From: a virus
DNA length: 64,000 nucleotides
Reading direction: 5' to 3' (one strand)
IMG/VR virus record: IMGVR_UViG_3300031999_000001
Coordinates: 64,001 to 128,000 of that record
In this document: positions 1-64,000 of the stretch, piece by piece
Layout of the letters: each line of letters starts with the position of its first letter
Numbering within the stretch: the stretch's first letter is position 1
Position numbers and translations under genes: made by a program
Notes under the pieces: model-generated
What the model saw: the letters and a program-made list of their open reading frames with translations, nothing else
Told to the model about the DNA's origin: nothing
The model's database searches: none

Positions 1-2130
1 GCCAGAATAAACAAATGTTGCCTGAACAACATCTCTTCTATTTCCAGCCGTAATTGCACTTTCTGTAAGTAAGGTGAATGAATTACCGGAAACAATATAA
101 TCAATTCTATTTGTTGGGTCTCCAATACTTTCAAAATAAGTATTACTACCACCACTATATACCTTTGCACCATTCAAAAGAATACCATTATAACGAACTT
201 CCAAATCCCCTTCGGTTTTATTATATGGTGTTGGAAGTGTAAATATTTTTTTTGCTCCAGTATAATTTAATGATATATTAACAAATGAAAATGGAAGTGT
301 ATATCCACTTGAATTTGCTGGAAAGTCAACGTTTTTAATATAATCAAAAACATCATATTCAATACCACGTGCAGTATCAAGAGCAACATCAACTTCTTTT
401 GTGTTTAAAACAAGTTTACTGTCTTCCTGATAATATTGTGGTGTTGTATAATGTATTCTTGTTGCAGTACCTGTTTGAATCCACGATTTTTTATTATCAA
501 CGGTTTGCATTAAATTAAATCCTGCCATACGAAACACATTCATATATTTCTGACCACTATCGGTATTACCACTAACTTGAAAATAAAAATCATTGGTTTC
601 CAATGGTGCTACCGGATAACCTTCTGTATCATATGGTAATGAATTTGATGGGAAATCGTTTTGGGATAATTCAACAGTATTTGGATTTATTTTGCCATTG
701 ACAGTATAAATATATTCAGTAATGTTAATGAAAGGTTCTGGAATTCCAATTAAAAGAAACATTGATTTTATTGCTTGACGAGTTCCCTTTGATTTCCAAA
801 AATAATTAGTATTTAATAATACTCTTCTCCAAAGTTCAATATCAATTTCTGCGGGAAGTAAATCCGTATTTAAATTTTTTTCACTATCATCAATCGTTAA
901 AAAACTTTTAACTAATTCATTTTCATTAACTAATGAAAAATATTCCCAACCAAAAGTTTTTGCAAGATTTTTTATTAATTGATCTGGAATATTATTAATT
1001 TTATCATATGTAACACGATTAATATCAACCAAAGAATCAATAAATTGTTTTAATTGGTCAAATTCTCTACCATACAATCTTAAAAGTTTGGTCATTTTGC
1101 CTTCTTCTGTAAGATCATATGTTTTAAGTGATTGTGGTATTAAAAATCTGGCAATTAAATCTGTTTTTATTGAATCATATTTATTACCAATCGTTAAAAT
1201 AACATCCAAAAAACTACGATATTTTGGTGTATTAATATCAATATTATATTTATCACCTGTTGTCCATAACATTGAAGCATTAGAATATATTATAGTTCCG
1301 TTATCAAGTAATGTTGGGTCTTTTAATATAAATTTAAATCCATTTGTATCATCTCTTTCAGACACAACATATTTTTCATAATCATTTAAAAGTGCCCTAA
1401 ATTCTTCAAAAACAACATTATTTGGTTTAATATGAAAATCAATCATACCGGATGTACCAGTAATGTTTGGAAATGGATTGCCAATAGTTTGTATCGTTAA
1501 ATATTTTTGACTGAAACTATATCCTGTAAAACCAATAATAAAATAAGAATTACCTGTTGGATTAACTGATGACCAAATTATATATTTATTATATGATAAA
1601 TTTAAGTTTCTTAATTCATTATCAGTATATCCCGAATTACCTCTATTCATTACCAAACCAAATGTATTAACTGTATATCCTGTTGGTACTTTAAATGTTG
1701 ATATATTAGTAATTGAATTGTAATTAAAACCAGAATATGTTATATTACCACCTCTGTTTGTTTGAGAATTTACAAAAACACTTCCCGGATAAGTGACAAT
1801 AATGTTTTGTATTGTTATTCTAAGAAATTCATATGCTGAACCAAATTTTACAAATGTATTTAAATTTGATTTATCTAAATTTAAAACAGCATTTACAGAA
1901 TAATCATATAATATTTCTGATTGAATTTGTGTAATACCTAAAGTTTCAAGTGTAATGGGACGAACAAAGGAACTTAATTCATTTGTATAATCAATATATT
2001 TCCTACCTTCAAAATTGGATGTAATAGCAAAACTACCAAACGAAAATATAATTTCGGAAGCCGTATTGTTAAAATTCGTATTATTTAAATTTAAGTCGAG
2101 ATTTGTATTTACAACTTTTACTTTTGCCAC
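1..2130 (-). CDS. Baseplate/tail protein, tail-protein-I-like (partial)
   Basis: The minus-strand frame stays open from the GTG at 2130 to the left edge of the window, so the C-terminus is missing and at least 710 codons are present. I chose GTG because the sequence before it carries a GTATTTATA box at 2147-2155 and no upstream ATG is in frame. Around 720-1100 the translation has a helical part with LWRRVLLNTNYFWKSKGT followed by RQAIKSMFLLIGIP. This style is seen in P2 gpI/phage_tail_I baseplate proteins of Bacteroidota myophages. The rest is beta-rich and Asn/Thr-rich, as expected for a virion surface or baseplate-periphery protein. It is probably the distal gene of a baseplate run that includes the gp6-like and gp25-like genes. 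The assignment is by resemblance only. Confidence 0.6.
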   Translation of the reverse strand, partial: MAKVKVVNTNLDLNLNNTNFNNTASEIIFSFGSFAITSNFEGRKYIDYTNELSSFVRPITLETLGITQIQSEILYDYSVNAVLNLDKSNLNTFVKFGSAYEFLRITIQNIIVTYPGSVFVNSQTNRGGNITYSGFNYNSITNISTFKVPTGYTVNTFGLVMNRGNSGYTDNELRNLNLSYNKYIIWSSVNPTGNSYFIIGFTGYSFSQKYLTIQTIGNPFPNITGTSGMIDFHIKPNNVVFEEFRALLNDYEKYVVSERDDTNGFKFILKDPTLLDNGTIIYSNASMLWTTGDKYNIDINTPKYRSFLDVILTIGNKYDSIKTDLIARFLIPQSLKTYDLTEEGKMTKLLRLYGREFDQLKQFIDSLVDINRVTYDKINNIPDQLIKNLAKTFGWEYFSLVNENELVKSFLTIDDSEKNLNTDLLPAEIDIELWRRVLLNTNYFWKSKGTRQAIKSMFLLIGIPEPFINITEYIYTVNGKINPNTVELSQNDFPSNSLPYDTEGYPVAPLETNDFYFQVSGNTDSGQKYMNVFRMAGFNLMQTVDNKKSWIQTGTATRIHYTTPQYYQEDSKLVLNTKEVDVALDTARGIEYDVFDYIKNVDFPANSSGYTLPFSFVNISLNYTGAKKIFTLPTPYNKTEGDLEVRYNGILLNGAKVYSGGSNTYFESIGDPTNRIDYIVSGNSFTLLTESAITAGNRRDVVQATFVYSG

Positions 2131-2146
2131 AAGTTTTACATTTTAA

Positions 2147-2155
2147 TATAAATAC
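2147..2155 (-). promoter_or_regulatory. GTATTTATA box
   Basis: Exact match to the recurring minus-strand motif GTATTTATA, 16 nt before the GTG start of the partial tail gene. Probable phage promoter element. Confidence 0.5.
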
Positions 2156-2163
2156 AATGAAAA

Positions 2164-2197
2164 GAAAAATCCCAATTTATTAATATTGGGATTTTTC
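2164..2197 (-). terminator. Intrinsic terminator
   Basis: Inverted repeat AAAAATCCCAAT / ATTGGGATTTTT with a short AT-rich loop just after the stop of the gene at 2220-3119. The symmetric A and T runs would let it work in both directions. Confidence 0.75.
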
Positions 2198-2219
2198 ATG
2201 AAAATTTATAAAATTTATA

Positions 2220-3119
2220 TTATACCCCATCAATAACCCCTTCAAAATTTTGAGTTTCATCAATATTTGTTCTTTTTTCCTTTACTTCAAATAATGGAAC
2301 GTCTCCAACATCTTCTTTAATTTCATATAAATTAAACTGCTTAGTTATAATTCGGTTCTTATCATAATAAGTTAATATTCCATTTCGAACATCTTTGATT
2401 TGTTCACCAGCAACAATATCTGAAAGCGTATCAATTGTATTTTCAACCAATTCAACTTCTAATACAAGTGGTGAAAAATATGTATTTGATAAAAGTATTA
2501 TTTGTCCAATATTGCCAATAAACGGCAATACATTTGGTTTAACATCTGAAGAACTGCTTGGAGTAACTTGTAAGAACATCAAAGTACCTGCATCATCAAA
2601 ACGATATCTAATTGCTTTTTGCGTTGTATTACCAATATTTTCACTAACAGGCACTACCTTATTTGATGTAACAACATATCGAACAACATTTCTTAGTTTA
2701 GTTCCATCAGCATTAATATATTCAATTCGATAACCCTGTAATCCATTATTTGCTCTTAATGCTTCAGGCAATAAATTAATGTCAACAACAATACCTTTTA
2801 CACTTGGTAATGCAGATAATACACTACAATCAACAACAGTTGCGGTAATTATTTTTGGTTTAATATAAATTGTATATATTCCTAATTGATTAAATGTTGA
2901 TGCAGGAAGTCTTAAATTATACAAACCTTCCAATAAATTTTCATATCCATCAATTTGTTCATCTTCGGGTAAGTAACAATATTGTAATAATTCTTCTGCA
3001 TTTAATTTATAAATAACATCATTACTTATTTGTCTGCTCGGAGTAAAATTATAATATATGTCAATATCATCAATATTAACATCAGCACTACGCACAGTCC
3101 CATATATACCTGTTGCCAT
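2220..3119 (-). CDS. Virion structural protein, baseplate region (unknown fold)
   Basis: 299 residues, acidic, beta-rich, no membrane segment. It starts MATGIYGTVRSADVNIDDID and has a DINLLPEALRANNGLQGYRI segment in the middle, but no domain that I can name. It sits between the tail-I-like gene and the gp6-like wedge gene, and a strong terminator follows it. A baseplate or tail-periphery role is inferred from position alone. Confidence 0.55.
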   Translation of the reverse strand: MATGIYGTVRSADVNIDDIDIYYNFTPSRQISNDVIYKLNAEELLQYCYLPEDEQIDGYENLLEGLYNLRLPASTFNQLGIYTIYIKPKIITATVVDCSVLSALPSVKGIVVDINLLPEALRANNGLQGYRIEYINADGTKLRNVVRYVVTSNKVVPVSENIGNTTQKAIRYRFDDAGTLMFLQVTPSSSSDVKPNVLPFIGNIGQIILLSNTYFSPLVLEVELVENTIDTLSDIVAGEQIKDVRNGILTYYDKNRIITKQFNLYEIKEDVGDVPLFEVKEKRTNIDETQNFEGVIDGV

Positions 3120-3144
3120 AACTTTAAATATTTATTAATTCTTC

Positions 3145-3588
3145 TTACGTATTTTTTACAATATTAAAAAATTTACCACCAGCATATGTTTCTAAATCAA
3201 CTAAACTCTTAATATATTCCAATCTATAATTTTTATCAAATGCCGACAATTCTTGTCTTATTATAAATACATCATCATTAATTTTTGGGTTACTAATAAT
3301 ATTTTCTTTTTTTGGGTCTTTATAATAAGGAACATTTATAAAATCAAGACTACTTGTACCTTCTGGTGTAAATTCAAATGTTGTACCAGAATCAGAACCT
3401 GAAAGTATATCTGTATGTTTTATACCCCCCAAATAATAAATTATTTTAGAATATTCAAAAGAATTAATATAATCAACACCATCAGTAATATAATTACCAC
3501 CACCAATATATTGATTAGCAAATACATTGGTTATTGTATATTTACGTAATTCACTTAATCTACTTGTTGTTATTCCAATTACTAACAT
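3145..3588 (-). CDS. Hypothetical protein, baseplate region
   Basis: 147 residues. Starts MLVIGITTSRLSELRKYTIT, followed by Gly/Tyr/Asp-rich beta segments. No catalytic motif is visible. Its start overlaps the end of the upstream glycosyltransferase-like gene by 7 nt, so the two are probably translated together. A virion role is likely from context; no function can be named. Confidence 0.5.
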   Translation of the reverse strand: MLVIGITTSRLSELRKYTITNVFANQYIGGGNYITDGVDYINSFEYSKIIYYLGGIKHTDILSGSDSGTTFEFTPEGTSSLDFINVPYYKDPKKENIISNPKINDDVFIIRQELSAFDKNYRLEYIKSLVDLETYAGGKFFNIVKNT

Positions 3589-4454
3589 ATTTGTTTAAAA
3601 AAATCAAAATTTTTCATTACGTCTGATTCATATTTTTCCACATAATTAATGTAATTTGGAAATTCTTTATATATTTTATTTCTTATTAATTTAACATATT
3701 CAACTTTAAATTTACTATTAAAATACATATGAGTATATTTATGTAAATTTCCCGCCCCTCTTTCACCATGTTTAAGTATATTTTCATGTGATAAAATTTC
3801 ATATGTTTTTAATTTATTTTTTATTGCATAAAAATATAATGCTAATTCTTCACAAGCCATTCCAATATAAAGATTATTAGTTGTATTATTATTTATAAAT
3901 TCATTTTTCATTGCTTCACATACATTTATATAACCGTCTTTAAAACCAATTCTCATTCCAATTGTACCACAACTAAGACATTCGCCATCATATGAAGTTG
4001 GGTCAAATATATTACTTTTTATTAAAAATTTTTTATATTGATCAGCATAATCCCTTACATAATTAGCATCTTTAGGTATTTTGTTTTGTATTAATATATC
4101 ATATTGCTTTGATTGTATAAATTTTGAAAATAAATCATCAAAAATAAATACATCAGAATCAACATGAATAAAATCATTAGTCATTAATTTAATTATGTCA
4201 ATCTTATAATAACTCCAAAATAATGAAGAATTTTTATTTTCAACAATATTGACTTTATCATATGGAATATATTTTATTAATTTTTTTTGTGCATTTTTAT
4301 TACAATACATAGTAATATTATTATAATATTTTTTTAATGTTAAAAAACTTAATAAAAATGAATAAAAACTTAAATATATTTTATTTTTATCATCAATTCC
4401 ATCTAAACGTGGAGTACCTTCATCAAAATGTGCGTATGATTGTATTATTTTCAC
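3582..4454 (-). CDS. Glycosyltransferase-like protein (GT-A type, DUF6734-like)
   Basis: 290 residues. The central FIHVDSDVFIFDD segment (about residue 95) is a typical DxD metal/nucleotide-sugar site of GT-A glycosyltransferases. It follows an N-terminal part with SYAHFDEG and a long helical stretch SFYSFLLSFLTLKKYYNNI. A later CLSCGTIGMRIG segment and an H/E-rich C-terminal part resemble phage and Bacteroidota proteins annotated DUF6734. It probably transfers a sugar to a virion protein or host glycan. It is embedded in the baseplate cluster, overlapping the next gene by 7 nt. The GT-A call is fairly safe; substrate and family number are not. Confidence 0.6.
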   Translation of the reverse strand: MKIIQSYAHFDEGTPRLDGIDDKNKIYLSFYSFLLSFLTLKKYYNNITMYCNKNAQKKLIKYIPYDKVNIVENKNSSLFWSYYKIDIIKLMTNDFIHVDSDVFIFDDLFSKFIQSKQYDILIQNKIPKDANYVRDYADQYKKFLIKSNIFDPTSYDGECLSCGTIGMRIGFKDGYINVCEAMKNEFINNNTTNNLYIGMACEELALYFYAIKNKLKTYEILSHENILKHGERGAGNLHKYTHMYFNSKFKVEYVKLIRNKIYKEFPNYINYVEKYESDVMKNFDFFKQIC

Positions 4455-4468
4455 GTTAAATTAATTTT

Positions 4469-4960
4469 TTATTCAATATAATCAACAACAATCCAACCAC
4501 GATTATATACGGTAGTGTCTGGATTTATTATATTATGATAACTTGCACTATCGAAAAAACTATTTAATCGTCTTGTTAACATAACAATTGTTATTACCGG
4601 ATAAATACCAATTTTCCCAATTTGTATTTGTGGTACTGCTGCTGCCGTTCCATTTTGAACAGATAATAAATCTGACAACGCACCGCTATCACTTTGTATT
4701 AGAACTTTAATCCCTCTTATTTTTATACGTGGAATTGTAATGACGACACTTGATGGCGATGTATTGGTATCCATATTCCACGCACCAATTTCAAAAATTT
4801 TTGATTTTATAATAATATCACTTTGTATAAATGTTTTTAAAGCAGCAAATGTCATGTTAGAAGTACCTGTTGTAACACCAAGTATGTCCATATTACCAAA
4901 AGCAATCTTATCGGTTGATTTTGGTGTTTTGTTTACTAATTCAAATAATATTCTGTTCAT
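4469..4960 (-). CDS. Small tail/baseplate protein
   Basis: 163 residues with a predominantly beta pattern and a C-terminal YNRGWIVVDYIE, an ending I associate with small tail-tip or fibre-attachment proteins of Bacteroidota phages. No enzymatic motif. It lies 4 nt from the upstream Pro/Thr-linker gene (4965-5264), consistent with one transcript. Virion role inferred. Confidence 0.5.
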   Translation of the reverse strand: MNRILFELVNKTPKSTDKIAFGNMDILGVTTGTSNMTFAALKTFIQSDIIIKSKIFEIGAWNMDTNTSPSSVVITIPRIKIRGIKVLIQSDSGALSDLLSVQNGTAAAVPQIQIGKIGIYPVITIVMLTRRLNSFFDSASYHNIINPDTTVYNRGWIVVDYIE

Positions 4961-4964
4961 ATTT

Positions 4965-5264
4965 TTATATAATTATAAAATTTTCGTTATTATTATTCAT
5001 AAAAATCGTATTATCATAATCCAATGCATAAAATGTTTCAACAGGTATTGGTGTTGGTGTTGGTGGTGTTGGTGGTGTTGGTGTTGGTATTACTGGTTCT
5101 ATATATGCGTCAAAAAAACCAAAATCATATGCTTTGGCAGTTAATGAAAATTTAATAAAATAAACAGCATTTAAATCTGGAATAATAACTTTACATGTGC
5201 CAGTACAATTAGTTGTTATTCCAGTTGTTAATGCTTGTAATATTGTTTTTTTTATTATTTCCAT
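4965..5264 (-). CDS. Small protein with Pro-Thr linker
   Basis: 99 residues. A globular N-terminal half (KVIIPDLNAVYFIKFSLTAK) is followed by a low-complexity PTPTPPTPPTPTPIP linker and a short C-terminal tail. The N-terminal half contains CTGTCK, a possible cysteine pair. Probably a small virion decoration or tail-spacer protein. It sits 5 nt downstream of the gp6-like wedge gene. Confidence 0.5.
   Translation of the reverse strand: MEIIKKTILQALTTGITTNCTGTCKVIIPDLNAVYFIKFSLTAKAYDFGFFDAYIEPVIPTPTPPTPPTPTPIPVETFYALDYDNTIFMNNNNENFIII
5045..5095. repeat. Short tandem repeat encoding a Pro-Thr linker
   Basis: On the plus strand GGTGTT and GGTGGTGTT units repeat in tandem. On the coding strand they encode alternating Pro and Thr. 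Such tracts change length easily by replication slippage. Confidence 0.75.
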
Positions 5265-5269
5265 TAATT

Positions 5270-7108
5270 TTAACTTACAGATTTACGTAAGAAAATCTTT
5301 ATATCCTTTTCAGGGTACTTAATTTCAAACATACTATCATCTGTTGAATGTATTGTATTATTAATAATTGTTATTTCACCAGTTGTTGGATTTAATGCTT
5401 GTGAAATAACATTACTTGAATACTGTCCACCAACTTTGTTATAAACTTTAATATTAATAATATTTATTACACCATTTATTTCCAGAATTTTTCTTTGTAA
5501 TCTTCCAAGAAAAATATCTTGATTCATTTCACAATCATTAACACTAAAATAATTACTAAGAATTGTAATAATATTATTTGCTATTTGATTGTCACTAACA
5601 TTTTCAACATATACATCAATATCGAATGCTAAATTAAATATCTTTCCATCTTTAATTTCAATATAATCATTAATCATTCTATATTGTGAGAGATATTCAG
5701 CAATATTTTCTTTTAATAATGTATTGCTGGTATTTGATAATTTACTATCAGCACCAATATCAAGCATTGATATCACCACCTTATTATTTTCCTTAAATGC
5801 ATTTGCACGAAAAGGTGAACCAAACTTTCCCGGCATTTTATAAAGTTGTAGTAAATAATCAGTTAATGTTACATCTCTTTGTTGACTTGAAAAATTATAT
5901 TTGATTAATTGTCTTATTTGTTCAATACTTAAACCATCATTTCCACCAATTGCTGGAATTGGATTCGATACTTTTAGACTTCTTTGCACGGACTGATTAA
6001 AATCCTGACGAGAACCACTAACCATTAAATTATATCCACCAAGTTGTGTCAATACTCTTGCACCAATGTTTGAATTACTACCACCACCAGTGCGATATTT
6101 AACAAATAACGTATAATTTGCTTTTAATTTTTCACCTAAAGCAGTGTTATTTAAAAAATTTTCAAGAAAATATTTATTACTTACACCCTCTTTAAGAAAA
6201 CCATCCTGAAAAGCATTAACATCAGCATCACCAGAACCAAATATTAATTTACAATAACCATTTGGTGTAAATTCTTTAATGAATTTTTTTGTTATATCAA
6301 TCCAAGTTGCTGCTTTAATGCCAGTTGTATTTGTTTGGGAATTTTGTGTGTTTTCAACAAATACTCTTTGTTGTGCCAAATAATCAACCTCATAATATCT
6401 ATTTTCTGACGTATAAAATTCAGTTGTTGGATTTGCTGGAAAATTAGTTCCATCCAATAATATAACGCTGTCAATTTCAATCACATCTGGGTCAGGAAGT
6501 GTTATTATAAAAAACGGTACAATATCCATTGCAGTAATTGTTCTTTTAAAAATATTTGTAGAACCATTAATAACAACTTCTCTTTTTGTAACACTATAAT
6601 TAATTATAATACCATTTGAATCTAAATTAGGTAATATTGAACGATTTGGATCACCTAAATTACTAACGGGTGATTTCCAATCAATTATTTCTTGTGTTTC
6701 AAATATTTTACCACCGCCAACAATTTGTGCACCTGCTTGTAAAACGGGATAATATGAGGCATCTGGTCTATCACCAAGAACGGGAATTAAAACGGTAAAA
6801 TCAACAACAGTAACTGATGGTCTTTTTGCTGGAATATTAAATCCCATATTTTTTGCAATATTCAGTATTGATGCTTTTTGTTGTGCATATTCCAATTGCG
6901 TTTCTTGAAATGCTCTGTCAGTATTAATTGCTAAATTATTACCAACACCAGCATTTAAATCAATAAGCATTGCACCAACTGAACTATCTGTAAAATCAGA
7001 TAATACTTCGGGATATGCCTGTTTTATTAATGAAATCAGGTCCGTCCTGATTTCTCCAAATGTTCTGCTTCCATATCTGATTACATTTGTACTTGTATCT
7101 GTTACCAT
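5270..7108 (-). CDS. Baseplate wedge protein, T4 gp6/gpJ-like
   Basis: 612 residues. The N-terminal part (SRTFGEIRTDLISLIKQAYP, then SVGAMLIDLNAGVGNNLAIN and RAFQETQLEYAQQKASILNI) is the hallmark start of T4 gp6-type wedge proteins. The middle has the Baseplate_J-like stretch with TGGGSNSNIGARVLTQLGG. The C-terminal part carries an IDVYVENVSDNQIANNIITI domain like the gpJ C-terminus. In contractile tails this protein forms the iris-like wedge ring of the baseplate and links to the gp25-like protein, whose gene ends 13 nt upstream. Length agrees with gp6 homologues. This is one of the safest calls in the window. Confidence 0.85.
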   Translation of the reverse strand: MVTDTSTNVIRYGSRTFGEIRTDLISLIKQAYPEVLSDFTDSSVGAMLIDLNAGVGNNLAINTDRAFQETQLEYAQQKASILNIAKNMGFNIPAKRPSVTVVDFTVLIPVLGDRPDASYYPVLQAGAQIVGGGKIFETQEIIDWKSPVSNLGDPNRSILPNLDSNGIIINYSVTKREVVINGSTNIFKRTITAMDIVPFFIITLPDPDVIEIDSVILLDGTNFPANPTTEFYTSENRYYEVDYLAQQRVFVENTQNSQTNTTGIKAATWIDITKKFIKEFTPNGYCKLIFGSGDADVNAFQDGFLKEGVSNKYFLENFLNNTALGEKLKANYTLFVKYRTGGGSNSNIGARVLTQLGGYNLMVSGSRQDFNQSVQRSLKVSNPIPAIGGNDGLSIEQIRQLIKYNFSSQQRDVTLTDYLLQLYKMPGKFGSPFRANAFKENNKVVISMLDIGADSKLSNTSNTLLKENIAEYLSQYRMINDYIEIKDGKIFNLAFDIDVYVENVSDNQIANNIITILSNYFSVNDCEMNQDIFLGRLQRKILEINGVINIINIKVYNKVGGQYSSNVISQALNPTTGEITIINNTIHSTDDSMFEIKYPEKDIKIFLRKSVS

Positions 7109-7121
7109 ATTTTATAATTTA

Positions 7122-7520
7122 TTAAAAATTTAAATCAAGACTTCCTTCTTCATTAAATGCATCCTCACTGTATGTAAATTTAATATTTACATTTAATTGA
7201 TTTTCAGATATTGGTTGTCTATTATCGTCAGTCTTCCAATTAAAAGTTATGCTATTAATTTGAAGACTTGGAATGTATAATGAAACCGTTCTTTTTATTT
7301 CTTGTTCAACATCACTTGCAGTTAGATTATCACTTGGTTCAAAAATATATTTCAATAAGTCAGTACCATAATCTGGTTCATAATATCTTTCGCCTTTTTG
7401 TGTTAATAAAAGTAAGAGTAAATCAGAACTGAAAGCATCTTTAGTTACTCTGCTCATTTGAAAATAAGTGTTTGTACTAACATTATCGTTAAGTGGATAT
7501 TTAATATTATATGAAATCAT
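7122..7520 (-). CDS. Baseplate wedge protein, T4 gp25-like
   Basis: 132 residues, matching the GPW/gp25 family: an N-terminal YFQMSRVTKDAFSSDLLLLL, then LTQKGERYYEPDYGTDLLKYIFEP, DVEQEIKRTVSLYIPSLQI and a short beta C-terminus. The E-P-x-Y/F-G-T-x-L signature is intact. gp25 acts with gp6 in the baseplate wedge and in sheath initiation. The gene has a GTATTTATT box 18 nt upstream and a terminator beyond it, so it probably opens a transcript running into the gp6-like gene. Confidence 0.85.
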   Translation of the reverse strand: MISYNIKYPLNDNVSTNTYFQMSRVTKDAFSSDLLLLLLTQKGERYYEPDYGTDLLKYIFEPSDNLTASDVEQEIKRTVSLYIPSLQINSITFNWKTDDNRQPISENQLNVNIKFTYSEDAFNEEGSLDLNF

Positions 7521-7538
7521 TATAATTTACTAATTTCT

Positions 7539-7547
7539 AATAAATAC
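7539..7547 (-). promoter_or_regulatory. GTATTTATT box (variant)
   Basis: One-base variant of the GTATTTATA motif, 18 nt before the ATG of the gp25-like gene and directly after a terminator. Confidence 0.4.
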
Positions 7548-7555
7548 TTATAAAC

Positions 7556-7586
7556 AAAAAAATCCCGACTATGTGCCGGGATTTTA
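7556..7586 (-). terminator. Intrinsic terminator
   Basis: Stem AAAATCCCG / CGGGATTTT followed on the minus strand by a run of seven T. It lies 11 nt after the stop of the gene at 7598-8065. Confidence 0.8.
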
Positions 7587-7597
7587 TCAGAATTGAC

Positions 7598-8065
7598 TTA
7601 TTGTTGTTTTGGCTTTCGCCCTCTTTTGCTTTTTGTGGCTGCTTTTTCTTCTGTTTCTTTTTGTTTTTGAACATCATAAAGACTTTTAACAGATTCATGC
7701 ATTGCAAGAGTTGGAGTATCCCCATACTTCTTTAATACGCCAGTATATGTGTTAAAGTCCGGCTTTTCATATCCAACAGTATCTAAATCCGATACTGTAA
7801 CACCAGCAAGACATTCATCAATTGCCATTTTTTTCATATTATTAGGCAATCCATTAAAAATGTTTTCATTAATAATGATTGCAAAATTAATGCCTTCAGA
7901 AAGCATTTGTTGTAAATCATTTTGTTTAATTGGTTTACAAACTTCTTTCTTTTGTTTGTTATTACAGAGAACTCTAAACTCAACCCATTGTGGAATTGCC
8001 GTTTTATCTCTAACTTCATTGAAAATTTTTACTACGTCCACAGACGCTTCTTGAAAATTTGCCAT
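7598..8065 (-). CDS. Conserved phage protein of unknown function
   Basis: 155 residues, mixed alpha/beta, ending in a charged tail KSKRGRKPKQQ that could contact nucleic acid. The central MKKMAIDECLAGVTVSDLDT and KPDFNTYTGVLKKYGD segments look conserved, but I cannot attach a named family. It is the last gene before a strong terminator, 12 nt after a coiled-coil gene. It may be a tail-assembly or chaperone-like protein. Function unknown. Confidence 0.5.
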   Translation of the reverse strand: MANFQEASVDVVKIFNEVRDKTAIPQWVEFRVLCNNKQKKEVCKPIKQNDLQQMLSEGINFAIIINENIFNGLPNNMKKMAIDECLAGVTVSDLDTVGYEKPDFNTYTGVLKKYGDTPTLAMHESVKSLYDVQKQKETEEKAATKSKRGRKPKQQ

Positions 8066-8077
8066 AAATAATTGTTT

Positions 8078-8509
8078 TTAATTGTTAATAATAAAATTAT
8101 ATTTAGATTTAATTTCTTCAATTTTTTCTGATAATTCAATAAACATTTGGTCTTTTGTTTCAAATTCCATTTTAAATTTATTTTCAAGTTCATCAATAAA
8201 ATATGTCATATCTAATACGCTTAATTTTATAATATCTTCACTTTCAAGTAATTTTGCTAATTGATTATTAACAACATCTCGTTTCTTAATTTCTTCGATT
8301 TTCTTTTCATATTCTGAATTAAGCACAATTGCATCTTCCTCTGTAACAGTTTTAACACCAGCTTTTTCTAATCGTTTTTCAATTAATTCATCAGCATTAT
8401 CTGCTTTTTCATCAGCTAATTTATCAATTTCAATTATTTTTTTTGCTGCTTCAGAATTGAATTCAATATTATCAACAGCTTTTTTTAAGTCTTGTAAAAA
8501 TTTTCCCAT
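8078..8509 (-). CDS. Small acidic coiled-coil protein
   Basis: 143 residues, almost entirely helical and rich in Glu/Lys/Asp (EIDKLADEKADNADELIEKR, then SEKIEEIKSKYNF). Predicted coiled coil with no catalytic motif. It lies 11 nt from the membrane-anchored gene upstream. It could be a scaffold or tail-assembly chaperone. Function not recognised. Confidence 0.5.
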   Translation of the reverse strand: MGKFLQDLKKAVDNIEFNSEAAKKIIEIDKLADEKADNADELIEKRLEKAGVKTVTEEDAIVLNSEYEKKIEEIKKRDVVNNQLAKLLESEDIIKLSVLDMTYFIDELENKFKMEFETKDQMFIELSEKIEEIKSKYNFIINN

Positions 8510-8520
8510 ATTAATTTAAT

Positions 8521-9432
8521 TTAAAGTTTCATGTTTTGCATTTCAATTCCCTGAAATTTCCAAACATCATGAGTATCATTATATTTTATTCTTTTTATAT
8601 ATTTTGTAATTCCAAAACCAATTAATTTACCATATTCATCTCTTATGAAAATTTCTTTAATATTAATTATTTCTTTAAAAATATCTGAATTTTCTTCTAC
8701 CAATTCTGTTTTAAATTTTAGTGGTATGAAAAATTCTAATTGTCTGTGCTCAAAACCAATCTTTTTTATGTGTAAAAATTCGGTTAATTGTTCAATTTTA
8801 TTTATAATATTTTCATTATCCCTATTAACTTTTATTGGAAATTCAAATTGTTTTGATTTTTTAAATATATCTTGTACCTCATATTCAAAATCAACATTTT
8901 CTTTTTTAGTTTTCTCAATCACATCCATTATATTAACTAATCCAACTTCAATTGGTATATTATTAAAAATTCCTAAAAGTTCATAATTATCATCTTTGGT
9001 TCTTCTTTCTTCAAATTCTAATTCCAAAACTTCACCAACTGTTTTTCCAACATGCTTATGTTTTTCATCAAAAAAACCATAATGTTCATATCTTCTGCCA
9101 TACTGGTCTTTCATTCCATAACTTGTACCATATTTATCGGCAGCAATAGCCATTTTATGTGGTGTTGCTGTACGTATAAACTTATCGGCTTTCTTCAATA
9201 ATTCATAATAATCCTGAACATATTTTTCATCGGTTTGACCCGCATAAAACTTTTCAAGCAAAGGATTTCGATGAAGTTTTCTTGTTGTTTTTTTATCTTT
9301 TTCCTGTAAATCATTTGGGTCAGCTTTCAGGATTTCTATTTCAGTGTTATACAATGCGATACTGATATTAATCATCACACTATGGATTTTAATATATATC
9401 CAAAAAATTATTTTTTTAAAAAATTTTATCAT
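8521..9432 (-). CDS. Membrane-anchored-like protein in tail cluster, unknown
   Basis: 303 residues. The first 30 residues (FFKKIIFWIYIKIHSVMINI) form a hydrophobic, positively flanked segment that may be a membrane anchor or signal-like helix. The rest is soluble, with RRYEHYGFFDEKHKHVGKT near residue 115 and an alternating Lys/Glu C-terminal part. I do not recognise a family. It lies directly downstream of a glycosyltransferase (2-nt gap), so the two are probably co-translated. Confidence 0.5.
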   Translation of the reverse strand: MIKFFKKIIFWIYIKIHSVMINISIALYNTEIEILKADPNDLQEKDKKTTRKLHRNPLLEKFYAGQTDEKYVQDYYELLKKADKFIRTATPHKMAIAADKYGTSYGMKDQYGRRYEHYGFFDEKHKHVGKTVGEVLELEFEERRTKDDNYELLGIFNNIPIEVGLVNIMDVIEKTKKENVDFEYEVQDIFKKSKQFEFPIKVNRDNENIINKIEQLTEFLHIKKIGFEHRQLEFFIPLKFKTELVEENSDIFKEIINIKEIFIRDEYGKLIGFGITKYIKRIKYNDTHDVWKFQGIEMQNMKL

Positions 9433-9434
9433 AA

Positions 9435-10817
9435 TTACACTACCGTTAATATTTTTGCAACTGCTGCTTTATAGAAATCTACACGTTTTTTTGTTACGGT
9501 TGCTAAATTATATTTATCTTTAAAATCTTCATATAATTGTTCACCGATTTGTTTTCTTAAATCAGCATCCAATATTAGTTTTTTTAAATATTTTTGCCAA
9601 TATTTGTGTGCATTTTTTACAGCAGGAATCAATACACAATTTTCCATATGTCTACCATCTATATTATATGGTGGAATATCAGAACATACAATTGGAAGTT
9701 TTCTTGTCCAACACTCTACTTGCTTGAGGTTCGATTTTTGGCGATTAAAGGGATTATCAGCCAATGGTGCTATTACAATATCTGTTTCGTCTAAAACTTG
9801 TGCATAAGTATTGGCTTTTTGTGTCCAACGTCTTGCAAAGTTTCCTTCATCTGGATATGTAACATTTCTTTCAAAATTCATAAGCCATTGCACATAATCA
9901 TCGTTTTTTATTATATGATAATTATTAGTTAAGATTTTTTCATATGTTAAATAAACACTTTCTTCCGATTTAATATCTCTTTGTTGACTGCTAAAAATTT
10001 TATTTCTATATTTATCTTTTAATTCTTGAGATAATTTAGGTATTAAATCTACATTGCCCCTTGTTTTATTAATTCCTTTTACAACTTCATGTGTCCATAG
10101 TCCCCTTTTCTGAAGTTCTTCACTAAATTCTTGATTGAATGTGATATCAGTTGTGTTACCTTCAGTATCCCAACCACCAATAATTATTTTGAACTTACCA
10201 TTTGTTTGATTATCTGAATTAAGATAATTCGTCACACCTTCAAGTTGTTCAACGTCAACAATATGAGAAGAACCAGCAGCATACGCAATTCTTACTAAAC
10301 CATTAGGGTCTGGTTTCCAGTTATTTTGAAATTGTTTCATCCATATCGGGTCTATCGAATTATAAAATACACCAACATTATTTTTACCCGTTACTTTGCG
10401 AACTTCATCAGCAAATAAGTCGGTTGTTGTTGTAACATAATCTGCGATTTTTAGATTCTCAATAATTGGTATATGCATTTTCTTTTCTAAATTTAATGCA
10501 TAAAATGGATGTTTCTTATGTAATTGCCAGTAGTCATCAATATCAGCAATTAATATTGTCCCAGATTTTCTTAATTCATTTACAAGATTTAACATTTGTC
10601 TTGTATCACCCAAAAATTGACGATGATAATGTATAATATTAAATGTTTTTAAATAATCAATATATTTTGGGTCATTAAAATCTATTTGTGGATTAATTTC
10701 CACATAAAATTCATCAGAATGATTTCTTTCAATTTCAGTTGCTGGAGTGAGTGTACGAAAATAGTTAACTCCCGCAGAATCGAGATTATAAAATAAAATT
10801 TTTATTTTTCCATCCAT
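9435..10817 (-). CDS. GT-B glycosyltransferase
   Basis: 460 residues. The N-terminal Rossmann-like half begins KIKILFYNLDSAGVNYFRTL and includes NIIHYHRQFL and TILIADIDDYWQLHKKHPFY. The C-terminal half has IRIAYAAGSSHIVDVEQLEG-like nucleotide-sugar segments, then DIVIAPLADNPFNRQKSNLK followed by QVECWTRKLPIVCSDIPPYN, the usual acceptor/donor region of GT-B (GT4-like) enzymes. Such phage enzymes may decorate virion proteins, host surface glycans or modified DNA; nothing here selects one. A GTATTTATA box lies 39 nt upstream. Confidence 0.7.
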   Translation of the reverse strand: MDGKIKILFYNLDSAGVNYFRTLTPATEIERNHSDEFYVEINPQIDFNDPKYIDYLKTFNIIHYHRQFLGDTRQMLNLVNELRKSGTILIADIDDYWQLHKKHPFYALNLEKKMHIPIIENLKIADYVTTTTDLFADEVRKVTGKNNVGVFYNSIDPIWMKQFQNNWKPDPNGLVRIAYAAGSSHIVDVEQLEGVTNYLNSDNQTNGKFKIIIGGWDTEGNTTDITFNQEFSEELQKRGLWTHEVVKGINKTRGNVDLIPKLSQELKDKYRNKIFSSQQRDIKSEESVYLTYEKILTNNYHIIKNDDYVQWLMNFERNVTYPDEGNFARRWTQKANTYAQVLDETDIVIAPLADNPFNRQKSNLKQVECWTRKLPIVCSDIPPYNIDGRHMENCVLIPAVKNAHKYWQKYLKKLILDADLRKQIGEQLYEDFKDKYNLATVTKKRVDFYKAAVAKILTVV

Positions 10818-10856
10818 AGTTCTCTTTATAAATTATTATAAAATTATGTAATTTAT

Positions 10857-10865
10857 TATAAATAC
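10857..10865 (-). promoter_or_regulatory. GTATTTATA box
   Basis: Exact copy of the recurring motif, 39 nt upstream of the GT-B gene and just downstream of a terminator. Confidence 0.5.
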
Positions 10866-10879
10866 ATAAAAATAATCGA

Positions 10880-10938
10880 AAGTCATCAAAGATGAAAGAC
10901 TTTTTATAAAAAAAGCCAACTTTTTATTGGCTTTTTTT
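10880..10938 (-). terminator. Two tandem terminator-like hairpins
   Basis: Reading on the minus strand, AAAAAGCCAATAAAAAGTTGGC then T7 (10909-10938 region) is a clear intrinsic terminator for the gene ending at 10965. A second hairpin AAAGTC...GACTTT follows at 10880-10908. Confidence 0.75.
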
Positions 10939-10964
10939 ATAATCATCAAATAATCAAAAGATTA

Positions 10965-11318
10965 TTATACGTTTTCTTTTTTTGTTGTTTTCTTTTTATT
11001 AAGTTTTTTTGGAAATTCTTCAAAATTTTCAATTTTTTTTATTTCCTCTATTTTAGTTTTAATTTTTGGTTGTGATTGTTTCATTAATTTTGCAAGTTCG
11101 GTTGCACTAATTTCATTAACTAAAACCAAATTTTTTACTCTTAATCTATGTACTGATAATGGTAATGATGATACAGTTAAATATAAACTATCACCCGGTT
11201 TTATTTTAAGTGTTTTTTTAACCATATTATCAACATATTCAATATCCAATTCAGAATTGAATTTAAAATCACGCTTTTTGGCAAGATTTGTTATGTTTGT
11301 AATTTTATATATACCCAT
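10965..11318 (-). CDS. Small basic protein, unknown
   Basis: 117 residues, Lys-rich, pI clearly high. It starts MGIYKITNITNLAKKRDFKF and ends in a basic tail KKLNKKKTTKKENV. The middle (KIKPGDSLYLTVSSLPLSVH) looks like a small beta barrel or SH3-like fold and could bind nucleic acid or another protein. It lies 8 nt from the ParB-like gene and is followed by a terminator. Function not recognised. Confidence 0.5.
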   Translation of the reverse strand: MGIYKITNITNLAKKRDFKFNSELDIEYVDNMVKKTLKIKPGDSLYLTVSSLPLSVHRLRVKNLVLVNEISATELAKLMKQSQPKIKTKIEEIKKIENFEEFPKKLNKKKTTKKENV

Positions 11319-11326
11319 AATTTTAA

Positions 11327-12157
11327 TTATTTTAATCCTTGAATTAATGTATCTCCATATTTAATGCCGTCATAATTCCATTTCATCGCTTTTTCAGCAA
11401 TTGCTCTGTTTTTTAAATTATTTGATGACATACCATATTGTTCACTTATTTTTTCGAAATTTACATGTGGAAACCAAATTTTTGCTAAAATATCCACAGG
11501 TGACTGACTGTCTTTATATGTTACACCCAATGCATTTGTATCAAGAAGATTGTCAAAATCAATTTCATATTTAGTAAATCCATTTATTGGTTTTAATATG
11601 AAAAAATTACCAACAACTGAATTTTCTTTTAATGGTTCTTTTCTATATGCAACAATTGTTTGTTGATTTATACTTGGTTTTTCTGCTTGTATATTTATAT
11701 TATCTTCTTCTAATGATGCCAAAAATTCGCTGTCACTAACACCACTATCGGCACGATTAAATTCATTATTAACATCACTATTAACAATTTCTTCTATTTC
11801 ATGCGCTTGTTCATATTCATAAATGTCTTGAATTTTATTTAATACTCTGCAAGTATCTTTCTCATTTAATTTAATCTTAACAGCTTTAATTGATTTTTCA
11901 TCTAATAATGCTTTTACAAATCTGTGATGACCGTCAACAATTTTATTGTCATCAGCTATCCAAATAGGATTATTATCGTCAAGACTTACTTTTTCAACTT
12001 CATCTGAAAATGTAACGCCTTGTGATACGTTCAAATCATTTGGATTAACATCAACCATTTCATAATCCACACCTTCATCATCAAGTTTTTCCAATACAAT
12101 ATCAAATGGTGCACTAACCTGCGGTAAATATTGTGGCTTATAACTCATGTCAATCAT
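11327..12157 (-). CDS. ParB/Srx-like domain protein
   Basis: 276 residues. Residues about 30-110 read like a ParB-type N-terminal domain: VDVNPNDLNVSQ, then PIWIADDNKIVDGHHRFVKA with the characteristic DGHHR, and a following VKIKLNEKDT. In ParB-like proteins this fold binds CTP, or in phage proteins can act as a nuclease or kinase-like module. The C-terminal half is unassigned; it contains FILKPINGFTKYEIDFDNLL and a WNYDGIKYGDTLIQGL ending. It opens a transcript with a GTATTTATA box 14 nt upstream. The phage role is unknown. Confidence 0.6.
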   Translation of the reverse strand: MIDMSYKPQYLPQVSAPFDIVLEKLDDEGVDYEMVDVNPNDLNVSQGVTFSDEVEKVSLDDNNPIWIADDNKIVDGHHRFVKALLDEKSIKAVKIKLNEKDTCRVLNKIQDIYEYEQAHEIEEIVNSDVNNEFNRADSGVSDSEFLASLEEDNINIQAEKPSINQQTIVAYRKEPLKENSVVGNFFILKPINGFTKYEIDFDNLLDTNALGVTYKDSQSPVDILAKIWFPHVNFEKISEQYGMSSNNLKNRAIAEKAMKWNYDGIKYGDTLIQGLK

Positions 12158-12171
12158 CTTATTATTTTTAT

Positions 12172-12180
12172 TATAAATAC
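12172..12180 (-). promoter_or_regulatory. GTATTTATA box
   Basis: Exact motif copy, 14 nt before the ATG of the ParB-like gene. Confidence 0.5.
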
Positions 12181-12193
12181 AGATATTTTAAAT

Positions 12194-12751
12194 TTATATA
12201 AAATTTTGAATTTCTTCTTTAATTATGTTAATTAATTTATTATTTTCAAGCAATGTTAAATCACCCTGATTTGCTAAATAAATATTAAATGTTATGTTAT
12301 TTGAAATTTGATTCCTAATACTTTCATATGATTCAATATCGATATCTCTATCTTCATAAACATTTATTTCAATTAAATCCAGTAATTTATTGATATAATC
12401 AAGAATTCTTTGCCCCTTTGTTTTTTCATTACGTTTCATATCAAGTTTATTGACGTGAATTTTATTTACATCAAGAATTGCTTGTACCTGTGGTCGTAGT
12501 TTTTCCATACGTGATGTAAGAATTATCACATAGGTGTTTGGAATTGTTTGTTCTTTTTTCAATTGATTTAATACACTTGGAAATGGTTTAATATCAAAAA
12601 CATTTAAATCTAAACTTTCTGGTCTGCCCCACCATCCGAGATATGGATGTGGCTTTCCCATTTTGTCTGCCCAAGCAACCTTTCCGATTTCTTTTTCAGG
12701 AGAATCAATTAAGGTCCCATCAAAATCAAATGCACAAAATCTTCTTATCAT
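12194..12751 (-). CDS. HAD phosphatase, Swiss-Army-Knife (SAK) RNA-repair type
   Basis: 185 residues. Motif I is FCAFDFDGTLIDSPE (D9, D11). It is followed by a cap-like stretch with PYLGWWGRPESLDL, then motif II VIILTSR near residue 80, and a late acidic motif VYEDRDID. The WWGRPESL segment and order of motifs fit HAD_SAK_1 proteins, which Aravind and colleagues linked to RNA repair. The polynucleotide kinase-phosphatase type is the other option. The gene sits 1 nt after a stand-alone 2H phosphoesterase gene and close to the giant CCA/2H fusion, a context consistent with trimming of RNA-end phosphates. Substrate is inferred, not shown. Confidence 0.7.
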   Translation of the reverse strand: MIRRFCAFDFDGTLIDSPEKEIGKVAWADKMGKPHPYLGWWGRPESLDLNVFDIKPFPSVLNQLKKEQTIPNTYVIILTSRMEKLRPQVQAILDVNKIHVNKLDMKRNEKTKGQRILDYINKLLDLIEINVYEDRDIDIESYESIRNQISNNITFNIYLANQGDLTLLENNKLINIIKEEIQNFI

Positions 12752-12752
12752 T

Positions 12753-13136
12753 TTATTTAAATTCTACTTCGGTCACTTTTCCTGTTATTAAAAGTGGTCT
12801 TTTCATTTTTTTCCAATCAGTTAATTTATTGGACATTACTGGTTTGCCACCAATTTCTTTATTTACTGCCAGTGTTATATGTGGTTTGGAATTATCACTT
12901 TGAAAACCACTAACACCAACCGCTATTACTTTATCATCCATAGCTACGTCCCTAACTACCAGACGTACTGGTAATCCTAAAAATCTTTCAAATTCTGGGT
13001 CAATTTCACCCATATTAATTGTCATATGATGTGCAACGATTTCCCAATCTTCAGGAATCATGCTTTTAAATCTTTCGATTAACCTTTGTTTTGATTTGTC
13101 GTCAAGAACGACAGCACTATATGATATATTACCCAT
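12753..13136 (-). CDS. 2H phosphoesterase-like protein (stand-alone)
   Basis: 127 residues. Two HxT motifs are visible: AHHMTINMG (H37-M-T39) and KPHITLAV (H86-I-T88). Their spacing and flanking hydrophobics match 2H enzymes of the LigT/cyclic-phosphodiesterase superfamily. Members hydrolyse 2',3'-cyclic phosphates or 2'-5' bonds at RNA ends. It overlaps the next gene's stop by one base and adjoins the HAD/SAK gene, forming a probable three-gene operon. The family is smaller here than usual (about 180 residues), so it may be a minimal version. Confidence 0.7.
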   Translation of the reverse strand: MGNISYSAVVLDDKSKQRLIERFKSMIPEDWEIVAHHMTINMGEIDPEFERFLGLPVRLVVRDVAMDDKVIAVGVSGFQSDNSKPHITLAVNKEIGGKPVMSNKLTDWKKMKRPLLITGKVTEVEFK

Positions 13137-13792
13137 TAGTAAGTATATTCTGTCAATACATTATAATTTTTACCCAATGCAGTTAATGCAATTTCAACCT
13201 CTTTGAAGCATTCATTGATACCACCACCGCATATCACCAATTTTCCCCCAAATCTTTGTAGATAATCCATTAGGTCAGGAATATTTATCATATCTGATGC
13301 TGCTTCAAGTAAATCTCTAACAGCACTGGAATCATATCCATATTCTGTCATAAAACCATTCCACATTTCTTCATCGATATCTCGGCTATCATTAATGTTG
13401 TTTTGAATCATGTATTTTACCAGATTTACTGTTTCTTCTTCTTCAATGCCTTCATCCATACAATATCTGAAAAAAGCATATCCTTTGTCATAAAATCTGG
13501 CAGAATCCAAAACTTCTTCCTGCAATCCATTTTCATAAAGCCAATCCCTGTACCCAGCTTCACTTACCATTCCCAGAGTGTCTTGACCATTGTACAGAAA
13601 AGTCAATGAATTCATAACGTCAATGTTTTTATTTAAAAACATTATGAATGAATCCAGATTAAAGGTAATATAACTTTCATATTCAGGTTGAATATCGACA
13701 GATATAAAATTTGCACCCTGTACGAGATTTATTCCTGAATTTTCAAGTAATTTATTACGCTGTTGCTCCTTTAGTAATCGTTCCTTTTTCAT
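13136..13792 (-). CDS. Conserved large-phage protein of unknown function
   Basis: 218 residues. Conserved-looking segments are ISVDIQPEYESYITFNLDSF, FYDKGYAFFRYCMDEGIEEE, RDIDEEMWNGFMTEYGYDS and a C-terminal LVICGGGINECFKEVEIALT. I have the impression that this family recurs in large phages beside RNA-repair genes, but I cannot name it. The GGGxxECxKEVE motif could be a binding or active site. It overlaps the 3' end of the 1971-residue gene by 38 nt, so the two are translationally linked. Confidence 0.6.
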   Translation of the reverse strand: MKKERLLKEQQRNKLLENSGINLVQGANFISVDIQPEYESYITFNLDSFIMFLNKNIDVMNSLTFLYNGQDTLGMVSEAGYRDWLYENGLQEEVLDSARFYDKGYAFFRYCMDEGIEEEETVNLVKYMIQNNINDSRDIDEEMWNGFMTEYGYDSSAVRDLLEAASDMINIPDLMDYLQRFGGKLVICGGGINECFKEVEIALTALGKNYNVLTEYTY

Positions 13793-16700
13793 TTAAAACT
13801 TCTCTGTCCGTTAATGCCCAAAGTAATGTTTGTTTAAGTTTTTCATCATGACTGAAATCTTCATAATTATTTTGAAAAAATTCCAGTACTGATTCTTTAG
13901 ATGGGTCTGGATATCCCGGTTTACCACCTTGATTATTCCATTTATCATATTTTTTTATGAAAAAATTAATTCCAACACTTTTACCATTCACCAAATATTT
14001 TTCATATTGAATTTCATTATATTCTTTTAATATGTTTTTTTTGTTTAACATTAATTTTTCTCCCTCATCACCTCTTTGACCTTTAGTTGAAAATACTAAT
14101 TTAGTGCCTCTTATTACTCTTTCTTTTTCAAATAATTTAATATATTTTTTGCCACTACCTGATTTAACATAACCAATTGTTATATGTGGATGATATATTG
14201 GAAAACTTGTGGTATTTGGTAATTGCCTCATAATACCATTCAATTTTGTTAATTCTTTTGAATTAATATCAAATTTAACCACATCAAATTCTGGGTTTCT
14301 GAAAACAGAAATACCAGTAACATGAACATCAATTGGTTTTAATTGCATGTTTTCTTTAAACAATTTAAATACATCATCTGCTGTAACTTCATAATGAAAA
14401 CCATATAAAATCGATAAATGTGGCTCGGTTTCAATGCCATACCCTTCTTTATCATAAATATCGTTTTTATCAATTACTGATGTTATTTTATTCCAATTTA
14501 AAATATCAAAAAATAACATTAAACATCCATACTCGGTTCTTTCACTGGTTCTTTCATTAAGCACGTCACTATTTTGATTTACTAAATTTAACAAATCTTC
14601 TCGATTGTTTTTAATTTTATTTGCATAAATCTTAAGCAATAATGATTTTTGCATATCACCAATTGCTTTATCTTTTAAACCAAGTTCCATCAAATCATTA
14701 CCATTTATTGCCAATTCATTTACTGTTTTTGGATACTTACCTTGAATTAATTCTTGTGCTCCATTTTGAATTATATTGGGTAAAATCTTGCTTTGAAGTG
14801 ATTGTTGTGATGTTACGTACATATTATGTGCAATTGATCTTGCTTCAATGGAATTTGTTGATTCACCATTTTCAAAAGCCATATCAAGTGCCTTAATTTC
14901 TTTATATGTATCAATATCACCCTTTAAATTATTTTTATAAAATTCCGCAGGATTATCAACAAGATTATTGGAAAGTAACCAAATAAATTCTCCCATTGTT
15001 TTTGCATTTTCCCATACATTTCTACCCATTAATAAACCAGCATCTTTACCAAAAATTTCTCTCCTTAATCCAGTTTGTTTTAATAAAATTGCACCTGATA
15101 ATTTATTGCTCTTTTTAACAATTTTATCAAATTCTGTCAAAATTCTTTCGGGCGAAATTTCTTTAATTCTACTTGCATTATCCTTAATCATTTTCATTGT
15201 TTCTGGTTCAATGGTAAAACCAAAACGACTGGCAAAACTGATCATTCTTATCATGCGGAGAGGATCATCCGAAAATGCTTCTGGATTAGCTGCAGAAATT
15301 TCTTTATTTTTTATATCTTCTAATCCACCTAATGGGTCAATAAATTTACCCGTATTTAAATTTATTGCCATTGCATTCATTTTTGCGTCACGCCTAATTA
15401 ATTCATCCTCAATTGGAAGATTTTCATCACTTTGCACATCAAATCCACGATATCCACCCTCGCCTGTTGGTTGTTCTTTACGTGGTAATGCTATATCATA
15501 ATCAGTACCATCTTTATCAATAAATTTTAATACTCCAAATGATTTACCAACAACATCAATTTTACCAAATTTTTGTAAATGTGAAATTAATGTATCAATA
15601 GGTACTTTTCCAACAACCAAATCAATATCCTTATTTGGTTTATTAAGTATGAGATCACGAACAACCCCTCCAACAACATAAACATCCGATTTTAAATCAT
15701 TTATTAATGATTGTATAAATTGTTTTTGTTTCAAAATAGTAATAAAATTATTCAATATTAATTTAGCTTCATTGATATTATTTAAAATTACGTTTGCTTC
15801 ATCAATATTAACATTTGGCTTTGTGAATTTTCTAACAAATACATTAAAAATTGCATTTGCTATATTACGTCCAGTACCTTCTTTTACTTTTTGTCTGAAT
15901 ATTGTTTCGGCTTTATTGGCAATTTCATGTGCTTTATCATATGAAAAATCATAATATTTCATTAAATGTCTTTCAAGTTTTTCATGAAGAATATCGCCTT
16001 CTATATCATTTGGTTTTACAAGAAACACATCATCAATCCAAATTTCATCTTCTGGAATGTTTTTTGCATATTGTTGTTCACTTTCAGGGTTTTTAGCATC
16101 AACATAATAATGTCCACCATCAACAAATTTAATAAATCCACTATCTTTAACTGCATCACCATTAACTGCTATTATTTTAAAATCATTTTCTTTACGAATA
16201 AGAACTTTATTAAGACTATGTGTTATTGCATCTTTTGCAATTTGTTTTTTAAAATCAACTGCAGTTTCCTGTTCTGCTAAATCATTATAATCATCCGATG
16301 ATTTTTCAGGCATGACTGGAACTTTATTACCATATCTTTTATTTATAAATTTTTCAATTGATGCATCACTATAATCTAAAAGTTTTCCAATTTCTCTTGC
16401 TTCTTCAGGTGTGTTATCTTGTAAATATCCACCATGTTTTTTTATGATTTGATATAGTTTTTCGGCTTTATCTTTATTACGATAAACAAGATGCATATTT
16501 AAATCATGATGTGATTGTTCTATTTTAATTAAACCCAAACCAGCTTCAATTACAATATCACGTAATCTTGGAGTTAATATAACCATTGCAACATCTTTTC
16601 TTCCTTCTAAAACTGCTTTAAGTGTACCCTCTTCAGTATATGCTTCACTTGCATCAATTTCTTCAGATATTACATTTCTTTTAATTAAAACCAAATATCC

Positions 16701-19670
16701 ACCATCACCATCTTCTGCAATAATTTCACCAGTTAAATCAAATTCATTAATATCTGAAAAATCCGACTCATTTGAATATCTTTTTGCATCTTCAAATGTT
16801 TTTGTTACCCAGACAATATCACGAGCATTATATTTATCAAGTTCAGCTAATTTTTCCTCAGTAATATGTGCAAAATCACCCACATTTCCCAATTCATCTC
16901 TTTCAAATCTTACCACATCACCAGCAGTTGTATTACGTGAATTACTAAAATTAGAATCCACACGATATGCTTTTTCACTAAATTGTTTATTCTCACGTTC
17001 AGTTACTTCATTAATAACTTTTTCAACAATTTTTTTCAAATCCAAATTATTAATATCACCTTGATTGCATGCAACACTGGTATTGCCCAATCCACCCAAT
17101 CTACATTTCTTTTTTACTGTAACAGTTTGTGCACCGGGCATATATGATAACTTTCTTTCAGTCATAATATATTCATCTTGTGTTGCATCACTAACATAAT
17201 TATATTCTAAATCTTCATTAGTTGGTGGAACATTATTATCAGTAATTGGTGATGTATCATTTTGATTATATGGTGGAAATTCATCCTGACCAATTGCATT
17301 ATCAGTTGAATATCTGGAACTTCCATCTTCTTCAATTTCTACTTTTTGTGGTTCTTGAAATTGTGTTGATGTTAAATCACCAAATCCAATATCAAAAAAA
17401 CCCAAATTACCGTTTTTTTTATACCCTAAATTTGATGTATTAATATAATCCATGCTTTCAATACCATACTTATGTACTTCGTCAGCAATACCTAATAATC
17501 CATAATAAAATTTAGCATCTTCTGGATTTTTTGACATGTATCTATCAATTACGGATTTCTTATCATCATATTCTCCTTGCACATAATCATCAAGAATATG
17601 ATTAAAATCCAAACCTAATATATTTTCAAATGCATAATCTAATCTATCAACAATTCTGTCAAAATACGGCTCGTTTATTTTTAATTTTTCAACAATAATT
17701 ACGTATGATTCAGGAATTGTAGAACCAGATTTTGGATTTATTTGATATATTTCATATATATTGGCAAGATGTTTTAATTCTTTTCCTCTTATTTTTAAAC
17801 CTTCAACTGCCTCACTTTTATCTGAAGTTACTTTCATTATCAAATCATTACCAATATTATATGCAAAACCATGAGTACCCTGACCAGCATATTTCATGTG
17901 TTTATATTGATTTATTTGAACAATTTTACTTCCAATTCTATCGGCAGTTTGTCTATCAAAATTTTCTAAAATATTTTCTTTACCTTCAGGTAAATATATA
18001 ATATTTTTTGATTCAATTGATGGTTCTTCAGCACCATACCCACCAATATCAAAAAATTTTAATACACCATCTTTATATCCTAAATTTGATGGATTACCGT
18101 AATCCCATGATTTAATACCATATTGTATTAATTCTTGAGATATATTGATTATGCCAATAAAATAATTATATGTTTTATTTCTGTCTTCAGTTGTAATATT
18201 AGCTTCTGAATTGTCAATTAGTATATGATTTGCAATATCAATTAATTCCTGATATTCTATTTTACGTTTTCGCATTTTAATATAAACACTTGTAATATCC
18301 AAACCATTTGGTAATATCGTATCAAAAATATTTTCATATTTATGAAATTCAGATATTGGCTTATCAACAACATTTTCTTGAAGTATTGCAAAAAATGTTA
18401 AATTTTTTTCGGTATCAACAATTTTATAAATTGAATATATTTTAGCAAGATATTTTGGATTTTCTCTTAATATTTTAACCCCAGCATCTGCTTCACTAAC
18501 ATCTGCAGTTATTTTTAATATTGTATTATTATTAATAGTAAATGCATGACCATTTGAACCACCCGCTAAATGTTGTGGTTGACCTAAATTTATTTTAAGG
18601 GCAAGTTCATTTGCCAATTCAATTGAATAATTTATGTCATCTAATGAAAATGGGCGTACTTTAGGAATTTCATTTTCATTTATTTCATATTCTTCTTTAA
18701 TTAAACGTTCTCTATCATATGCGTTTTGAGAAATTAAATATTCCTGAAGACTTAATAAGTTATTATAAAATTGTTTTTTATTATTAACATGTTTAAATGT
18801 TTCTTTAAGATTATTCACACATTCATGAAAAAGGTCTATAACATATGGCATACTTGGTAATGGTTTTGTTGGATATTTATCTCTATCAAGTACAAATGAA
18901 ATAAAATCTTCATTTATAACACCTTCACCATCACCAACACCATAAGGAATTATTGCCCACATTCCATGTCTTATTTCACCAGTATCACCAATATCAGAAA
19001 GTATATCATCATTGCCATCAGCACAATCATATAATTCATATAATTCATATTTTTTCTTTCTATCGGGGGAATAATGTGTATCGTACACATCTTTAGTTAA
19101 TCCATAATCGGTTAATACAACAGATGGAATACCACCACGAATTACTTCGCCATAAGTGCTTATTCTATTTAAATCACCGGGGGTTTGACTATAATCCATC
19201 AAAAAATTAGCAATTCTTTGTGTGAATTCTTCATCATTATCCAATTTTTCTTTTATATCTGGCTCAATACTAAAAAAACCTTTATGACCATGATTTTCTT
19301 CATAAAAATTTTTTAAATATGCATAAACATCCCAAATTTTAAAACCAGTTATTTCACCAAATCTTTTTTCGGTTATTTTTTTTGCCTTTTCTGCAACAAG
19401 CCAAGTACTATCATCAGCAGATTCATAAATATTTGTTAAAATATCGTCATAATCTTTATATCTTGCAGCCTGTTCTTCTACCTCATTTTGTGCAATACCT
19501 TTTTGATTTTTTGCTAATTTAAAAACTTTAATACCATCAATATCATATGCAATTCTACCACTACCAGTACCAATTTTTCGTAAATTTTGATTAGCATAAT
19601 CAATTTTTTTCCTAAATGATTGTATTTTACGAAATTCATTTAAGAATTTTAAGAAATCATTATAAGTCAT
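13755..19670 (-). CDS. Giant multidomain protein: kinase-like x3, tRNA nucleotidyltransferase, 2H phosphoesterase
   Basis: 1971 residues in one frame. Three kinase-like repeats are seen at about 31-195, 365-546 and 594-765. Each has a Gly-rich loop (GTGSGRIAY, AGGSNGHAF, AGQGTHGFAY), a following Lys and an LxxIY strand; the last two also have SNLGYK...FFDIG, resembling the catalytic Asn and DxG. Residues 900-1000 look weakly like an ADP-ribosyltransferase fold. LHEKLERHLMKYY (1228-1240) resembles a metal-site helix. Residues 1327-1680 are a class II CCA/poly(A) polymerase: GGVVRDLI, DID (D1348, D1350), RRDAKMNAMAIN, DDPLRMIRMISFASRFGF. Residues 1745-1860 are a 2H phosphoesterase (H1751-L-S1753, H1829-I-T1831). 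It plausibly removes cyclic phosphate and rebuilds RNA 3' ends. Confidence 0.75.
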   Translation of the reverse strand: MTYNDFLKFLNEFRKIQSFRKKIDYANQNLRKIGTGSGRIAYDIDGIKVFKLAKNQKGIAQNEVEEQAARYKDYDDILTNIYESADDSTWLVAEKAKKITEKRFGEITGFKIWDVYAYLKNFYEENHGHKGFFSIEPDIKEKLDNDEEFTQRIANFLMDYSQTPGDLNRISTYGEVIRGGIPSVVLTDYGLTKDVYDTHYSPDRKKKYELYELYDCADGNDDILSDIGDTGEIRHGMWAIIPYGVGDGEGVINEDFISFVLDRDKYPTKPLPSMPYVIDLFHECVNNLKETFKHVNNKKQFYNNLLSLQEYLISQNAYDRERLIKEEYEINENEIPKVRPFSLDDINYSIELANELALKINLGQPQHLAGGSNGHAFTINNNTILKITADVSEADAGVKILRENPKYLAKIYSIYKIVDTEKNLTFFAILQENVVDKPISEFHKYENIFDTILPNGLDITSVYIKMRKRKIEYQELIDIANHILIDNSEANITTEDRNKTYNYFIGIINISQELIQYGIKSWDYGNPSNLGYKDGVLKFFDIGGYGAEEPSIESKNIIYLPEGKENILENFDRQTADRIGSKIVQINQYKHMKYAGQGTHGFAYNIGNDLIMKVTSDKSEAVEGLKIRGKELKHLANIYEIYQINPKSGSTIPESYVIIVEKLKINEPYFDRIVDRLDYAFENILGLDFNHILDDYVQGEYDDKKSVIDRYMSKNPEDAKFYYGLLGIADEVHKYGIESMDYINTSNLGYKKNGNLGFFDIGFGDLTSTQFQEPQKVEIEEDGSSRYSTDNAIGQDEFPPYNQNDTSPITDNNVPPTNEDLEYNYVSDATQDEYIMTERKLSYMPGAQTVTVKKKCRLGGLGNTSVACNQGDINNLDLKKIVEKVINEVTERENKQFSEKAYRVDSNFSNSRNTTAGDVVRFERDELGNVGDFAHITEEKLAELDKYNARDIVWVTKTFEDAKRYSNESDFSDINEFDLTGEIIAEDGDGGYLVLIKRNVISEEIDASEAYTEEGTLKAVLEGRKDVAMVILTPRLRDIVIEAGLGLIKIEQSHHDLNMHLVYRNKDKAEKLYQIIKKHGGYLQDNTPEEAREIGKLLDYSDASIEKFINKRYGNKVPVMPEKSSDDYNDLAEQETAVDFKKQIAKDAITHSLNKVLIRKENDFKIIAVNGDAVKDSGFIKFVDGGHYYVDAKNPESEQQYAKNIPEDEIWIDDVFLVKPNDIEGDILHEKLERHLMKYYDFSYDKAHEIANKAETIFRQKVKEGTGRNIANAIFNVFVRKFTKPNVNIDEANVILNNINEAKLILNNFITILKQKQFIQSLINDLKSDVYVVGGVVRDLILNKPNKDIDLVVGKVPIDTLISHLQKFGKIDVVGKSFGVLKFIDKDGTDYDIALPRKEQPTGEGGYRGFDVQSDENLPIEDELIRRDAKMNAMAINLNTGKFIDPLGGLEDIKNKEISAANPEAFSDDPLRMIRMISFASRFGFTIEPETMKMIKDNASRIKEISPERILTEFDKIVKKSNKLSGAILLKQTGLRREIFGKDAGLLMGRNVWENAKTMGEFIWLLSNNLVDNPAEFYKNNLKGDIDTYKEIKALDMAFENGESTNSIEARSIAHNMYVTSQQSLQSKILPNIIQNGAQELIQGKYPKTVNELAINGNDLMELGLKDKAIGDMQKSLLLKIYANKIKNNREDLLNLVNQNSDVLNERTSERTEYGCLMLFFDILNWNKITSVIDKNDIYDKEGYGIETEPHLSILYGFHYEVTADDVFKLFKENMQLKPIDVHVTGISVFRNPEFDVVKFDINSKELTKLNGIMRQLPNTTSFPIYHPHITIGYVKSGSGKKYIKLFEKERVIRGTKLVFSTKGQRGDEGEKLMLNKKNILKEYNEIQYEKYLVNGKSVGINFFIKKYDKWNNQGGKPGYPDPSKESVLEFFQNNYEDFSHDEKLKQTLLWALTDREVLNEKGTITKGATA

Positions 19671-19694
19671 ATTTTGAATATTTTATGATATAAT

Positions 19695-19703
19695 CATAAA
19701 TAC
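19695..19703 (-). promoter_or_regulatory. GTATTTATG box (variant)
   Basis: One-base variant of the recurring motif, 24 nt before the ATG of the 1971-residue gene. Confidence 0.4.
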
Positions 19704-19742
19704 AAACTTAACCATAAAAATTAAAGTGATACTATGCAATTA

Positions 19743-20396
19743 TTATTGCGCTTTGTTTTGTTTCGCCTTCGCCTGAATTTCACGAATAGTTTCGTACACC
19801 AACGTTTTTATTAAATCTCTATTTTCATGTAAAACTTCTTTTATTCTTTCAACAGCATACATTTCAAGAATTGTGCTTTTTATGGCTTCTTCAACAACAA
19901 GACCAAAATTATCAATAAGATAATTATCCACAATTTTTTTAACATTTTCAACTAAATAACCTTCATTTAAATTAATTGGCATGCCAGTAGTTGTTTTTGG
20001 TTGTTGCGGTAATGTTTTTGATGTTATATGTTCTTGCATTGATTCTGCCAATGTTTGTTTTCTTTTTCTTTCAAGATCATGGAATAATTGTTCATCTCTT
20101 TCGGGTGACATATCTTCTTTAATTACAGGTGCTTGTGATGTTAAAGCAATTTCACTTACATCATGTTTTACAGGTTCGCCATGTTTGACAGCAACTTTAT
20201 TTTCAACTAATTTAATTAATTTTGTTGAAGGTGTTTCAACACCAGTATTACGTGATTTTAATAATCCATGTAAAAATGCATCTCTTGGTGCAATATCAGT
20301 ACCAACATTTTCTCCCAACGATGATTGTATTATGTTTTTTTGTTTTTTACGACTATCAATTTCACTTTTAAGTTTATTTAAATCAGGTTTAATCAT
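19743..20396 (-). CDS. Hypothetical protein, mostly helical
   Basis: 217 residues. N-terminal KLKSEIDSRKKQKNIIQSSL is coiled coil. The middle is Pro/Thr/Lys-rich and likely disordered. The C-terminal helical segment (NVKKIVDNYLIDNFGLVVEE then AIKSTILEMYAVERIKEVLH) may mediate assembly. No catalytic motif. A GTATTTATA box sits 23 nt upstream. Possibly a virion-internal or scaffold protein; not recognised. Confidence 0.45.
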   Translation of the reverse strand: MIKPDLNKLKSEIDSRKKQKNIIQSSLGENVGTDIAPRDAFLHGLLKSRNTGVETPSTKLIKLVENKVAVKHGEPVKHDVSEIALTSQAPVIKEDMSPERDEQLFHDLERKRKQTLAESMQEHITSKTLPQQPKTTTGMPINLNEGYLVENVKKIVDNYLIDNFGLVVEEAIKSTILEMYAVERIKEVLHENRDLIKTLVYETIREIQAKAKQNKAQ

Positions 20397-20419
20397 TTTT
20401 ATAAAATTTTATTATTTTT

Positions 20420-20428
20420 TATAAATAC
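20420..20428 (-). promoter_or_regulatory. GTATTTATA box
   Basis: Exact motif copy, 23 nt upstream of the gene at 19743-20396. Confidence 0.5.
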
Positions 20429-20432
20429 TTGG

Positions 20433-21329
20433 TTATTTGAAAAAAGTCTTTCTTTCAATAGGAATATTTGTAATATTTTCTTTCATCATTTGTTCTTTTT
20501 TTATTACAGGTTCTTTTTTCATTCCAGCTTCTTTACGTTGTTTAAAGAATTTATCTTTTTCTGGTTCTGATTTTATTGGTTTAACTAAGGTATCAAAAAG
20601 ATTAGTTAATGTACCAACAATTGATTCTGGTGGAATTTTATCTTTATTTATAACATCAACTAATTCAAATTCATTATTATCATTAATTGCAACCAAATAT
20701 CTACTACGTGCCGTTTTCATTACTCGTGATGCAATATTATATAGTTTATTAATATCTTGGGCAGTTGCTTTCCTGTTATTTTTATTTGCATCATAAAATC
20801 TTTTCCATTTTGATGTTTGTGTATCAAATGCGGATACTTTTTGTGCAACAACATTTGGTTTACCGATACTATCCATGCCTTTTGTTTGTACCATTTTTTC
20901 TGGTGTTCTGGTAACTGCAGCAATTGGATTAGGTATATCTTCATCGGTGTCTTTATATGAATCAGGTAATAAAACTTTACCTTCTTTATCAACAAATTTT
21001 TTACCTGTTGGATATATTGATGCTATTTTATCAACACGAAATAATCTCCACATTGGAATAGGTTTTCTAATAGCACCACTATCACTTTTACCCCTATCCT
21101 GCCATGCTCTTAATACTAAATTTCCACTGGTTGCATGATTACCCAAAACAAACGGTTTTATTGTCCGATAACCTTTCTTTATTGATTTATCACCAGCATA
21201 ATAAATATAAATGTATTCATGATTTTGAATAGCATCAACAATATCATTATTATCAACAGCTTCTGTTATAAGATTATAATGACGAAAATTTTTAATATTA
21301 TCAATTAATATTTTGACTTCGGTTAACAT
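20433..21329 (-). CDS. WYL-like domain protein
   Basis: 298 residues. Residues about 30-125 follow the WYL pattern: AIQNHEYIYIYYAGDKSIKK, then GYRTIKPFVLGNHATSGNLV, LRAWQD and WRLFRVDKIASI. WYL domains bind ligands or nucleic acids and occur in bacterial regulators and phage-defence proteins. Here no helix-turn-helix precedes it. The C-terminal half is Lys-rich and probably disordered, with a helix YNIASRVMKTARSRYLVAIN. It abuts the 79-residue gene upstream (shared base 21329). A regulatory or virion-associated role is possible; the WYL call rests on pattern only. Confidence 0.55.
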   Translation of the reverse strand: MLTEVKILIDNIKNFRHYNLITEAVDNNDIVDAIQNHEYIYIYYAGDKSIKKGYRTIKPFVLGNHATSGNLVLRAWQDRGKSDSGAIRKPIPMWRLFRVDKIASIYPTGKKFVDKEGKVLLPDSYKDTDEDIPNPIAAVTRTPEKMVQTKGMDSIGKPNVVAQKVSAFDTQTSKWKRFYDANKNNRKATAQDINKLYNIASRVMKTARSRYLVAINDNNEFELVDVINKDKIPPESIVGTLTNLFDTLVKPIKSEPEKDKFFKQRKEAGMKKEPVIKKEQMMKENITNIPIERKTFFK

Positions 21330-21568
21330 TATGCGGTAGCATCATTATATTCTCTATTTTTATTGAATTTGTTTTTAGCAACTAATTTTTCTTTTTGTTT
21401 AATGTCAGTAAGACTACCAATCTGACCATTAACTTCACCTTTACCATTTTCATCGCCAGTTGATAATGCATCTGCATGTCCAACATTATATTGGTCATTA
21501 TTGTCATAATCATTTCTTGCAATGTTTACTTTTCTGAAAGGTAAACTAACATCTTCTAATCTGCTCAT
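21329..21568 (-). CDS. Small polar protein, unknown
   Basis: 79 residues, highly charged, Gly/Asp/Asn-rich and probably disordered (DNNDQYNVGHADALSTGDEN). It overlaps the next start by one base, so the downstream WYL-like gene is probably coupled to it. A box variant lies 32 nt upstream. No function recognised. Confidence 0.45.
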   Translation of the reverse strand: MSRLEDVSLPFRKVNIARNDYDNNDQYNVGHADALSTGDENGKGEVNGQIGSLTDIKQKEKLVAKNKFNKNREYNDATA

Positions 21569-21600
21569 TTTTTTAAATTTTAATTTTTCTTGTTATTTAT

Positions 21601-21609
21601 AATAAATAC
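21601..21609 (-). promoter_or_regulatory. GTATTTATT box (variant)
   Basis: One-base variant of the motif, 32 nt before the start of the 79-residue gene. Confidence 0.35.
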
Positions 21610-21691
21610 CCATCTATAATTTAATATTTAATATGGTATTAATATTTTTCAAATTAGTATATTTAATTCTTAAAGGCAATCCTTTTTCATC

Positions 21692-22576
21692 TTAATATGG
21701 TTTAAACACTAAATTGATATAATCAATAAGATTTGGTACTGTATCTAAAAATTCCATTTCATTTACATCAAACCAACCATAATTTGTATTTTCTTTATTA
21801 AGTGTTACATCAGTTGATTCACCAGTATATCTGCACGCAAAAATATGTTCAACACTATCTGGATTTCTTTGAATAACAACTTTTTCAATAAATTTATCAA
21901 TATCCAGACCAATTTCTTCCTTAATTTCTCTTTCACATGCTTTTTCAGGTTCTTCATCTTTTTCAATTGCACCACCAATTAACGACCATTTTGATGGCAT
22001 CCATTGTTTTGGATAATCAGACCTTTTCAATAAAAGAATTTTATTATCAGAATTTACAATTACTGCAAGTGTATTTTTTTTTAAATCATCGTAATTTTCA
22101 ATATTGAATTTTTTGTTTTTCTTATCTTCATTAATTATATTTAAAAGAATTTCACTATCAATTATTCTTATCATATGTCCAATACCTGTTTCATTATTAT
22201 ATTTTTCAATAAGTGCATTTAGTCTGGGTGTTTGATATGATTTCAATTCAGAATTGGGGTTATTTGTAATGTCTTGTTTAATTTCTTTTGATCTTTTAAC
22301 TGCATCTCTATCAGCATTTAATGTTCTATCAACAAAAGATTTCATTAAATCACCACCAGCAAGTACATATTGTGTTTTATCTTGAGTTTCTGGATTAAAA
22401 TAATCAAAAAAATTCTTAAGTCTCTTCATCGCCTGATAGGTGATTGCACCGTTTTTAAGCAGATAATTAGCACGTTTAAGACCATTTTCACCTGAACTCG
22501 ATGCTTTTGCTATCTCAATACCTTTAAGTATGTCTGAGGGTATCTTATATGTCTTATCTTTGAGATATTGGTTCAT
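21692..22576 (-). CDS. Nudix hydrolase with N-terminal extension
   Basis: 294 residues. The C-terminal 135 residues are a Nudix domain: NTLAVIVNSDNKILLLKRSD, then a complete Nudix box starting GGAIEKDEEPEKACER and continuing EIKEEIGL, which fits Gx5Ex7REUxEExGU. The N-terminal 150 residues are helical (SSGENGLKRANYLLKNGAIT, RLKNFFDYF), a module I associate with large-phage proteins. Nudix enzymes hydrolyse nucleoside diphosphates linked to another moiety. Candidates are a sanitising NTPase, ADP-ribose or NAD metabolism, and RNA-cap removal; the sequence does not choose between them. It sits between the WYL-like and acidic 284-residue genes. Confidence 0.75.
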   Translation of the reverse strand: MNQYLKDKTYKIPSDILKGIEIAKASSSGENGLKRANYLLKNGAITYQAMKRLKNFFDYFNPETQDKTQYVLAGGDLMKSFVDRTLNADRDAVKRSKEIKQDITNNPNSELKSYQTPRLNALIEKYNNETGIGHMIRIIDSEILLNIINEDKKNKKFNIENYDDLKKNTLAVIVNSDNKILLLKRSDYPKQWMPSKWSLIGGAIEKDEEPEKACEREIKEEIGLDIDKFIEKVVIQRNPDSVEHIFACRYTGESTDVTLNKENTNYGWFDVNEMEFLDTVPNLIDYINLVFKPY

Positions 22577-22624
22577 ATGTTTCTAAAATTTTATTAATAA
22601 ATTTTTCTTTAGTTAATTTTTTCA

Positions 22625-23479
22625 TTATTTTCTTTCTAATAGATTAACCAACTTATCAATATCTTTTTTATCTAATTTATTAATCAACCCCGCAATTTTT
22701 TCAAGTTTTTTTTCTCGTACTTCCTTATCCTCAGTTTTATTTGACATTTCATCTTCTGACTTCTTATCAACAATTTTGTCTTCAACAACACTTATTTCAT
22801 TAAGTGAACTATCCACTAAATAAAATTCAGGATATTTCTTTTTAAAGTAATCAATAATCATATTTTCTGGAACAGCAAGACCCCACCAATCAGGAAATTT
22901 AACATCCCATTTATTATCAACACCGCTTAATCTACCATTATCATCAAAATTAAATGTAATATTGAATAAATTATTCTTAGTGCTTTTAAATGTCAATGGT
23001 TTTTTTAATGAAAAGTTTTCATCAATATTTTCTTGGGGTTCTTTAAATGCGTTTTCAAAATGTTTTTCTACTATTTTAATCATTTTTTTTGCACATTCAA
23101 AATTCTTTTCTTTTTTATCATCAGGTTGACTATCAAAATCTTTTTCAGATATTATCCTAAAATCTGATTTTAATTTATTTGGATTTCTATAATAATATTC
23201 CAAAATTTCCATATATCTATCATATGCCAAATGTGCTAAGTCATTAAGAAGTTCTGTTTGGCTTTGATTTTCCTTGCCTTCAAAGAAAGGTAAAAGTGTG
23301 AAGCCAAAACGACCCAGCATGTCGTATCTAAATGGCTGCATTCCAATCTTTGCATTATAATCTGTGGTATTTGATGCTTGTGATTCCAAATCACTACCTG
23401 ATGTCGGCACATCATTTTTACCAATTAATTCACCGTTTGAATCTATAATTTCTAATAATTCTTTCTTTTTTATTTTCAT
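22625..23479 (-). CDS. Hypothetical protein with charged C-terminus
   Basis: 284 residues. The N-terminal region (GMQPFRYDMLGRFGFTLLPF, LAHLAYDRYMEILEYYYRNP) is helical. The middle has VKFPDWWGLAVPENMIIDYF. The last 60 residues are a Lys/Glu-rich coiled coil ending KLDKKDIDKLVNLLERK. No catalytic motif. A GTATTTATA box lies 16 nt upstream, so it starts a transcript distinct from the polymerase. Function not recognised. Confidence 0.5.
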   Translation of the reverse strand: MKIKKKELLEIIDSNGELIGKNDVPTSGSDLESQASNTTDYNAKIGMQPFRYDMLGRFGFTLLPFFEGKENQSQTELLNDLAHLAYDRYMEILEYYYRNPNKLKSDFRIISEKDFDSQPDDKKEKNFECAKKMIKIVEKHFENAFKEPQENIDENFSLKKPLTFKSTKNNLFNITFNFDDNGRLSGVDNKWDVKFPDWWGLAVPENMIIDYFKKKYPEFYLVDSSLNEISVVEDKIVDKKSEDEMSNKTEDKEVREKKLEKIAGLINKLDKKDIDKLVNLLERK

Positions 23480-23495
23480 GATAGCATATTTTTTA

Positions 23496-23504
23496 TATAA
23501 ATAC
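23496..23504 (-). promoter_or_regulatory. GTATTTATA box
   Basis: Exact motif copy, 16 nt before the ATG of the 284-residue gene. Confidence 0.5.
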
Positions 23505-23535
23505 TAATTATTATCAATATGCACGATCAATATCA

Positions 23536-26500
23536 TTAATCAATATCATCAATATCAAGACCCATATATTCGGCAATCTCATCTTCTTCAATTCCTTCTA
23601 TTTGTTTGATATACATATCAAGAGTATTACTTGCCATTTCTTCACTTTCAAATAGTTCTTCCATTGTTATTTCATCTGCAATTTTAAAACGTTTTTTAAA
23701 CCTGTCAAAATATTTTATTCTTTTGATTTTTAATATTTCCAAATACCTATCCCTTTCGGTTTTATTTGATAATGTTATTTCCAATTCTTTGATTTTCTGA
23801 GCTTCTTCTTCTCTTTTTCTATCAAATTCCAATTCAATTTCACTTTTGGGAATATTTACATTTTCTCTAATTATTTCAAAAAATACACCATTGAATAATC
23901 CAACATTATATTCACCACCATTTTTAATTAAAACTAAATCATTTTCTTTATATTCATCATTTATTGATTTAATTCTTGGTTTATTTTTTGCTGTCATTAA
24001 TTCATTTAAATATGTTAAAGCATTATTATATATTTCATAATAAATTTTATTATCATCATACATTTTAAATCCATCCCATACTTTTCTTGGGTCATATCCT
24101 GTTTTATTCCAAAAATCAACTTCAGGTTTTTCTAAGTACATTGATTCATCAAAATCATCCAAATCAAAATTCTTTAATTCTAATTGGAATGAAGCAAAAT
24201 TCGCTTGTTCAAATTTCATTTCTTTGGTTTTTTTATCTTTAATAGTTTTTGATAAAATCTTTTTAGCGATATCTGGTTCAAACCCAACTAAAAGTGTCAT
24301 AACTCTTTTATTAAAAGCATCTAAATATTTCACAGCATTATATTTACCAATCATATTTGGATTTTCTTGCAAATCTTCAGCATTGATTAATGTTGCACAA
24401 AACCTATTTTTACCTGTTTCAACATCTTTAATTGTAGCTGAATTACCTTCTGATTTTTTTGTACCAGTATTAACATAATAAACAACACTGTCAAGTTCAG
24501 GTTCTGGTGGCATATAATTAATAACTAATTTCATTTTATCATCATCGCTTAGTTTTTCTTCAGATTTTGTAAATCCTAAATTTGCTTTATGTTTTTCAAA
24601 AAGTTCATTTGCAATTTTTTGTCTTTTTTCAATTAATAATTCCATATATGCCTGTTTTCCCTTTTTATGACCATTTTTATCCTTACCTCTTTTATTATAT
24701 GCGTTTATTGTTGTTTTTACTCTACTTTTACTTGCAATCTTTTTCAATGGAATACGTTCATAATAAAGATTTCCTGCATAGTCATTATAATAATCAAGAA
24801 ATTCCTTGCCTTTACCATGAAGAATTAAATCAAAACCCTTATCAATAAAATCTTCAATGTATTCAGGCATTATTTTTGATTTAATTGTATTACCTGTTAA
24901 TTTAATTTTTTCTTTCATTTCATCAGTTTTTTTATCTTTAACTAATGAAAGTGTTGCATAATTTATTCTTGCAAGATTTAGGCATGAAATTGATTCACCA
25001 TCATTGTCAATTGACATATATGGTGGTTTCATTTCTTCTTTATTATATTTTTCAATAAGTGCATTAATACCTGTTTTGCCATCATATTGCCACATGTCTT
25101 CAATTAATCCCTCATTTAATCCCTCAGTTATTCCCTTATCAGTAACACAAATTGTGGTCGTATTGGGTATTTTGAAATTAATACCATCAGTAACTGCAAG
25201 TAAAGGTATGCATCCAAATTTATTAAACCAATTAATTGCATGTCTTAAATGTAATCTGGCAGTACAGGTAATACGTGCAGCACAAACATTATCTGACCAA
25301 TTGAATGAAATATGTGAACCCAGAGCACCATATAATGAGTTGTTCAAAGTCTTTATAGGTAATTGTTTGATTTTGAACATTGAAATATCTGCAAACATAA
25401 ATTCATTATTAATGAATTTAACGTGCTTTTCTGGATCAATTTGTCTAAATAATGTTTTTTCTTCTTCATCCAATTTACTACTGTTTGCTAATTTCTTATA
25501 AATATTACGTGTTGTTGTTAAATATAACAATATCTTTTTCATAACACCAGTAATATCAAATATTGGAAATACATCTTCAGTTAACTGTATTGAAGGATAT
25601 AGACCAGCATAATCAATTTTTATTATTCTTTCAATATATCCAATTTTATATGTACGTGCCAAACCACCAGAGAACCTATTGTAAACATCTGGTGATGGAA
25701 TTGCCAAATCATTTTCATAACTCCATGCTGTCATAAGTAAATTCCAAATTCCCGCAGTACCTATTGTACAAATTCTTTGATAAGTTGTTGGAACGATTTT
25801 GGCTAACATGAATGATGATTGATTATATAATTCATCAATTTGTTCAGTTTCCCATAAGTCATCAAGAAGATATTGTTTTACAAGTTTTTTACCACCAATA
25901 AACGTAATTAAATTTTTTGGAAACGCTTCTGCTTTAAACCATGTAATAAATTCCTTACATTTATCAAGATAATTTTTTTTAGCGGAATTATATTCTTCAT
26001 TGGTAATATTACTTTTATTGGCTTGAAGTTTATATAAATTCCTTGCAACATCTTGAAATTCATTAGGTATTTGTATATAATTATTTTTTTCATCTACAAG
26101 AAAAATTTTATTTTCATAATAATATTTACCAATTGAATTATCTTCTCCTGCAATGTATGTTCTGTTTGGTCTTGCTATTTTTTCAAATTTTGCAATATAT
26201 TTTAATTTATTTTCTTTTATTTCACTATTAACTGCTGCCGTTCTTCTCACAGCATGTAAAATATCAATAACTGAATAACCCCACATATCAGTCCAAGTAT
26301 ATTTATCTGCAGTATTACCATATTTAACAGAAGTATTTGCTTTTCTTTTTAATTGAATCTTTTCTTTAAGTCCTGTCGGAACTTCGGATAAATTCATTTT
26401 TAAAAGTTTTGCTCTACCCAGAATAAATTCAAAGTCAAACATTTCTGAGTTAAATCCGGTAATAATTGCAGGACGTAAATGGTCAATTAAATTAAAGAAT

Positions 26501-27216
26501 TTTTGTATAAGTTTAATTTCGGCTTCATCATCATTTAATTTCTCGGCTTCAAGAATTACTTCAAAATCCCTATTATCTCTTACACCAATTGCAAAAACCC
26601 TTCCTGTTTGATATCTTAAACTTGTTGTTTCAATATCAAAGGTAACTTTATGAATATTTTTATATTCTTCTATGCCTTTAAAAAGTCTGGTTTGATTTGA
26701 AATAAAAAATTGTTCAGTGAGTCTTGTAGAATAAAAAAAGTTACGATATAAATATACCAATTCACCCTTTTTATTTCTAATAAAATCATCATTTTCATCC
26801 CTTGCTTTTTCATATGGATTAATGCCACCATCTGTAAAATAATTTATAATATCATTATATGACCTGCGACTTGTTACCTTATAACAATATCCATCAATTA
26901 ATCTTTTTTGATTACCTGTTTTTAATTTAGTAATTGTAATACCATATTTAATTTTTTTACTTTCAATAAAATTTTCATCAGCACCTTTATATAATTTATA
27001 ATTTAATTTTGTTAAATCTTTCACATACATAAAGGGTTCATAATATATTTTTACAATTTTTGGCTTTTGATTTGGTTCATGTATAACACATTCGGCAATA
27101 TTTGTGCTTGGGTCTGTTTCAACATTTACCAAATATTTTAAATCATTATTATAGCCTTCGAGAAATCCCTTAATTTCTCCCAAAACTTTTGCTTTATCCA
27201 TTTCCATTTTCAACAA
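23536..27216 (-). CDS. Family B DNA polymerase with 3'-5' exonuclease
   Basis: 1226 residues, replicative polymerase of the phage. The exonuclease domain shows Exo I FDIETTSL (about 190) and Exo II ITGFNSEMFDFEFIL (about 253). The polymerase domain shows motif A DYAGLYPSI (about 535), motif B KTLNNSLYGALGSH (about 623) and motif C LLAVTDGINF (about 673). In motif C the usual DTD reads VTD: the first Asp is Val while the essential second Asp is kept. The part after motif C is about 550 residues, longer than in T4 gp43. The start could also be the inner Met (MEMDK or MDKAK); the given start overlaps the QueC-like gene by 23 nt. Confidence 0.85.
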   Translation of the reverse strand: MLKMEMDKAKVLGEIKGFLEGYNNDLKYLVNVETDPSTNIAECVIHEPNQKPKIVKIYYEPFMYVKDLTKLNYKLYKGADENFIESKKIKYGITITKLKTGNQKRLIDGYCYKVTSRRSYNDIINYFTDGGINPYEKARDENDDFIRNKKGELVYLYRNFFYSTRLTEQFFISNQTRLFKGIEEYKNIHKVTFDIETTSLRYQTGRVFAIGVRDNRDFEVILEAEKLNDDEAEIKLIQKFFNLIDHLRPAIITGFNSEMFDFEFILGRAKLLKMNLSEVPTGLKEKIQLKRKANTSVKYGNTADKYTWTDMWGYSVIDILHAVRRTAAVNSEIKENKLKYIAKFEKIARPNRTYIAGEDNSIGKYYYENKIFLVDEKNNYIQIPNEFQDVARNLYKLQANKSNITNEEYNSAKKNYLDKCKEFITWFKAEAFPKNLITFIGGKKLVKQYLLDDLWETEQIDELYNQSSFMLAKIVPTTYQRICTIGTAGIWNLLMTAWSYENDLAIPSPDVYNRFSGGLARTYKIGYIERIIKIDYAGLYPSIQLTEDVFPIFDITGVMKKILLYLTTTRNIYKKLANSSKLDEEEKTLFRQIDPEKHVKFINNEFMFADISMFKIKQLPIKTLNNSLYGALGSHISFNWSDNVCAARITCTARLHLRHAINWFNKFGCIPLLAVTDGINFKIPNTTTICVTDKGITEGLNEGLIEDMWQYDGKTGINALIEKYNKEEMKPPYMSIDNDGESISCLNLARINYATLSLVKDKKTDEMKEKIKLTGNTIKSKIMPEYIEDFIDKGFDLILHGKGKEFLDYYNDYAGNLYYERIPLKKIASKSRVKTTINAYNKRGKDKNGHKKGKQAYMELLIEKRQKIANELFEKHKANLGFTKSEEKLSDDDKMKLVINYMPPEPELDSVVYYVNTGTKKSEGNSATIKDVETGKNRFCATLINAEDLQENPNMIGKYNAVKYLDAFNKRVMTLLVGFEPDIAKKILSKTIKDKKTKEMKFEQANFASFQLELKNFDLDDFDESMYLEKPEVDFWNKTGYDPRKVWDGFKMYDDNKIYYEIYNNALTYLNELMTAKNKPRIKSINDEYKENDLVLIKNGGEYNVGLFNGVFFEIIRENVNIPKSEIELEFDRKREEEAQKIKELEITLSNKTERDRYLEILKIKRIKYFDRFKKRFKIADEITMEELFESEEMASNTLDMYIKQIEGIEEDEIAEYMGLDIDDID

Positions 27217-28027
27217 ATATTATATCATTTTCATTATTAATAAAATCAAATTCTAATTGATATGGTTTTTTTTCTTCTTCAACCTTGTACCAATTTTGAA
27301 AATAATCATTACCTTCTTTATCGGTTACTTTAAAACCCCGTTGCACTAAAGTACTTGCATATTTTTCCGTTAGTTTTTTGCTATAAATATCTAAAAATCC
27401 TTTAAGTTCATAATATTCACTTGCAATTATGGTCTTACATGATGCACATTCACAACAAGGTTCATATTCAATAAATTCAACATCTTTTGAACCTTTAATT
27501 TTTGCTATCTCACAACTAAAAATATATTTGCGATATTGTTCGGGAAGTTCTTCTGCCATTTGGCGTTTCTTCATTTTAGTAAGTGGAAACGTAAGTGGCT
27601 TCATTGGCTCACTAATTGCTTGATATGATTTGTAAATATTTTGAATATCATCCAGATATGAAATAGCATCATCATTACTGACATATCCTATTTGAATTTC
27701 ATCAATATTATCCATACCCTGTAGAAATACAACCGTAAATATCCAAATTGGCATTTGTTTAAAATATAAACTACCTTCATTCGCATGTACATCTACTTTT
27801 ACGGCATATTGAATCGGTTTTAAATTAAAACTATCGTTTTTATGAAATTCTTTTTCAAATTCTTTCCAGAGTAATTCAATACGATTTTTTTCCAGAATTG
27901 TTTTAACTTCATTATTTTCAATTTCAACATAAATTGGAAACACAATATTATCTTCTTTAAGATTTTTCCATACCAGATATGTTGAATCCAATCCACCTGA
28001 AAATAATATAGCAATTTTTTTACTCAT
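27194..28027 (-). CDS. QueC-like PP-loop enzyme (7-cyano-7-deazaguanine synthase family)
   Basis: 277 residues. The N-terminal AILFSGGLDSTYLVW is a PP-loop ATP-pyrophosphatase motif (SGGLDS). A distal FSCEIAKIKG then EPCCECASCKT gives a Cys cluster like the zinc site of QueC. QueC makes preQ0, the precursor of queuosine in tRNA and of 7-deazaguanine DNA modifications that protect some phages from restriction. No QueD, QueE, FolE or DpdA gene is visible in this window. It lies between the polymerase and helicase genes in one tightly packed set. A different PP-loop substrate is possible. Confidence 0.65.
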   Translation of the reverse strand: MSKKIAILFSGGLDSTYLVWKNLKEDNIVFPIYVEIENNEVKTILEKNRIELLWKEFEKEFHKNDSFNLKPIQYAVKVDVHANEGSLYFKQMPIWIFTVVFLQGMDNIDEIQIGYVSNDDAISYLDDIQNIYKSYQAISEPMKPLTFPLTKMKKRQMAEELPEQYRKYIFSCEIAKIKGSKDVEFIEYEPCCECASCKTIIASEYYELKGFLDIYSKKLTEKYASTLVQRGFKVTDKEGNDYFQNWYKVEEEKKPYQLEFDFINNENDIIFVENGNG

Positions 28028-28036
28028 AAATTACGA

Positions 28037-30862
28037 TTATTTTTTATGTTTTTCTTTAATTTTATTAATTACTTCACCTAATACCGATTCTTCAATATTT
28101 GATTTATAATCTTCGTTATCCATTACTTTAACAATTTCTTTACGCTTGCTTTCAATAGCTGAAAATACATAATCATCGATAGTATCTCTAAAAATTAATG
28201 GATAAATATTTACAATTGCTTTTTGACCAATTCTATGAAGACGATCAGAAACTTGGTCATAATCACCCACGCTGTATGGTAATGTTATTAAAAATAATTT
28301 ACTTGCTGCTGTTAAAGTCAGACCATATCCACATGTTTGTATTGAACCTAAAAAAACTTTCATGCTACTATTTGGGTCTTGAAATGTTTTAACTATTTCT
28401 GCACGTTCTTCATCAGTTTGGTCACCAGTATGTAATCCAGCAATATCACCAAGTTTTTTCTTTAATTGTTGTATTGATTCTTTAAAAAAATCAACAACTA
28501 CAATTTTTTCGCCCGTTTCTAAAATATTCTCAATTAATTCAATAACTGGTTTGATTTTTAAATGTGATGTATATTGTCTTAAACGCAACATTGTTGTTAA
28601 CGGATTCCCATTTGGATGCATCACAAAATCATTTGCAACACCCTCTTCAATTTCATTGTACATATCATATTCATTTTCTTCCATTTCCAACATAACTCTC
28701 TGATAAATTTTATCTGGAAGGTCTTTCAAAACCTCAAATTTTCTTTTTCTATGTGTGAATGGTGCAATTTTATGATAAAGTTCTTCAAATTTTGCTTCTA
28801 CATTATCAGTTATATAACCCCAACCACCATAAATATCATAAGACATTCCACAATAATATTCCATAAAATATTTTTTTGTGGCAAAATCTATTGGTGATAT
28901 TTGATTTAAAACTGTATATAATTCATGCGCTCTATTGGGAGCAGGAGTTCCTGATAAGAAAATTTTACTAATTTTTTCGTTTTTAAATATTGTTTTATTA
29001 AATATTCTTTTAAAATTTTTATAAGTATTGGCTTTTGTATTTTTCAATTTTGCACACTCATCTGCAATAATCACATCAATTTTATTAAGTTTTAATTTCT
29101 CCCATTTTGTTAAAAATTTTTCTTTATTACTTGAATTAAAAAAATCATAATTGATTATTATATATTTAGCATCTTCAATTGAACATTTATTTTTTCTCCA
29201 ATTTACAATATGTGAATTACTTTTTGTAAATTTTTCGACTTCATTATAAAAATTAAATTTTAATGAGTTTGGAGTAATAACCACAACTTTTTCAAAATTA
29301 TTCATTTCAACATAAAGTATTGCCGAAAGTGTATTATGTGTTAATATACAGTGGTCTATAACATATAATTGGTCTTTAGAATCAACCATAATGCATTGTG
29401 CCTCTTTTTTTCCAACATATTTAACACCAGAAATTGCTCTATTAGGTAAATATTTTGTTGGTGCTATAAAATTATTAATTTTTCTTTTTAATTTAAACGG
29501 TATAAATTTTGATGGTAATTTGATATATAATCTATAATATAATCTTTTTTCTCCATTATACATCACCCACTTATCATGAAGTCTTCCAATACCACCTAAT
29601 GATTGAACAATAAATTGAACATCATCAATTAATTGTTTTGATGCCAATGTTATTTCAATAAATCCTTGTCGTTTGCTTACATGACCATCAGTATCTAAAA
29701 TACCTTGTAATAATTCTAATCTTTGATTAATTGATGCAAATTTAAAATCATTTGGAATAAATTTGGTGTACGAATTACATCCCTTTAAATTATATATTTT
29801 TAATGCTTGATTAATATAATTATTTTTACCATCAGCAGTCAAATAATAATCTTTTAAAGATTTTCCATTATGCACCATATTATGATTATTAGGTAATCTT
29901 ATTGTAATTTCATCAATAATTTCTTTGTCAAATGAACTAAAACCAATACCATTTAATACAGTTATACTTCCATCACCTAAGATACAACCTAATACATAAG
30001 GATTTATCTTTAATTCTTTTTCTTCAAATTCGATTGGTTTAACTATTGGAATATAATGTTTATGATTACCATTTTTAAATGTCAATCCTTCATTCATTAT
30101 TTCATTTAATGTTTTGGTCATAAATGGATTTTTTCTCCAATTTCTAATATATGTATTTACATTCCATAAATGTTCATCACATGATTGTGCTGAAGTACCG
30201 TCATTAAAACAAACTTCATATATATCTTTTATTCCTTGCGGATAGACACCTAATACTTTTTTCGGTTTACCATCACTTCCAATTACAAAATTACCTACTT
30301 TTATATCACCCATTTTAATCCATCCATTTGGTGTAAGTAATTTAGAATCAAGCGGATTCGCTTTTCCTGTCCCCATCTCGTGGGAAATCAATGTGTTACG
30401 TGTAACATTCATAAACATTGCAGCTACAATTTGATGAGGATAAAGTATCACTCCTTCATTTACCAATGCATGCATTTTATCTGAATATTGAATATAATTT
30501 TGTTCAAGTTCCAGTTTATATTTAACCCAATGTTCTTTTTTAATATTTAAATCAGCAATGAATTTACGTTTTTCTTCTTCGGCAATTTCTATTTTTTTAA
30601 TTTGTTGAATAAAAACTTTTCGACTATCTTCGTTTCCAAAATCAAAATGAATTTTATTTGAACCCTTATATTTTTTAATAAGAGATAATAACGATGGTGT
30701 TGTGACTTCCCATGCCATATCCATTGCGTTCCATTTTCTTGTTTCTTCTGGAAGGTCTTTTATGCGTTTAACAAGCTGGTCATTATAAAAAAATCTCAGA
30801 TAATATGCTAATCTTCTTGAGATTCGTTCGCAATGCACCGTGAAAACCGATAGTTCTTGCAT
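28037..30862 (-). CDS. SNF2-type helicase interrupted by an intein
   Basis: 941 residues as encoded. The N-extein has YPHQIVAAMF (Q-like motif) and HEMGTGK, the start of the Walker A box. After splicing this continues with T, giving GTGKT. The C-extein carries ADECAKLKN (DExx box), SGTPAPN (motif III), VVVDFFKES, TGDQTDEERA and SDRLHRIGQ (motif VI), so all SF2/SNF2 motifs are present. Mature length after intein removal would be about 598 residues. Such phage helicases act in replication or recombination. It is the most upstream gene of the replication run (helicase, QueC-like, polymerase). The only interruption is the intein listed separately. Confidence 0.85.
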   Translation of the reverse strand: MQELSVFTVHCERISRRLAYYLRFFYNDQLVKRIKDLPEETRKWNAMDMAWEVTTPSLLSLIKKYKGSNKIHFDFGNEDSRKVFIQQIKKIEIAEEEKRKFIADLNIKKEHWVKYKLELEQNYIQYSDKMHALVNEGVILYPHQIVAAMFMNVTRNTLISHEMGTGKANPLDSKLLTPNGWIKMGDIKVGNFVIGSDGKPKKVLGVYPQGIKDIYEVCFNDGTSAQSCDEHLWNVNTYIRNWRKNPFMTKTLNEIMNEGLTFKNGNHKHYIPIVKPIEFEEKELKINPYVLGCILGDGSITVLNGIGFSSFDKEIIDEITIRLPNNHNMVHNGKSLKDYYLTADGKNNYINQALKIYNLKGCNSYTKFIPNDFKFASINQRLELLQGILDTDGHVSKRQGFIEITLASKQLIDDVQFIVQSLGGIGRLHDKWVMYNGEKRLYYRLYIKLPSKFIPFKLKRKINNFIAPTKYLPNRAISGVKYVGKKEAQCIMVDSKDQLYVIDHCILTHNTLSAILYVEMNNFEKVVVITPNSLKFNFYNEVEKFTKSNSHIVNWRKNKCSIEDAKYIIINYDFFNSSNKEKFLTKWEKLKLNKIDVIIADECAKLKNTKANTYKNFKRIFNKTIFKNEKISKIFLSGTPAPNRAHELYTVLNQISPIDFATKKYFMEYYCGMSYDIYGGWGYITDNVEAKFEELYHKIAPFTHRKRKFEVLKDLPDKIYQRVMLEMEENEYDMYNEIEEGVANDFVMHPNGNPLTTMLRLRQYTSHLKIKPVIELIENILETGEKIVVVDFFKESIQQLKKKLGDIAGLHTGDQTDEERAEIVKTFQDPNSSMKVFLGSIQTCGYGLTLTAASKLFLITLPYSVGDYDQVSDRLHRIGQKAIVNIYPLIFRDTIDDYVFSAIESKRKEIVKVMDNEDYKSNIEESVLGEVINKIKEKHKK
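29333..30361 (-). mobile_element. Class 3-like intein with LAGLIDADG endonuclease in helicase P-loop
   Basis: Residues 168-510 of the helicase ORF (343 residues). It begins with Ala (ANPLDSKLLTPNGW) directly after HEMGTGK and ends ILTHN before extein Thr511. Block B reads CDEHLW. The block F position that is usually Asp is Cys (QCIMVDS, C490). The residue before the penultimate His is Thr (T508). Trp, Cys, Thr in these places together with a non-nucleophilic first residue are the signature of class 3 inteins. Two LAGLIDADG-type motifs, YVLGCILGDGSI and LLQGILDTDG, make it a potential homing element. Insertion in the Walker A loop disables the helicase until splicing. Confidence 0.85.
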
Positions 30863-30914
30863 AATCTAAATCAATATCATGCAAAGGTAATTAAAATTTT
30901 ATAATTGTCAAGGA

Positions 30915-31334
30915 TTATATAACAGTGGTCTTAGTTAACGAATCAGAAATAATAATATTAATTTGACCATTAACTGGCAATTTTATTTTACCGCAACCAA
31001 TATTTTCACCCAAAAAATCAAGACAAAATTCACCATAAAATCTACCTGCTTTTGATGTTTGCAATAAGTTAAACCTATACATTAATGTATAATATTCTTC
31101 ATTAGGATAACTTTTTCTATCTTTATTAACAACAAGATTTGCCGGAACATTAGCAATACGATATAATCCAGTATCAGCATCTTGCATTGAGAATGTAACC
31201 GCTACATTTTCAAGCATATCATCACTGATATCATACTTTTCTCTTACTTGTTGTATGAGTGGATACTTTAATTCAGGAAGTGTACTGTCCTTCTTAATGA
31301 AAAAGTTGTTAATATTAAATGTACTGTAATCCAT
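30915..31334 (-). CDS. Small virion-type protein, unknown
   Basis: 139 residues, beta-rich. Contains SMQDADTGLYRIANVPANLV and EYYTLMYRFNLLQTSKAGRF, which recall upper-baseplate or fibre-adaptor domains. No enzymatic motif. It shares base 31334 with the holin-like gene, so translation is coupled. Likely a structural or lysis-module accessory protein; the function is not established. Confidence 0.45.
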   Translation of the reverse strand: MDYSTFNINNFFIKKDSTLPELKYPLIQQVREKYDISDDMLENVAVTFSMQDADTGLYRIANVPANLVVNKDRKSYPNEEYYTLMYRFNLLQTSKAGRFYGEFCLDFLGENIGCGKIKLPVNGQINIIISDSLTKTTVI

Positions 31335-31741
31335 TATCCTTTGTTATCAATTGCTGGGGTAGGTTCATCGACCTTAAGTTCTGCCATTAATTTTTCTCTG
31401 TCAGCACCAAATGTTTTTACTCTCATTTTAATCGTTGCAGCAACACCGTCACCTATCATACCAAGGGTAACTGCATCAATATTTCCAAATGGATGTCCGC
31501 TTATTTCAGTATAGAATCTAAAGAGTACATATGTACATAAGATAGTCGTCAAATATCTTCTCCAGTTATCATAAAACCAGAACTTCCAACTCCATTTTTT
31601 TGGTGTGGCGGGACTTTGTATATCACGACCACTAACTTCAGTTAATCCATAAATTAAATAACCAATAATAAAAAACCACAAGTATCCAAATAATTGAATG
31701 AATGTGAAGTCGCCAAAAATTATCTTAAAAAATTCTCCCAT
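31334..31741 (-). CDS. Putative holin (two membrane segments)
   Basis: 135 residues. Two hydrophobic segments are visible: FIQLFGYLWFFIIGYLIYGL (about 13-32) and YLTTILCTYVLFRFY (about 63-77). They are followed by an amphipathic region and a hydrophilic, acidic/basic C-terminus. Small size, two membrane helices and a polar tail fit class II holins. No endolysin gene is seen nearby, so lysis function is inferred. A GTATTTATA box lies 22 nt upstream, inside the end of the preceding gene. Confidence 0.5.
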   Translation of the reverse strand: MGEFFKIIFGDFTFIQLFGYLWFFIIGYLIYGLTEVSGRDIQSPATPKKWSWKFWFYDNWRRYLTTILCTYVLFRFYTEISGHPFGNIDAVTLGMIGDGVAATIKMRVKTFGADREKLMAELKVDEPTPAIDNKG

Positions 31742-31752
31742 GATAGATATTA

Positions 31753-32460
31753 TTAATATTTAGTATAAATACCGTCAACTAAAATTGCTGATAACGCTGA
31801 CCTAAAAATATCCCAAGTGCCTTGTGTTAATGTAATTCCACTTTCTTCCATTCCTTTACCAGCATAATCATTTGTTGACATTAAGTAATCCAGTACACCA
31901 GACTTTTTATCGCCAATTGCAAGTCCGAAACGACCTAATTCTGTAAATTCATATATTAAGTCTCTGGCATTATCAAATAATACTTCTGCATCTGTTAATG
32001 ATAAATATTGTGGAACAACGAATTTCAAATAATAAATTCTTTGTTGACATGCTTCAAGCAGTCTTGCATGATATTTATGCCAAGACATCAGAACAAATCC
32101 TTGTGCCTGTTGTTGTGTATATCCTTTAGACATTAAATAAACAACAGCATTAGTTGGATTATCGCTGATATAATGTTTTATTGCTAAGTCTTTTTCTGTA
32201 TTTGTTAAGCCAGTCCAGCCTTTTGCTCTACATAGGTCACGAATTTCAAACCTGACAACCATATAATCATTAGCAGCATTTTCACCAAAAGCGTCCCAAT
32301 TGACAATTGAACTAATATCAACATAACCACTTGAAACCGTATCACCTGTTTTAATAATTTTAAATGGTTGTTTACCATTAAGGTCAGCAGTATTCCATGT
32401 TGAAATATCTACTCCAACAGATTGACCATTTATTTGATATGCTAATAATTGTTTTCTCAT
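31753..32460 (-). CDS. Tail protein sharing an N-terminal module with its neighbour
   Basis: 235 residues. It begins KQLLAYQINGQSVGVDISTW with NGKQPFKII, the same module that starts the gene at 32462-33214. The C-terminal 180 residues are helical (LMSKGYTQQQAQGFVLMSWH, QRIYYLKFVVPQYLSLTDAE), unlike the beta-rich C-terminus of the neighbour. Probably a tail or baseplate accessory, with the shared module serving as attachment. It begins one base after the neighbour's stop. Confidence 0.5.
   Translation of the reverse strand: MRKQLLAYQINGQSVGVDISTWNTADLNGKQPFKIIKTGDTVSSGYVDISSIVNWDAFGENAANDYMVVRFEIRDLCRAKGWTGLTNTEKDLAIKHYISDNPTNAVVYLMSKGYTQQQAQGFVLMSWHKYHARLLEACQQRIYYLKFVVPQYLSLTDAEVLFDNARDLIYEFTELGRFGLAIGDKKSGVLDYLMSTNDYAGKGMEESGITLTQGTWDIFRSALSAILVDGIYTKY
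31764..31772 (-). promoter_or_regulatory. GTATTTATA box
   Basis: Exact motif copy, 22 nt before the putative holin start, within the last codons of the upstream gene. Confidence 0.45.
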
Positions 32461-32461
32461 A

Positions 32462-33214
32462 TTATAATACTCTTATTATTTCAACTGCAATATCACTAAG
32501 TGTTGTAGTACCTGCATTATTCCAAACATCAAAACTAAATGTATGTGTTGCTGCCGTTGCAAACGTTGCATAATATACTCTCATATCGGTATAAATATCA
32601 ATAGTTTGTGGAGTTCTTATGTTCATAGTTGCCCTTGTACCCACTAAAGTACCATCTATACTAAATGTTTGATTTCCATAGTTATTTGCTGAACTACGAC
32701 TCCAGACAAAAGTTACCATAAACTTATATGTACCAATTGGTAAAGAGGTTGTTCTACCTGTCATTGCTGGTGTTGATACAATAGCACTATTTGCTATTGT
32801 ACCAGTACTTGTGAATTTATGAAAATGTGTACCATATATATTATTATCAGTTACTCCCGTAAGAACTGTTGTACCAGTAATTGCACTACCAAGTATTGTA
32901 TTACTACCAATTTTAGTCATGGTATTTATGCCGACATTCATATAATTTGCCAGCACATTATACTGCGCTTGTGTTGGTGTGCTGGGTATTAATTTAAGTA
33001 TTTCAGTTTTTTTCTGTACTTCAGTAAATCCCACAAGACTACCATAAGTATCCCACATAGTAACCGAAGATACATTGGTATAATTTGCAGGTGTACTACC
33101 AATATCTGCAATAACCTTAAATGGTGGGTTTCCACCTAACATGGTGGTATCCCATGATAAGATATCAACACCTATTTTTTGACCACCGATTGTATATGCT
33201 AATAATTTACTCAT
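32462..33214 (-). CDS. Tail fibre-type protein
   Basis: 250 residues. N-terminal LLAYTIGGQKIGVDILSWDT and GNPPFKVIADIG match the start of the next gene downstream. The C-terminal half is a jelly-roll-like beta domain (GTYKFMVTFVWSR, TIDIYTDMRVYYATFATAAT, HTFSFDVWNNAG). The same kind of C-terminal sequence (GTHCFDVWFWETSGT) closes the 2294-residue fibre directly upstream, so the two share a terminal module. Virion surface protein. Confidence 0.6.
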   Translation of the reverse strand: MSKLLAYTIGGQKIGVDILSWDTTMLGGNPPFKVIADIGSTPANYTNVSSVTMWDTYGSLVGFTEVQKKTEILKLIPSTPTQAQYNVLANYMNVGINTMTKIGSNTILGSAITGTTVLTGVTDNNIYGTHFHKFTSTGTIANSAIVSTPAMTGRTTSLPIGTYKFMVTFVWSRSSANNYGNQTFSIDGTLVGTRATMNIRTPQTIDIYTDMRVYYATFATAATHTFSFDVWNNAGTTTLSDIAVEIIRVL

Positions 33215-33224
33215 ATTCTATATT

Positions 33225-36200
33225 TTAACAAACTCTTCTTACTCTTACTGAACCAAATGTTGCACATGCAGTACCACTTGTTTCCCAAAACCAAACGTCA
33301 AAACAATGTGTACCTGCTGATAATGTGGTGTTTTTTGTTATTGCTGCTGATTGTACTGCAGATGCAGTTGACATTTTAAATAATAAATTTTTACCAACTA
33401 CGGTATTGTCAATACCAAATTTGATATTTGCTTCATTATTTGCACCAGTAACACCAAATACCCCACTAAAGTCTACTGCATACATACCTGCTGGCATTGT
33501 TGTTCCAGTTACACCAATATATTTGCAACATGTCGTAGTAGCATTTGTAACATCACCACTACGGTCAGCATATAAATATGCATTAGGTGCAGTTGATTGA
33601 ATATAATTCACACATAATGTACATGCAGTTGGATTATAAACCATTCCAGTATTACCAGTTAATACACAAGAAGTACTACCGAAGACAACCTGACATGCAC
33701 CAACTGAAGATAATTTAGTTGCGCCACTAACATTAAGTGTTGAAGCAATTGTCAAACCACCAGTCATGATATCGCCAGTTTTGGCTACCCTTGAAGTATC
33801 ACGTGGATGCACATGGTCTTGCCTACTGAATAAATTCGATGTACCAATTGCAACGGCAGCATTCATTAGAGGATTTGCAGTACCTGCTTGACTTATATAC
33901 CATGAAGTACTTGCTGCACAACTTGTGTTGTCATTCTGTGCTGCTTTACAAACATTCAATACACCAGTCATTGTACCACCACTAAGGAATAATTTAGCAG
34001 TATCTTTTGGATGTACATGGTCTGCATGTGCCCATCTTAGCGATGTGCCAATTGCTGCAGTACCATCCATTACTGGTGTTGTGTTTCCACTCTGACCGAA
34101 ATACCATGCAGTTGTTGCAATGCAAGTACTATTATCATTTGCTGCAGGGGTAACTGACCTAACAGTTCCAGTGAAAGTCGGACTGGCAATATTTGCCTTT
34201 AATCCAATTGCAGTTGAAGTATTACCACTGTAAGTATTAAATGCACTTACTGCTAATCTACTTGTATCGCTTGGATGTACATGGTCTTGTTTTGTCCATA
34301 AAGACGATGTACCAACTGCTGCAACACCATCCATTAAAGGACTTGCTGTTGCACATTGACCTATATACCATGCAGTTGTTGCAATACAAGTACTACTATC
34401 ATTAATAGTAGGAGTAACTGACCTAACCGTTCCAGTGAAAGTCGGACTTGCAATGTTTGCCTTTAACCCTATTGCTGTTGAAGTTGCGCCTGTATAAGCA
34501 TTTATCTGAGTCTTGGTATAATAAGTATTTGGAACAGTAGTTCCGGTGTATAAATTAAATGCAGATTTACTTGCAAATTGTCCGGGAGCAGTTGTTCCGG
34601 TATAAGTACTGTAAATCGAAGTCAATAATCTGTTGTTGATTGCAGTATTTGTAGTACCAGTATATGAACTAAATATACTTGTATTAAGTTTAGAATTCAA
34701 TGCAGTATTAAGTGTACCACCTGTAGTATTAACAGCAAATTGACTACCTACCCATGAAAGGCTATTTCCAGCAAGTGCACTACCACAAACACTTAATACA
34801 CCAGTATTGTATGCCAAACCAGTTCCAGCAATTGCTGAATTAACATATAAACCAGTACTGTCTGAAATTAATCCGCAGTTACTTGGTAATTTAACTGCTA
34901 CGTTGTAGTTTCCACCACTTTGTGTTACACAAATACCATTACCTGCAACAACACCCGATGCTGAAGCAAATAATACGAAGTCTGATGCATCAACACCAAC
35001 AGTTATTGGGTCAGTTGCACTTAATATCCATGAAGTATTTTTATTGGTATTACCACTGATAATAGCCATGTATGATTGAAATGCTGTGCTACCACTTGCG
35101 TAGTCTGTTGCACGTGTCATTGTAGCACCACTGCCATTATAAATATATATACCGTTTGCAGTAGCACCAGTTTGATTTTTAACAAGTATTCTTGAACCAT
35201 TTGGTGCTATAATTCCATCAATTGTTGCAGGAGCACTGCTTAAATTAATGTTTGTTGTTGTTGCAACCACAACTGCTTGTTTTGGTTCTAAGCCACCACT
35301 GTGACTATCAACATATTCTTTATCAACCAATGAACGATTTGTGAATGTCGCACCATAATTCTGACAGTATTCAATACCATGTGGTACTGCACGACTATCT
35401 GAAAATAATGCTTGTGATTGACTTATGCTTAAAAGTGTTGCATCTGTACCACCCGATGTTCTACCACGTAATGTAATTGTACCACCACTACTAAAAATAT
35501 TAATATCTTTACCTTCTGCATCATAGATATCAGTACCGTTAAATGATGAAATTGTAAATTTCTTAGCGCATAAATGGAAATTATATCCACCTGCGCCAAC
35601 TGTTGTATCTTCAGTTAATAAACCACCTAATTTAACACGGTGGCAATCTGCTTTGCTTATACCGTTTGTTGCACCAGTAACTGTTGTTTGTAAATGTGTA
35701 ACAGTACTTGCAGTATACGTATTGAAATCACTTCTTGAAGTTAATAACGGGTTAGCAGTACCACCACTGTACCATATTAAATTGCATAAACTCGTACCAA
35801 TCAATGTTGTATTAACAGGCAAATTAGGACTACCCGTAAATTGTGGACTTTCTAAGAAAGCAAAAGTTTTTCTTGCACTTCCGGTTGTAATTGTACCGTA
35901 ATAAGCATCAGTAAGAAATTCTACTGCACCCGCTTGAGTTGTACTGAGCAATGTTCCACTTGTGAATTTTAACGGTGCTATTGTACTTGTACCCGCCTTT
36001 AGTGTTATTGTTGCGGATGGTGTAATGCCAAAACCAGTACCTGCTTCGGATATCCTCACCTTTTCAGTTAGTGTAGAATTATTTGCTGTCTTGAATACAA
36101 TATCCGCATAACAAGTAATACCATTACCAGTATAATAAGTTTCAATCGATGTAAGCGTAGTACCGAGATTGTTAACACGTGCTCTTGAACAGATATGACT

Positions 36201-39200
36201 GATATTATCACCATTTAGTACGCTTGTAGCAACATCTAACGTACCTCTGGTTTTTGCAATAGCAATACCACCACTAATTGCATCATCACTTGACAACCTG
36301 ATTCTCATGTCAACTTCAGAACTACAATTTGAATCTATTTCAAATAAACTATTACTCAATCCACAAGTCACATCAACAGAATTACCGCAGTTAATTTGTA
36401 ACATATTGCTACCACTAACATTTCCACCACCAATATTCGTTCTACCAAGACTATCAACATAGAAACTCGGTTTGAAGTCAGATGGCGAAGTTAAAACTGC
36501 AAGTCTGTAGTTACCACCACGTGCAAAACTATTTGCAATTGGGGCAACAGTAGCATTGGTTGTAGTTCTTAATCTTATCCAATATAATAAATAACCGTCT
36601 TTTACTAAATTTGACATGTATGCTGGTATCCAACCTGTCATACTTGAAGTTTCCCAAGTGATATTACCACTTCTGATTAAATTAAAAGTATTGTCAACAT
36701 AAGCATTATTGTTTGCAGTTATATTCACCCAAGTATTACCACTCAAATATTCGGCAATTAATGTCACACCCAATGCATGATTATCAAGGTTGACAAATAT
36801 ACTGTTGAGTTTATCAAGTGTTCCAAAATATATTGCATTGTTCGTTACACCAGTGTTGAACATTGTAATTACACTGCCATATGTACTACTGTTTGCTTCA
36901 GCAGTAACATCAGTATATGTAATTGCACTTGCAGTATAGTTCAATGTTTGCTGAACCTCAGTAAATCTGTTTGGAGTTATTACGAATGTTCCTATTGGAA
37001 GTTGTGCAAATGCCCCAAACACATATGTTGTACCCAAAGTATGACCAGTTAATTTATCAAACCTAACACTTACACCATATTGGATTTCAGTTGGTACATA
37101 ATCTAAATTAATACTTGCTGACCAACCACCAAAGGTCTGACCTTCATCAGTACTTGCTCTCCAATGGAAAGTATCTGTTGCACCAGTAATTGTATCAATT
37201 TCAATCTGATAAATACCTGTGTAGTCTTGAGTATAATATCCACTAACCTTCAAATCATTCGGACCGCCTGTTTCAAGCAGGGCATGATATGCCATGATGT
37301 TGGTTTGGTTATTAACACCGACTCTACCCGTATCTGAAACCGTTAATTGGTTGATATGACCCTGTGGACTACTTAAATACCAGAATTTACCGTTTTCGCA
37401 CCTGTAAATTTGTGCAGCAAACTTAGGCACACCCTCAGATGCCCATTGAATATCTTTATCAGTGTTAAACGTACCGTCAAGTCTTATGCCGTTAGTCTGA
37501 TAGTTCCAACCATCACCCTCAACAGCATTAGCACCATATAAATGTACCAATGTTTCTGGTATAACAGTACCAAAACCTGTGAAACCACTTTTTGAATTAA
37601 ACGTTACCAAAACAGTTCCACCAGTTGCACCGATGATTTTTAAAGTATCCAAACCATCATTCAAAGGCTGAATTGTATTTGTCTTAACACCATCAGCATA
37701 TAGTGTACCTGCTGGTAAGAAAACATTACCAGTGAAAACAGGGTCATTTAAATATGCAAAAGTCTGACGAGTATTGCCAGTATCTGTAATATATGTGAAA
37801 AAGCCATCAAATTCCATTGCACCTGCTTGTGGACTACTAAGTAAACTGCCTTGGGTAAATTTCAAAGGTGCAATTAAACTTGTACCAGCCTTTAATGTTA
37901 TAACTGCAGTTGGTGTTATGCCAAAACCATTTGTACCATTTGCAGCAAATCTTACTTTTTCACTTGGATTTCCACCACATGCAGTATTAAAAGTTATATC
38001 TGCAACCTGTGAACTACCATCACCAGTATATTGTGCACAAATATTTGCTAATTCTTTACCTAATGTTCCAATACGACCTCTGTATCTAACAAGACCAATT
38101 GTATCACCATTTACAATACCTGTTGGTATATCTAATGTTCCTCTTGATTTAAATAAAGTAAAAGCACCACCACAAGCATCATTACTACTTAATTTTATTT
38201 TAAAATCAACCTCACAACTGCATTGTGAGTCAATTTCAACCAAACTATGATTTGCACTTGCACTTGGCTGTACAAAACCTTCCTTATTTATTTGAAGTAA
38301 GTTTGTATCAGTAATATTACCACCACCGATGTTCACACGACCTAATGAATCAACATAATAACTCGGACGATAATCATTGAATGAATTATAAACACTAAAT
38401 CTTTTATCATTGCCAACACTTATTGTATGTGCTTCAGGTGCAATAGTAGGATTAGTACTTGTACGAATTCTTATCCAATATAATTCAGAACCTTCTTTAG
38501 TTAAATCAGGTATAAATGCTTTCACCCAACCAGTCATGTGGTTTGGTGTCCAAATGATTCGACCAGACTTTGTTAGGTTTTCAGTAGAATCGATTAAACC
38601 GTAATCATTAAAATTCATTGCAATCCATGAAGTACCGTTCCAATATTCAGTAATAAGCACAATACTTGCACCAATTTGGTGCAAGTTGAAGAATATTGAA
38701 TTTATTTGTACTGTTGTACCCCAATAAAATGCCTGTAGTGTTCCACCAGTACCAGTATCGAAAACCGTGAATTTACTGTCGTAAAATCCACCGTTTGCTA
38801 ACGCAGTTAAGTCTTGATATGTAATTGTTGGTGCAAGATAATCATCTGTATGTTGAACCTCTGCAAAACCCATTGGTGCAAGACTCAGTGTTGCTTGAGG
38901 AATTTGTGTAAATGCACCGAATTCCCAGATATTACCAACAGTATGTCCATTTACACTACCAAAGGCAATATAAACACCAAATTCAATAAGTGTTGCACCT
39001 GTTGTACAAGCACTCAATGGTGAATAACTACCATAAGTTACACCGCCATCAATACTTTTCTTCCACTTCCATTCATCTGTTGCACCTGTGCTTGCTATTT
39101 CAATACGATACACTGCATTATAATTCTCGGTATAATTACCACTGATTGTTAAGTCAGATAAACCCGTACCGACAATTTGAGCAGCATCATCATCTATTAA

Positions 39201-40109
39201 ATTAGTATTTTTATTTATACCAATTCTACCTGTTTCCATTACAGTTAATGGACTGTTTTCTGCTTCGACATTATATAGATACCAAAACTTAGAACCTTCA
39301 TTACGATATGTCTCACCCAACCATTTAGGTATACCATTTTCTGCCCACTGAATATCCGCATCAACATTTGAAGGTCCGTCAATAATCAAGGCATTCTTTT
39401 GTGTACTTAATGGATTGTCTTCGTTGGCATCTGTTCCATATGCATGAACAACACCTTGTGGTGCAATAGTACCAAAGCCAGTTAAGCCTGAGACAGTATC
39501 GACATTAATTATTACAGTACTACCATTGGCTTTACGAACTTGTATTGCAGTAATTGTATCACCTGTTGGTCTGATTTTATTTATAATTAACCCACCATTG
39601 AATGTACTTTCAATTGTTGTAATTGCACCTGCTGTAGTAACTTGTTGTAAATTTGAAGTACCAGTAACATTAATTATATTATTATTAATTGAAATGCCCG
39701 TTCCACCACTTAATTTACTGGTTAAATTATTATATGAATGTGTATGTCCTGTTTGAAATCTTTGTAATGTTGTACCTGATAACCACGCTGGTTTCGATAT
39801 TATTACTGACCAACTTGGAGTATTTCCTGAAACCTTATTATCAACATATCCTTTATCAACTAATGAACGATTTGTAAAACTTGCAGAATAATCACCACCA
39901 TATTCAATACCAGCAGTATTTCCAGCACCTTTTGTTATTGTTGTTACACAAGTTAAAACACCACCAAGTTTAACCTGACGTAATCCAACTCTTGTTAATC
40001 CATTATTTGCTGTTGTAATACCAGTAAAGGTAGTCATACCACTATTGGTAAAATCCCCATTAAATAAATATTGATTACCAGTTAATAAATCTATTGCAAA
40101 TGTTGCCAT
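33225..40109 (-). CDS. Giant tail fibre/adhesin with internal duplication and DHVHP repeats
   Basis: 2294 residues, Thr/Gly/Asn-rich, the longest virion protein in the window. Residues about 290-590 and 930-1230 are two diverged copies of one block (landmarks ETGRIGINKNTN / DTGRVGVNNQTN, YWIRIRTSTN / YWIRLRTTTN, YYVDSLGRVNIGGGN / FYVDSLGRTNIGGGN). YxxDYSxxFTNRSLVDKxYVD modules occur near the N-terminus and around 1585. From about 1890 to 2110 three tandem repeats carry DHVHPxDTxR, known from metal-binding His sites of phage fibre tips. The C-terminus is a jelly-roll-like domain. It likely binds the host surface. Confidence 0.75.
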   Translation of the reverse strand: MATFAIDLLTGNQYLFNGDFTNSGMTTFTGITTANNGLTRVGLRQVKLGGVLTCVTTITKGAGNTAGIEYGGDYSASFTNRSLVDKGYVDNKVSGNTPSWSVIISKPAWLSGTTLQRFQTGHTHSYNNLTSKLSGGTGISINNNIINVTGTSNLQQVTTAGAITTIESTFNGGLIINKIRPTGDTITAIQVRKANGSTVIINVDTVSGLTGFGTIAPQGVVHAYGTDANEDNPLSTQKNALIIDGPSNVDADIQWAENGIPKWLGETYRNEGSKFWYLYNVEAENSPLTVMETGRIGINKNTNLIDDDAAQIVGTGLSDLTISGNYTENYNAVYRIEIASTGATDEWKWKKSIDGGVTYGSYSPLSACTTGATLIEFGVYIAFGSVNGHTVGNIWEFGAFTQIPQATLSLAPMGFAEVQHTDDYLAPTITYQDLTALANGGFYDSKFTVFDTGTGGTLQAFYWGTTVQINSIFFNLHQIGASIVLITEYWNGTSWIAMNFNDYGLIDSTENLTKSGRIIWTPNHMTGWVKAFIPDLTKEGSELYWIRIRTSTNPTIAPEAHTISVGNDKRFSVYNSFNDYRPSYYVDSLGRVNIGGGNITDTNLLQINKEGFVQPSASANHSLVEIDSQCSCEVDFKIKLSSNDACGGAFTLFKSRGTLDIPTGIVNGDTIGLVRYRGRIGTLGKELANICAQYTGDGSSQVADITFNTACGGNPSEKVRFAANGTNGFGITPTAVITLKAGTSLIAPLKFTQGSLLSSPQAGAMEFDGFFTYITDTGNTRQTFAYLNDPVFTGNVFLPAGTLYADGVKTNTIQPLNDGLDTLKIIGATGGTVLVTFNSKSGFTGFGTVIPETLVHLYGANAVEGDGWNYQTNGIRLDGTFNTDKDIQWASEGVPKFAAQIYRCENGKFWYLSSPQGHINQLTVSDTGRVGVNNQTNIMAYHALLETGGPNDLKVSGYYTQDYTGIYQIEIDTITGATDTFHWRASTDEGQTFGGWSASINLDYVPTEIQYGVSVRFDKLTGHTLGTTYVFGAFAQLPIGTFVITPNRFTEVQQTLNYTASAITYTDVTAEANSSTYGSVITMFNTGVTNNAIYFGTLDKLNSIFVNLDNHALGVTLIAEYLSGNTWVNITANNNAYVDNTFNLIRSGNITWETSSMTGWIPAYMSNLVKDGYLLYWIRLRTTTNATVAPIANSFARGGNYRLAVLTSPSDFKPSFYVDSLGRTNIGGGNVSGSNMLQINCGNSVDVTCGLSNSLFEIDSNCSSEVDMRIRLSSDDAISGGIAIAKTRGTLDVATSVLNGDNISHICSRARVNNLGTTLTSIETYYTGNGITCYADIVFKTANNSTLTEKVRISEAGTGFGITPSATITLKAGTSTIAPLKFTSGTLLSTTQAGAVEFLTDAYYGTITTGSARKTFAFLESPQFTGSPNLPVNTTLIGTSLCNLIWYSGGTANPLLTSRSDFNTYTASTVTHLQTTVTGATNGISKADCHRVKLGGLLTEDTTVGAGGYNFHLCAKKFTISSFNGTDIYDAEGKDINIFSSGGTITLRGRTSGGTDATLLSISQSQALFSDSRAVPHGIEYCQNYGATFTNRSLVDKEYVDSHSGGLEPKQAVVVATTTNINLSSAPATIDGIIAPNGSRILVKNQTGATANGIYIYNGSGATMTRATDYASGSTAFQSYMAIISGNTNKNTSWILSATDPITVGVDASDFVLFASASGVVAGNGICVTQSGGNYNVAVKLPSNCGLISDSTGLYVNSAIAGTGLAYNTGVLSVCGSALAGNSLSWVGSQFAVNTTGGTLNTALNSKLNTSIFSSYTGTTNTAINNRLLTSIYSTYTGTTAPGQFASKSAFNLYTGTTVPNTYYTKTQINAYTGATSTAIGLKANIASPTFTGTVRSVTPTINDSSTCIATTAWYIGQCATASPLMDGVAAVGTSSLWTKQDHVHPSDTSRLAVSAFNTYSGNTSTAIGLKANIASPTFTGTVRSVTPAANDNSTCIATTAWYFGQSGNTTPVMDGTAAIGTSLRWAHADHVHPKDTAKLFLSGGTMTGVLNVCKAAQNDNTSCAASTSWYISQAGTANPLMNAAVAIGTSNLFSRQDHVHPRDTSRVAKTGDIMTGGLTIASTLNVSGATKLSSVGACQVVFGSTSCVLTGNTGMVYNPTACTLCVNYIQSTAPNAYLYADRSGDVTNATTTCCKYIGVTGTTMPAGMYAVDFSGVFGVTGANNEANIKFGIDNTVVGKNLLFKMSTASAVQSAAITKNTTLSAGTHCFDVWFWETSGTACATFGSVRVRRVC
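33780..34440. repeat. Tandem protein repeats with DHVHP motif
   Basis: Three units of about 75 codons within the 2294-residue fibre. Each has STCIATTAWY or a close variant, a PLM/PVMDG...GTS segment and DHVHPxDT. Confidence 0.75.
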
Positions 40110-40127
40110 ATTAATTACCTGTTTTTA

Positions 40128-40136
40128 TATAAATAT
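40128..40136 (-). promoter_or_regulatory. ATATTTATA box (variant)
   Basis: One-base variant of the motif, 18 nt before the ATG of the giant fibre gene. Confidence 0.4.
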
Positions 40137-40138
40137 TT

Positions 40139-40387
40139 TTATCGATATATATAAGTACTAATTCTATCATCCCAAACATAGTTATATGATTGGTCACCAT
40201 CTGGAAATTCTACTTTCCATACAGTAACATCTTTCCAAATTTTCTTAATTCTCCAAGTCGCCTTACTTGTATTCCCACCATTTATTGAAGTACCAATATA
40301 AAATTCTTCACTTGAAACCTCATCAATTAATGTTATTGGTTCAATATTTGGTGATTGAACATTTGAATCTGTATTAAAATCTGTCAT
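40139..40387 (-). CDS. Small protein in tail-fibre cluster
   Basis: 82 residues: an acidic N-terminus and a compact beta C-terminus (WRIKKIWKDVTVWKVEFPDG, YNYVWDDRISTYIYR). Likely a small adaptor or capping protein of the fibre complex; not recognised. It has its own GTATTTATA box 16 nt upstream. Confidence 0.45.
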   Translation of the reverse strand: MTDFNTDSNVQSPNIEPITLIDEVSSEEFYIGTSINGGNTSKATWRIKKIWKDVTVWKVEFPDGDQSYNYVWDDRISTYIYR

Positions 40388-40403
40388 TGTTTTATTATTT
40401 TAT

Positions 40404-40412
40404 TATAAATAC
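40404..40412 (-). promoter_or_regulatory. GTATTTATA box
   Basis: Exact motif copy, 16 nt before the 82-residue gene. Confidence 0.5.
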
Positions 40413-40455
40413 TCACTAATTTTATATTAAGTAATTACATAATTATATTATTTTT

Positions 40456-41709
40456 TTAATATAATGTATGTGTTCCACCAGTTACATCTTTATATACTAA
40501 TTTAGCACTATCTGTTGAATAAAATATACTATTATTTGGATGTGATGCTGTCGAACCGCTTGAAAGTATTATTGCTGTACTTGTTGCTAATTTACCATCA
40601 GCACCAATATATACTGTACATATTTCACTTATACTTTTTACTGGTAAATGACAAATATAAACATTACCATATGTTGATGTACAAGTTCTTATGCCCGCAC
40701 TAATATACACACTACCACCAATTCCACAACAACTTCGTCCACCCAAGACAATAACACAACCACCACCGCCACCACCGCCACCAACTTGTTCACCACCGCA
40801 TATTGCAATACAACCAGCAGAAAGTCCTCCACTATCATTACCTCCTTGTAATAATAATGGTTGTCCTGTTGTTCCATTTATTAAATTTGATGCTGGAAAA
40901 ATGTTCATTGTTGAACCAATATTTATTTGAGTACTTGTCAAACTCATAATTCCAGTACTTGAAATTAAATAACCATAACTACCACTTTTCATATTTAATG
41001 AACATGAACTTGCACCACTTGTAGCATATATGCAAACAGATGTGCTATTCCATAAAATACAAGAGTTATTATCCATTCGTATACAATCACCAACGGTTGT
41101 CGGACATAAAACAGTTCCTGTTCTATTCCAATATGATGTACCACCACTACGTGCAGCAAAATATCCTTTATCTATAAGTGAACGTGCAGTAAATGTTGCA
41201 CTATAATCTGTGGCATATTTAATACCAGCACCATCATGACTTGTATATGTTGTTTGAACATCACCAATATTAAGACTATTACCTGAAGAACTTATTGTTA
41301 AATAAGTTCCTTGTAAATCAATACAATTATTTTGTGCACACCAGTGTCCAAGACTGTCAGTACCCTGAAATCTAAATTCACTACTACTACCTGTAATATT
41401 GAATATATATCCAGTTGCACCAATATTAGTACTTTGAGATAAAATACCCCCAAGAATAATATTTTTGTTAGAAATAGATAATCCATTTGTTCCACCAGTT
41501 ATTGTATTACCACTTCCACCACCAGTCGCACCACTAATCAATATCTTATCTCCTGATTGAAAAATTTGAATAGAACTGCCCGTTGATAATATGCTTCTAA
41601 ATTGTAAATTATTTCCACCAGATTTACATTTATATATTTCAGCACCACCACCAAGATTTTGACCCTGTGTTGTATTTCCAACTAAATTTATATTTGATCT
41701 AACTACCAT
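40456..41709 (-). CDS. Tail fibre/adhesin with polyglycine segment
   Basis: 417 residues, Gly/Ser/Cys-rich. It contains the shared module YATDYSATFTARSLIDKGYF (about 168), then a C-terminal solenoid-like part with GGNDSGGLSAGCIAICGGEQ, an eight-Gly run, VLGGRSCCGIGGSVYISAG and YGNVYICH. The GGx/VYI pattern is shared with the S74-bearing fibre at 43299-45119. Polyglycine-rich tips occur in some phage adhesins. It ends with a short HPNNSIFYSTDSAKLVYKD segment. Confidence 0.6.
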   Translation of the reverse strand: MVVRSNINLVGNTTQGQNLGGGAEIYKCKSGGNNLQFRSILSTGSSIQIFQSGDKILISGATGGGSGNTITGGTNGLSISNKNIILGGILSQSTNIGATGYIFNITGSSSEFRFQGTDSLGHWCAQNNCIDLQGTYLTISSSGNSLNIGDVQTTYTSHDGAGIKYATDYSATFTARSLIDKGYFAARSGGTSYWNRTGTVLCPTTVGDCIRMDNNSCILWNSTSVCIYATSGASSCSLNMKSGSYGYLISSTGIMSLTSTQINIGSTMNIFPASNLINGTTGQPLLLQGGNDSGGLSAGCIAICGGEQVGGGGGGGGCVIVLGGRSCCGIGGSVYISAGIRTCTSTYGNVYICHLPVKSISEICTVYIGADGKLATSTAIILSSGSTASHPNNSIFYSTDSAKLVYKDVTGGTHTLY

Positions 41710-41738
41710 TATTATATTTTAAATTATTATTAATTATA

Positions 41739-41747
41739 TATAAATAC
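41739..41747 (-). promoter_or_regulatory. GTATTTATA box
   Basis: Exact motif copy, 29 nt before the polyglycine fibre gene. Confidence 0.5.
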
Positions 41748-41823
41748 TACTATTCTTTTGATATATTATTATTTTTTAATTCTATTTGAGATTCGATTAT
41801 GTTTTTAAAAATATTATAATTAT

Positions 41824-42651
41824 TTACACTATTAAACCAGTACCCAAAGCATCAAGACATGTCTCTATTGCATTTATTAATATAGCGTATTGAGTAGCGT
41901 CTAAATATGCACCAATCCAAACATATCTCAATTGTTTTGCACAACCATTTGCAGTACCATTATTATTAAATCCACAAGCATACATTTCTTTTGTTGGCAA
42001 TGCAACCGATAATCTTGTTATATTTGCTGTTAATGCTAAATTTTGCCATAAATTTTGTTTAGTACTTAAAATTCTTGTTATACCAAAATGCCCAGCAGTT
42101 TGAATTGATGTTACTGTAGAAGCTGCTGCAGCATTTAATGCACCATAAAATGATGTACCTCCCCAACTTCTTAAAAGTGCCAAATTCGCACCATCAGAAA
42201 CTCCAACATCATAACTTGTATTTGCAGCAGTTGCACAACCTTCAATAATACAGCAATCATCCAGTTTATAATTAACACCATTAACATTGGGCGTAAAATT
42301 TAATCTTACATATCTTACTGATAAAGCATTACCAATTGTTCCCTCATACTGTGTCCACACTGGTGAATTAATTGGTGCTGGATTACAAGCTCCCAAAGGG
42401 TTAATCCAATTATAATATGCTTCTAAATTATTATTTGAATGCGTACTAAAAAAATCAAATACATCACCTTTTGCCCAAATACCAGCATCAACAATTGTTT
42501 TAACCATTGTATTGTAATACCCTGCAATTGCATCTGAAGGCTTTACAATCCAAGTATCATAAATTGTTTGAAATTGTGAGCAATAACCTGCTGAAGGTGT
42601 TTGAATCAACCTGTTATTAATTGTCAGTATTTTATTATTTAATGTAAGCAC
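41824..42651 (-). CDS. Tail protein with lectin-like domain
   Basis: 275 residues. Begins with a short anchor LTLNNKILTINNRLIQTPSA. It continues with IYDTWIVKPSDAIAGYYNTM, then DAGIWAKGDVFDFFSTHSNN and YYNWINP. I associate this arrangement with a domain common in tail proteins of Bacteroidota phages and prophages, which often reads like a carbohydrate-binding fold. It is Ala/Cys-rich (DDCCIIEGCATAANTS). A receptor-contact role is inferred. Confidence 0.5.
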   Translation of the reverse strand: MLTLNNKILTINNRLIQTPSAGYCSQFQTIYDTWIVKPSDAIAGYYNTMVKTIVDAGIWAKGDVFDFFSTHSNNNLEAYYNWINPLGACNPAPINSPVWTQYEGTIGNALSVRYVRLNFTPNVNGVNYKLDDCCIIEGCATAANTSYDVGVSDGANLALLRSWGGTSFYGALNAAAASTVTSIQTAGHFGITRILSTKQNLWQNLALTANITRLSVALPTKEMYACGFNNNGTANGCAKQLRYVWIGAYLDATQYAILINAIETCLDALGTGLIV

Positions 42652-42675
42652 AATATTGAATTATTAGTATCATTT

Positions 42676-43293
42676 TTATACTGGAGCATTACAAGTAATT
42701 GCCGTTTGAAGAATACAAGTACTTCCAATACAATAACTTGCGACACCTGCACCAGTTACGGGCGTTACAGAAACAATACAAATACAACTACATGCACACC
42801 CTGTAAAAGGACCTGATTTACTGGCTAAATTCCAAAAACATATATTATCTGCATTTTTAACATTAACACATTTTGTACCATTACATGAAACAGGACCAGC
42901 AGCAACACAGGATAATACTTGTGTTGCACCAGAATAAATATTTACACAAGCAACACCACTGACAATAGCACTATTAATAACATAACAAAAACAAACATTA
43001 TAACAAGTTGATGCCACTCTTGCTTTAGAATATGTAAGACATCCGCATTTCCAAACACATGCAGCATTCAAATTTGTATTGCAACACAAATAACTTGTCA
43101 TATTAACAACATTTTCTGGCACATAACTATAAAATTCAGTCATTGCATGTGGTGCTGATTTACCAGCAGCAACACTTAATGCGGATAAACAAGATGTCTG
43201 TCCAGTACCACCACAAACAGCAGCAGAAATTGATGAGCAAGCTGAACCTGCAACTGATATAATTCCTAAACTCCCCGAAGCTGCTATTGTCAT
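42676..43293 (-). CDS. Cysteine-rich virion protein
   Basis: 205 residues with 23 cysteines (11 percent), including CC, CGC and CACSCIC. The N-terminal half is Ala/Ser/Gly-rich (AASGSLGIISVAGSACSSIS); the C-terminal half is beta-rich. The spacing is irregular rather than zinc-finger-like. Disulfide or metal cross-linking in an extracellular fibre part is possible. It sits between the lectin-like protein and the S74 fibre. No family recognised. Confidence 0.5.
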   Translation of the reverse strand: MTIAASGSLGIISVAGSACSSISAAVCGGTGQTSCLSALSVAAGKSAPHAMTEFYSYVPENVVNMTSYLCCNTNLNAACVWKCGCLTYSKARVASTCYNVCFCYVINSAIVSGVACVNIYSGATQVLSCVAAGPVSCNGTKCVNVKNADNICFWNLASKSGPFTGCACSCICIVSVTPVTGAGVASYCIGSTCILQTAITCNAPV

Positions 43294-43298
43294 AATTA

Positions 43299-45119
43299 CT
43301 ATGTATTATTATTTTTTATATAATTTAAATCTTGTTCTAATTGAATAAGTTTTTCATTTAATATTTTCACAGCTTCAATTAATACAGCAGTTATTTTTCC
43401 ATAGGAAATACCTAATTTATCATCAGTAATACTATATTTAATATCACATTTATCAGGAACACTATGTGAAACAATCTCTGGCAATATTTTTATTACATCC
43501 TGTGCAATTAAACCAATACGATTTTCACAACATTCATCATCACATAAATGATAACAAACCCCTTGTAATTGTGTTATAATTGATAATGCATTTGATATTG
43601 GTTGAATGTCTTTCTTTAATCTAATATCTGATGTTGCTATCCAATCAGCACCAAATCCACAATTTGTACCAATACAAATACCGTTGGTTACTGTACATAA
43701 TTTGGCTGTACAGCCATGATATAATACAACATATCCACAACAAAATGTACCAACACCACCACTACCCATACCACCCAATATATAAACATTACCACCACAA
43801 GTAGTGCCTGTGCCACTAATAGAAGCATCACCACCACAAATATATACATTGCCACCATAAGATGAACATGTTGTACAAGAATCACCACCAATAAGAAATA
43901 AATCACCACCATATGTTGAACCACCACCAACTCGTATACCACAACCACCTATGATACAAACATTACCAGCATTACCAAGACCAGTTAGTGTTTGACCACT
44001 GATTATAATATGACTTACTGTAGTTGTGGTTGCACCAATTCTAATTGTCCTTGTTGCCCCACTTGCAAATCTTATATTACCAATAATGCCAATACATGTT
44101 GTAAAATTTGGTGAAGCTAATGGTGCATATGTAGAAGGCACAGTAGTGCCAGTATATGTCTGATATGCACTTAATGGTGCATATAGCGTAGCATGTGTAT
44201 GTCCAGTTGGTGAATATACTCCTGTATGTAAATGTGCTGAAGTTGCAAAATTATTAATAGAGTATCCAGTCATTGCTGTACCATTTCTGCGCAATAAGAA
44301 CAAGTCAGTTACAGTTGTAAAAATGTCAGTAGTTGCGCCTGAAATTGTATTTGTAGTAGCACCAGTAACAATTGATAATCCAGTACCACCAACAGCCAAA
44401 CCTTTTAATTGTAATTTATTTGTTGCAACTGGTGTTAAATGTAATAATGTTGTGCCACCCATTGAAGTACCACCAGTTAATGCCAATGACTTTAAAGCAT
44501 ATGTAGCTGGAACAGTAGTGCCTGTATATACATTAATTTGAGTCTTATTATAATATGTGGCAGGCACTGTTGTACCCGAATAAGTACTAAATGCTGTTTT
44601 ACCTAAATATGTATTGGGTACAGTTGTACCACTATATGTAGTAAATGCAACTTTACCTAAAAATTGATTAGGTGCTGTTGTGCCAGTATAAGTATTAATT
44701 GAAGTAACTAATTCGTAATTACTATGTGTATGACCAGTTAATGAATAACCACTAAAAACTGTCATTAAATCTGGATTATCTGTTGGTAATCCTGTTAATC
44801 CACTCCACGAAGAAGTCGGAGTGGCTGCACTTAAAGTAACTAAATTATTCCATAAATCGGTTTGTCCCGAAAGCGTACCAGTAATTGTACCCCAAGTACC
44901 ACCACCAGATTTAAGAACCAAACAACTATCAGCAATACCGCCATTATACCAATATTCAACATTACTAATATTAACTGTTAAACCTTCATATCTTTCACCA
45001 CTTGCAATACATGTATTAACTTGACTACTGCCAGTATATGGAATTGTTATATTTAAATATTTACTCTCAACGGGTTTTGGAGCACTTACTTTAATATTAT
45101 CACTAAGATTTATTGCCAT
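43299..45119 (-). CDS. Tail fibre with C-terminal S74 chaperone domain
   Basis: 606 residues. The N-terminal anchor (KPVESKYLNITIPYTGSS, RYEGLTVNISNVEYWYNGGI) is type A, shared with two other genes. The middle repeats TYTGTTVPATY-like units. Next is a Gly-rich solenoid with GGNVYICGGD and GGNVYILGGM. The C-terminal 115 residues are a Peptidase_S74 intramolecular chaperone: SDIRLKKDIQPISNA, IGLIAQDVIKILPEIV, SYGKITAVLIEAVKILNEKL. In this family the domain trimerises the fibre and then cleaves itself off before the conserved Ser, which sits with the nearby Lys pair here. It is the only S74 domain seen in the window. Confidence 0.8.
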   Translation of the reverse strand: MAINLSDNIKVSAPKPVESKYLNITIPYTGSSQVNTCIASGERYEGLTVNISNVEYWYNGGIADSCLVLKSGGGTWGTITGTLSGQTDLWNNLVTLSAATPTSSWSGLTGLPTDNPDLMTVFSGYSLTGHTHSNYELVTSINTYTGTTAPNQFLGKVAFTTYSGTTVPNTYLGKTAFSTYSGTTVPATYYNKTQINVYTGTTVPATYALKSLALTGGTSMGGTTLLHLTPVATNKLQLKGLAVGGTGLSIVTGATTNTISGATTDIFTTVTDLFLLRRNGTAMTGYSINNFATSAHLHTGVYSPTGHTHATLYAPLSAYQTYTGTTVPSTYAPLASPNFTTCIGIIGNIRFASGATRTIRIGATTTTVSHIIISGQTLTGLGNAGNVCIIGGCGIRVGGGSTYGGDLFLIGGDSCTTCSSYGGNVYICGGDASISGTGTTCGGNVYILGGMGSGGVGTFCCGYVVLYHGCTAKLCTVTNGICIGTNCGFGADWIATSDIRLKKDIQPISNALSIITQLQGVCYHLCDDECCENRIGLIAQDVIKILPEIVSHSVPDKCDIKYSITDDKLGISYGKITAVLIEAVKILNEKLIQLEQDLNYIKNNNT

Positions 45120-45135
45120 TTTTATTTAAATTATT

Positions 45136-46740
45136 TTAACTAAAACATAATGTGGCACTTATTGCACCAACAGTTCCACTCATATAAACTTTATAACATA
45201 TATCCGTCCAGCATAACTGTCCAGAAGAAACACATAATTGACATTCATCAGGATATTTATCACTTGGTGCATTATTAACCTTACCATTATCAAGTGCTGT
45301 AACATACCAACATGTTTTTGATGTTGTTGCTACTGGAATTGCAAGCCAAGTATATTGATTTGATGCACTACTAAAATTAATTGCAAGAGTACCTGTACTA
45401 ACTGCAAGAACTTTAGTTCCACCAGTTACAAGTGCTGAAGTTACCACAGGACGTGTACTACCAGTAAGTTTTCCCCAATAATATGGATAAATACCACTAA
45501 TTGTGCGACTTGCTGCACTTGTCACACCAGTGGCAAGTGGTGTGTTAAAATTAGTGCCTTTACTTCCTTTAGGTTGAACACCAATATCATAACATGTTGA
45601 TATTGTCCAAGTTTGACTTGCACAAACAACATATGAACTTCCTGATTTCATTACACTTGAACCACTACATGCATATGAACCAACTACCTGACAACCAGTA
45701 AAATTATAACAATTTGCATAACCACTTCTTTTATCCGAAGTACTACAACCCTGTGGGTTTATACAACCTCTATTAAATGTACCAGTTACACATAATGTTG
45801 AAATACTACATCCAATTTCATATAAAGTAGTTGTTGGAGATATGCTGATTGTAGTTGAAGGAGCAGTTAATGTTCCAAATATTTCAGGCACTAATAATTC
45901 TTCGAATAATTGAAATGCCGTTTTTCCTGTTAAAACTGTACCACCACTGATACCACCGACAGTACATACAGCAGGTGACCCTAAATTATATGTTGTACCT
46001 GTAAAAGCATTAAATACAGCTTTCGTAACATATGTAGCAGGTGCTGTTGTGCCAGTATAAGTATTAAATATTGTTGTATTTAATTTAGTATCAAGAATAT
46101 TTTGTAAATCGGTTTGTCCTGAAAGCGTACCAGTAATTGTACCCCAAGTACCACCACCAGTTGAACCTGTTGTTATGATATATCCGGCATATGGTAAAAC
46201 CCAACCACTTGTTGAAGAATCAGCAATTAATACTGATTTACTTATATGTGTATTACCAGTGGGTTCTACTGAAGTTAATAAACCTGCAGTAATGTCACTA
46301 AGAAAATATGTACTATTAATAGTTATGCCAGTTAAACCTGTAACATAACCAGCTTGTGTTAATTCAAAACAATTAGCATTTAAATATTTACTTACAATAC
46401 CCAAAACTTCACCATCATAACTACCATCAGCAATTGCTTTATTATATGTTCCACCACTCCAGCCAATAACATCATTAATATTAAAACCATGTGAATTTTG
46501 AATTATTTCTTTGGTAATTCTTTCACCGGATATTGATATTGCATTTTGCCAAGTTCCCGTACCACCAGAATCTGAAGTTAATATTTTACCAACACCATAA
46601 TTTGATAATATTGATATTGTTGCACCACTTTTTATTGCAAAATGACCATAAATATTGGTATTACCAGATAAACTTAATGTTTCACCAGAAAATTGTTCAA
46701 ATTTACTATCACTTAGATTAGGTTTTGTATCAATTGCCAT
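45136..46740 (-). CDS. Tail fibre, type B N-terminus
   Basis: 534 residues. N-terminal FEQFSGETLSLSGNTNIYGH is a type B anchor. A central module RITKEIIQNSHGFNINDVIG with YDGEVLGIVSKYLNANCFEL is shared with the gene at 54273. The C-terminal part (YEIGCSISTLCVTGTFNRGC, INPQGC, KGSKGTNF, PYYWGKL, GGTKVLAVSTG, QLCW...YKVYMSG) is a paralogous tip also found at 51208 and 56000. It is Cys-rich in the tip. A GTATTTATA box pair lies upstream. Confidence 0.65.
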   Translation of the reverse strand: MAIDTKPNLSDSKFEQFSGETLSLSGNTNIYGHFAIKSGATISILSNYGVGKILTSDSGGTGTWQNAISISGERITKEIIQNSHGFNINDVIGWSGGTYNKAIADGSYDGEVLGIVSKYLNANCFELTQAGYVTGLTGITINSTYFLSDITAGLLTSVEPTGNTHISKSVLIADSSTSGWVLPYAGYIITTGSTGGGTWGTITGTLSGQTDLQNILDTKLNTTIFNTYTGTTAPATYVTKAVFNAFTGTTYNLGSPAVCTVGGISGGTVLTGKTAFQLFEELLVPEIFGTLTAPSTTISISPTTTLYEIGCSISTLCVTGTFNRGCINPQGCSTSDKRSGYANCYNFTGCQVVGSYACSGSSVMKSGSSYVVCASQTWTISTCYDIGVQPKGSKGTNFNTPLATGVTSAASRTISGIYPYYWGKLTGSTRPVVTSALVTGGTKVLAVSTGTLAINFSSASNQYTWLAIPVATTSKTCWYVTALDNGKVNNAPSDKYPDECQLCVSSGQLCWTDICYKVYMSGTVGAISATLCFS

Positions 46741-46759
46741 TTATTACAATTTTATTTAA

Positions 46760-46768
46760 TATAAATAC
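46760..46768 (-). promoter_or_regulatory. GTATTTATA box
   Basis: Exact motif copy, 19 nt before the type B fibre gene at 45136-46740. Confidence 0.5.
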
Positions 46769-46807
46769 TTAAATTACTGTCAATGATTTTTAAACAATAA
46801 TCTTATT

Positions 46808-46816
46808 TATAAATAC
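46808..46816 (-). promoter_or_regulatory. GTATTTATA box (second copy)
   Basis: A second exact copy 39 nt upstream of the first, just after a terminator. This is the only clear tandem pair seen. Confidence 0.45.
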
Positions 46817-46846
46817 CATTTAAAATGATTATTCGTATATTTAAAA

Positions 46847-46872
46847 TAAAAAAACCCAGCATGCTGGGTTCT
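46847..46872 (-). terminator. Intrinsic terminator
   Basis: AACCCAGC / GCTGGGTT stem followed on the minus strand by T7, 17 nt after the stop of the heptosyltransferase-like gene. Confidence 0.85.
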
Positions 46873-46888
46873 TGAAAAAATATGGCTA

Positions 46889-47800
46889 TTATTTTTGTTT
46901 GTTTACGGCTTCAATAATTTTATTAATATCCAATACATTTAATGTATCATACGGAAACTGTTGGATTTGCCCAGAAATATCAAATTGTTCCAAATAACTG
47001 AATTTATTTAATTCTCGTATATAATTTGCATTTGGAAGTACATTTATATGTTCTGGATAACCAAATATTTCAGGTTTATTACCAATCCAAACAACGGTGC
47101 TTTGCAGGTCAAGTGCTGCTGCGACATGTTGGGCAAAACTGTCAATGAAAAGTCTTTTTTGCGACAATGGAAATACTGCATATAATTCCCTATATGGTAA
47201 TGTTAAAAGTTCAACGCCTTGTAAAATTGGTTGTTCGGGTGATTTAATATGTAATATTCGATAAGATTTGTTGAAATAATTCACAAGTTTTTGTGCAATT
47301 TCTATTGGCATATCTCTATACCACGATTTTTTGCTGTATTGTCCTGTAGGAGACCCGCCATGCGTTTGTAATAACATGATTGGACGGTTATCTGGTTTTA
47401 TCTTATCTCTCGCTATTTCGAGTTCTCTGGGGTTCAAATAGATTTTTGGTTTATAACCATCATAAGGAATTCCATACATGTCACACCAAGATTGAGTTAG
47501 ATGTTTGCGCTGTAATATGTGGTCTTCGCTAAAATAAACCTCTTGACGGAAGATTTTAGTCGTAGGTTTTATAAAATCTGAAAAAAAGTACTGCATTTGA
47601 CCGAAGGTATAAAAACGCCATACATCGGGATTGTAAAACGCAGGTCCATCCCATGCAGTAACCCATATTATTTTATAATCAGGATATGCTTTTTTTATCG
47701 CACGAACCACTGCAGTCGCCATCACGACTTTTCCATGTCCTCCTTCACTATGAAAGATTACATACTTATCATCATCTTTAATTTTATCATCTATAATCAT
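46889..47800 (-). CDS. Glycosyltransferase family 9-like (heptosyltransferase type)
   Basis: 303 residues. GT-B layout: N-terminal YVIFHSEGGHGKVVMATAVV and AIKKAYPDYKIIWVTAWDGP. C-terminal IMLLQTHGGSPTGQYSKKSW, then RLFIDSFAQHVAAALDLQST and VVWIGNKPEIFGY. The final motif matches the ADP-heptose:LPS GT9 C-terminal half, where D-S-x-x-x-H-x-A-A-A is typical. It may glycosylate virion fibres or alter host surface sugars. It lies between a homing endonuclease gene and a terminator within the fibre cluster. Confidence 0.7.
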   Translation of the reverse strand: MIIDDKIKDDDKYVIFHSEGGHGKVVMATAVVRAIKKAYPDYKIIWVTAWDGPAFYNPDVWRFYTFGQMQYFFSDFIKPTTKIFRQEVYFSEDHILQRKHLTQSWCDMYGIPYDGYKPKIYLNPRELEIARDKIKPDNRPIMLLQTHGGSPTGQYSKKSWYRDMPIEIAQKLVNYFNKSYRILHIKSPEQPILQGVELLTLPYRELYAVFPLSQKRLFIDSFAQHVAAALDLQSTVVWIGNKPEIFGYPEHINVLPNANYIRELNKFSYLEQFDISGQIQQFPYDTLNVLDINKIIEAVNKQK

Positions 47801-47843
47801 AATTTATTTATTTTTAAATATATCACATTTATTTCATTGTATT

Positions 47844-48638
47844 TTAATTTAAATTATATTGCATAGTTTCTTTACCACGCAATATTTTACTTCTTATTAT
47901 TCTTTTAGGCTTATTTCCCTTATAGAACCATAAATACCCATGAGCAGATTTTTTACCATTACTATTTAATACTCTTGTTAATGATGAATATCCATTTTTT
48001 ATTGATTTTCGCTGAATATTTAATGAATCATATATTTCCCTTTTATTTTTAAATTCTTTTATAAATTTACAATCTAATGAATATTGTAAAATCGGTGATT
48101 CGCTTTTAAATATTATACGAAAAATAAATTTTTTTGCTTCTTCATGTGAAGTAAACCAATAATAACAACAACTTGATTTCTTTATTCTTTGGTCAACAGC
48201 ATGTCCGATATTATCGGGGTTAATATTGTGTTCAATACCTGCTTCTGATATCGATTCATATTCTTTTACAAAATTACCAAATTGGTCGTATTTAAATATT
48301 CTTTTTTTTAAATAATTGACAGTATCACCACCACCATCCGTCATATTAGTTAAATCATAACCAGAATCTCGATATTTTTTTATATAAAAAATTTCTAATT
48401 TCTCATGTTCATATATGGATTCTTTTTTATTATATATACGTTCACATTCGTCAATTACTTTTAATATTGGTTTTTGACTGTTTTGAATGATATCATTAAT
48501 AACAGAATCCTTATATGGATTATATTTATATTTAATATGCTCATTCAATCTTCTTGTGGAATTATTGGTGTATCCGACATAAAAGACCTGATTATTTAAA
48601 GGATTTGTTAGTGTATATATGTAAACTTTCTTAATCAC
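47844..48638 (-). CDS. GIY-YIG homing endonuclease
   Basis: 264 residues. The N-terminal VYIYTLTNP, FYVGYTNNSTRRLNEH and a following YEHEKLEIFYIKKYR are the GIY-YIG nuclease motifs, with the catalytic Tyr, Arg and Glu positions present. The C-terminal half carries NUMOD-like repeats (FKYDQFGNFVKEYESISEAG, ILQYSLDCKFIKEFKNKREI) used by such enzymes to bind DNA. Free-standing homing endonucleases like this sit between fibre genes in many phages. A GTATTTATA box is 27 nt upstream. Confidence 0.8.
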   Translation of the reverse strand: MIKKVYIYTLTNPLNNQVFYVGYTNNSTRRLNEHIKYKYNPYKDSVINDIIQNSQKPILKVIDECERIYNKKESIYEHEKLEIFYIKKYRDSGYDLTNMTDGGGDTVNYLKKRIFKYDQFGNFVKEYESISEAGIEHNINPDNIGHAVDQRIKKSSCCYYWFTSHEEAKKFIFRIIFKSESPILQYSLDCKFIKEFKNKREIYDSLNIQRKSIKNGYSSLTRVLNSNGKKSAHGYLWFYKGNKPKRIIRSKILRGKETMQYNLN

Positions 48639-48665
48639 TATTATTATAAATTTTTATAATTTTTT

Positions 48666-48674
48666 ATAAATACT
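48666..48674 (-). promoter_or_regulatory. GTATTTATA box
   Basis: Exact motif copy, 27 nt before the GIY-YIG endonuclease gene. Confidence 0.5.
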
Positions 48675-48704
48675 AATATATTCAGAAAAATCTTAATTTA
48701 CAAC

Positions 48705-48738
48705 AAAAAAAATGGAAATTTTAAATTCCATTTTTAAA
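48705..48738 (-). terminator. Intrinsic terminator
   Basis: Stem AAATGGAATT / AATTTCCATTT with T8 on the minus strand, after the stop of the 805-residue fibre gene. Confidence 0.75.
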
Positions 48739-48756
48739 TATTTCATATTTAAATTA

Positions 48757-51174
48757 TTAATTAACAAAAGACAAGATAGACCATGAACCCAAAACATTAT
48801 CATACATTAATTCAAGAACACCACCATCAGTATTAATTAATGCATCATTTGAAGCACAATCAATTAATTTACCATTACGACCAATAATTATATTATAAGT
48901 TAAAGCAGTATTTTTTACATCTTTAATTTTAAATGTCTGACCATTAAGCGGAGCCGTTGGTAATGTAATTGTTACTGTAGCACCAGTATTAACTAATATT
49001 ACATATGAACTACCAGTTGTTAATGTTGTATTATCAGTAACAATTGTTTTAGTATAAATATTAATACTACCAGTACCAAGTATTTTAACAGTACCATCAC
49101 TTGCTCTAACAAGAACTGAATCGGTTACTATACCAGTAGCGGGAGTTGTTGGTAATTTTATAATAGGACTTGTTAGATTAATTGCAGTACTACCAGTAAG
49201 ATTAACATTGGTTACATTTATACCAAAATTATATGCACCAATTAACATTGTACTATTAAGTAAATTACCACCAAGACAAACTTTCTTGCCTGATAAACCT
49301 AAACCATTGGTTGCACCAGTTAAATATATTCCTTCTATTGTATTAAGTCTACCATTAGTAGTACCAGTATAATTATTAACAGCACTTTTATTTGCAAATT
49401 GTGAAGGAGCAGTAGTACCTGAATATACATTCATTGCAATTATGCTTACAGTATTGCCAGATATCCAAGTAATATCATTACGTAAAATACATGTACATCC
49501 TGTTACATATTTTGCACTTATTAAAGAATTAGCACCAAAACCTGTACTATAATCACCACCATAAACAACACCACGTTTAGTTCCAGCACTGTCTGTAAAT
49601 GTTAATGAACAAGTATCGGATTTAACAGTAATTGTTGTAGCTTCAGTTAATGTACCGCCAAGACAAACTTTTTTATTTGTTGCAGTTAAACCATTTGTTG
49701 CTGCACTTATTGCACCAATAGCAGCTATAATATCTGAACAAGCAACAACAAGGCAATCAAGAGTATTATATCCTACGGGAATAGCATCCACTGAACCACA
49801 GCTCGCAGCATTAATATTAATAACACCAGTACCACCACTTGCCCAACTTAATCCATTACCAGCAATTTCATTGGCAATAGTTAATTGACTATTAAGATAT
49901 TCAAGACCCGAATTACTTGCTAAATTAGTACAAATATTTTGTTTACCCCCTATTGTTGAAATCGCAATACCTTGACCTGCAGAAACACCCAATAATTTAG
50001 AAAATTGTGCAAATGTTAATGTTGTACCACTTGAAATTGTAGAACCAGTTGTAGTTAAAATCCAGATAGAACTTTCATTTGAAGTACCTGTTAATACTGG
50101 AATTAAGTCACCATTAGCAATTTCACCAAGAGGTAATGAAAAATTATAATCACTTGAACGTTGCCATGTAGTACCTGTTGCAACATATATACCATTTTGC
50201 CATCCCAATGTTTGGTTCTTAACCAAAACCCTATTACCATTTACAAGTGAAACACCATCAACAATAGTAAGACCACTTCTTCCAATATTACCATCAGCTA
50301 CTGTTGTTGCAACAAGAACAGCTTCATGTGGATGAAGACCAGTTGCAACAGAATCAACATATGCTTTATCTGGAAGTGAACGATCAACAAATGTTGTACT
50401 ATAATCACCAGCATATTTAATGCCTTGTTTAACAGATGCTGTTCTATCAGTAAATGTTGCACCAGATGCTGATATTGTAATAACTTCACCACACATTGAA
50501 ATATTACCGCCATGTAAATCAAAACAATTTGTTGTATTTATAACAAATTGATTAAATGGATATGCATCAGTACCTAAACATAAATCATATGTACCTGCAC
50601 CAGTAACTGAAGTATGACCAATTAATGCACCACCAAGACAAACTCTATTACTACCAGCAGTTAAACCATTTGTTGCACCAGTTAAACCACCAAGAGAAAT
50701 TAATGTTGTTTTTGAAATTGCACCATCAGAAGGGTCATATGTTAATATATCACCAACATAAGTAGCTGGTGATGATTTTAATTTTAATTCACCACCTATA
50801 TTAACAGTACTGCCAGTAAAATTAATTGTGGTTACATTTACACCAAAATTATATGCACCAGTAATTGTTGTATTACCAGTTAATGCACCACCAAGATTAA
50901 CAGTTTGACCATTTTTAGTTAAACCATTTATGGCAGTTGTAATGCCTGTATTTGCAATACCACTATCTTTAATTACTAAATTACCATCGCCCACACCATT
51001 AGCATACCAATATTCAACACCATTTATATTTACAGTTAAACCACTATATCTATATGTTGTTATGGCAGCATTAACGGCAGCAACTGATGTCCAAGGTGTT
51101 GATATATTTAAATATCTTGCATCAAACGGTTTTGTGGCTGCAAGACTATAGTTATCATTAATTAATATTGCCAT
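48757..51174 (-). CDS. Tail fibre, type A N-terminus
   Basis: 805 residues. Type A anchor KPFDARYLNISTPWTSVA / RYSGLTVNINGVEYWYANGV. It holds two YxxDYS modules, YAGDYSTTFVDRSLPDKAYV (about 260) and YGGDYSTGFGANSLISAKYV (about 540). After the first comes VATGLHPHEAVLVATT with VDGVSLVNGNRVLVKNQTLG, a segment shared with the 2294-residue fibre and with 52317. The C-terminal 100 residues (TVTITLPTAPLNGQTFKIKD, GGVLELMYDNVLGSWSI) form a tip domain also used by 52317 and 54273. Virion surface protein, likely trimeric. Confidence 0.65.
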   Translation of the reverse strand: MAILINDNYSLAATKPFDARYLNISTPWTSVAAVNAAITTYRYSGLTVNINGVEYWYANGVGDGNLVIKDSGIANTGITTAINGLTKNGQTVNLGGALTGNTTITGAYNFGVNVTTINFTGSTVNIGGELKLKSSPATYVGDILTYDPSDGAISKTTLISLGGLTGATNGLTAGSNRVCLGGALIGHTSVTGAGTYDLCLGTDAYPFNQFVINTTNCFDLHGGNISMCGEVITISASGATFTDRTASVKQGIKYAGDYSTTFVDRSLPDKAYVDSVATGLHPHEAVLVATTVADGNIGRSGLTIVDGVSLVNGNRVLVKNQTLGWQNGIYVATGTTWQRSSDYNFSLPLGEIANGDLIPVLTGTSNESSIWILTTTGSTISSGTTLTFAQFSKLLGVSAGQGIAISTIGGKQNICTNLASNSGLEYLNSQLTIANEIAGNGLSWASGGTGVININAASCGSVDAIPVGYNTLDCLVVACSDIIAAIGAISAATNGLTATNKKVCLGGTLTEATTITVKSDTCSLTFTDSAGTKRGVVYGGDYSTGFGANSLISAKYVTGCTCILRNDITWISGNTVSIIAMNVYSGTTAPSQFANKSAVNNYTGTTNGRLNTIEGIYLTGATNGLGLSGKKVCLGGNLLNSTMLIGAYNFGINVTNVNLTGSTAINLTSPIIKLPTTPATGIVTDSVLVRASDGTVKILGTGSINIYTKTIVTDNTTLTTGSSYVILVNTGATVTITLPTAPLNGQTFKIKDVKNTALTYNIIIGRNGKLIDCASNDALINTDGGVLELMYDNVLGSWSILSFVN

Positions 51175-51207
51175 TTTATTTTATTATTTTTTTCAATATA
51201 TTATAAT

Positions 51208-52269
51208 TTAATAATATAAACACATTGGTATACCTGTAGCTGTAGTAGTAACACCACATGTTACATATACACAATAATTACAACCACTCCAACAACCCTG
51301 TCCTGATGTAACAGCAACACTACATGCTGCTGCCCAAAGATCACCGGGGTTACCAATATTACCAGCATTTGCTGCACAAACCCACCATTTTGTTTTTGTT
51401 GTAAATGCACCAGCAGGTGCTGCAAACCAAAGATAATTATTGGTTGCATTAAAACAAATTGGTGTTGATGCTCCAACAACAGCAACAGTTTTAGTTCCAC
51501 CCGTAATAATTGCATTTGTTATTAAATTCGATGCATTTACACCCCAATACCAAGGTAAAATACCTGTAATTGTTGTAGTTATTTGAGCTGTATTACCTGC
51601 TACCAATGGTGAATATCCTATAGTATTTGTACCTTTACTGCCTTTAGGTTGAATACCTGCATCATAAAATACACAAACACCCCAAATTTGACTACCCGAT
51701 ACTATTGTATAACCAGTTAATGATTTGGCTTTAGATAAAGCAGTAGAAGGATATAAACCAGCAATTTGATTACCAGTAAAACAATAATTATTCGGTAATC
51801 CGCTTCTACATGATGAAGCACTGCAATATTGTGGATTTATACTACCTGTGGTGAAAGTACCTGTAATAATTGTTGAAATACTACATCCAATTTCATATGT
51901 TGTAGTGATCGGATTAAGACCAATACTACGAGTTGGTTCTATTACAGTACCAAATAATTCAGGTACTAATATATCTTGAAGTAAACAATTTGAAGTTTTT
52001 CCTGTTAAAACAGTTCCAATAGTTATTCCACCAACAGTTACGGCAGCAGGAGATTGTAAATTATAAATAGTACTTCCAGTAACACTTATAATGTTATCAT
52101 CAACATATTTTTTATCAACAACTTGAGTATCTCCAGTAAATGTTGGATGTATAACATATTTCAAATCACCAGTGGTTGTTACCAAAGTATGTCCTGATAA
52201 CGTTAATGTATCACCAGTTGCTTGATATGTTTTATTATTACTTAGATTTAATTTTGTTGTAAAAGCCAT
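51208..52269 (-). CDS. Tail fibre, type B N-terminus, short
   Basis: 353 residues. Type B anchor YQATGDTLTLSGHTLVTT, a short linker, then YNLQSPAAVTVGGITIGTVL and the Cys-containing tip (YEIGCSISTIITGTFTTGSI, NPQYCSAS, KGSKGTNT, PWYWGVN, GGTKTVAVVG, QGCWSGCNYCVYV). This is essentially the C-terminal half of the 45136 protein on a minimal stalk. A variant box (CTATTTATA) lies 32 nt upstream. Confidence 0.65.
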   Translation of the reverse strand: MAFTTKLNLSNNKTYQATGDTLTLSGHTLVTTTGDLKYVIHPTFTGDTQVVDKKYVDDNIISVTGSTIYNLQSPAAVTVGGITIGTVLTGKTSNCLLQDILVPELFGTVIEPTRSIGLNPITTTYEIGCSISTIITGTFTTGSINPQYCSASSCRSGLPNNYCFTGNQIAGLYPSTALSKAKSLTGYTIVSGSQIWGVCVFYDAGIQPKGSKGTNTIGYSPLVAGNTAQITTTITGILPWYWGVNASNLITNAIITGGTKTVAVVGASTPICFNATNNYLWFAAPAGAFTTKTKWWVCAANAGNIGNPGDLWAAACSVAVTSGQGCWSGCNYCVYVTCGVTTTATGIPMCLYY

Positions 52270-52301
52270 AATTTTTTGCTTTGATGTTATTTTCTATTTA
52301 T

Positions 52302-52310
52302 TATAAATAG
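52302..52310 (-). promoter_or_regulatory. CTATTTATA box (variant)
   Basis: One-base variant of the motif, 32 nt before the short type B fibre gene. Confidence 0.35.
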
Positions 52311-52316
52311 TTTTTT

Positions 52317-54245
52317 TTAATTAGTAAATGCCACCGCACTCCAAAAATATCCATTATATATGAATGTAATTGAACCATAATTAGTGTTAATTGTTGAACA
52401 TAAACCATCATTAATATTTTTTCCATTACCATCTACAATAATTGGATTAGTCAATGCATCTCCACAAATATCAACAATACTAATTCTTTGACCTTTAATT
52501 GGACTTAATGCCAAATAAACACATGAGACACCAGATATTCCAATAAAACTATTATTTGTTGTAGCTGTATATGTTGTACTTACATTACAAACATCAACTA
52601 AATTTGACGATATTTGTTTTATTTTTTTATCACTATTATTCCAAACAAGCAATGAATCTGTTGTTGTACCACCAGTTGGTGTTATTTGTAGTGTTACAAT
52701 ACCCGTTAAATTAATAGCAGTACCACCAGTAAAATTAATATTACCAACATCTATATTTAAATTATATACGCCATTAATTGTAGTATCACCAGTTAATGTA
52801 CCACCAAGAACAACTTTTCTACCTAATGCAGTAAGACCATTTGTTGCACCAGTAATTGTTAAATTTAATTCGTTTCTTGTAGTACCAGTATAGCCACTGA
52901 ATATTAAAATTGGTAATTTTGAATTTAAAGCAGTATTTAATGTTCCACCAGTAATATCAACATTAAATGTTGTACCATTCCAAGATAATGAATTTCCTAT
53001 AAGACTTTGACCATCAACCGAAATAGTATGTTCAGCATTAATAATTTGAACACATATTCCATGACCAGCAACAATACCAATAATTTGACTAAATAATGTA
53101 AATGTTAATGGTGTTACATCAATTAATATCGGGTCTGGTGTTGACAACACCCATGAGGTGTTTTGATTTGTAATACCTGATAACACAAAAGTATATGCAC
53201 CTTGAACCGATTCACTACTTTCATTAAAATCATATGAACGAACAAATGTAGTACTACCACCCGTTAAAATATACATCCCATTTAATCTTGCATCAACTTG
53301 ATTTTTTATTAATACTCTATCTCCATTGTTTATTAAAACACCATCAATATATGTATTACCTGAAGTTAATCCTGTTAATGCCGTATCTCCAGTTGTTGCA
53401 GCAAAAACCGCAGGATGTGGTTGAAGACCAGAAGCAACAGTATCAACATATGATTTATCAACAAGTGAACGTGATGTATAAAATGTTGAATAGTTACCTG
53501 CATATTCTAAACCTGTTTGATTAGCACCAATCCTATTATCATAAACCTTAAATAAATTAGATGGATAATCAATCGAAAAACCGATGGAATTAGTATAATT
53601 ACTTACAGGACTACATATTGCACCACTTTGTGATTTTAAATATATTCCACCAGTATTATTACGACTATCAACTACAATATTATTTGCTGTGGTTATAACA
53701 CATAACCCACATAAATTACAAAATTCTAATGAATAATTATCAATACCAGATATTGTTGTATTGGTACATAAATTACCACCAAGACAAACAATACCCCCAC
53801 CAGCAGTTAAGCCATTTACCGCAGAAGTTAAACCAACCGCACTTGAATATAATATTTTATGTACTTGTTTTGAATTATTATCCCATGATAATATATAATC
53901 AAGACATACATCATCGGGTGGTGTAATTGAAATACATAAATTAGGTACTGTAACACCAGATAATGTTTTATTATATGTGAAATTTGTAGCACCAGTAATT
54001 CCAGAAACACCTCTATATATAACCTGAGAATTTAAACCAATATTACGTATTGATGCCGTTAAACCTGTTACGTATTCGGCATCAACAACTGAACGAGAAG
54101 TATATGTATTGTGTCGGCAAGTAGAATATTTTAAAGTACCATATTGACCAATAATCGTGTTACCAGATAATGATAATGTTTGTCCTGATATCTGATTAAA
54201 TCCTGTATTAATTAATGTTTGATTGGTCTTAAATATTTTTGCCAT
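52317..54245 (-). CDS. Tail fibre, type B N-terminus with type A tip
   Basis: 642 residues. Type B anchor FNQISGQTLSLSGNTIIGQY. The YAGNYSTFYTSRSLVDKSYV module (about 250) is followed by VASGLQPHPAVFAATT and LINNGDRVLIKNQVDARLNG. The C-terminal tip (VYLALSPIKGQRISIVDICG, NYGSITFIYNGYFWSAVAFT) is the one otherwise found on type A proteins (48757, 54273). The protein is therefore a natural chimera of the two fibre families. Confidence 0.65.
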   Translation of the reverse strand: MAKIFKTNQTLINTGFNQISGQTLSLSGNTIIGQYGTLKYSTCRHNTYTSRSVVDAEYVTGLTASIRNIGLNSQVIYRGVSGITGATNFTYNKTLSGVTVPNLCISITPPDDVCLDYILSWDNNSKQVHKILYSSAVGLTSAVNGLTAGGGIVCLGGNLCTNTTISGIDNYSLEFCNLCGLCVITTANNIVVDSRNNTGGIYLKSQSGAICSPVSNYTNSIGFSIDYPSNLFKVYDNRIGANQTGLEYAGNYSTFYTSRSLVDKSYVDTVASGLQPHPAVFAATTGDTALTGLTSGNTYIDGVLINNGDRVLIKNQVDARLNGMYILTGGSTTFVRSYDFNESSESVQGAYTFVLSGITNQNTSWVLSTPDPILIDVTPLTFTLFSQIIGIVAGHGICVQIINAEHTISVDGQSLIGNSLSWNGTTFNVDITGGTLNTALNSKLPILIFSGYTGTTRNELNLTITGATNGLTALGRKVVLGGTLTGDTTINGVYNLNIDVGNINFTGGTAINLTGIVTLQITPTGGTTTDSLLVWNNSDKKIKQISSNLVDVCNVSTTYTATTNNSFIGISGVSCVYLALSPIKGQRISIVDICGDALTNPIIVDGNGKNINDGLCSTINTNYGSITFIYNGYFWSAVAFTN

Positions 54246-54272
54246 TTTATCATCCTTTCAATGTAATTAATA

Positions 54273-55997
54273 TTAAGCAAGCGCAGGAGAAAATCCAATT
54301 ACATTCCATCTTGTGCCATTATAAATATATGATAATGAACCAGAATTAGTATTAATTTGAGAAGTTGAAGTACAACCAACAATACTACCAACAATTGTTA
54401 TTGGATAAGTATATGCAGTATTACTAATATCTGCAATTACTACAACCATACCGCATTTAGGTGTTGTTGGTAGTATAATAGTTGAACCCCCTGATGTACC
54501 AACAAAGAAATCACTATTTATCATACTATATGTTGATATTGTTGGTAAACAAACATTTTTTACTAATGCACCACCATCAGTAGCACCACTTGTTATTATA
54601 TATGCAGCATATGGTAAAACCCAACCACTACAAACTGAAGTAGCGATTAGCATTGATTTACTAAGAAAATTAGGAGTAGTTGGTTCACATGTTGTTAAAC
54701 ATCCAGCATTAACATCACTAAGAAAATACGTACAATTTGTAATTAATCCACCACCCACAGTAATACCACTAACAAAACCCGCTTGTGTTAATTCAAAACA
54801 ATTTGCATCATAACAATTAGTTACAACACCTAAAACTTCTCCATCATATAAACCATCAGCAAGTGGTTTATTATATGTACAACCACTCCAACCAACTACT
54901 TGACCAATACTAAATCCATGTGAAGTCTGACAAATAGTTTTATAAATTCTTTCCCCGCCCAATGCAGATATACTATTAAGATATCCCTTATCAATTAATG
55001 AACGATCAGTAAAATTTGCTGAATAATCAGCACCATATTGAATACCAACAGCAGTAGTACCAGTACGTGCATCAGTTATTGTTGTACTTCCAGTTAACGT
55101 GCCACCAAGTTTAACGGTTTGACCAACCTTAGTAAGACCATTTGCAGCAAAAAGTAATTGATTTCCAGTACCACCCGATAAATAAATAAAACTTTCATCA
55201 TCTCTTACTGCAAGCATATTCGGTGTATCTGAAATAATTGTTCTAAATTCAAGAATTTTATTATTTTTTTCAGCAAAAGGTCGTCCACCAACTGTTAATG
55301 TAGTACCCGTTATTAAACTACCAGCAACTGTGCTAATAACTAAATTTGAACCATTATTATATCCAATTCCAGTAGTCCAGCTTGTTTCAGTATATGCTGT
55401 TGATGGTGGATAATATGGTACACCACCTTGAAATGTTCCGAGTTGGTTAGCAATATTGCCACTAATTAAAATCCAGCCAAGTTCATTTGAACTACCAGTA
55501 TATTCATTCCAAAGCCATGATTTAACTGGAATTGTGGTTTTCACATAACCTCTTTTTGGAATACCATCACTTGGTACACCAACATGAATTTTACCATCAG
55601 TGCCTCTATAAAAATAATTATATAAAGAATAATATAATCCATCATAATCGGCATCAGATATATAAGTTATTGGTAATGTTTGTATGCCTGTAAGACCACT
55701 AAAATATCCAATATTTGTTGCACCTGTAACAAAATCATTGATTGGAATTAATGTATCATATTTTTTCTCAATTAAATCATTATTTGTAATACCATTTTTA
55801 AACCAATATTCAACACCATTTATATTAACAGTTAAACCAGTATATCTTTCATTTAAAATAATACCAGTAGCACCAGTTACTTCAGTTACTCCAGAATATG
55901 GTAATTGGATACCTAATGATGTTCTGTCACTTAAATAACGTTTATCTAATGGTGCTGGTGCTGCTATTTTAATATTTTCATTATATTGTGTTGCCAT
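54273..55997 (-). CDS. Tail fibre, type A N-terminus
   Basis: 574 residues. Anchor APLDKRYLSDRTSLGIQLPY and RYTGLTVNINGVEYWFKNGI. A lectin- or sheet-like region of about 150 residues with WTTGIGYNNGSNLVISTVAG is followed by YGADYSANFTDRSLIDKGYL, and then by GERIYKTICQTSHGFSIGQV and YDGEVLGVVTNCYDANCFEL, shared with 45136. The tip is the common one (STIILPTTPKCGMVVVIADI, GSLSYIYNGTRWNVIGF). It starts 2 nt from the stop of the gene at 56000. Confidence 0.65.
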   Translation of the reverse strand: MATQYNENIKIAAPAPLDKRYLSDRTSLGIQLPYSGVTEVTGATGIILNERYTGLTVNINGVEYWFKNGITNNDLIEKKYDTLIPINDFVTGATNIGYFSGLTGIQTLPITYISDADYDGLYYSLYNYFYRGTDGKIHVGVPSDGIPKRGYVKTTIPVKSWLWNEYTGSSNELGWILISGNIANQLGTFQGGVPYYPPSTAYTETSWTTGIGYNNGSNLVISTVAGSLITGTTLTVGGRPFAEKNNKILEFRTIISDTPNMLAVRDDESFIYLSGGTGNQLLFAANGLTKVGQTVKLGGTLTGSTTITDARTGTTAVGIQYGADYSANFTDRSLIDKGYLNSISALGGERIYKTICQTSHGFSIGQVVGWSGCTYNKPLADGLYDGEVLGVVTNCYDANCFELTQAGFVSGITVGGGLITNCTYFLSDVNAGCLTTCEPTTPNFLSKSMLIATSVCSGWVLPYAAYIITSGATDGGALVKNVCLPTISTYSMINSDFFVGTSGGSTIILPTTPKCGMVVVIADISNTAYTYPITIVGSIVGCTSTSQINTNSGSLSYIYNGTRWNVIGFSPALA

Positions 55998-55999
55998 AA

Positions 56000-57124
56000 T
56001 TAACTATTTTTAAATATCATACAATAATTTATACTTGTGGGATAATTGCTAACATATATATTATAAGTTTCTCCACTCCAACAATTTTCAGGTGAATTGA
56101 TATTCTGAGAACATCCTGATGCAAACAAATCTCCCGGTATTGTTCCACAATTTGATGGTGAGTTACAACCTTGCCATTTTGTTTTGCTTGTAGATAATGT
56201 TGGTATTGCAAACCAAATATATTCTCCACACACATTATAATTAGTAACAATAATATCACCTGTACTTATTCCAACACATTTAGTACCACCAGTAATTAAA
56301 CTTTGAGTACATGCTGATGTTGATATGTCTGGTACTGTGACACTATTACCCCAGAACCAAGGAAACATACCACAAATTGATATACAACAATTATTTGTAC
56401 AACCTGATGTTAATGCTGAATAATAGATACCACCAGAACTATTATATGCAGGTGTTGCACCTGAAAAATAACTAACACAAACAGATATTGAATTATTGGA
56501 AGAACAAATTTGATTTGAACCAAATGATGTGCAGTTACATGTAAATGCACTACTTGGTACTATACAATCAATTCCAAATGGATAATAATTATAATAATCA
56601 GCATCTCCACTTCTATAACAACAAGCACCACAATATTGTGGAGTAATACAACCCCTACTAAAACTTGTATAACCAGTAATATTTGTTACAGTGCCTATCT
56701 CATATATTGTTGTTGAAGGACATATTGTAAATGATGTAACACTTGGTGCAGTGACCGTTGGATTCATTGTCGGTACTAATATGTCTTCCAAGATACACGC
56801 TATTGTACATCCATAAATTGTTGTTCCTGCTGATAATCCACCAACAGTACATGTTGAAGGTGAATCACCTGAATAAATTAATCCTGCAATTGATGCGGAT
56901 GGCATAAGTTTAATTTTACCTGCACCATCATATGTTAATACGTGTGTTCCACCCGATAATGAACTTGCACCACTTGCTGTAATAATAATATTACCAGTAA
57001 CACCATCAGATAATGTCAAACCACTTATGGTTGCAATTTGGGTTTGACCAGATAATGTTAATTCAGAACCGGGTAATTGTTTAAATTGAACCGAACTAAG
57101 GTCGGGACGGGCGAAAAATGTCAT
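56000..57124 (-). CDS. Tail fibre, type B N-terminus, Cys-rich tip
   Basis: 374 residues. Type B anchor FKQLPGSELTLSGQTQIATI, then VLTYDGAGKIKLMPSASIAG and the paralogous tip (YEIGTVTNITGYTSFSRGCI, TPQYCGACCYRSGDADYYNY, PWFWGNS, GGTKCVGISTG, ENCWSGETYNIYVSN). The tip has more Cys than its paralogues at 51208 and 45136. It ends just before the type A gene. Confidence 0.65.
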   Translation of the reverse strand: MTFFARPDLSSVQFKQLPGSELTLSGQTQIATISGLTLSDGVTGNIIITASGASSLSGGTHVLTYDGAGKIKLMPSASIAGLIYSGDSPSTCTVGGLSAGTTIYGCTIACILEDILVPTMNPTVTAPSVTSFTICPSTTIYEIGTVTNITGYTSFSRGCITPQYCGACCYRSGDADYYNYYPFGIDCIVPSSAFTCNCTSFGSNQICSSNNSISVCVSYFSGATPAYNSSGGIYYSALTSGCTNNCCISICGMFPWFWGNSVTVPDISTSACTQSLITGGTKCVGISTGDIIVTNYNVCGEYIWFAIPTLSTSKTKWQGCNSPSNCGTIPGDLFASGCSQNINSPENCWSGETYNIYVSNYPTSINYCMIFKNS

Positions 57125-57130
57125 ATGTTT

Positions 57131-57655
57131 TTAATTAAATTCTTTTATGTTATTTTTTAAAATTTTTGAAATATTCTTAATCTCAGTAAATGGAATACGC
57201 AATAAATTATAATTATTTTTTAATGCATATTCTGTTTTTAATTTATCATTTTGTTTTTGTCTTTTAAACAACAAATCACCGCCCCAATAATCAATTGGCA
57301 TAAAATGTTGTTTGCCATCGTATTCAATTAATAAATTTTGATTCGGTAAATAAAAATCGTATTTTAATAATGAAATATTTTTACAATCAGGAAATGATTT
57401 TTGATGTTCATATTCAATATTACTTTCATTTAACCAATCCTTTATTAAAACCTCGCATTTAGATTTTATTTTACAAATCGGACAACTACTCCCGGCAAGA
57501 TGATGATTTGGTTTTTGTTCAAAAACACCATGTTTGAAACATATTATTTTCACATTATTATTTGAGTTGATATAATCAACCTTCGAATAATCATACCTAT
57601 TACCGTGAACTAATCTTGCTCTATTTATAAATTCTTTTGTCGTTAATCTCTTCAT
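57131..57655 (-). CDS. Homing endonuclease, zinc-ribbon plus Vsr-like nuclease
   Basis: 174 residues. N-terminal RARLVHGNRYDYSKVDYINS and VKIICFKHGVF are DUF723-type repeat units. SSCPICKIKSK gives a zinc-binding pair. The nuclease part has KYDFYLPNQNLLIEYDGKQHF with the conserved D, E and YDGxQH, as in the Vsr-like/EDxHD homing nucleases. It inserts between the type B fibre gene and the Ro60-partner gene. A box variant lies 66 nt upstream. Confidence 0.7.
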   Translation of the reverse strand: MKRLTTKEFINRARLVHGNRYDYSKVDYINSNNNVKIICFKHGVFEQKPNHHLAGSSCPICKIKSKCEVLIKDWLNESNIEYEHQKSFPDCKNISLLKYDFYLPNQNLLIEYDGKQHFMPIDYWGGDLLFKRQKQNDKLKTEYALKNNYNLLRIPFTEIKNISKILKNNIKEFN

Positions 57656-57721
57656 TCTTCTGTAAAATATAAGCCGTCCAATGAGTTAAAAAAATAAATC
57701 AGATTTACTGATTCGTTTTAA

Positions 57722-57730
57722 CATAAATAC
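57722..57730 (-). promoter_or_regulatory. GTATTTATG box (variant)
   Basis: One-base variant of the motif, 66 nt upstream of the homing endonuclease gene and just after a terminator. Confidence 0.3.
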
Positions 57731-57765
57731 AAAAAATTCCAATTAAAATCGAATATATTTAAAAA

Positions 57766-57800
57766 TAAAAAACCCCGAAGAATTTCTTCCACGGGGTTTT
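57766..57800 (-). terminator. Intrinsic terminator
   Basis: AAAACCCCG / CGGGGTTTT stem, extended by an inner GGAAG...CTTC pairing, with a T-rich tail on the minus strand. It ends the transcript of the two-gene Ro60-like operon. Confidence 0.85.
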
Positions 57801-57826
57801 GATATTAAATGATTTGTCTAAGAATC

Positions 57827-58933
57827 CTAAAGTTTAAACCTTTCCATTTTTCTGGCTTTACGTCTCAGTTCGTTTACTTCTCTTAAAGCATTTGGATTAA
57901 ATGCTTCTCTTTTAACAATACTGACCAAATAATTGAATTCGTTCTCACTAATGATTTGACCTACATAATTATTACCAACTTCTTTAAGCACATAACTTTT
58001 AGGTCCTTTGCTTGATTCTGAAGGATTACCTTCCGTATCAATAGTTGCATCAAAAGTAAGTTCAAGAAGTTCCTGAATTTTTTCCTGAACACCTGCAGTC
58101 ATATTCTGTTTTGTTTTCTTTAATGCTTTTTCAAGTAAATCAACAATATTTTCCTGATGAGTTTTCTTCATCTCATTATATGTTTCAGTAAATTCCTGAT
58201 TTGAAGATTTATTTTTCAATTCGGAAATGATAGCCAAAGAACCATAACAGTCACGAATCATCAAATCCCAAACCTGTTCAGCATAAGTGAATGAAGGAAA
58301 TTTATCTATTGCAACAATTTCACCATCAATCAATACGATAATACCAATTAAATTTTTTGGACGTTCAAAATGTGCAATAAACTGTTCAAGTTTCTTATCA
58401 TATTTCTCGAAATAAACATTAAGATAATTACCTGCATTAGATTGAGTATCCTGACCCAATTTATTAATTGCAGGATAAATCCTACTATATGAATTTGATT
58501 GTCCCATTGTGTCAAACACCATTTCACGCATTGAAATAGGAAGCATTCTGAATTCCTGAGTACCAGAAAAATAACCTGTCTGTCCACCCTGAATACAACC
58601 CGCATCACGGTAAGTTACATTAGCATATTTATCCATATAACCAGCTTTAATCATACTATGATTCTGAGCACTTTGTTTTGTCATAACAGCCATTTGAGTA
58701 GGCACAATAACTTCCTTATTTTCCTTATTAATAAAATCAATTTGACCATAAGATTGGTTACCAGCTTGTAATGCAGTTAATGGATTTCCAAAACGTTCAT
58801 CCAATGAGTATTCTTTCTCAGTTGTAAGACATATAAGTTGCATATTTAATATGCTTTGTACAATAATATTACCATCACCATCTTTAACAGGACGGCAACC
58901 TTTTAACATTTCTGTAAATTCTCTTGTGTTCAT
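57827..58933 (-). CDS. Partner protein of the Ro60-like gene, unknown
   Basis: 368 residues. Conserved-looking segments are VIVPTQMAVMTKQSAQNHSM, RDAGCIQGGQTGYFSGTQEF, MLPISMREMVF and LIGIIVLIDGEIVAIDKFPS, then WDLMIRDCYGSLAIISEL. The last segment weakly recalls ARPP-1-type domains, but I would not name it on that. It starts 11 nt after the stop of the TROVE/vWA gene and is followed by a strong terminator, so these two genes form a dedicated operon. This pairing is the main clue: it probably acts with the Ro60-like protein. Confidence 0.6.
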   Translation of the reverse strand: MNTREFTEMLKGCRPVKDGDGNIIVQSILNMQLICLTTEKEYSLDERFGNPLTALQAGNQSYGQIDFINKENKEVIVPTQMAVMTKQSAQNHSMIKAGYMDKYANVTYRDAGCIQGGQTGYFSGTQEFRMLPISMREMVFDTMGQSNSYSRIYPAINKLGQDTQSNAGNYLNVYFEKYDKKLEQFIAHFERPKNLIGIIVLIDGEIVAIDKFPSFTYAEQVWDLMIRDCYGSLAIISELKNKSSNQEFTETYNEMKKTHQENIVDLLEKALKKTKQNMTAGVQEKIQELLELTFDATIDTEGNPSESSKGPKSYVLKEVGNNYVGQIISENEFNYLVSIVKREAFNPNALREVNELRRKARKMERFKL

Positions 58934-58944
58934 AATATAAAATT

Positions 58945-60579
58945 TTAAACGTTAATACTAATTTTTTTTGTTCTCTTAACATTGGCTGCTTCAAGAGCCA
59001 ATACCTGATTTTCAAGCCACCTTTTTGTGTCAATTTCAAGCAATCTTGCGTTAATCTGAGGCATCAATGCAACTGGATTATTAATTGCCATTGTTACAAC
59101 GTTATTACCCAATTTTCTTACATTAGCACCCATTTCAGCACTGATAATTGGTGAAATCTGGAACATTGGAATATTTCTACCTGATTCTGCCTGATAAATT
59201 GAAATAACTTCGTTAGTCAATCCATCATAAGCATTTTCATATCCATCAGTTAAAATAAAAATTGCATCATATTGTCTTGCAGAATTTTCACTTTTTAAGA
59301 GTTCAATAAATGAACTTGCTAAATCAGTAACTTCATCTTTTGTTTTCACCAATGTAGCATTTTCAGCAGAAACCATAAGAACTTTTGCTGTAAAATCTGC
59401 AATTGCTCTTGGTGTATTCTTTGATTCCTGTTTATGACCAGTCATTGAAATACTATCATCAAGAATAATACCAATACTATTATAAAAAAATCCTTGAATC
59501 CTTTTCTTTTCAGCAAGTTTATTAATAGCAACCAATAATTCATTTGTCCAACCATTTTCATAACCAGTTTTGTAAAGTGCAAGAAAATCGGTTGCTTTTT
59601 CAAGTTCAATAATTTTTTCAACACCCAACTTTGCTGTTGATTTTGTCTGACGAACCTGCTGATTCACAGAAGTAACAGTAACATTCTTTCTGATCAAAGC
59701 CTTTGTTCCTTCTTTCTGGATATCAGTTGCCCACATTGAATGAAATTGTGGATGTTTTACTGATGATATTAAACCAAGCAATACTTCTTCTGGAACAATT
59801 TTAATACCAGTTATATCAACTTTTGCCTTCTGATATTCACTCAAAAGTGGAAATTCAATCACATTATAATTAACACCAGCATCTTTCTTAAAAATGAAAA
59901 GTAATAATTTGAATGCTCTCATTGAATCACCGTTAAAGTATTTCAAAATACATTCATTTACAATATTAGTTTCCTTTTCAGTACCAACCAAATTAGCACC
60001 CTCAAGATTTACTTGCTTTTGTGCAATCGAAAGCAATATTGATGTTTTTTTCTGACCATATACATGCTTAAATATTTTGGCAATTTTATTACGATATTTC
60101 ATTGCATAAAATTCAAGATTTGACTGACCCCAGATAAAGCCAAGCATAATTTTCCTTGACCTTTCGTTATTTACTTTTGCATCTTTCAAATCAACAAAAA
60201 GACGAAGAACATATGGTAAACCGTTTTCACCAAGATTATTTAATGCAGTAAGAACTGCTTTATCGCTCAATCCATTATCATACCAGTCAATTGGATTAAC
60301 AATATTGCATGCCCCACCCTTCAAGGTATTCTTAAATTCATTTAAAAGAACCTCTGATACAAATTTACCAGTAACACCCTTTTGACTTGCTATAATCAAT
60401 GGGAGTTCCTTTGAAAGTTTATACAGATTCTTAATTTGAAGCTGAATTGCCTTCATTTGTTCATCTTTCTTGTGGTAATAGGTAGCAGAGCTACGACTAC
60501 CAGATGCTGTTTCAAGTCCATCAATTAATGATTGCTTTACAGTACTGAGCATCCTTTGTGTTAATACCAAATTTTCCAT
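58945..60579 (-). CDS. Ro60/TROVE-like protein with C-terminal vWA domain
   Basis: 544 residues. The N-terminal 360 residues are a helical repeat ring (GLSDKAVLTALNNLGENGLP, RSRKIMLGFIWGQSNLEFYA, KYRNKIAKIFKHVYGQKKTS). This resembles the TROVE module that binds misfolded RNA and Y RNA. From about 365 a vWA domain has a complete MIDAS start DDSIS (about 372-376), later FILTDGYENAYDG (about 443). In bacteria Ro60 homologues (Rsr) act in RNA quality control and often sit by RNA-repair genes and Y RNA genes. Here a host-type promoter precedes it, unlike the tail genes, suggesting early expression. Confidence 0.7.
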   Translation of the reverse strand: MENLVLTQRMLSTVKQSLIDGLETASGSRSSATYYHKKDEQMKAIQLQIKNLYKLSKELPLIIASQKGVTGKFVSEVLLNEFKNTLKGGACNIVNPIDWYDNGLSDKAVLTALNNLGENGLPYVLRLFVDLKDAKVNNERSRKIMLGFIWGQSNLEFYAMKYRNKIAKIFKHVYGQKKTSILLSIAQKQVNLEGANLVGTEKETNIVNECILKYFNGDSMRAFKLLLFIFKKDAGVNYNVIEFPLLSEYQKAKVDITGIKIVPEEVLLGLISSVKHPQFHSMWATDIQKEGTKALIRKNVTVTSVNQQVRQTKSTAKLGVEKIIELEKATDFLALYKTGYENGWTNELLVAINKLAEKKRIQGFFYNSIGIILDDSISMTGHKQESKNTPRAIADFTAKVLMVSAENATLVKTKDEVTDLASSFIELLKSENSARQYDAIFILTDGYENAYDGLTNEVISIYQAESGRNIPMFQISPIISAEMGANVRKLGNNVVTMAINNPVALMPQINARLLEIDTKRWLENQVLALEAANVKRTKKISINV

Positions 60580-60611
60580 AGTTATAAATTTATTTATTAT
60601 TACATAATTTA

Positions 60612-60642
60612 CAAATATAATTATTAATATTTAATTTACAAA
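60612..60642 (-). promoter_or_regulatory. Bacteroidota-type promoter
   Basis: Minus strand TTTG (60639-60642), 19 nt, TATATTTG (60612-60619). This fits the Bacteroidota primary-sigma consensus TTTG/TANNTTTG. It lies about 32 nt upstream of the Ro60-like start. Confidence 0.7.
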
Positions 60643-60649
60643 TAAAATT

Positions 60650-61456
60650 TCATATAAGTGATTTTTGCAGATTTTTTACTTTTTCAATAAAATCACGTAA
60701 ATGTGTCATCGATAATTTATTTTGTTCTTCTGTCCGATTACTACCTTTATTATAAAGTAATGTTTCAACAACTGAAGTAACACCTTCCAATATCATCATT
60801 TCTTTGTTTCGCAATTCACTTATTTCTTTTTTCAGCTCAATAATATCAGCAGTTTTTTCAACACAAAACATTTGATTTAACCATTTAAAACCCTTTTCAG
60901 TTACCCCTGTTGGTTTACAAACAAAATAACCATTTTCAATATATTTTGAAAGAGGTTTATTTTTTCTGTTAAATATTTTGTTGCGAACCAATATTTTATA
61001 AAGACCATTTCTACCAATTCTACCACAATAATCATTTAGATTAAGTTTTTTTGCAACTTCTGACATACTAAATGTAATTGCAGATTTTAATTCTCTTAAT
61101 GCTTTATATTGTTTTTCAACCTCAATAAAATACAAACGTATTTGTCTGCCTTTTTCATTATTTTGAACCATCGCAATTTCTTTAGCACAATTCAAAGTTA
61201 ATGCATATTCAATTCTAAAAACCCTTTGAAAGTCGCTACCAGTCAACTTCCCATTTTTGGGAAGAGGTATTTTATTACCCTCAAAATCATAATAAAGTCG
61301 AGCATAATCCACATTTTCAACAAACTCATATTTTTCAATTTTATCAATTAACCACGTTGAAAATTTTTTGCCAATCTCAAGAAATGCATGTAAGTCTCTT
61401 GCATTAACAACAGGATTTCCTTTACCGCTTTCTTGAATTTTAATTAGTTCATTCAT
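60650..61456 (-). CDS. AntA-type antirepressor-like protein
   Basis: 268 residues. The N-terminal 120 residues are an AntA domain: VVNARDLHAFLEIGKKFSTW, VENVDYARLYYDF, YALTLNCAKEIAMVQNNEKG. The C-terminal part (LNLNDYCGRIGRNGLYKILV, KGFKWLNQMF) resembles the KilA-C/Ant C-terminal DNA-binding half of phage antirepressors. It overlaps the upstream paralogue by 4 nt (ATGA). Probably regulates phage or prophage gene expression. Confidence 0.75.
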   Translation of the reverse strand: MNELIKIQESGKGNPVVNARDLHAFLEIGKKFSTWLIDKIEKYEFVENVDYARLYYDFEGNKIPLPKNGKLTGSDFQRVFRIEYALTLNCAKEIAMVQNNEKGRQIRLYFIEVEKQYKALRELKSAITFSMSEVAKKLNLNDYCGRIGRNGLYKILVRNKIFNRKNKPLSKYIENGYFVCKPTGVTEKGFKWLNQMFCVEKTADIIELKKEISELRNKEMMILEGVTSVVETLLYNKGSNRTEEQNKLSMTHLRDFIEKVKNLQKSLI

Positions 61457-62106
61457 AATATTTGATTATTAAAATTATTTTTCACATTTTCAATGTCATT
61501 TTCACTCAAATTAAACCATTCGCCACCCATTCTTTTATGCTCGAATTTATGATGTAATTTTAATTCAACATCCTCATCAATTACAGTAATTAACTCCACA
61601 GTTGGATTTGCTGATTTAATTTCTTTTAATCTTCTATTTACGTTAATGCTTTTTCCAATTTTTATATATTCAGTAATTGCATCACGCAAAAAATATGTTT
61701 TAATCATACGAAGTTTTTTAAAACATGGTGTTAAAAATAAACGATTTAAACAATCACTAAAATAATCATTTCGATATATTTTTTCCACATCAATAAAGTA
61801 CTGGCGTACTTGCCTTCCTCTTTCATTATTCTGTACCATTGCAATTTCTTTTGCCATATTTAAAGTTATTCCATATTCAATTTTGAATGGTTTTTCATTA
61901 AAATAGTCATTTATTTTCTCATTATACAAGTTGAAGAATATGCGAATATAATCCATGTTTTCAATAAAATAATATTTTTTTATTTTATATTTAATCCATG
62001 TTGAAAAATCTTTACCAACTTCAAGAAATTCATGTAAATCTCTTGCATTTACAACTAAATTATTAATAATATTATTATGTTCAATTTTAATTAATTCTTC
62101 TTTCAT
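61453..62106 (-). CDS. AntA-type protein fused to a T5orf172 (GIY-YIG-like) domain
   Basis: 217 residues. The AntA half is VVNARDLHEFLEVGKDFSTW, then YGITLNMAKEIAMVQNNERG. It is followed by a T5orf172/MUG113 half: YIKIGKSINVNRRLKEIKSA and HHKFEHKRMGGEWFNLS. The AntA part is a clear paralogue of the next gene, so the pair arose by duplication and C-terminal exchange. The promoter TATATTTG ends only 5 nt before the ATG, so the mRNA may be leaderless. Confidence 0.75.
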   Translation of the reverse strand: MKEELIKIEHNNIINNLVVNARDLHEFLEVGKDFSTWIKYKIKKYYFIENMDYIRIFFNLYNEKINDYFNEKPFKIEYGITLNMAKEIAMVQNNERGRQVRQYFIDVEKIYRNDYFSDCLNRLFLTPCFKKLRMIKTYFLRDAITEYIKIGKSINVNRRLKEIKSANPTVELITVIDEDVELKLHHKFEHKRMGGEWFNLSENDIENVKNNFNNQIL

Positions 62107-62110
62107 GGGT

Positions 62111-62140
62111 CAAATATATGAAAATATTTTAATAAACAAC
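62111..62140 (-). promoter_or_regulatory. Bacteroidota-type promoter, possibly leaderless
   Basis: TATATTTG at 62111-62118, with a weak GTTG 18 nt upstream in place of TTTG. The expected start of transcription falls at or beside the ATG of the AntA/T5orf172 gene. Confidence 0.5.
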
Positions 62141-62148
62141 AATTAACA

Positions 62149-62198
62149 CAAAAAAAATGGGTGGGTTTAATATATTTCTACATCAAATTCCCACCCAT
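62149..62198 (-). terminator. Strong terminator of the tRNA operon
   Basis: Nine-base perfect stem ATGGGTGGG / CCCACCCAT with a 24-nt loop, then a run of eight T on the minus strand. It closes the transcript that begins near 62974. Confidence 0.85.
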
Positions 62199-62265
62199 TC
62201 CGTTTTGGAATAACCTCTCTTCTCAATAAGAGAAGAAGTTTAGTTGTCTTTTTTTGCAAGTTTGT
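62199..62265 (-). other. Gene-free spacer before terminator
   Basis: Between the last hairpin of the tRNA region and the terminator I see an A-rich stretch and a self-complementary AGAAG...CTTCTTCTCT tract, but no gene or tRNA part. Confidence 0.4.
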
Positions 62266-62286
62266 GCCACCACTCACGTGGGTGGC
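62266..62286 (-). ncRNA. GC-rich hairpin, anticodon-arm-like
   Basis: GCCACC / GGTGGC stem, loop CACGTGAGT. Read as a 17-nt anticodon arm (62268-62284) it would present GTG with C at position 33, but one stem pair fails. It may instead be an RNA-processing hairpin. Confidence 0.35.
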
Positions 62287-62296
62287 AAATTTCAAT

Positions 62297-62362
62297 TTAC
62301 TGAAAACACAACAAGTTCTTCCATTTATATAAGGGAATATTTTAAAAGTATTTTTTGTTTTT
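62297..62362 (-). repeat. Insert element, full copy after the permuted tRNA
   Basis: 66 nt from the A-rich start (AAAAACAAAAAATACT) through a TTCC/GGAA hairpin to ACTTGTTGTGTTTTCAGT. It has the same ends as the inserts in the two interrupted tRNA genes and similar length. Confidence 0.65.
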
Positions 62363-62438
62363 CAAGTTTAACCAACTTGCGCTATAACCAACTTAGCTAT
62401 TTTTCCATTTGGGCGGAAAAAGATGGATTTGAACCATC
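62363..62438 (-). tRNA. Circularly permuted tRNA-like gene, anticodon GTT (Asn?)
   Basis: Order on the minus strand: T arm GATGG-TTCAAAT-CCATC (62438-62422), acceptor 3' strand TTTTTCC (62421-62415), 8-nt linker GCCCAAAT, acceptor 5' strand GGAAAAA (62406-62400), TA, D arm GCTA...TAGC (62397-62381), G26, anticodon arm CAAGT-TGGTTAA-ACTTG (62379-62363). All stems pair perfectly (7, 5, 4 and 5 bp). Standard numbering gives GTT at 34-36, A37, A38, but G instead of U at 33. The first linker base G would be discriminator G73, as in tRNA-Asn; no CCA is encoded. It is flanked by a partial (62441-62460) and a full copy (62297-62362) of the insert element. Confidence 0.75.
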
Positions 62439-62440
62439 GA

Positions 62441-62460
62441 TTTACTGTAAACACTTTTCG
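62441..62460 (-). repeat. Insert element, 3' partial copy
   Basis: AAAAGTGTTTACAGTAAA, a diverged copy of the 3' end of the insert element, directly before the T arm of the permuted tRNA. Confidence 0.55.
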
Positions 62461-62473
62461 TTTTCCCTGTTTG

Positions 62474-62610
62474 TGGGGAGAATAGGATTTGAACCTATAA
62501 TCAATTGTTTCAACAACAATTTGCTTTACCTATTACTGAAAACACAATCAGTTCTCTTTCTGTAAAGAGTATTGAGATAGTATTTTTTGTTTTTGATTTG
62601 CTATCTCCCC
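62474..62610 (-). tRNA. tRNA-like gene with insert in the D-arm region, anticodon TTG (Gln?)
   Basis: 137 nt. Acceptor GGGGAGA / TCTCCCC is 7/7 paired and T arm ATAGG-TTCAAAT-CCTAT is 5/5. The anticodon arm ATTGT-TGTTGAA-ACAAT (62520-62504) gives TTG at 34-36, with G at 33 instead of U. The D region is interrupted after TAGCAAAT; the D-loop GG appears only after about 60 extra bases. In the insert, CTATCTC (62580-62574) is perfectly complementary to GAGATAG (62607-62601) of the tRNA 5' strand. Next come hairpin CTCTTT-ACAG-AAAGAG and the repeated hairpin. The D stem is weak even after removal of the insert. It may be a tRNA precursor or a tRNA-mimic RNA. Confidence 0.65.
62535..62552 (-). repeat. 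Repeated hairpin at the insert 3' end
   Basis: ACTGATTGTGTTTTCAGT: stem ACTGA/TCAGT with an 8-nt loop. Identical in the two D-interrupted tRNA genes. Confidence 0.7.
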
Positions 62611-62674
62611 ATATTTTATTTTAAAGAACGTTTAAAAAAATTAGAAGAAATTTGTTAGTGTTTGTTTTGTAATT

Positions 62675-62691
62675 TCTGATTTACGGTCAAA
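62675..62691 (-). ncRNA. Orphan anticodon-arm-like hairpin (GTA)
   Basis: TTTGA-CCGTAAA-TCAGA: five pairs (one T-G), loop presenting GTA with A37 A38 but C at position 33. It follows a partial insert element and precedes an A-rich ACAAAACAAACACTA stretch like the insert 5' end. No acceptor, D or T arm is attached. Confidence 0.4.
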
Positions 62692-62694
62692 TTT

Positions 62695-62723
62695 ACTGAA
62701 AACACTATCAGTTCTTCTTTTCG
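62695..62723 (-). repeat. Insert element, 3' partial copy after tRNA-Met
   Basis: AAAAGAAG followed by ACTGATAGTGTTTTCAGT (62695-62712). Same hairpin with one loop change, here outside the intact tRNA gene. Confidence 0.6.
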
Positions 62724-62796
62724 TAGCGGGAGAGGGATTCGAACCCCCGACCTTGACGTTATGAGCGTCACGAGATACCACTTCTACCATCCCGCA
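62724..62796 (-). tRNA. tRNA with anticodon CAT (Met, or Ile2)
   Basis: Ordinary order and length. Anticodon arm TGACG-CTCATAA-CGTCA with C32, U33, CAT, A37, A38; T arm GGGGG-TTCGAAT-CCCTC; acceptor GCGGGA / TCCCGC with a mismatch at the 1-72 end. The D stem is irregular. The 1-72 mismatch is initiator-like, but the anticodon stem lacks the three G-C pairs of initiators. It is the only tRNA here with a normal U33 and no insert. No encoded CCA. Confidence 0.8.
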
Positions 62797-62804
62797 ATTT
62801 TTTG

Positions 62805-62938
62805 TGGGCGAGACAGGAATCGAACCTGTAATCAATTGTTTCATTAACAACTTGCTGTACCTTTTACTGAAAACACAATCAGTTCTCCAGTAGGAGTAAT
62901 ACGATTATATTTTTGTTTTTATATTCGCATACTCGCCC
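62805..62938 (-). tRNA. tRNA-like gene with insert in the D-arm region, anticodon-position ATG
   Basis: 134 nt. Acceptor GGGCGAG / CTCGCCC is 7/7 and T arm ACAGG-TTCGATT-CCTGT 5/5. The anticodon arm GTTGT-TAATGAA-ACAAT (62851-62835) gives ATG at 34-36 with A at 33, an odd anticodon for a bacterial tRNA. D stem TGC/GCA is split by about 60 nt. The insert starts with A-rich ATATAAAAACAAAAATAT. It contains TCGTATTACTC, which pairs with GAGTATGCGA of the tRNA 5' strand (10 bp, one bulge), and ends in the repeated hairpin at 62866-62883. It is the first gene after the promoter. Confidence 0.65.
62866..62883 (-). repeat. Repeated hairpin at the insert 3' end
   Basis: ACTGATTGTGTTTTCAGT, identical to the copy at 62535-62552. 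Confidence 0.7.
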
Positions 62939-62980
62939 ATAAATTTTCAATACCACAAAGAACATTTGTCCGAAGACGAT

Positions 62981-63013
62981 GCAAATATACAAAACATTTT
63001 TTGATTATGCAAA
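62981..63013 (-). promoter_or_regulatory. Bacteroidota-type promoter of the tRNA operon
   Basis: Minus strand TTTG near 63010-63013, about 20 nt, then TATATTTGC (62981-62989). A close match to the Bacteroidota -33/-7 consensus. Expected start about 62974, some 36 nt before the first tRNA-like gene. Confidence 0.75.
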
Positions 63014-63058
63014 TGTTTTTTAAAAAAAATAAAAAAATCTTAAACAATCGTCTGGGAA

Positions 63059-63067
63059 TATAAATAC
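63059..63067 (-). promoter_or_regulatory. GTATTTATA box
   Basis: Exact motif copy between the partial gene at the right edge and the tRNA operon promoter. It would give a second way to transcribe the tRNA region. Confidence 0.4.
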
Positions 63068-63105
63068 ATTATATTTAAGAAAAATTACAAATTATTATAA
63101 AAATA

Positions 63106-64000
63106 TTAATCTTTTTTGATAACATTCTGTTCATTACCTCTTTTTGTTAAAATTGCAAAAACTCCCTGATACTCATCTGACGGGGCATCGGGGTCAATTG
63201 TAAATTTCTTCTCAATATCATCAGTTTTTATAATATTTTTATTTTTTTCAGGTAATTTTTCTTTAATAATATCAACAATTGGAATATCTGAATTAATAAA
63301 ATTATTTACATTTTTTGAAACAGAATCAACAGTACCTTCAATAATTATTGGTTTTTTGAGTTGAATATCATCTATTTTTACATCTGGTACTTCATTAATA
63401 TCTTTTGTAAATGTTTCACCACTCCAATCAAGAATATCATCATTACTGCCTTTTGATGTTAATGAATAATCCATATAATATAATTTACTGTTTTTTACAC
63501 CCTCATTTACACCATCAATTGCACCCTCATTTACACCCCCAATTACTCCATCAATTTCAATTAATTTATCATCGATTGTTAATTTATTTACAATATCATT
63601 ATCAATTTCAGTTTTAATATCTTCAATATGTTTATTTGTTATTTCAGGATATTTATCAACTAATATTTCAGCATTTTTTTTCAATAATTCATCAATTTCA
63701 GCAGAACTATATTCATTTATTTTTTTTACTACTTCATTATTAATATTTTTTATTGGTTCATTTACTATTTCATCATTAATTTTATTAATAATATTCTTTT
63801 CAATATTTTTATTGATTGCCTTATGTATTTCTATATCGGAAGATTTATCTTTTAATTTATCAGCATTATCTTCTATTTTATCAACATCATATTTTATTAT
63901 ATCTTTAGTTCTTACGGGATATCTATCATCATGAATAATAATATCCATTGTATCATTATTAAATGTACAATCAATAAATGTTTGTCCGTCTTGTGCAAAT
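63106..64000 (-). CDS. Acidic, low-complexity protein (5' end outside window)
   Basis: The frame is open past the Met at 63948 to the right edge (residues AQDGQTFIDCTFNN precede it), so the start is missing. At least 298 codons are visible. It is rich in Ile, Asn, Asp, Glu and Lys, with a helical middle (INKIEKNII-like stretches) and tandem GVNEG units (DGVIGGVNEGAIDGVNEG). It ends SDEYQGVFAILTKRGNEQ. The DGQTF start recalls LysM-like or tail-hub N-termini, but weakly. Structural or disordered linker protein; not recognised. Confidence 0.5.
   Translation of the reverse strand, partial: FAQDGQTFIDCTFNNDTMDIIIHDDRYPVRTKDIIKYDVDKIEDNADKLKDKSSDIEIHKAINKNIEKNIINKINDEIVNEPIKNINNEVVKKINEYSSAEIDELLKKNAEILVDKYPEITNKHIEDIKTEIDNDIVNKLTIDDKLIEIDGVIGGVNEGAIDGVNEGVKNSKLYYMDYSLTSKGSNDDILDWSGETFTKDINEVPDVKIDDIQLKKPIIIEGTVDSVSKNVNNFINSDIPIVDIIKEKLPEKNKNIIKTDDIEKKFTIDPDAPSDEYQGVFAILTKRGNEQNVIKKD

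What the first reader, a model, noticed from the sequence alone, without database searches (positions are those of the whole stretch)
13755..19670. 1971-residue fusion of tRNA nucleotidyltransferase and 2H phosphoesterase behind three kinase-like domains
The GG...DxD, RRD and DDPLRxxR motifs of a class II CCA enzyme and two HxT/S motifs of a 2H enzyme are intact. Many bacterial CCA enzymes carry an HD phosphohydrolase instead; here a 2H domain would play that end-healing role. Repeats with SNLGYK...FFDIG resemble kinase active sites. I do not know this architecture.
Basis: partly seen in the sequence, partly recalled or inferred. Interest (0 to 1): 0.85.

Follow-up and report, generated by a model that had tools for sequence, protein, structure and literature searches.

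The report
Phage enzyme polyprotein with capsid-protease sites
A giant bacterial virus encodes one very long protein that strings together kinase-like, tRNA-repair and other enzyme modules, with likely cutting sites for its own capsid protease between nearly all of them, as if a kit of tools is loaded into the virus head as a chain, snipped apart there and delivered with the DNA.

Summary
The ORF is real (13755-19670, minus strand, 1971 aa), and its CCA and 2H catalytic motifs are conserved in relatives. An AlphaFold2 model finds protein-kinase/APH folds in the kinase region. It is a large 'polyvalent' phage protein (Iyer 2017 class). About 37 distinct relatives carry the same backbone with swappable cassettes: K1-K2-K3-linker-[GNAT, ART-like, D1, D2, VADK, ParB]-CCA-[2H, VADK]-CT tail-[second 2H]. 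New here: 120 of 141 cassette junctions carry [L/I/M]-x-E (59 expected from shuffles), and [L/I]-N-E is 8-fold enriched. L/I-x-E is the T4 gp21 prohead-protease site. The window's phage has a capsid protein with INE at residues 58-60; its relative has an S77 protease starting MSMIFPLNE. So this is probably a head-packaged polyprotein matured by the prohead protease and injected. The 2H domain is not a fixed substitute for an HD domain: it is in 11 of 37 loci and relates to LigT and Acb1. The constant partner is a different small 2H protein (window 12753-13136, tRNA-ligase-CPD-like), fused to the same polypeptide in 15 relatives. Packaging, cleavage and activities are untested.

The parts
13755..19670 (-). 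1971-aa polyvalent polyprotein gene
   Evidence: relatives
19056..19589 (-). K1: divergent kinase-like domain (res 28-205)
   Evidence: phrog_4301 1.5e-9; AF2 model m8ce8ba8b37d8 and Foldseek kinases; invariant K, E, D, D in 19 sequences
17991..18650 (-). K2: truncated kinase-like domain (res 341-560), catalytic K/E/D/N/D kept
17376..17915 (-). K3: truncated kinase-like domain (res 586-765), catalytic K/E/D/N/D kept
17016..17345 (-). conserved linker segment (res 776-885)
   Evidence: present in most relatives, sometimes split by inserted cassettes
16662..16982 (-). swappable domain, ART-like by motif only (res 897-1003); replaced by GNAT in L006
   Evidence: no family or PDB hit assigns it
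16281..16640 (-). D1 swappable domain (res 1011-1130), fold like PDB 2guk; weak NleE similarity
15816..16265 (-). D2 swappable domain (res 1136-1285), invariant HE..ER.LM...AH..AN..E; stand-alone in L007
14571..15686 (-). class II CCA tRNA nucleotidyltransferase domain (res 1329-1700)
14031..14537 (-). 2H phosphoesterase cassette (res 1712-1880), LigT/Acb1-like, both HxT/S motifs
13788..14015 (-). CT tail domain (res 1886-1961), conserved in most relatives
14553..14561 (-). predicted prohead-protease site LNE (res 1704-1706), CCA/2H junction
15768..15776 (-). predicted prohead-protease site INE (res 1299-1301), D2/CCA junction
18675..18683 (-). predicted prohead-protease site INE (res 330-332), K1/K2 junction
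12753..13136 (-). small 2H protein, tRNA-ligase-CPD-like; fused to the C-end of the polyprotein in 15 relatives
12194..12751 (-). HAD phosphatase/PNK-like neighbour (HAD_SAK_1 8e-4, phrog polynucleotide kinase 1.3e-5); present in 30 of 37 loci
13136..13792 (-). 218-aa neighbour overlapping the 3' end; conserved 9-residue N-terminus ending in LKE/IKE
20433..21329 (-). neighbour with conserved N-terminal propeptide-like segment ending in [LI]xE before G, A or S; possibly co-packaged
19743..20396 (-). conserved upstream neighbour (217 aa)

Best explanation
The gene encodes a capsid-packaged polyvalent polyprotein of a large T4-type phage, probably infecting Bacteroidota. During head assembly the chain is taken into the prohead. 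The phage's gp21/S77-type prohead protease cuts after the Glu of [L/I]-x-E (often [L/I]-N-E) sites between cassettes. The released enzymes (truncated kinases, other modifying domains, a CCA-adding tRNA nucleotidyltransferase, a 2H phosphoesterase) are then injected with the DNA. The kinases and other domains would modify host proteins. The CCA enzyme would restore or add 3' CCA on damaged host tRNAs and on phage tRNAs, which are encoded without CCA. The 2H cassette would open cyclic phosphates on RNA ends or destroy cyclic-nucleotide defence signals. With the neighbouring CPDase-like 2H protein, the HAD phosphatase and the phage RNA ligases it forms an RNA-repair kit. Shown: domains, conservation of catalytic residues, cassette swapping, site enrichment, capsid protein with a matching motif, protease in the relative, RNA ligases. 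Inferred: packaging, cleavage, injection, activities.
For: Sites: [LIM]xE in 120 of 141 junctions versus 59+-5 shuffled; [LI]NE 59 versus 7.4+-2.4; control motifs LxD and LxK at shuffled level. After de-duplication to 79 junctions below 50% similarity, [LI]NE is 32 versus 4.3+-2.0 (maximum 12 in 2000 shuffles) with Asn favoured at P2. The window protein holds 9 [LI]NE, more than any other ORF of its record. Same motif in head proteins: major capsid protein INE at 58-60 in the window's own record and in G001, protease N-terminus MSMIFPLNE; S77 hit in G001; T4 gp21 cuts L/I-X-E and has LIE-9 (PMC9026906). Low-confidence linkers at cassette borders in AF2. Cassette swapping. Kinase fold. Polyvalent precedents: truncated kinases in Bacteroidetes phages, 2H, peptidases. 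RNA ligases; phage tRNA genes without encoded CCA.
Against: No virion proteomics. The N-terminal LxE (MTYNDFLKFLNE) is kept in only about two thirds of relatives, so a cleaved targeting peptide is not established. Where the CCA part is a separate ORF, it usually starts directly at the domain with no propeptide, so CCA need not always be packaged. The window's 200-kb record ends before the place of the protease gene. [LI]NE also occurs inside folded domains at background rate. Junctions before VADK cassettes mostly lack L/I-x-E. ExL and [LIM]xxE are also modestly raised in junctions. Relatives share ancestry, so the junction counts are not fully independent.
Confidence: 0.6

Rival explanations
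1. Stable multi-domain polyvalent protein, packaged and injected whole or cut by an embedded metallopeptidase-like domain (for example D2 with its HExxE..H motif), as proposed by Iyer 2017 for other polyvalent proteins.
For: Iyer 2017 describes zincin domains as the most common domain and likely autoprocessing; D2 has invariant HE..E...H...E residues.
Against: D2 is missing in many relatives and has no zincin match; the enriched junction motif equals the capsid-protein and protease N-terminal motif.
Confidence: 0.17
2. Intracellular RNA-repair fusion as first proposed: CCA and 2H domains act together on damaged tRNA ends, the kinase-like domains phosphorylating RNA or regulating the enzyme; not packaged.
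For: Intact motifs; 2H directly behind CCA in 8 loci; RNA ligases in the genome; split relatives keep CCA as a stand-alone ORF.
Against: 2H is optional and moves about; the kinases belong with polyvalent conflict proteins; cut-site enrichment at junctions would be unexplained.
Confidence: 0.13
3. The chain is a prohead core or scaffold component that the protease simply degrades, the enzyme domains being passengers or decayed.
For: T4 core proteins are cut at many L/I-X-E sites (PMC9958956, PMC9026906).
Against: Catalytic residues are conserved across divergent relatives for CCA, 2H and the kinases; sites concentrate at domain borders.
Confidence: 0.05
4. On the 2H cassette alone (compatible with the packaged-polyprotein account): it is an anti-CBASS or anti-CRISPR phosphodiesterase (Acb1-like) rather than an RNA-end enzyme.
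For: All 13 members match PF23474 Acb1 (best 3.4e-9) besides PF13563 and PF02834; Acb1 structure matches weakly; Iyer 2017 favours RNase action or signal degradation for polyvalent 2H domains.
Against: The LigT-family and archaeal PH0099 matches are as good or better; it often follows the CCA enzyme.
Confidence: 0.4

Closest known systems
Polyvalent proteins of phages and conjugative elements (Iyer et al. 2017, PMC5512222)
   Same: Many unrelated enzyme domains in one phage protein; truncated kinases lacking the C-terminal subdomain in Bacteroidetes phages; 2H, GNAT, ART and ParB domains; cassette swapping; predicted injection.
   Different: A CCA-adding enzyme as a near-constant core is not described in the paper (no 'CCA-adding' in its text); junctions carry the phage's prohead-protease motif, whereas the paper invokes embedded peptidases.
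T4 internal proteins and Alt processed by gp21
   Same: L/I-x-E cut sites, T4-type capsid genes, 9-residue protease propeptide ending in LxE, likely delivery with DNA.
   Different: T4 internal proteins and Alt lose terminal peptides; here a chain of many enzymes would be cut between domains.
phiKZ/201phi2-1/SPN3US head ejection proteins
   Same: Large phages with extensive prohead-protease processing of head proteins at x-x-E.
   Different: Cuts there remove propeptides; motif S/A-x-E in phiKZ; no enzyme cassette chain.
Jumbo-phage RNA repair enzymes (PMC7824862)
   Same: CCA enzyme, 2H, PNK/phosphatase and RNA ligases in one genome.
   Different: Described there as phage proteins of their own; here CCA and 2H enzymes sit inside a polyvalent chain.
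Acb1 anti-CBASS 2H phosphodiesterase
   Same: 2H fold with two HxT motifs, matched by all 13 cassette members.
   Different: Similarity of the window member is below Pfam's cut-off and shared with LigT families.

Membership tests
Polyvalent proteins (Iyer 2017) | several domains of disparate activity in one phage polypeptide | tested here: met
Polyvalent proteins (Iyer 2017) | kinase domains without the C-terminal subdomain but with active-site residues | tested here: met
   about 180-220 residues per domain ending shortly after the DFG-like motif; K/E/D/N/D kept in K2 and K3
Polyvalent proteins (Iyer 2017) | packaged in the capsid and injected | not testable with these tools
   needs virion proteomics
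Class II CCA-adding enzyme | GG, DxD, RRD and (E/D)DxxR motifs, head plus RNA-binding domains | tested here: met
Class II CCA-adding enzyme | adds CCA to tRNA rather than poly(A) | not testable with these tools
   best NCBIfam model is CCA transferase, above PcnB
2H phosphoesterase | two HxT/S motifs in a LigT-family sequence | tested here: met
Acb1 anti-CBASS | score above the family cut-off | tested here: inconclusive
   window member 20.8 bits against 27; best relative E=3.4e-9
gp21-processed T4-type internal protein | L/I-x-E sites at processing positions | tested here: met
gp21-processed T4-type internal protein | N-terminal targeting peptide ending in L/I-x-E | tested here: inconclusive
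   site in about two thirds of relatives
gp21-processed T4-type internal protein | S77 prohead protease encoded by the same phage | tested here: inconclusive
   present in relative G001 next to the capsid gene; the window's record ends before that place

The most novel reading that the evidence does not exclude
A DNA phage uses a true polyprotein: one chain of interchangeable counter-defence and tRNA-repair enzymes, loaded into the head and cut into separate enzymes by the prohead protease, so that tRNA repair and host-modifying activities enter the cell before any phage gene is expressed. The protease site acts as the border that lets cassettes be exchanged.
Probability: 0.5. Interest if true: 0.85.

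Novelty: new variant of a known kind. Interest (0 to 1): 0.68.

Why it matters
It would link two fields kept apart, polyvalent conflict proteins and T4 head maturation, by one testable rule: where the prohead protease cuts. It also places tRNA repair among functions that may be delivered with the DNA, and gives a motif for finding further injected enzymes in large metagenomic phages, probably of Bacteroidota.

Tried and rejected
Pfam on 19 kinase-region members gave no kinase family; the fold was seen only by structure. PDB profile search with the kinases gave nothing real (a PBP2X match at 0.04 is chance). The ART-like label was not confirmed by any search. D1 matches to NleE and 2guk are too weak for a function. 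RtcB ligase: only a sub-threshold match. T4-type late promoter TATAAATA: no clear link to this gene in an AT-rich genome. Kinase scan of cellular genomes: one Bacteroidota metagenome contig only. Named phage records: only weak K1-like matches in XacN1 and Alishewanella phages. An assembly artefact was rejected because single ORFs of 1300-2700 aa with kinases and CCA recur in many independent contigs.
Full report
Observation. The reading frame is exactly as stated. It lies in a 200,057-base IMG/VR virus record, positions 64001-128000, with phage baseplate, tail-fibre, DNA polymerase and helicase genes. Family searches recover the CCA enzyme and the 2H domain. The catalytic positions are invariant or nearly so in 23 CCA and 13 2H sequences. 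The three repeats are invisible to Pfam, but an AF2 model (mean pLDDT 80) matches aminoglycoside phosphotransferases and MAP kinases with probability near 1. Because that model holds several domains, the search does not say which of the three gives the match; residue conservation supports all three, with K1 divergent.

Relatives. Four scans of viral contigs gave about 37 distinct CCA-bearing loci. Their backbone order is regular: K1, K2, K3, a conserved linker, a variable middle (GNAT, ART-like, D1, D2, VADK, ParB), CCA, optional 2H or VADK, a tail domain CT, and in 15 cases a second small 2H domain. In G001, a 349-kb relative syntenic with the window's record over most of its length, the gene is split by a LAGLIDADG-like endonuclease ORF, and a ParB-like domain precedes CCA. 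In L006 a GNAT replaces the ART-like domain and the 2H is absent. The window's exact combination was not seen elsewhere, but most neighbour pairs recur. This is cassette exchange. The names ART-like, GNAT, ParB-like and LAGLIDADG-like for cassettes and insert rest on my reading of the sequences, not on a family match.

The 2H question. The fused 2H cassette is in 11 of 37 loci and matches LigT and Acb1 families. The small 2H protein next door (12753-13136) is present, fused or separate, in 32 of 37 loci. Its first HxT motif is invariant and its second nearly so, and all 20 members match the tRNA ligase CPD family. The HAD phosphatase-like neighbour is in 30 of 37. RNA ligases of the Rnl2 type (window record and G001) and Rnl1 type (G001) are encoded elsewhere. 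Of 33 ARAGORN tRNA genes in G001 none clearly encodes CCA behind the acceptor stem; the Gly gene at 260179 is ambiguous (read by eye from the tails). So a tRNA-repair role for the CCA part is likely; the cyclic-phosphate healing role fits the neighbour better than the fused 2H.

Cut sites. T4 gp21 cuts after Glu in L/I-X-E, and gp21 itself carries LIE-9 (PMC9026906); T4 gp23 loses 65 residues (PMC9958956). In G001 the S77 protease ORF (intein-interrupted) starts MSMIFPLNE, and the capsid protein carries HMINE at 58-60, as does the capsid protein of the window's own record. The capsid-protein call is mine, from gene order (next to a scaffold-like ORF and the protease) and sequence; no family search was run on it. 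The junctions between cassettes carry [LIM]xE in 120 of 141 cases against 59+-5 in shuffles of the same residues. Control motifs [LIM]xD and [LIM]xK stay at shuffled level; Ex[LIM] and [LIM]xxE are modestly raised. [LI]NE is 59 against 7.4. De-duplicated to 79 junctions, [LI]NE is 32 against 4.3 with a maximum of 12 in 2000 shuffles. A conserved N-terminal segment ending in [LI]xE before G, A or S in neighbour 20433-21329 and LKE/IKE at residue 9 of neighbour 13136-13792 suggest that adjacent genes also feed the head. Low AF2 confidence marks the borders 999-1006 and 1116-1136.

Reading. The simplest account is a head-packaged polyvalent polyprotein cut by the prohead protease. Iyer 2017 compared polyvalent proteins with RNA-virus polyproteins but proposed embedded peptidases; I found no paper in the library describing prohead-protease cutting between enzyme domains. 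That search covers open-access papers only. Weak points: no virion data; the N-terminal site is not fully conserved; stand-alone CCA ORFs lack a propeptide; relatives are not independent; the protease was found only in the relative.

Novelty. Each part is known. The combination of a CCA enzyme as near-constant member, a regular order with exchange of cassettes and a protease motif at the seams is new to me, so I call it a new variant of a known kind.

Noticed in passing
window 28037-30862: SNF2-type helicase gene appears to carry an intein inserted at the Walker A motif (MGTGKANPLDSKLLTPNGWIKMGDI...); the L006 homologue has an uninterrupted EMGLGKTAVS.
   Followed up: no
G001:214152-216080 (loci L012, L013): S77 prohead protease interrupted by an intein-like insert right behind the EADHPD motif, likely at the catalytic His.
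   Followed up: partly
window 20433-21329 and relatives: Conserved neighbour with weak WYL similarity and an N-terminal propeptide-like segment ending in [LI]xE before G, A or S.
   Followed up: partly
G000:135177-138706, 189804-190652; G001:145932-148777, 203377-204102, 234208-234705: Otherwise different ORFs share an N-terminal tag like K(Q/E)RLFEVMxK, in most cases followed by LNE, resembling capsid-targeting peptides with a protease site.
   Followed up: partly
L007 9929-18326: Several neighbouring ORFs of another large phage repeat a segment such as ES..DILKPK at or near their starts and again inside the chain, possibly an analogous targeting or cassette-border signal.
   Followed up: no
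window 41824-57124: Long run of tail-fibre-like genes, several unusually rich in Cys, Thr and Gly.
   Followed up: no
window 47844-48638, 57131-57655; L005 12489-13493; L006 13310-14251: Many homing-endonuclease-like ORFs, two of them sitting exactly where the polyprotein gene is split in relatives.
   Followed up: partly
window 27194-28027: QueC-like gene (phrog_1550 6e-24), suggesting a 7-deazaguanine pathway.
   Followed up: no
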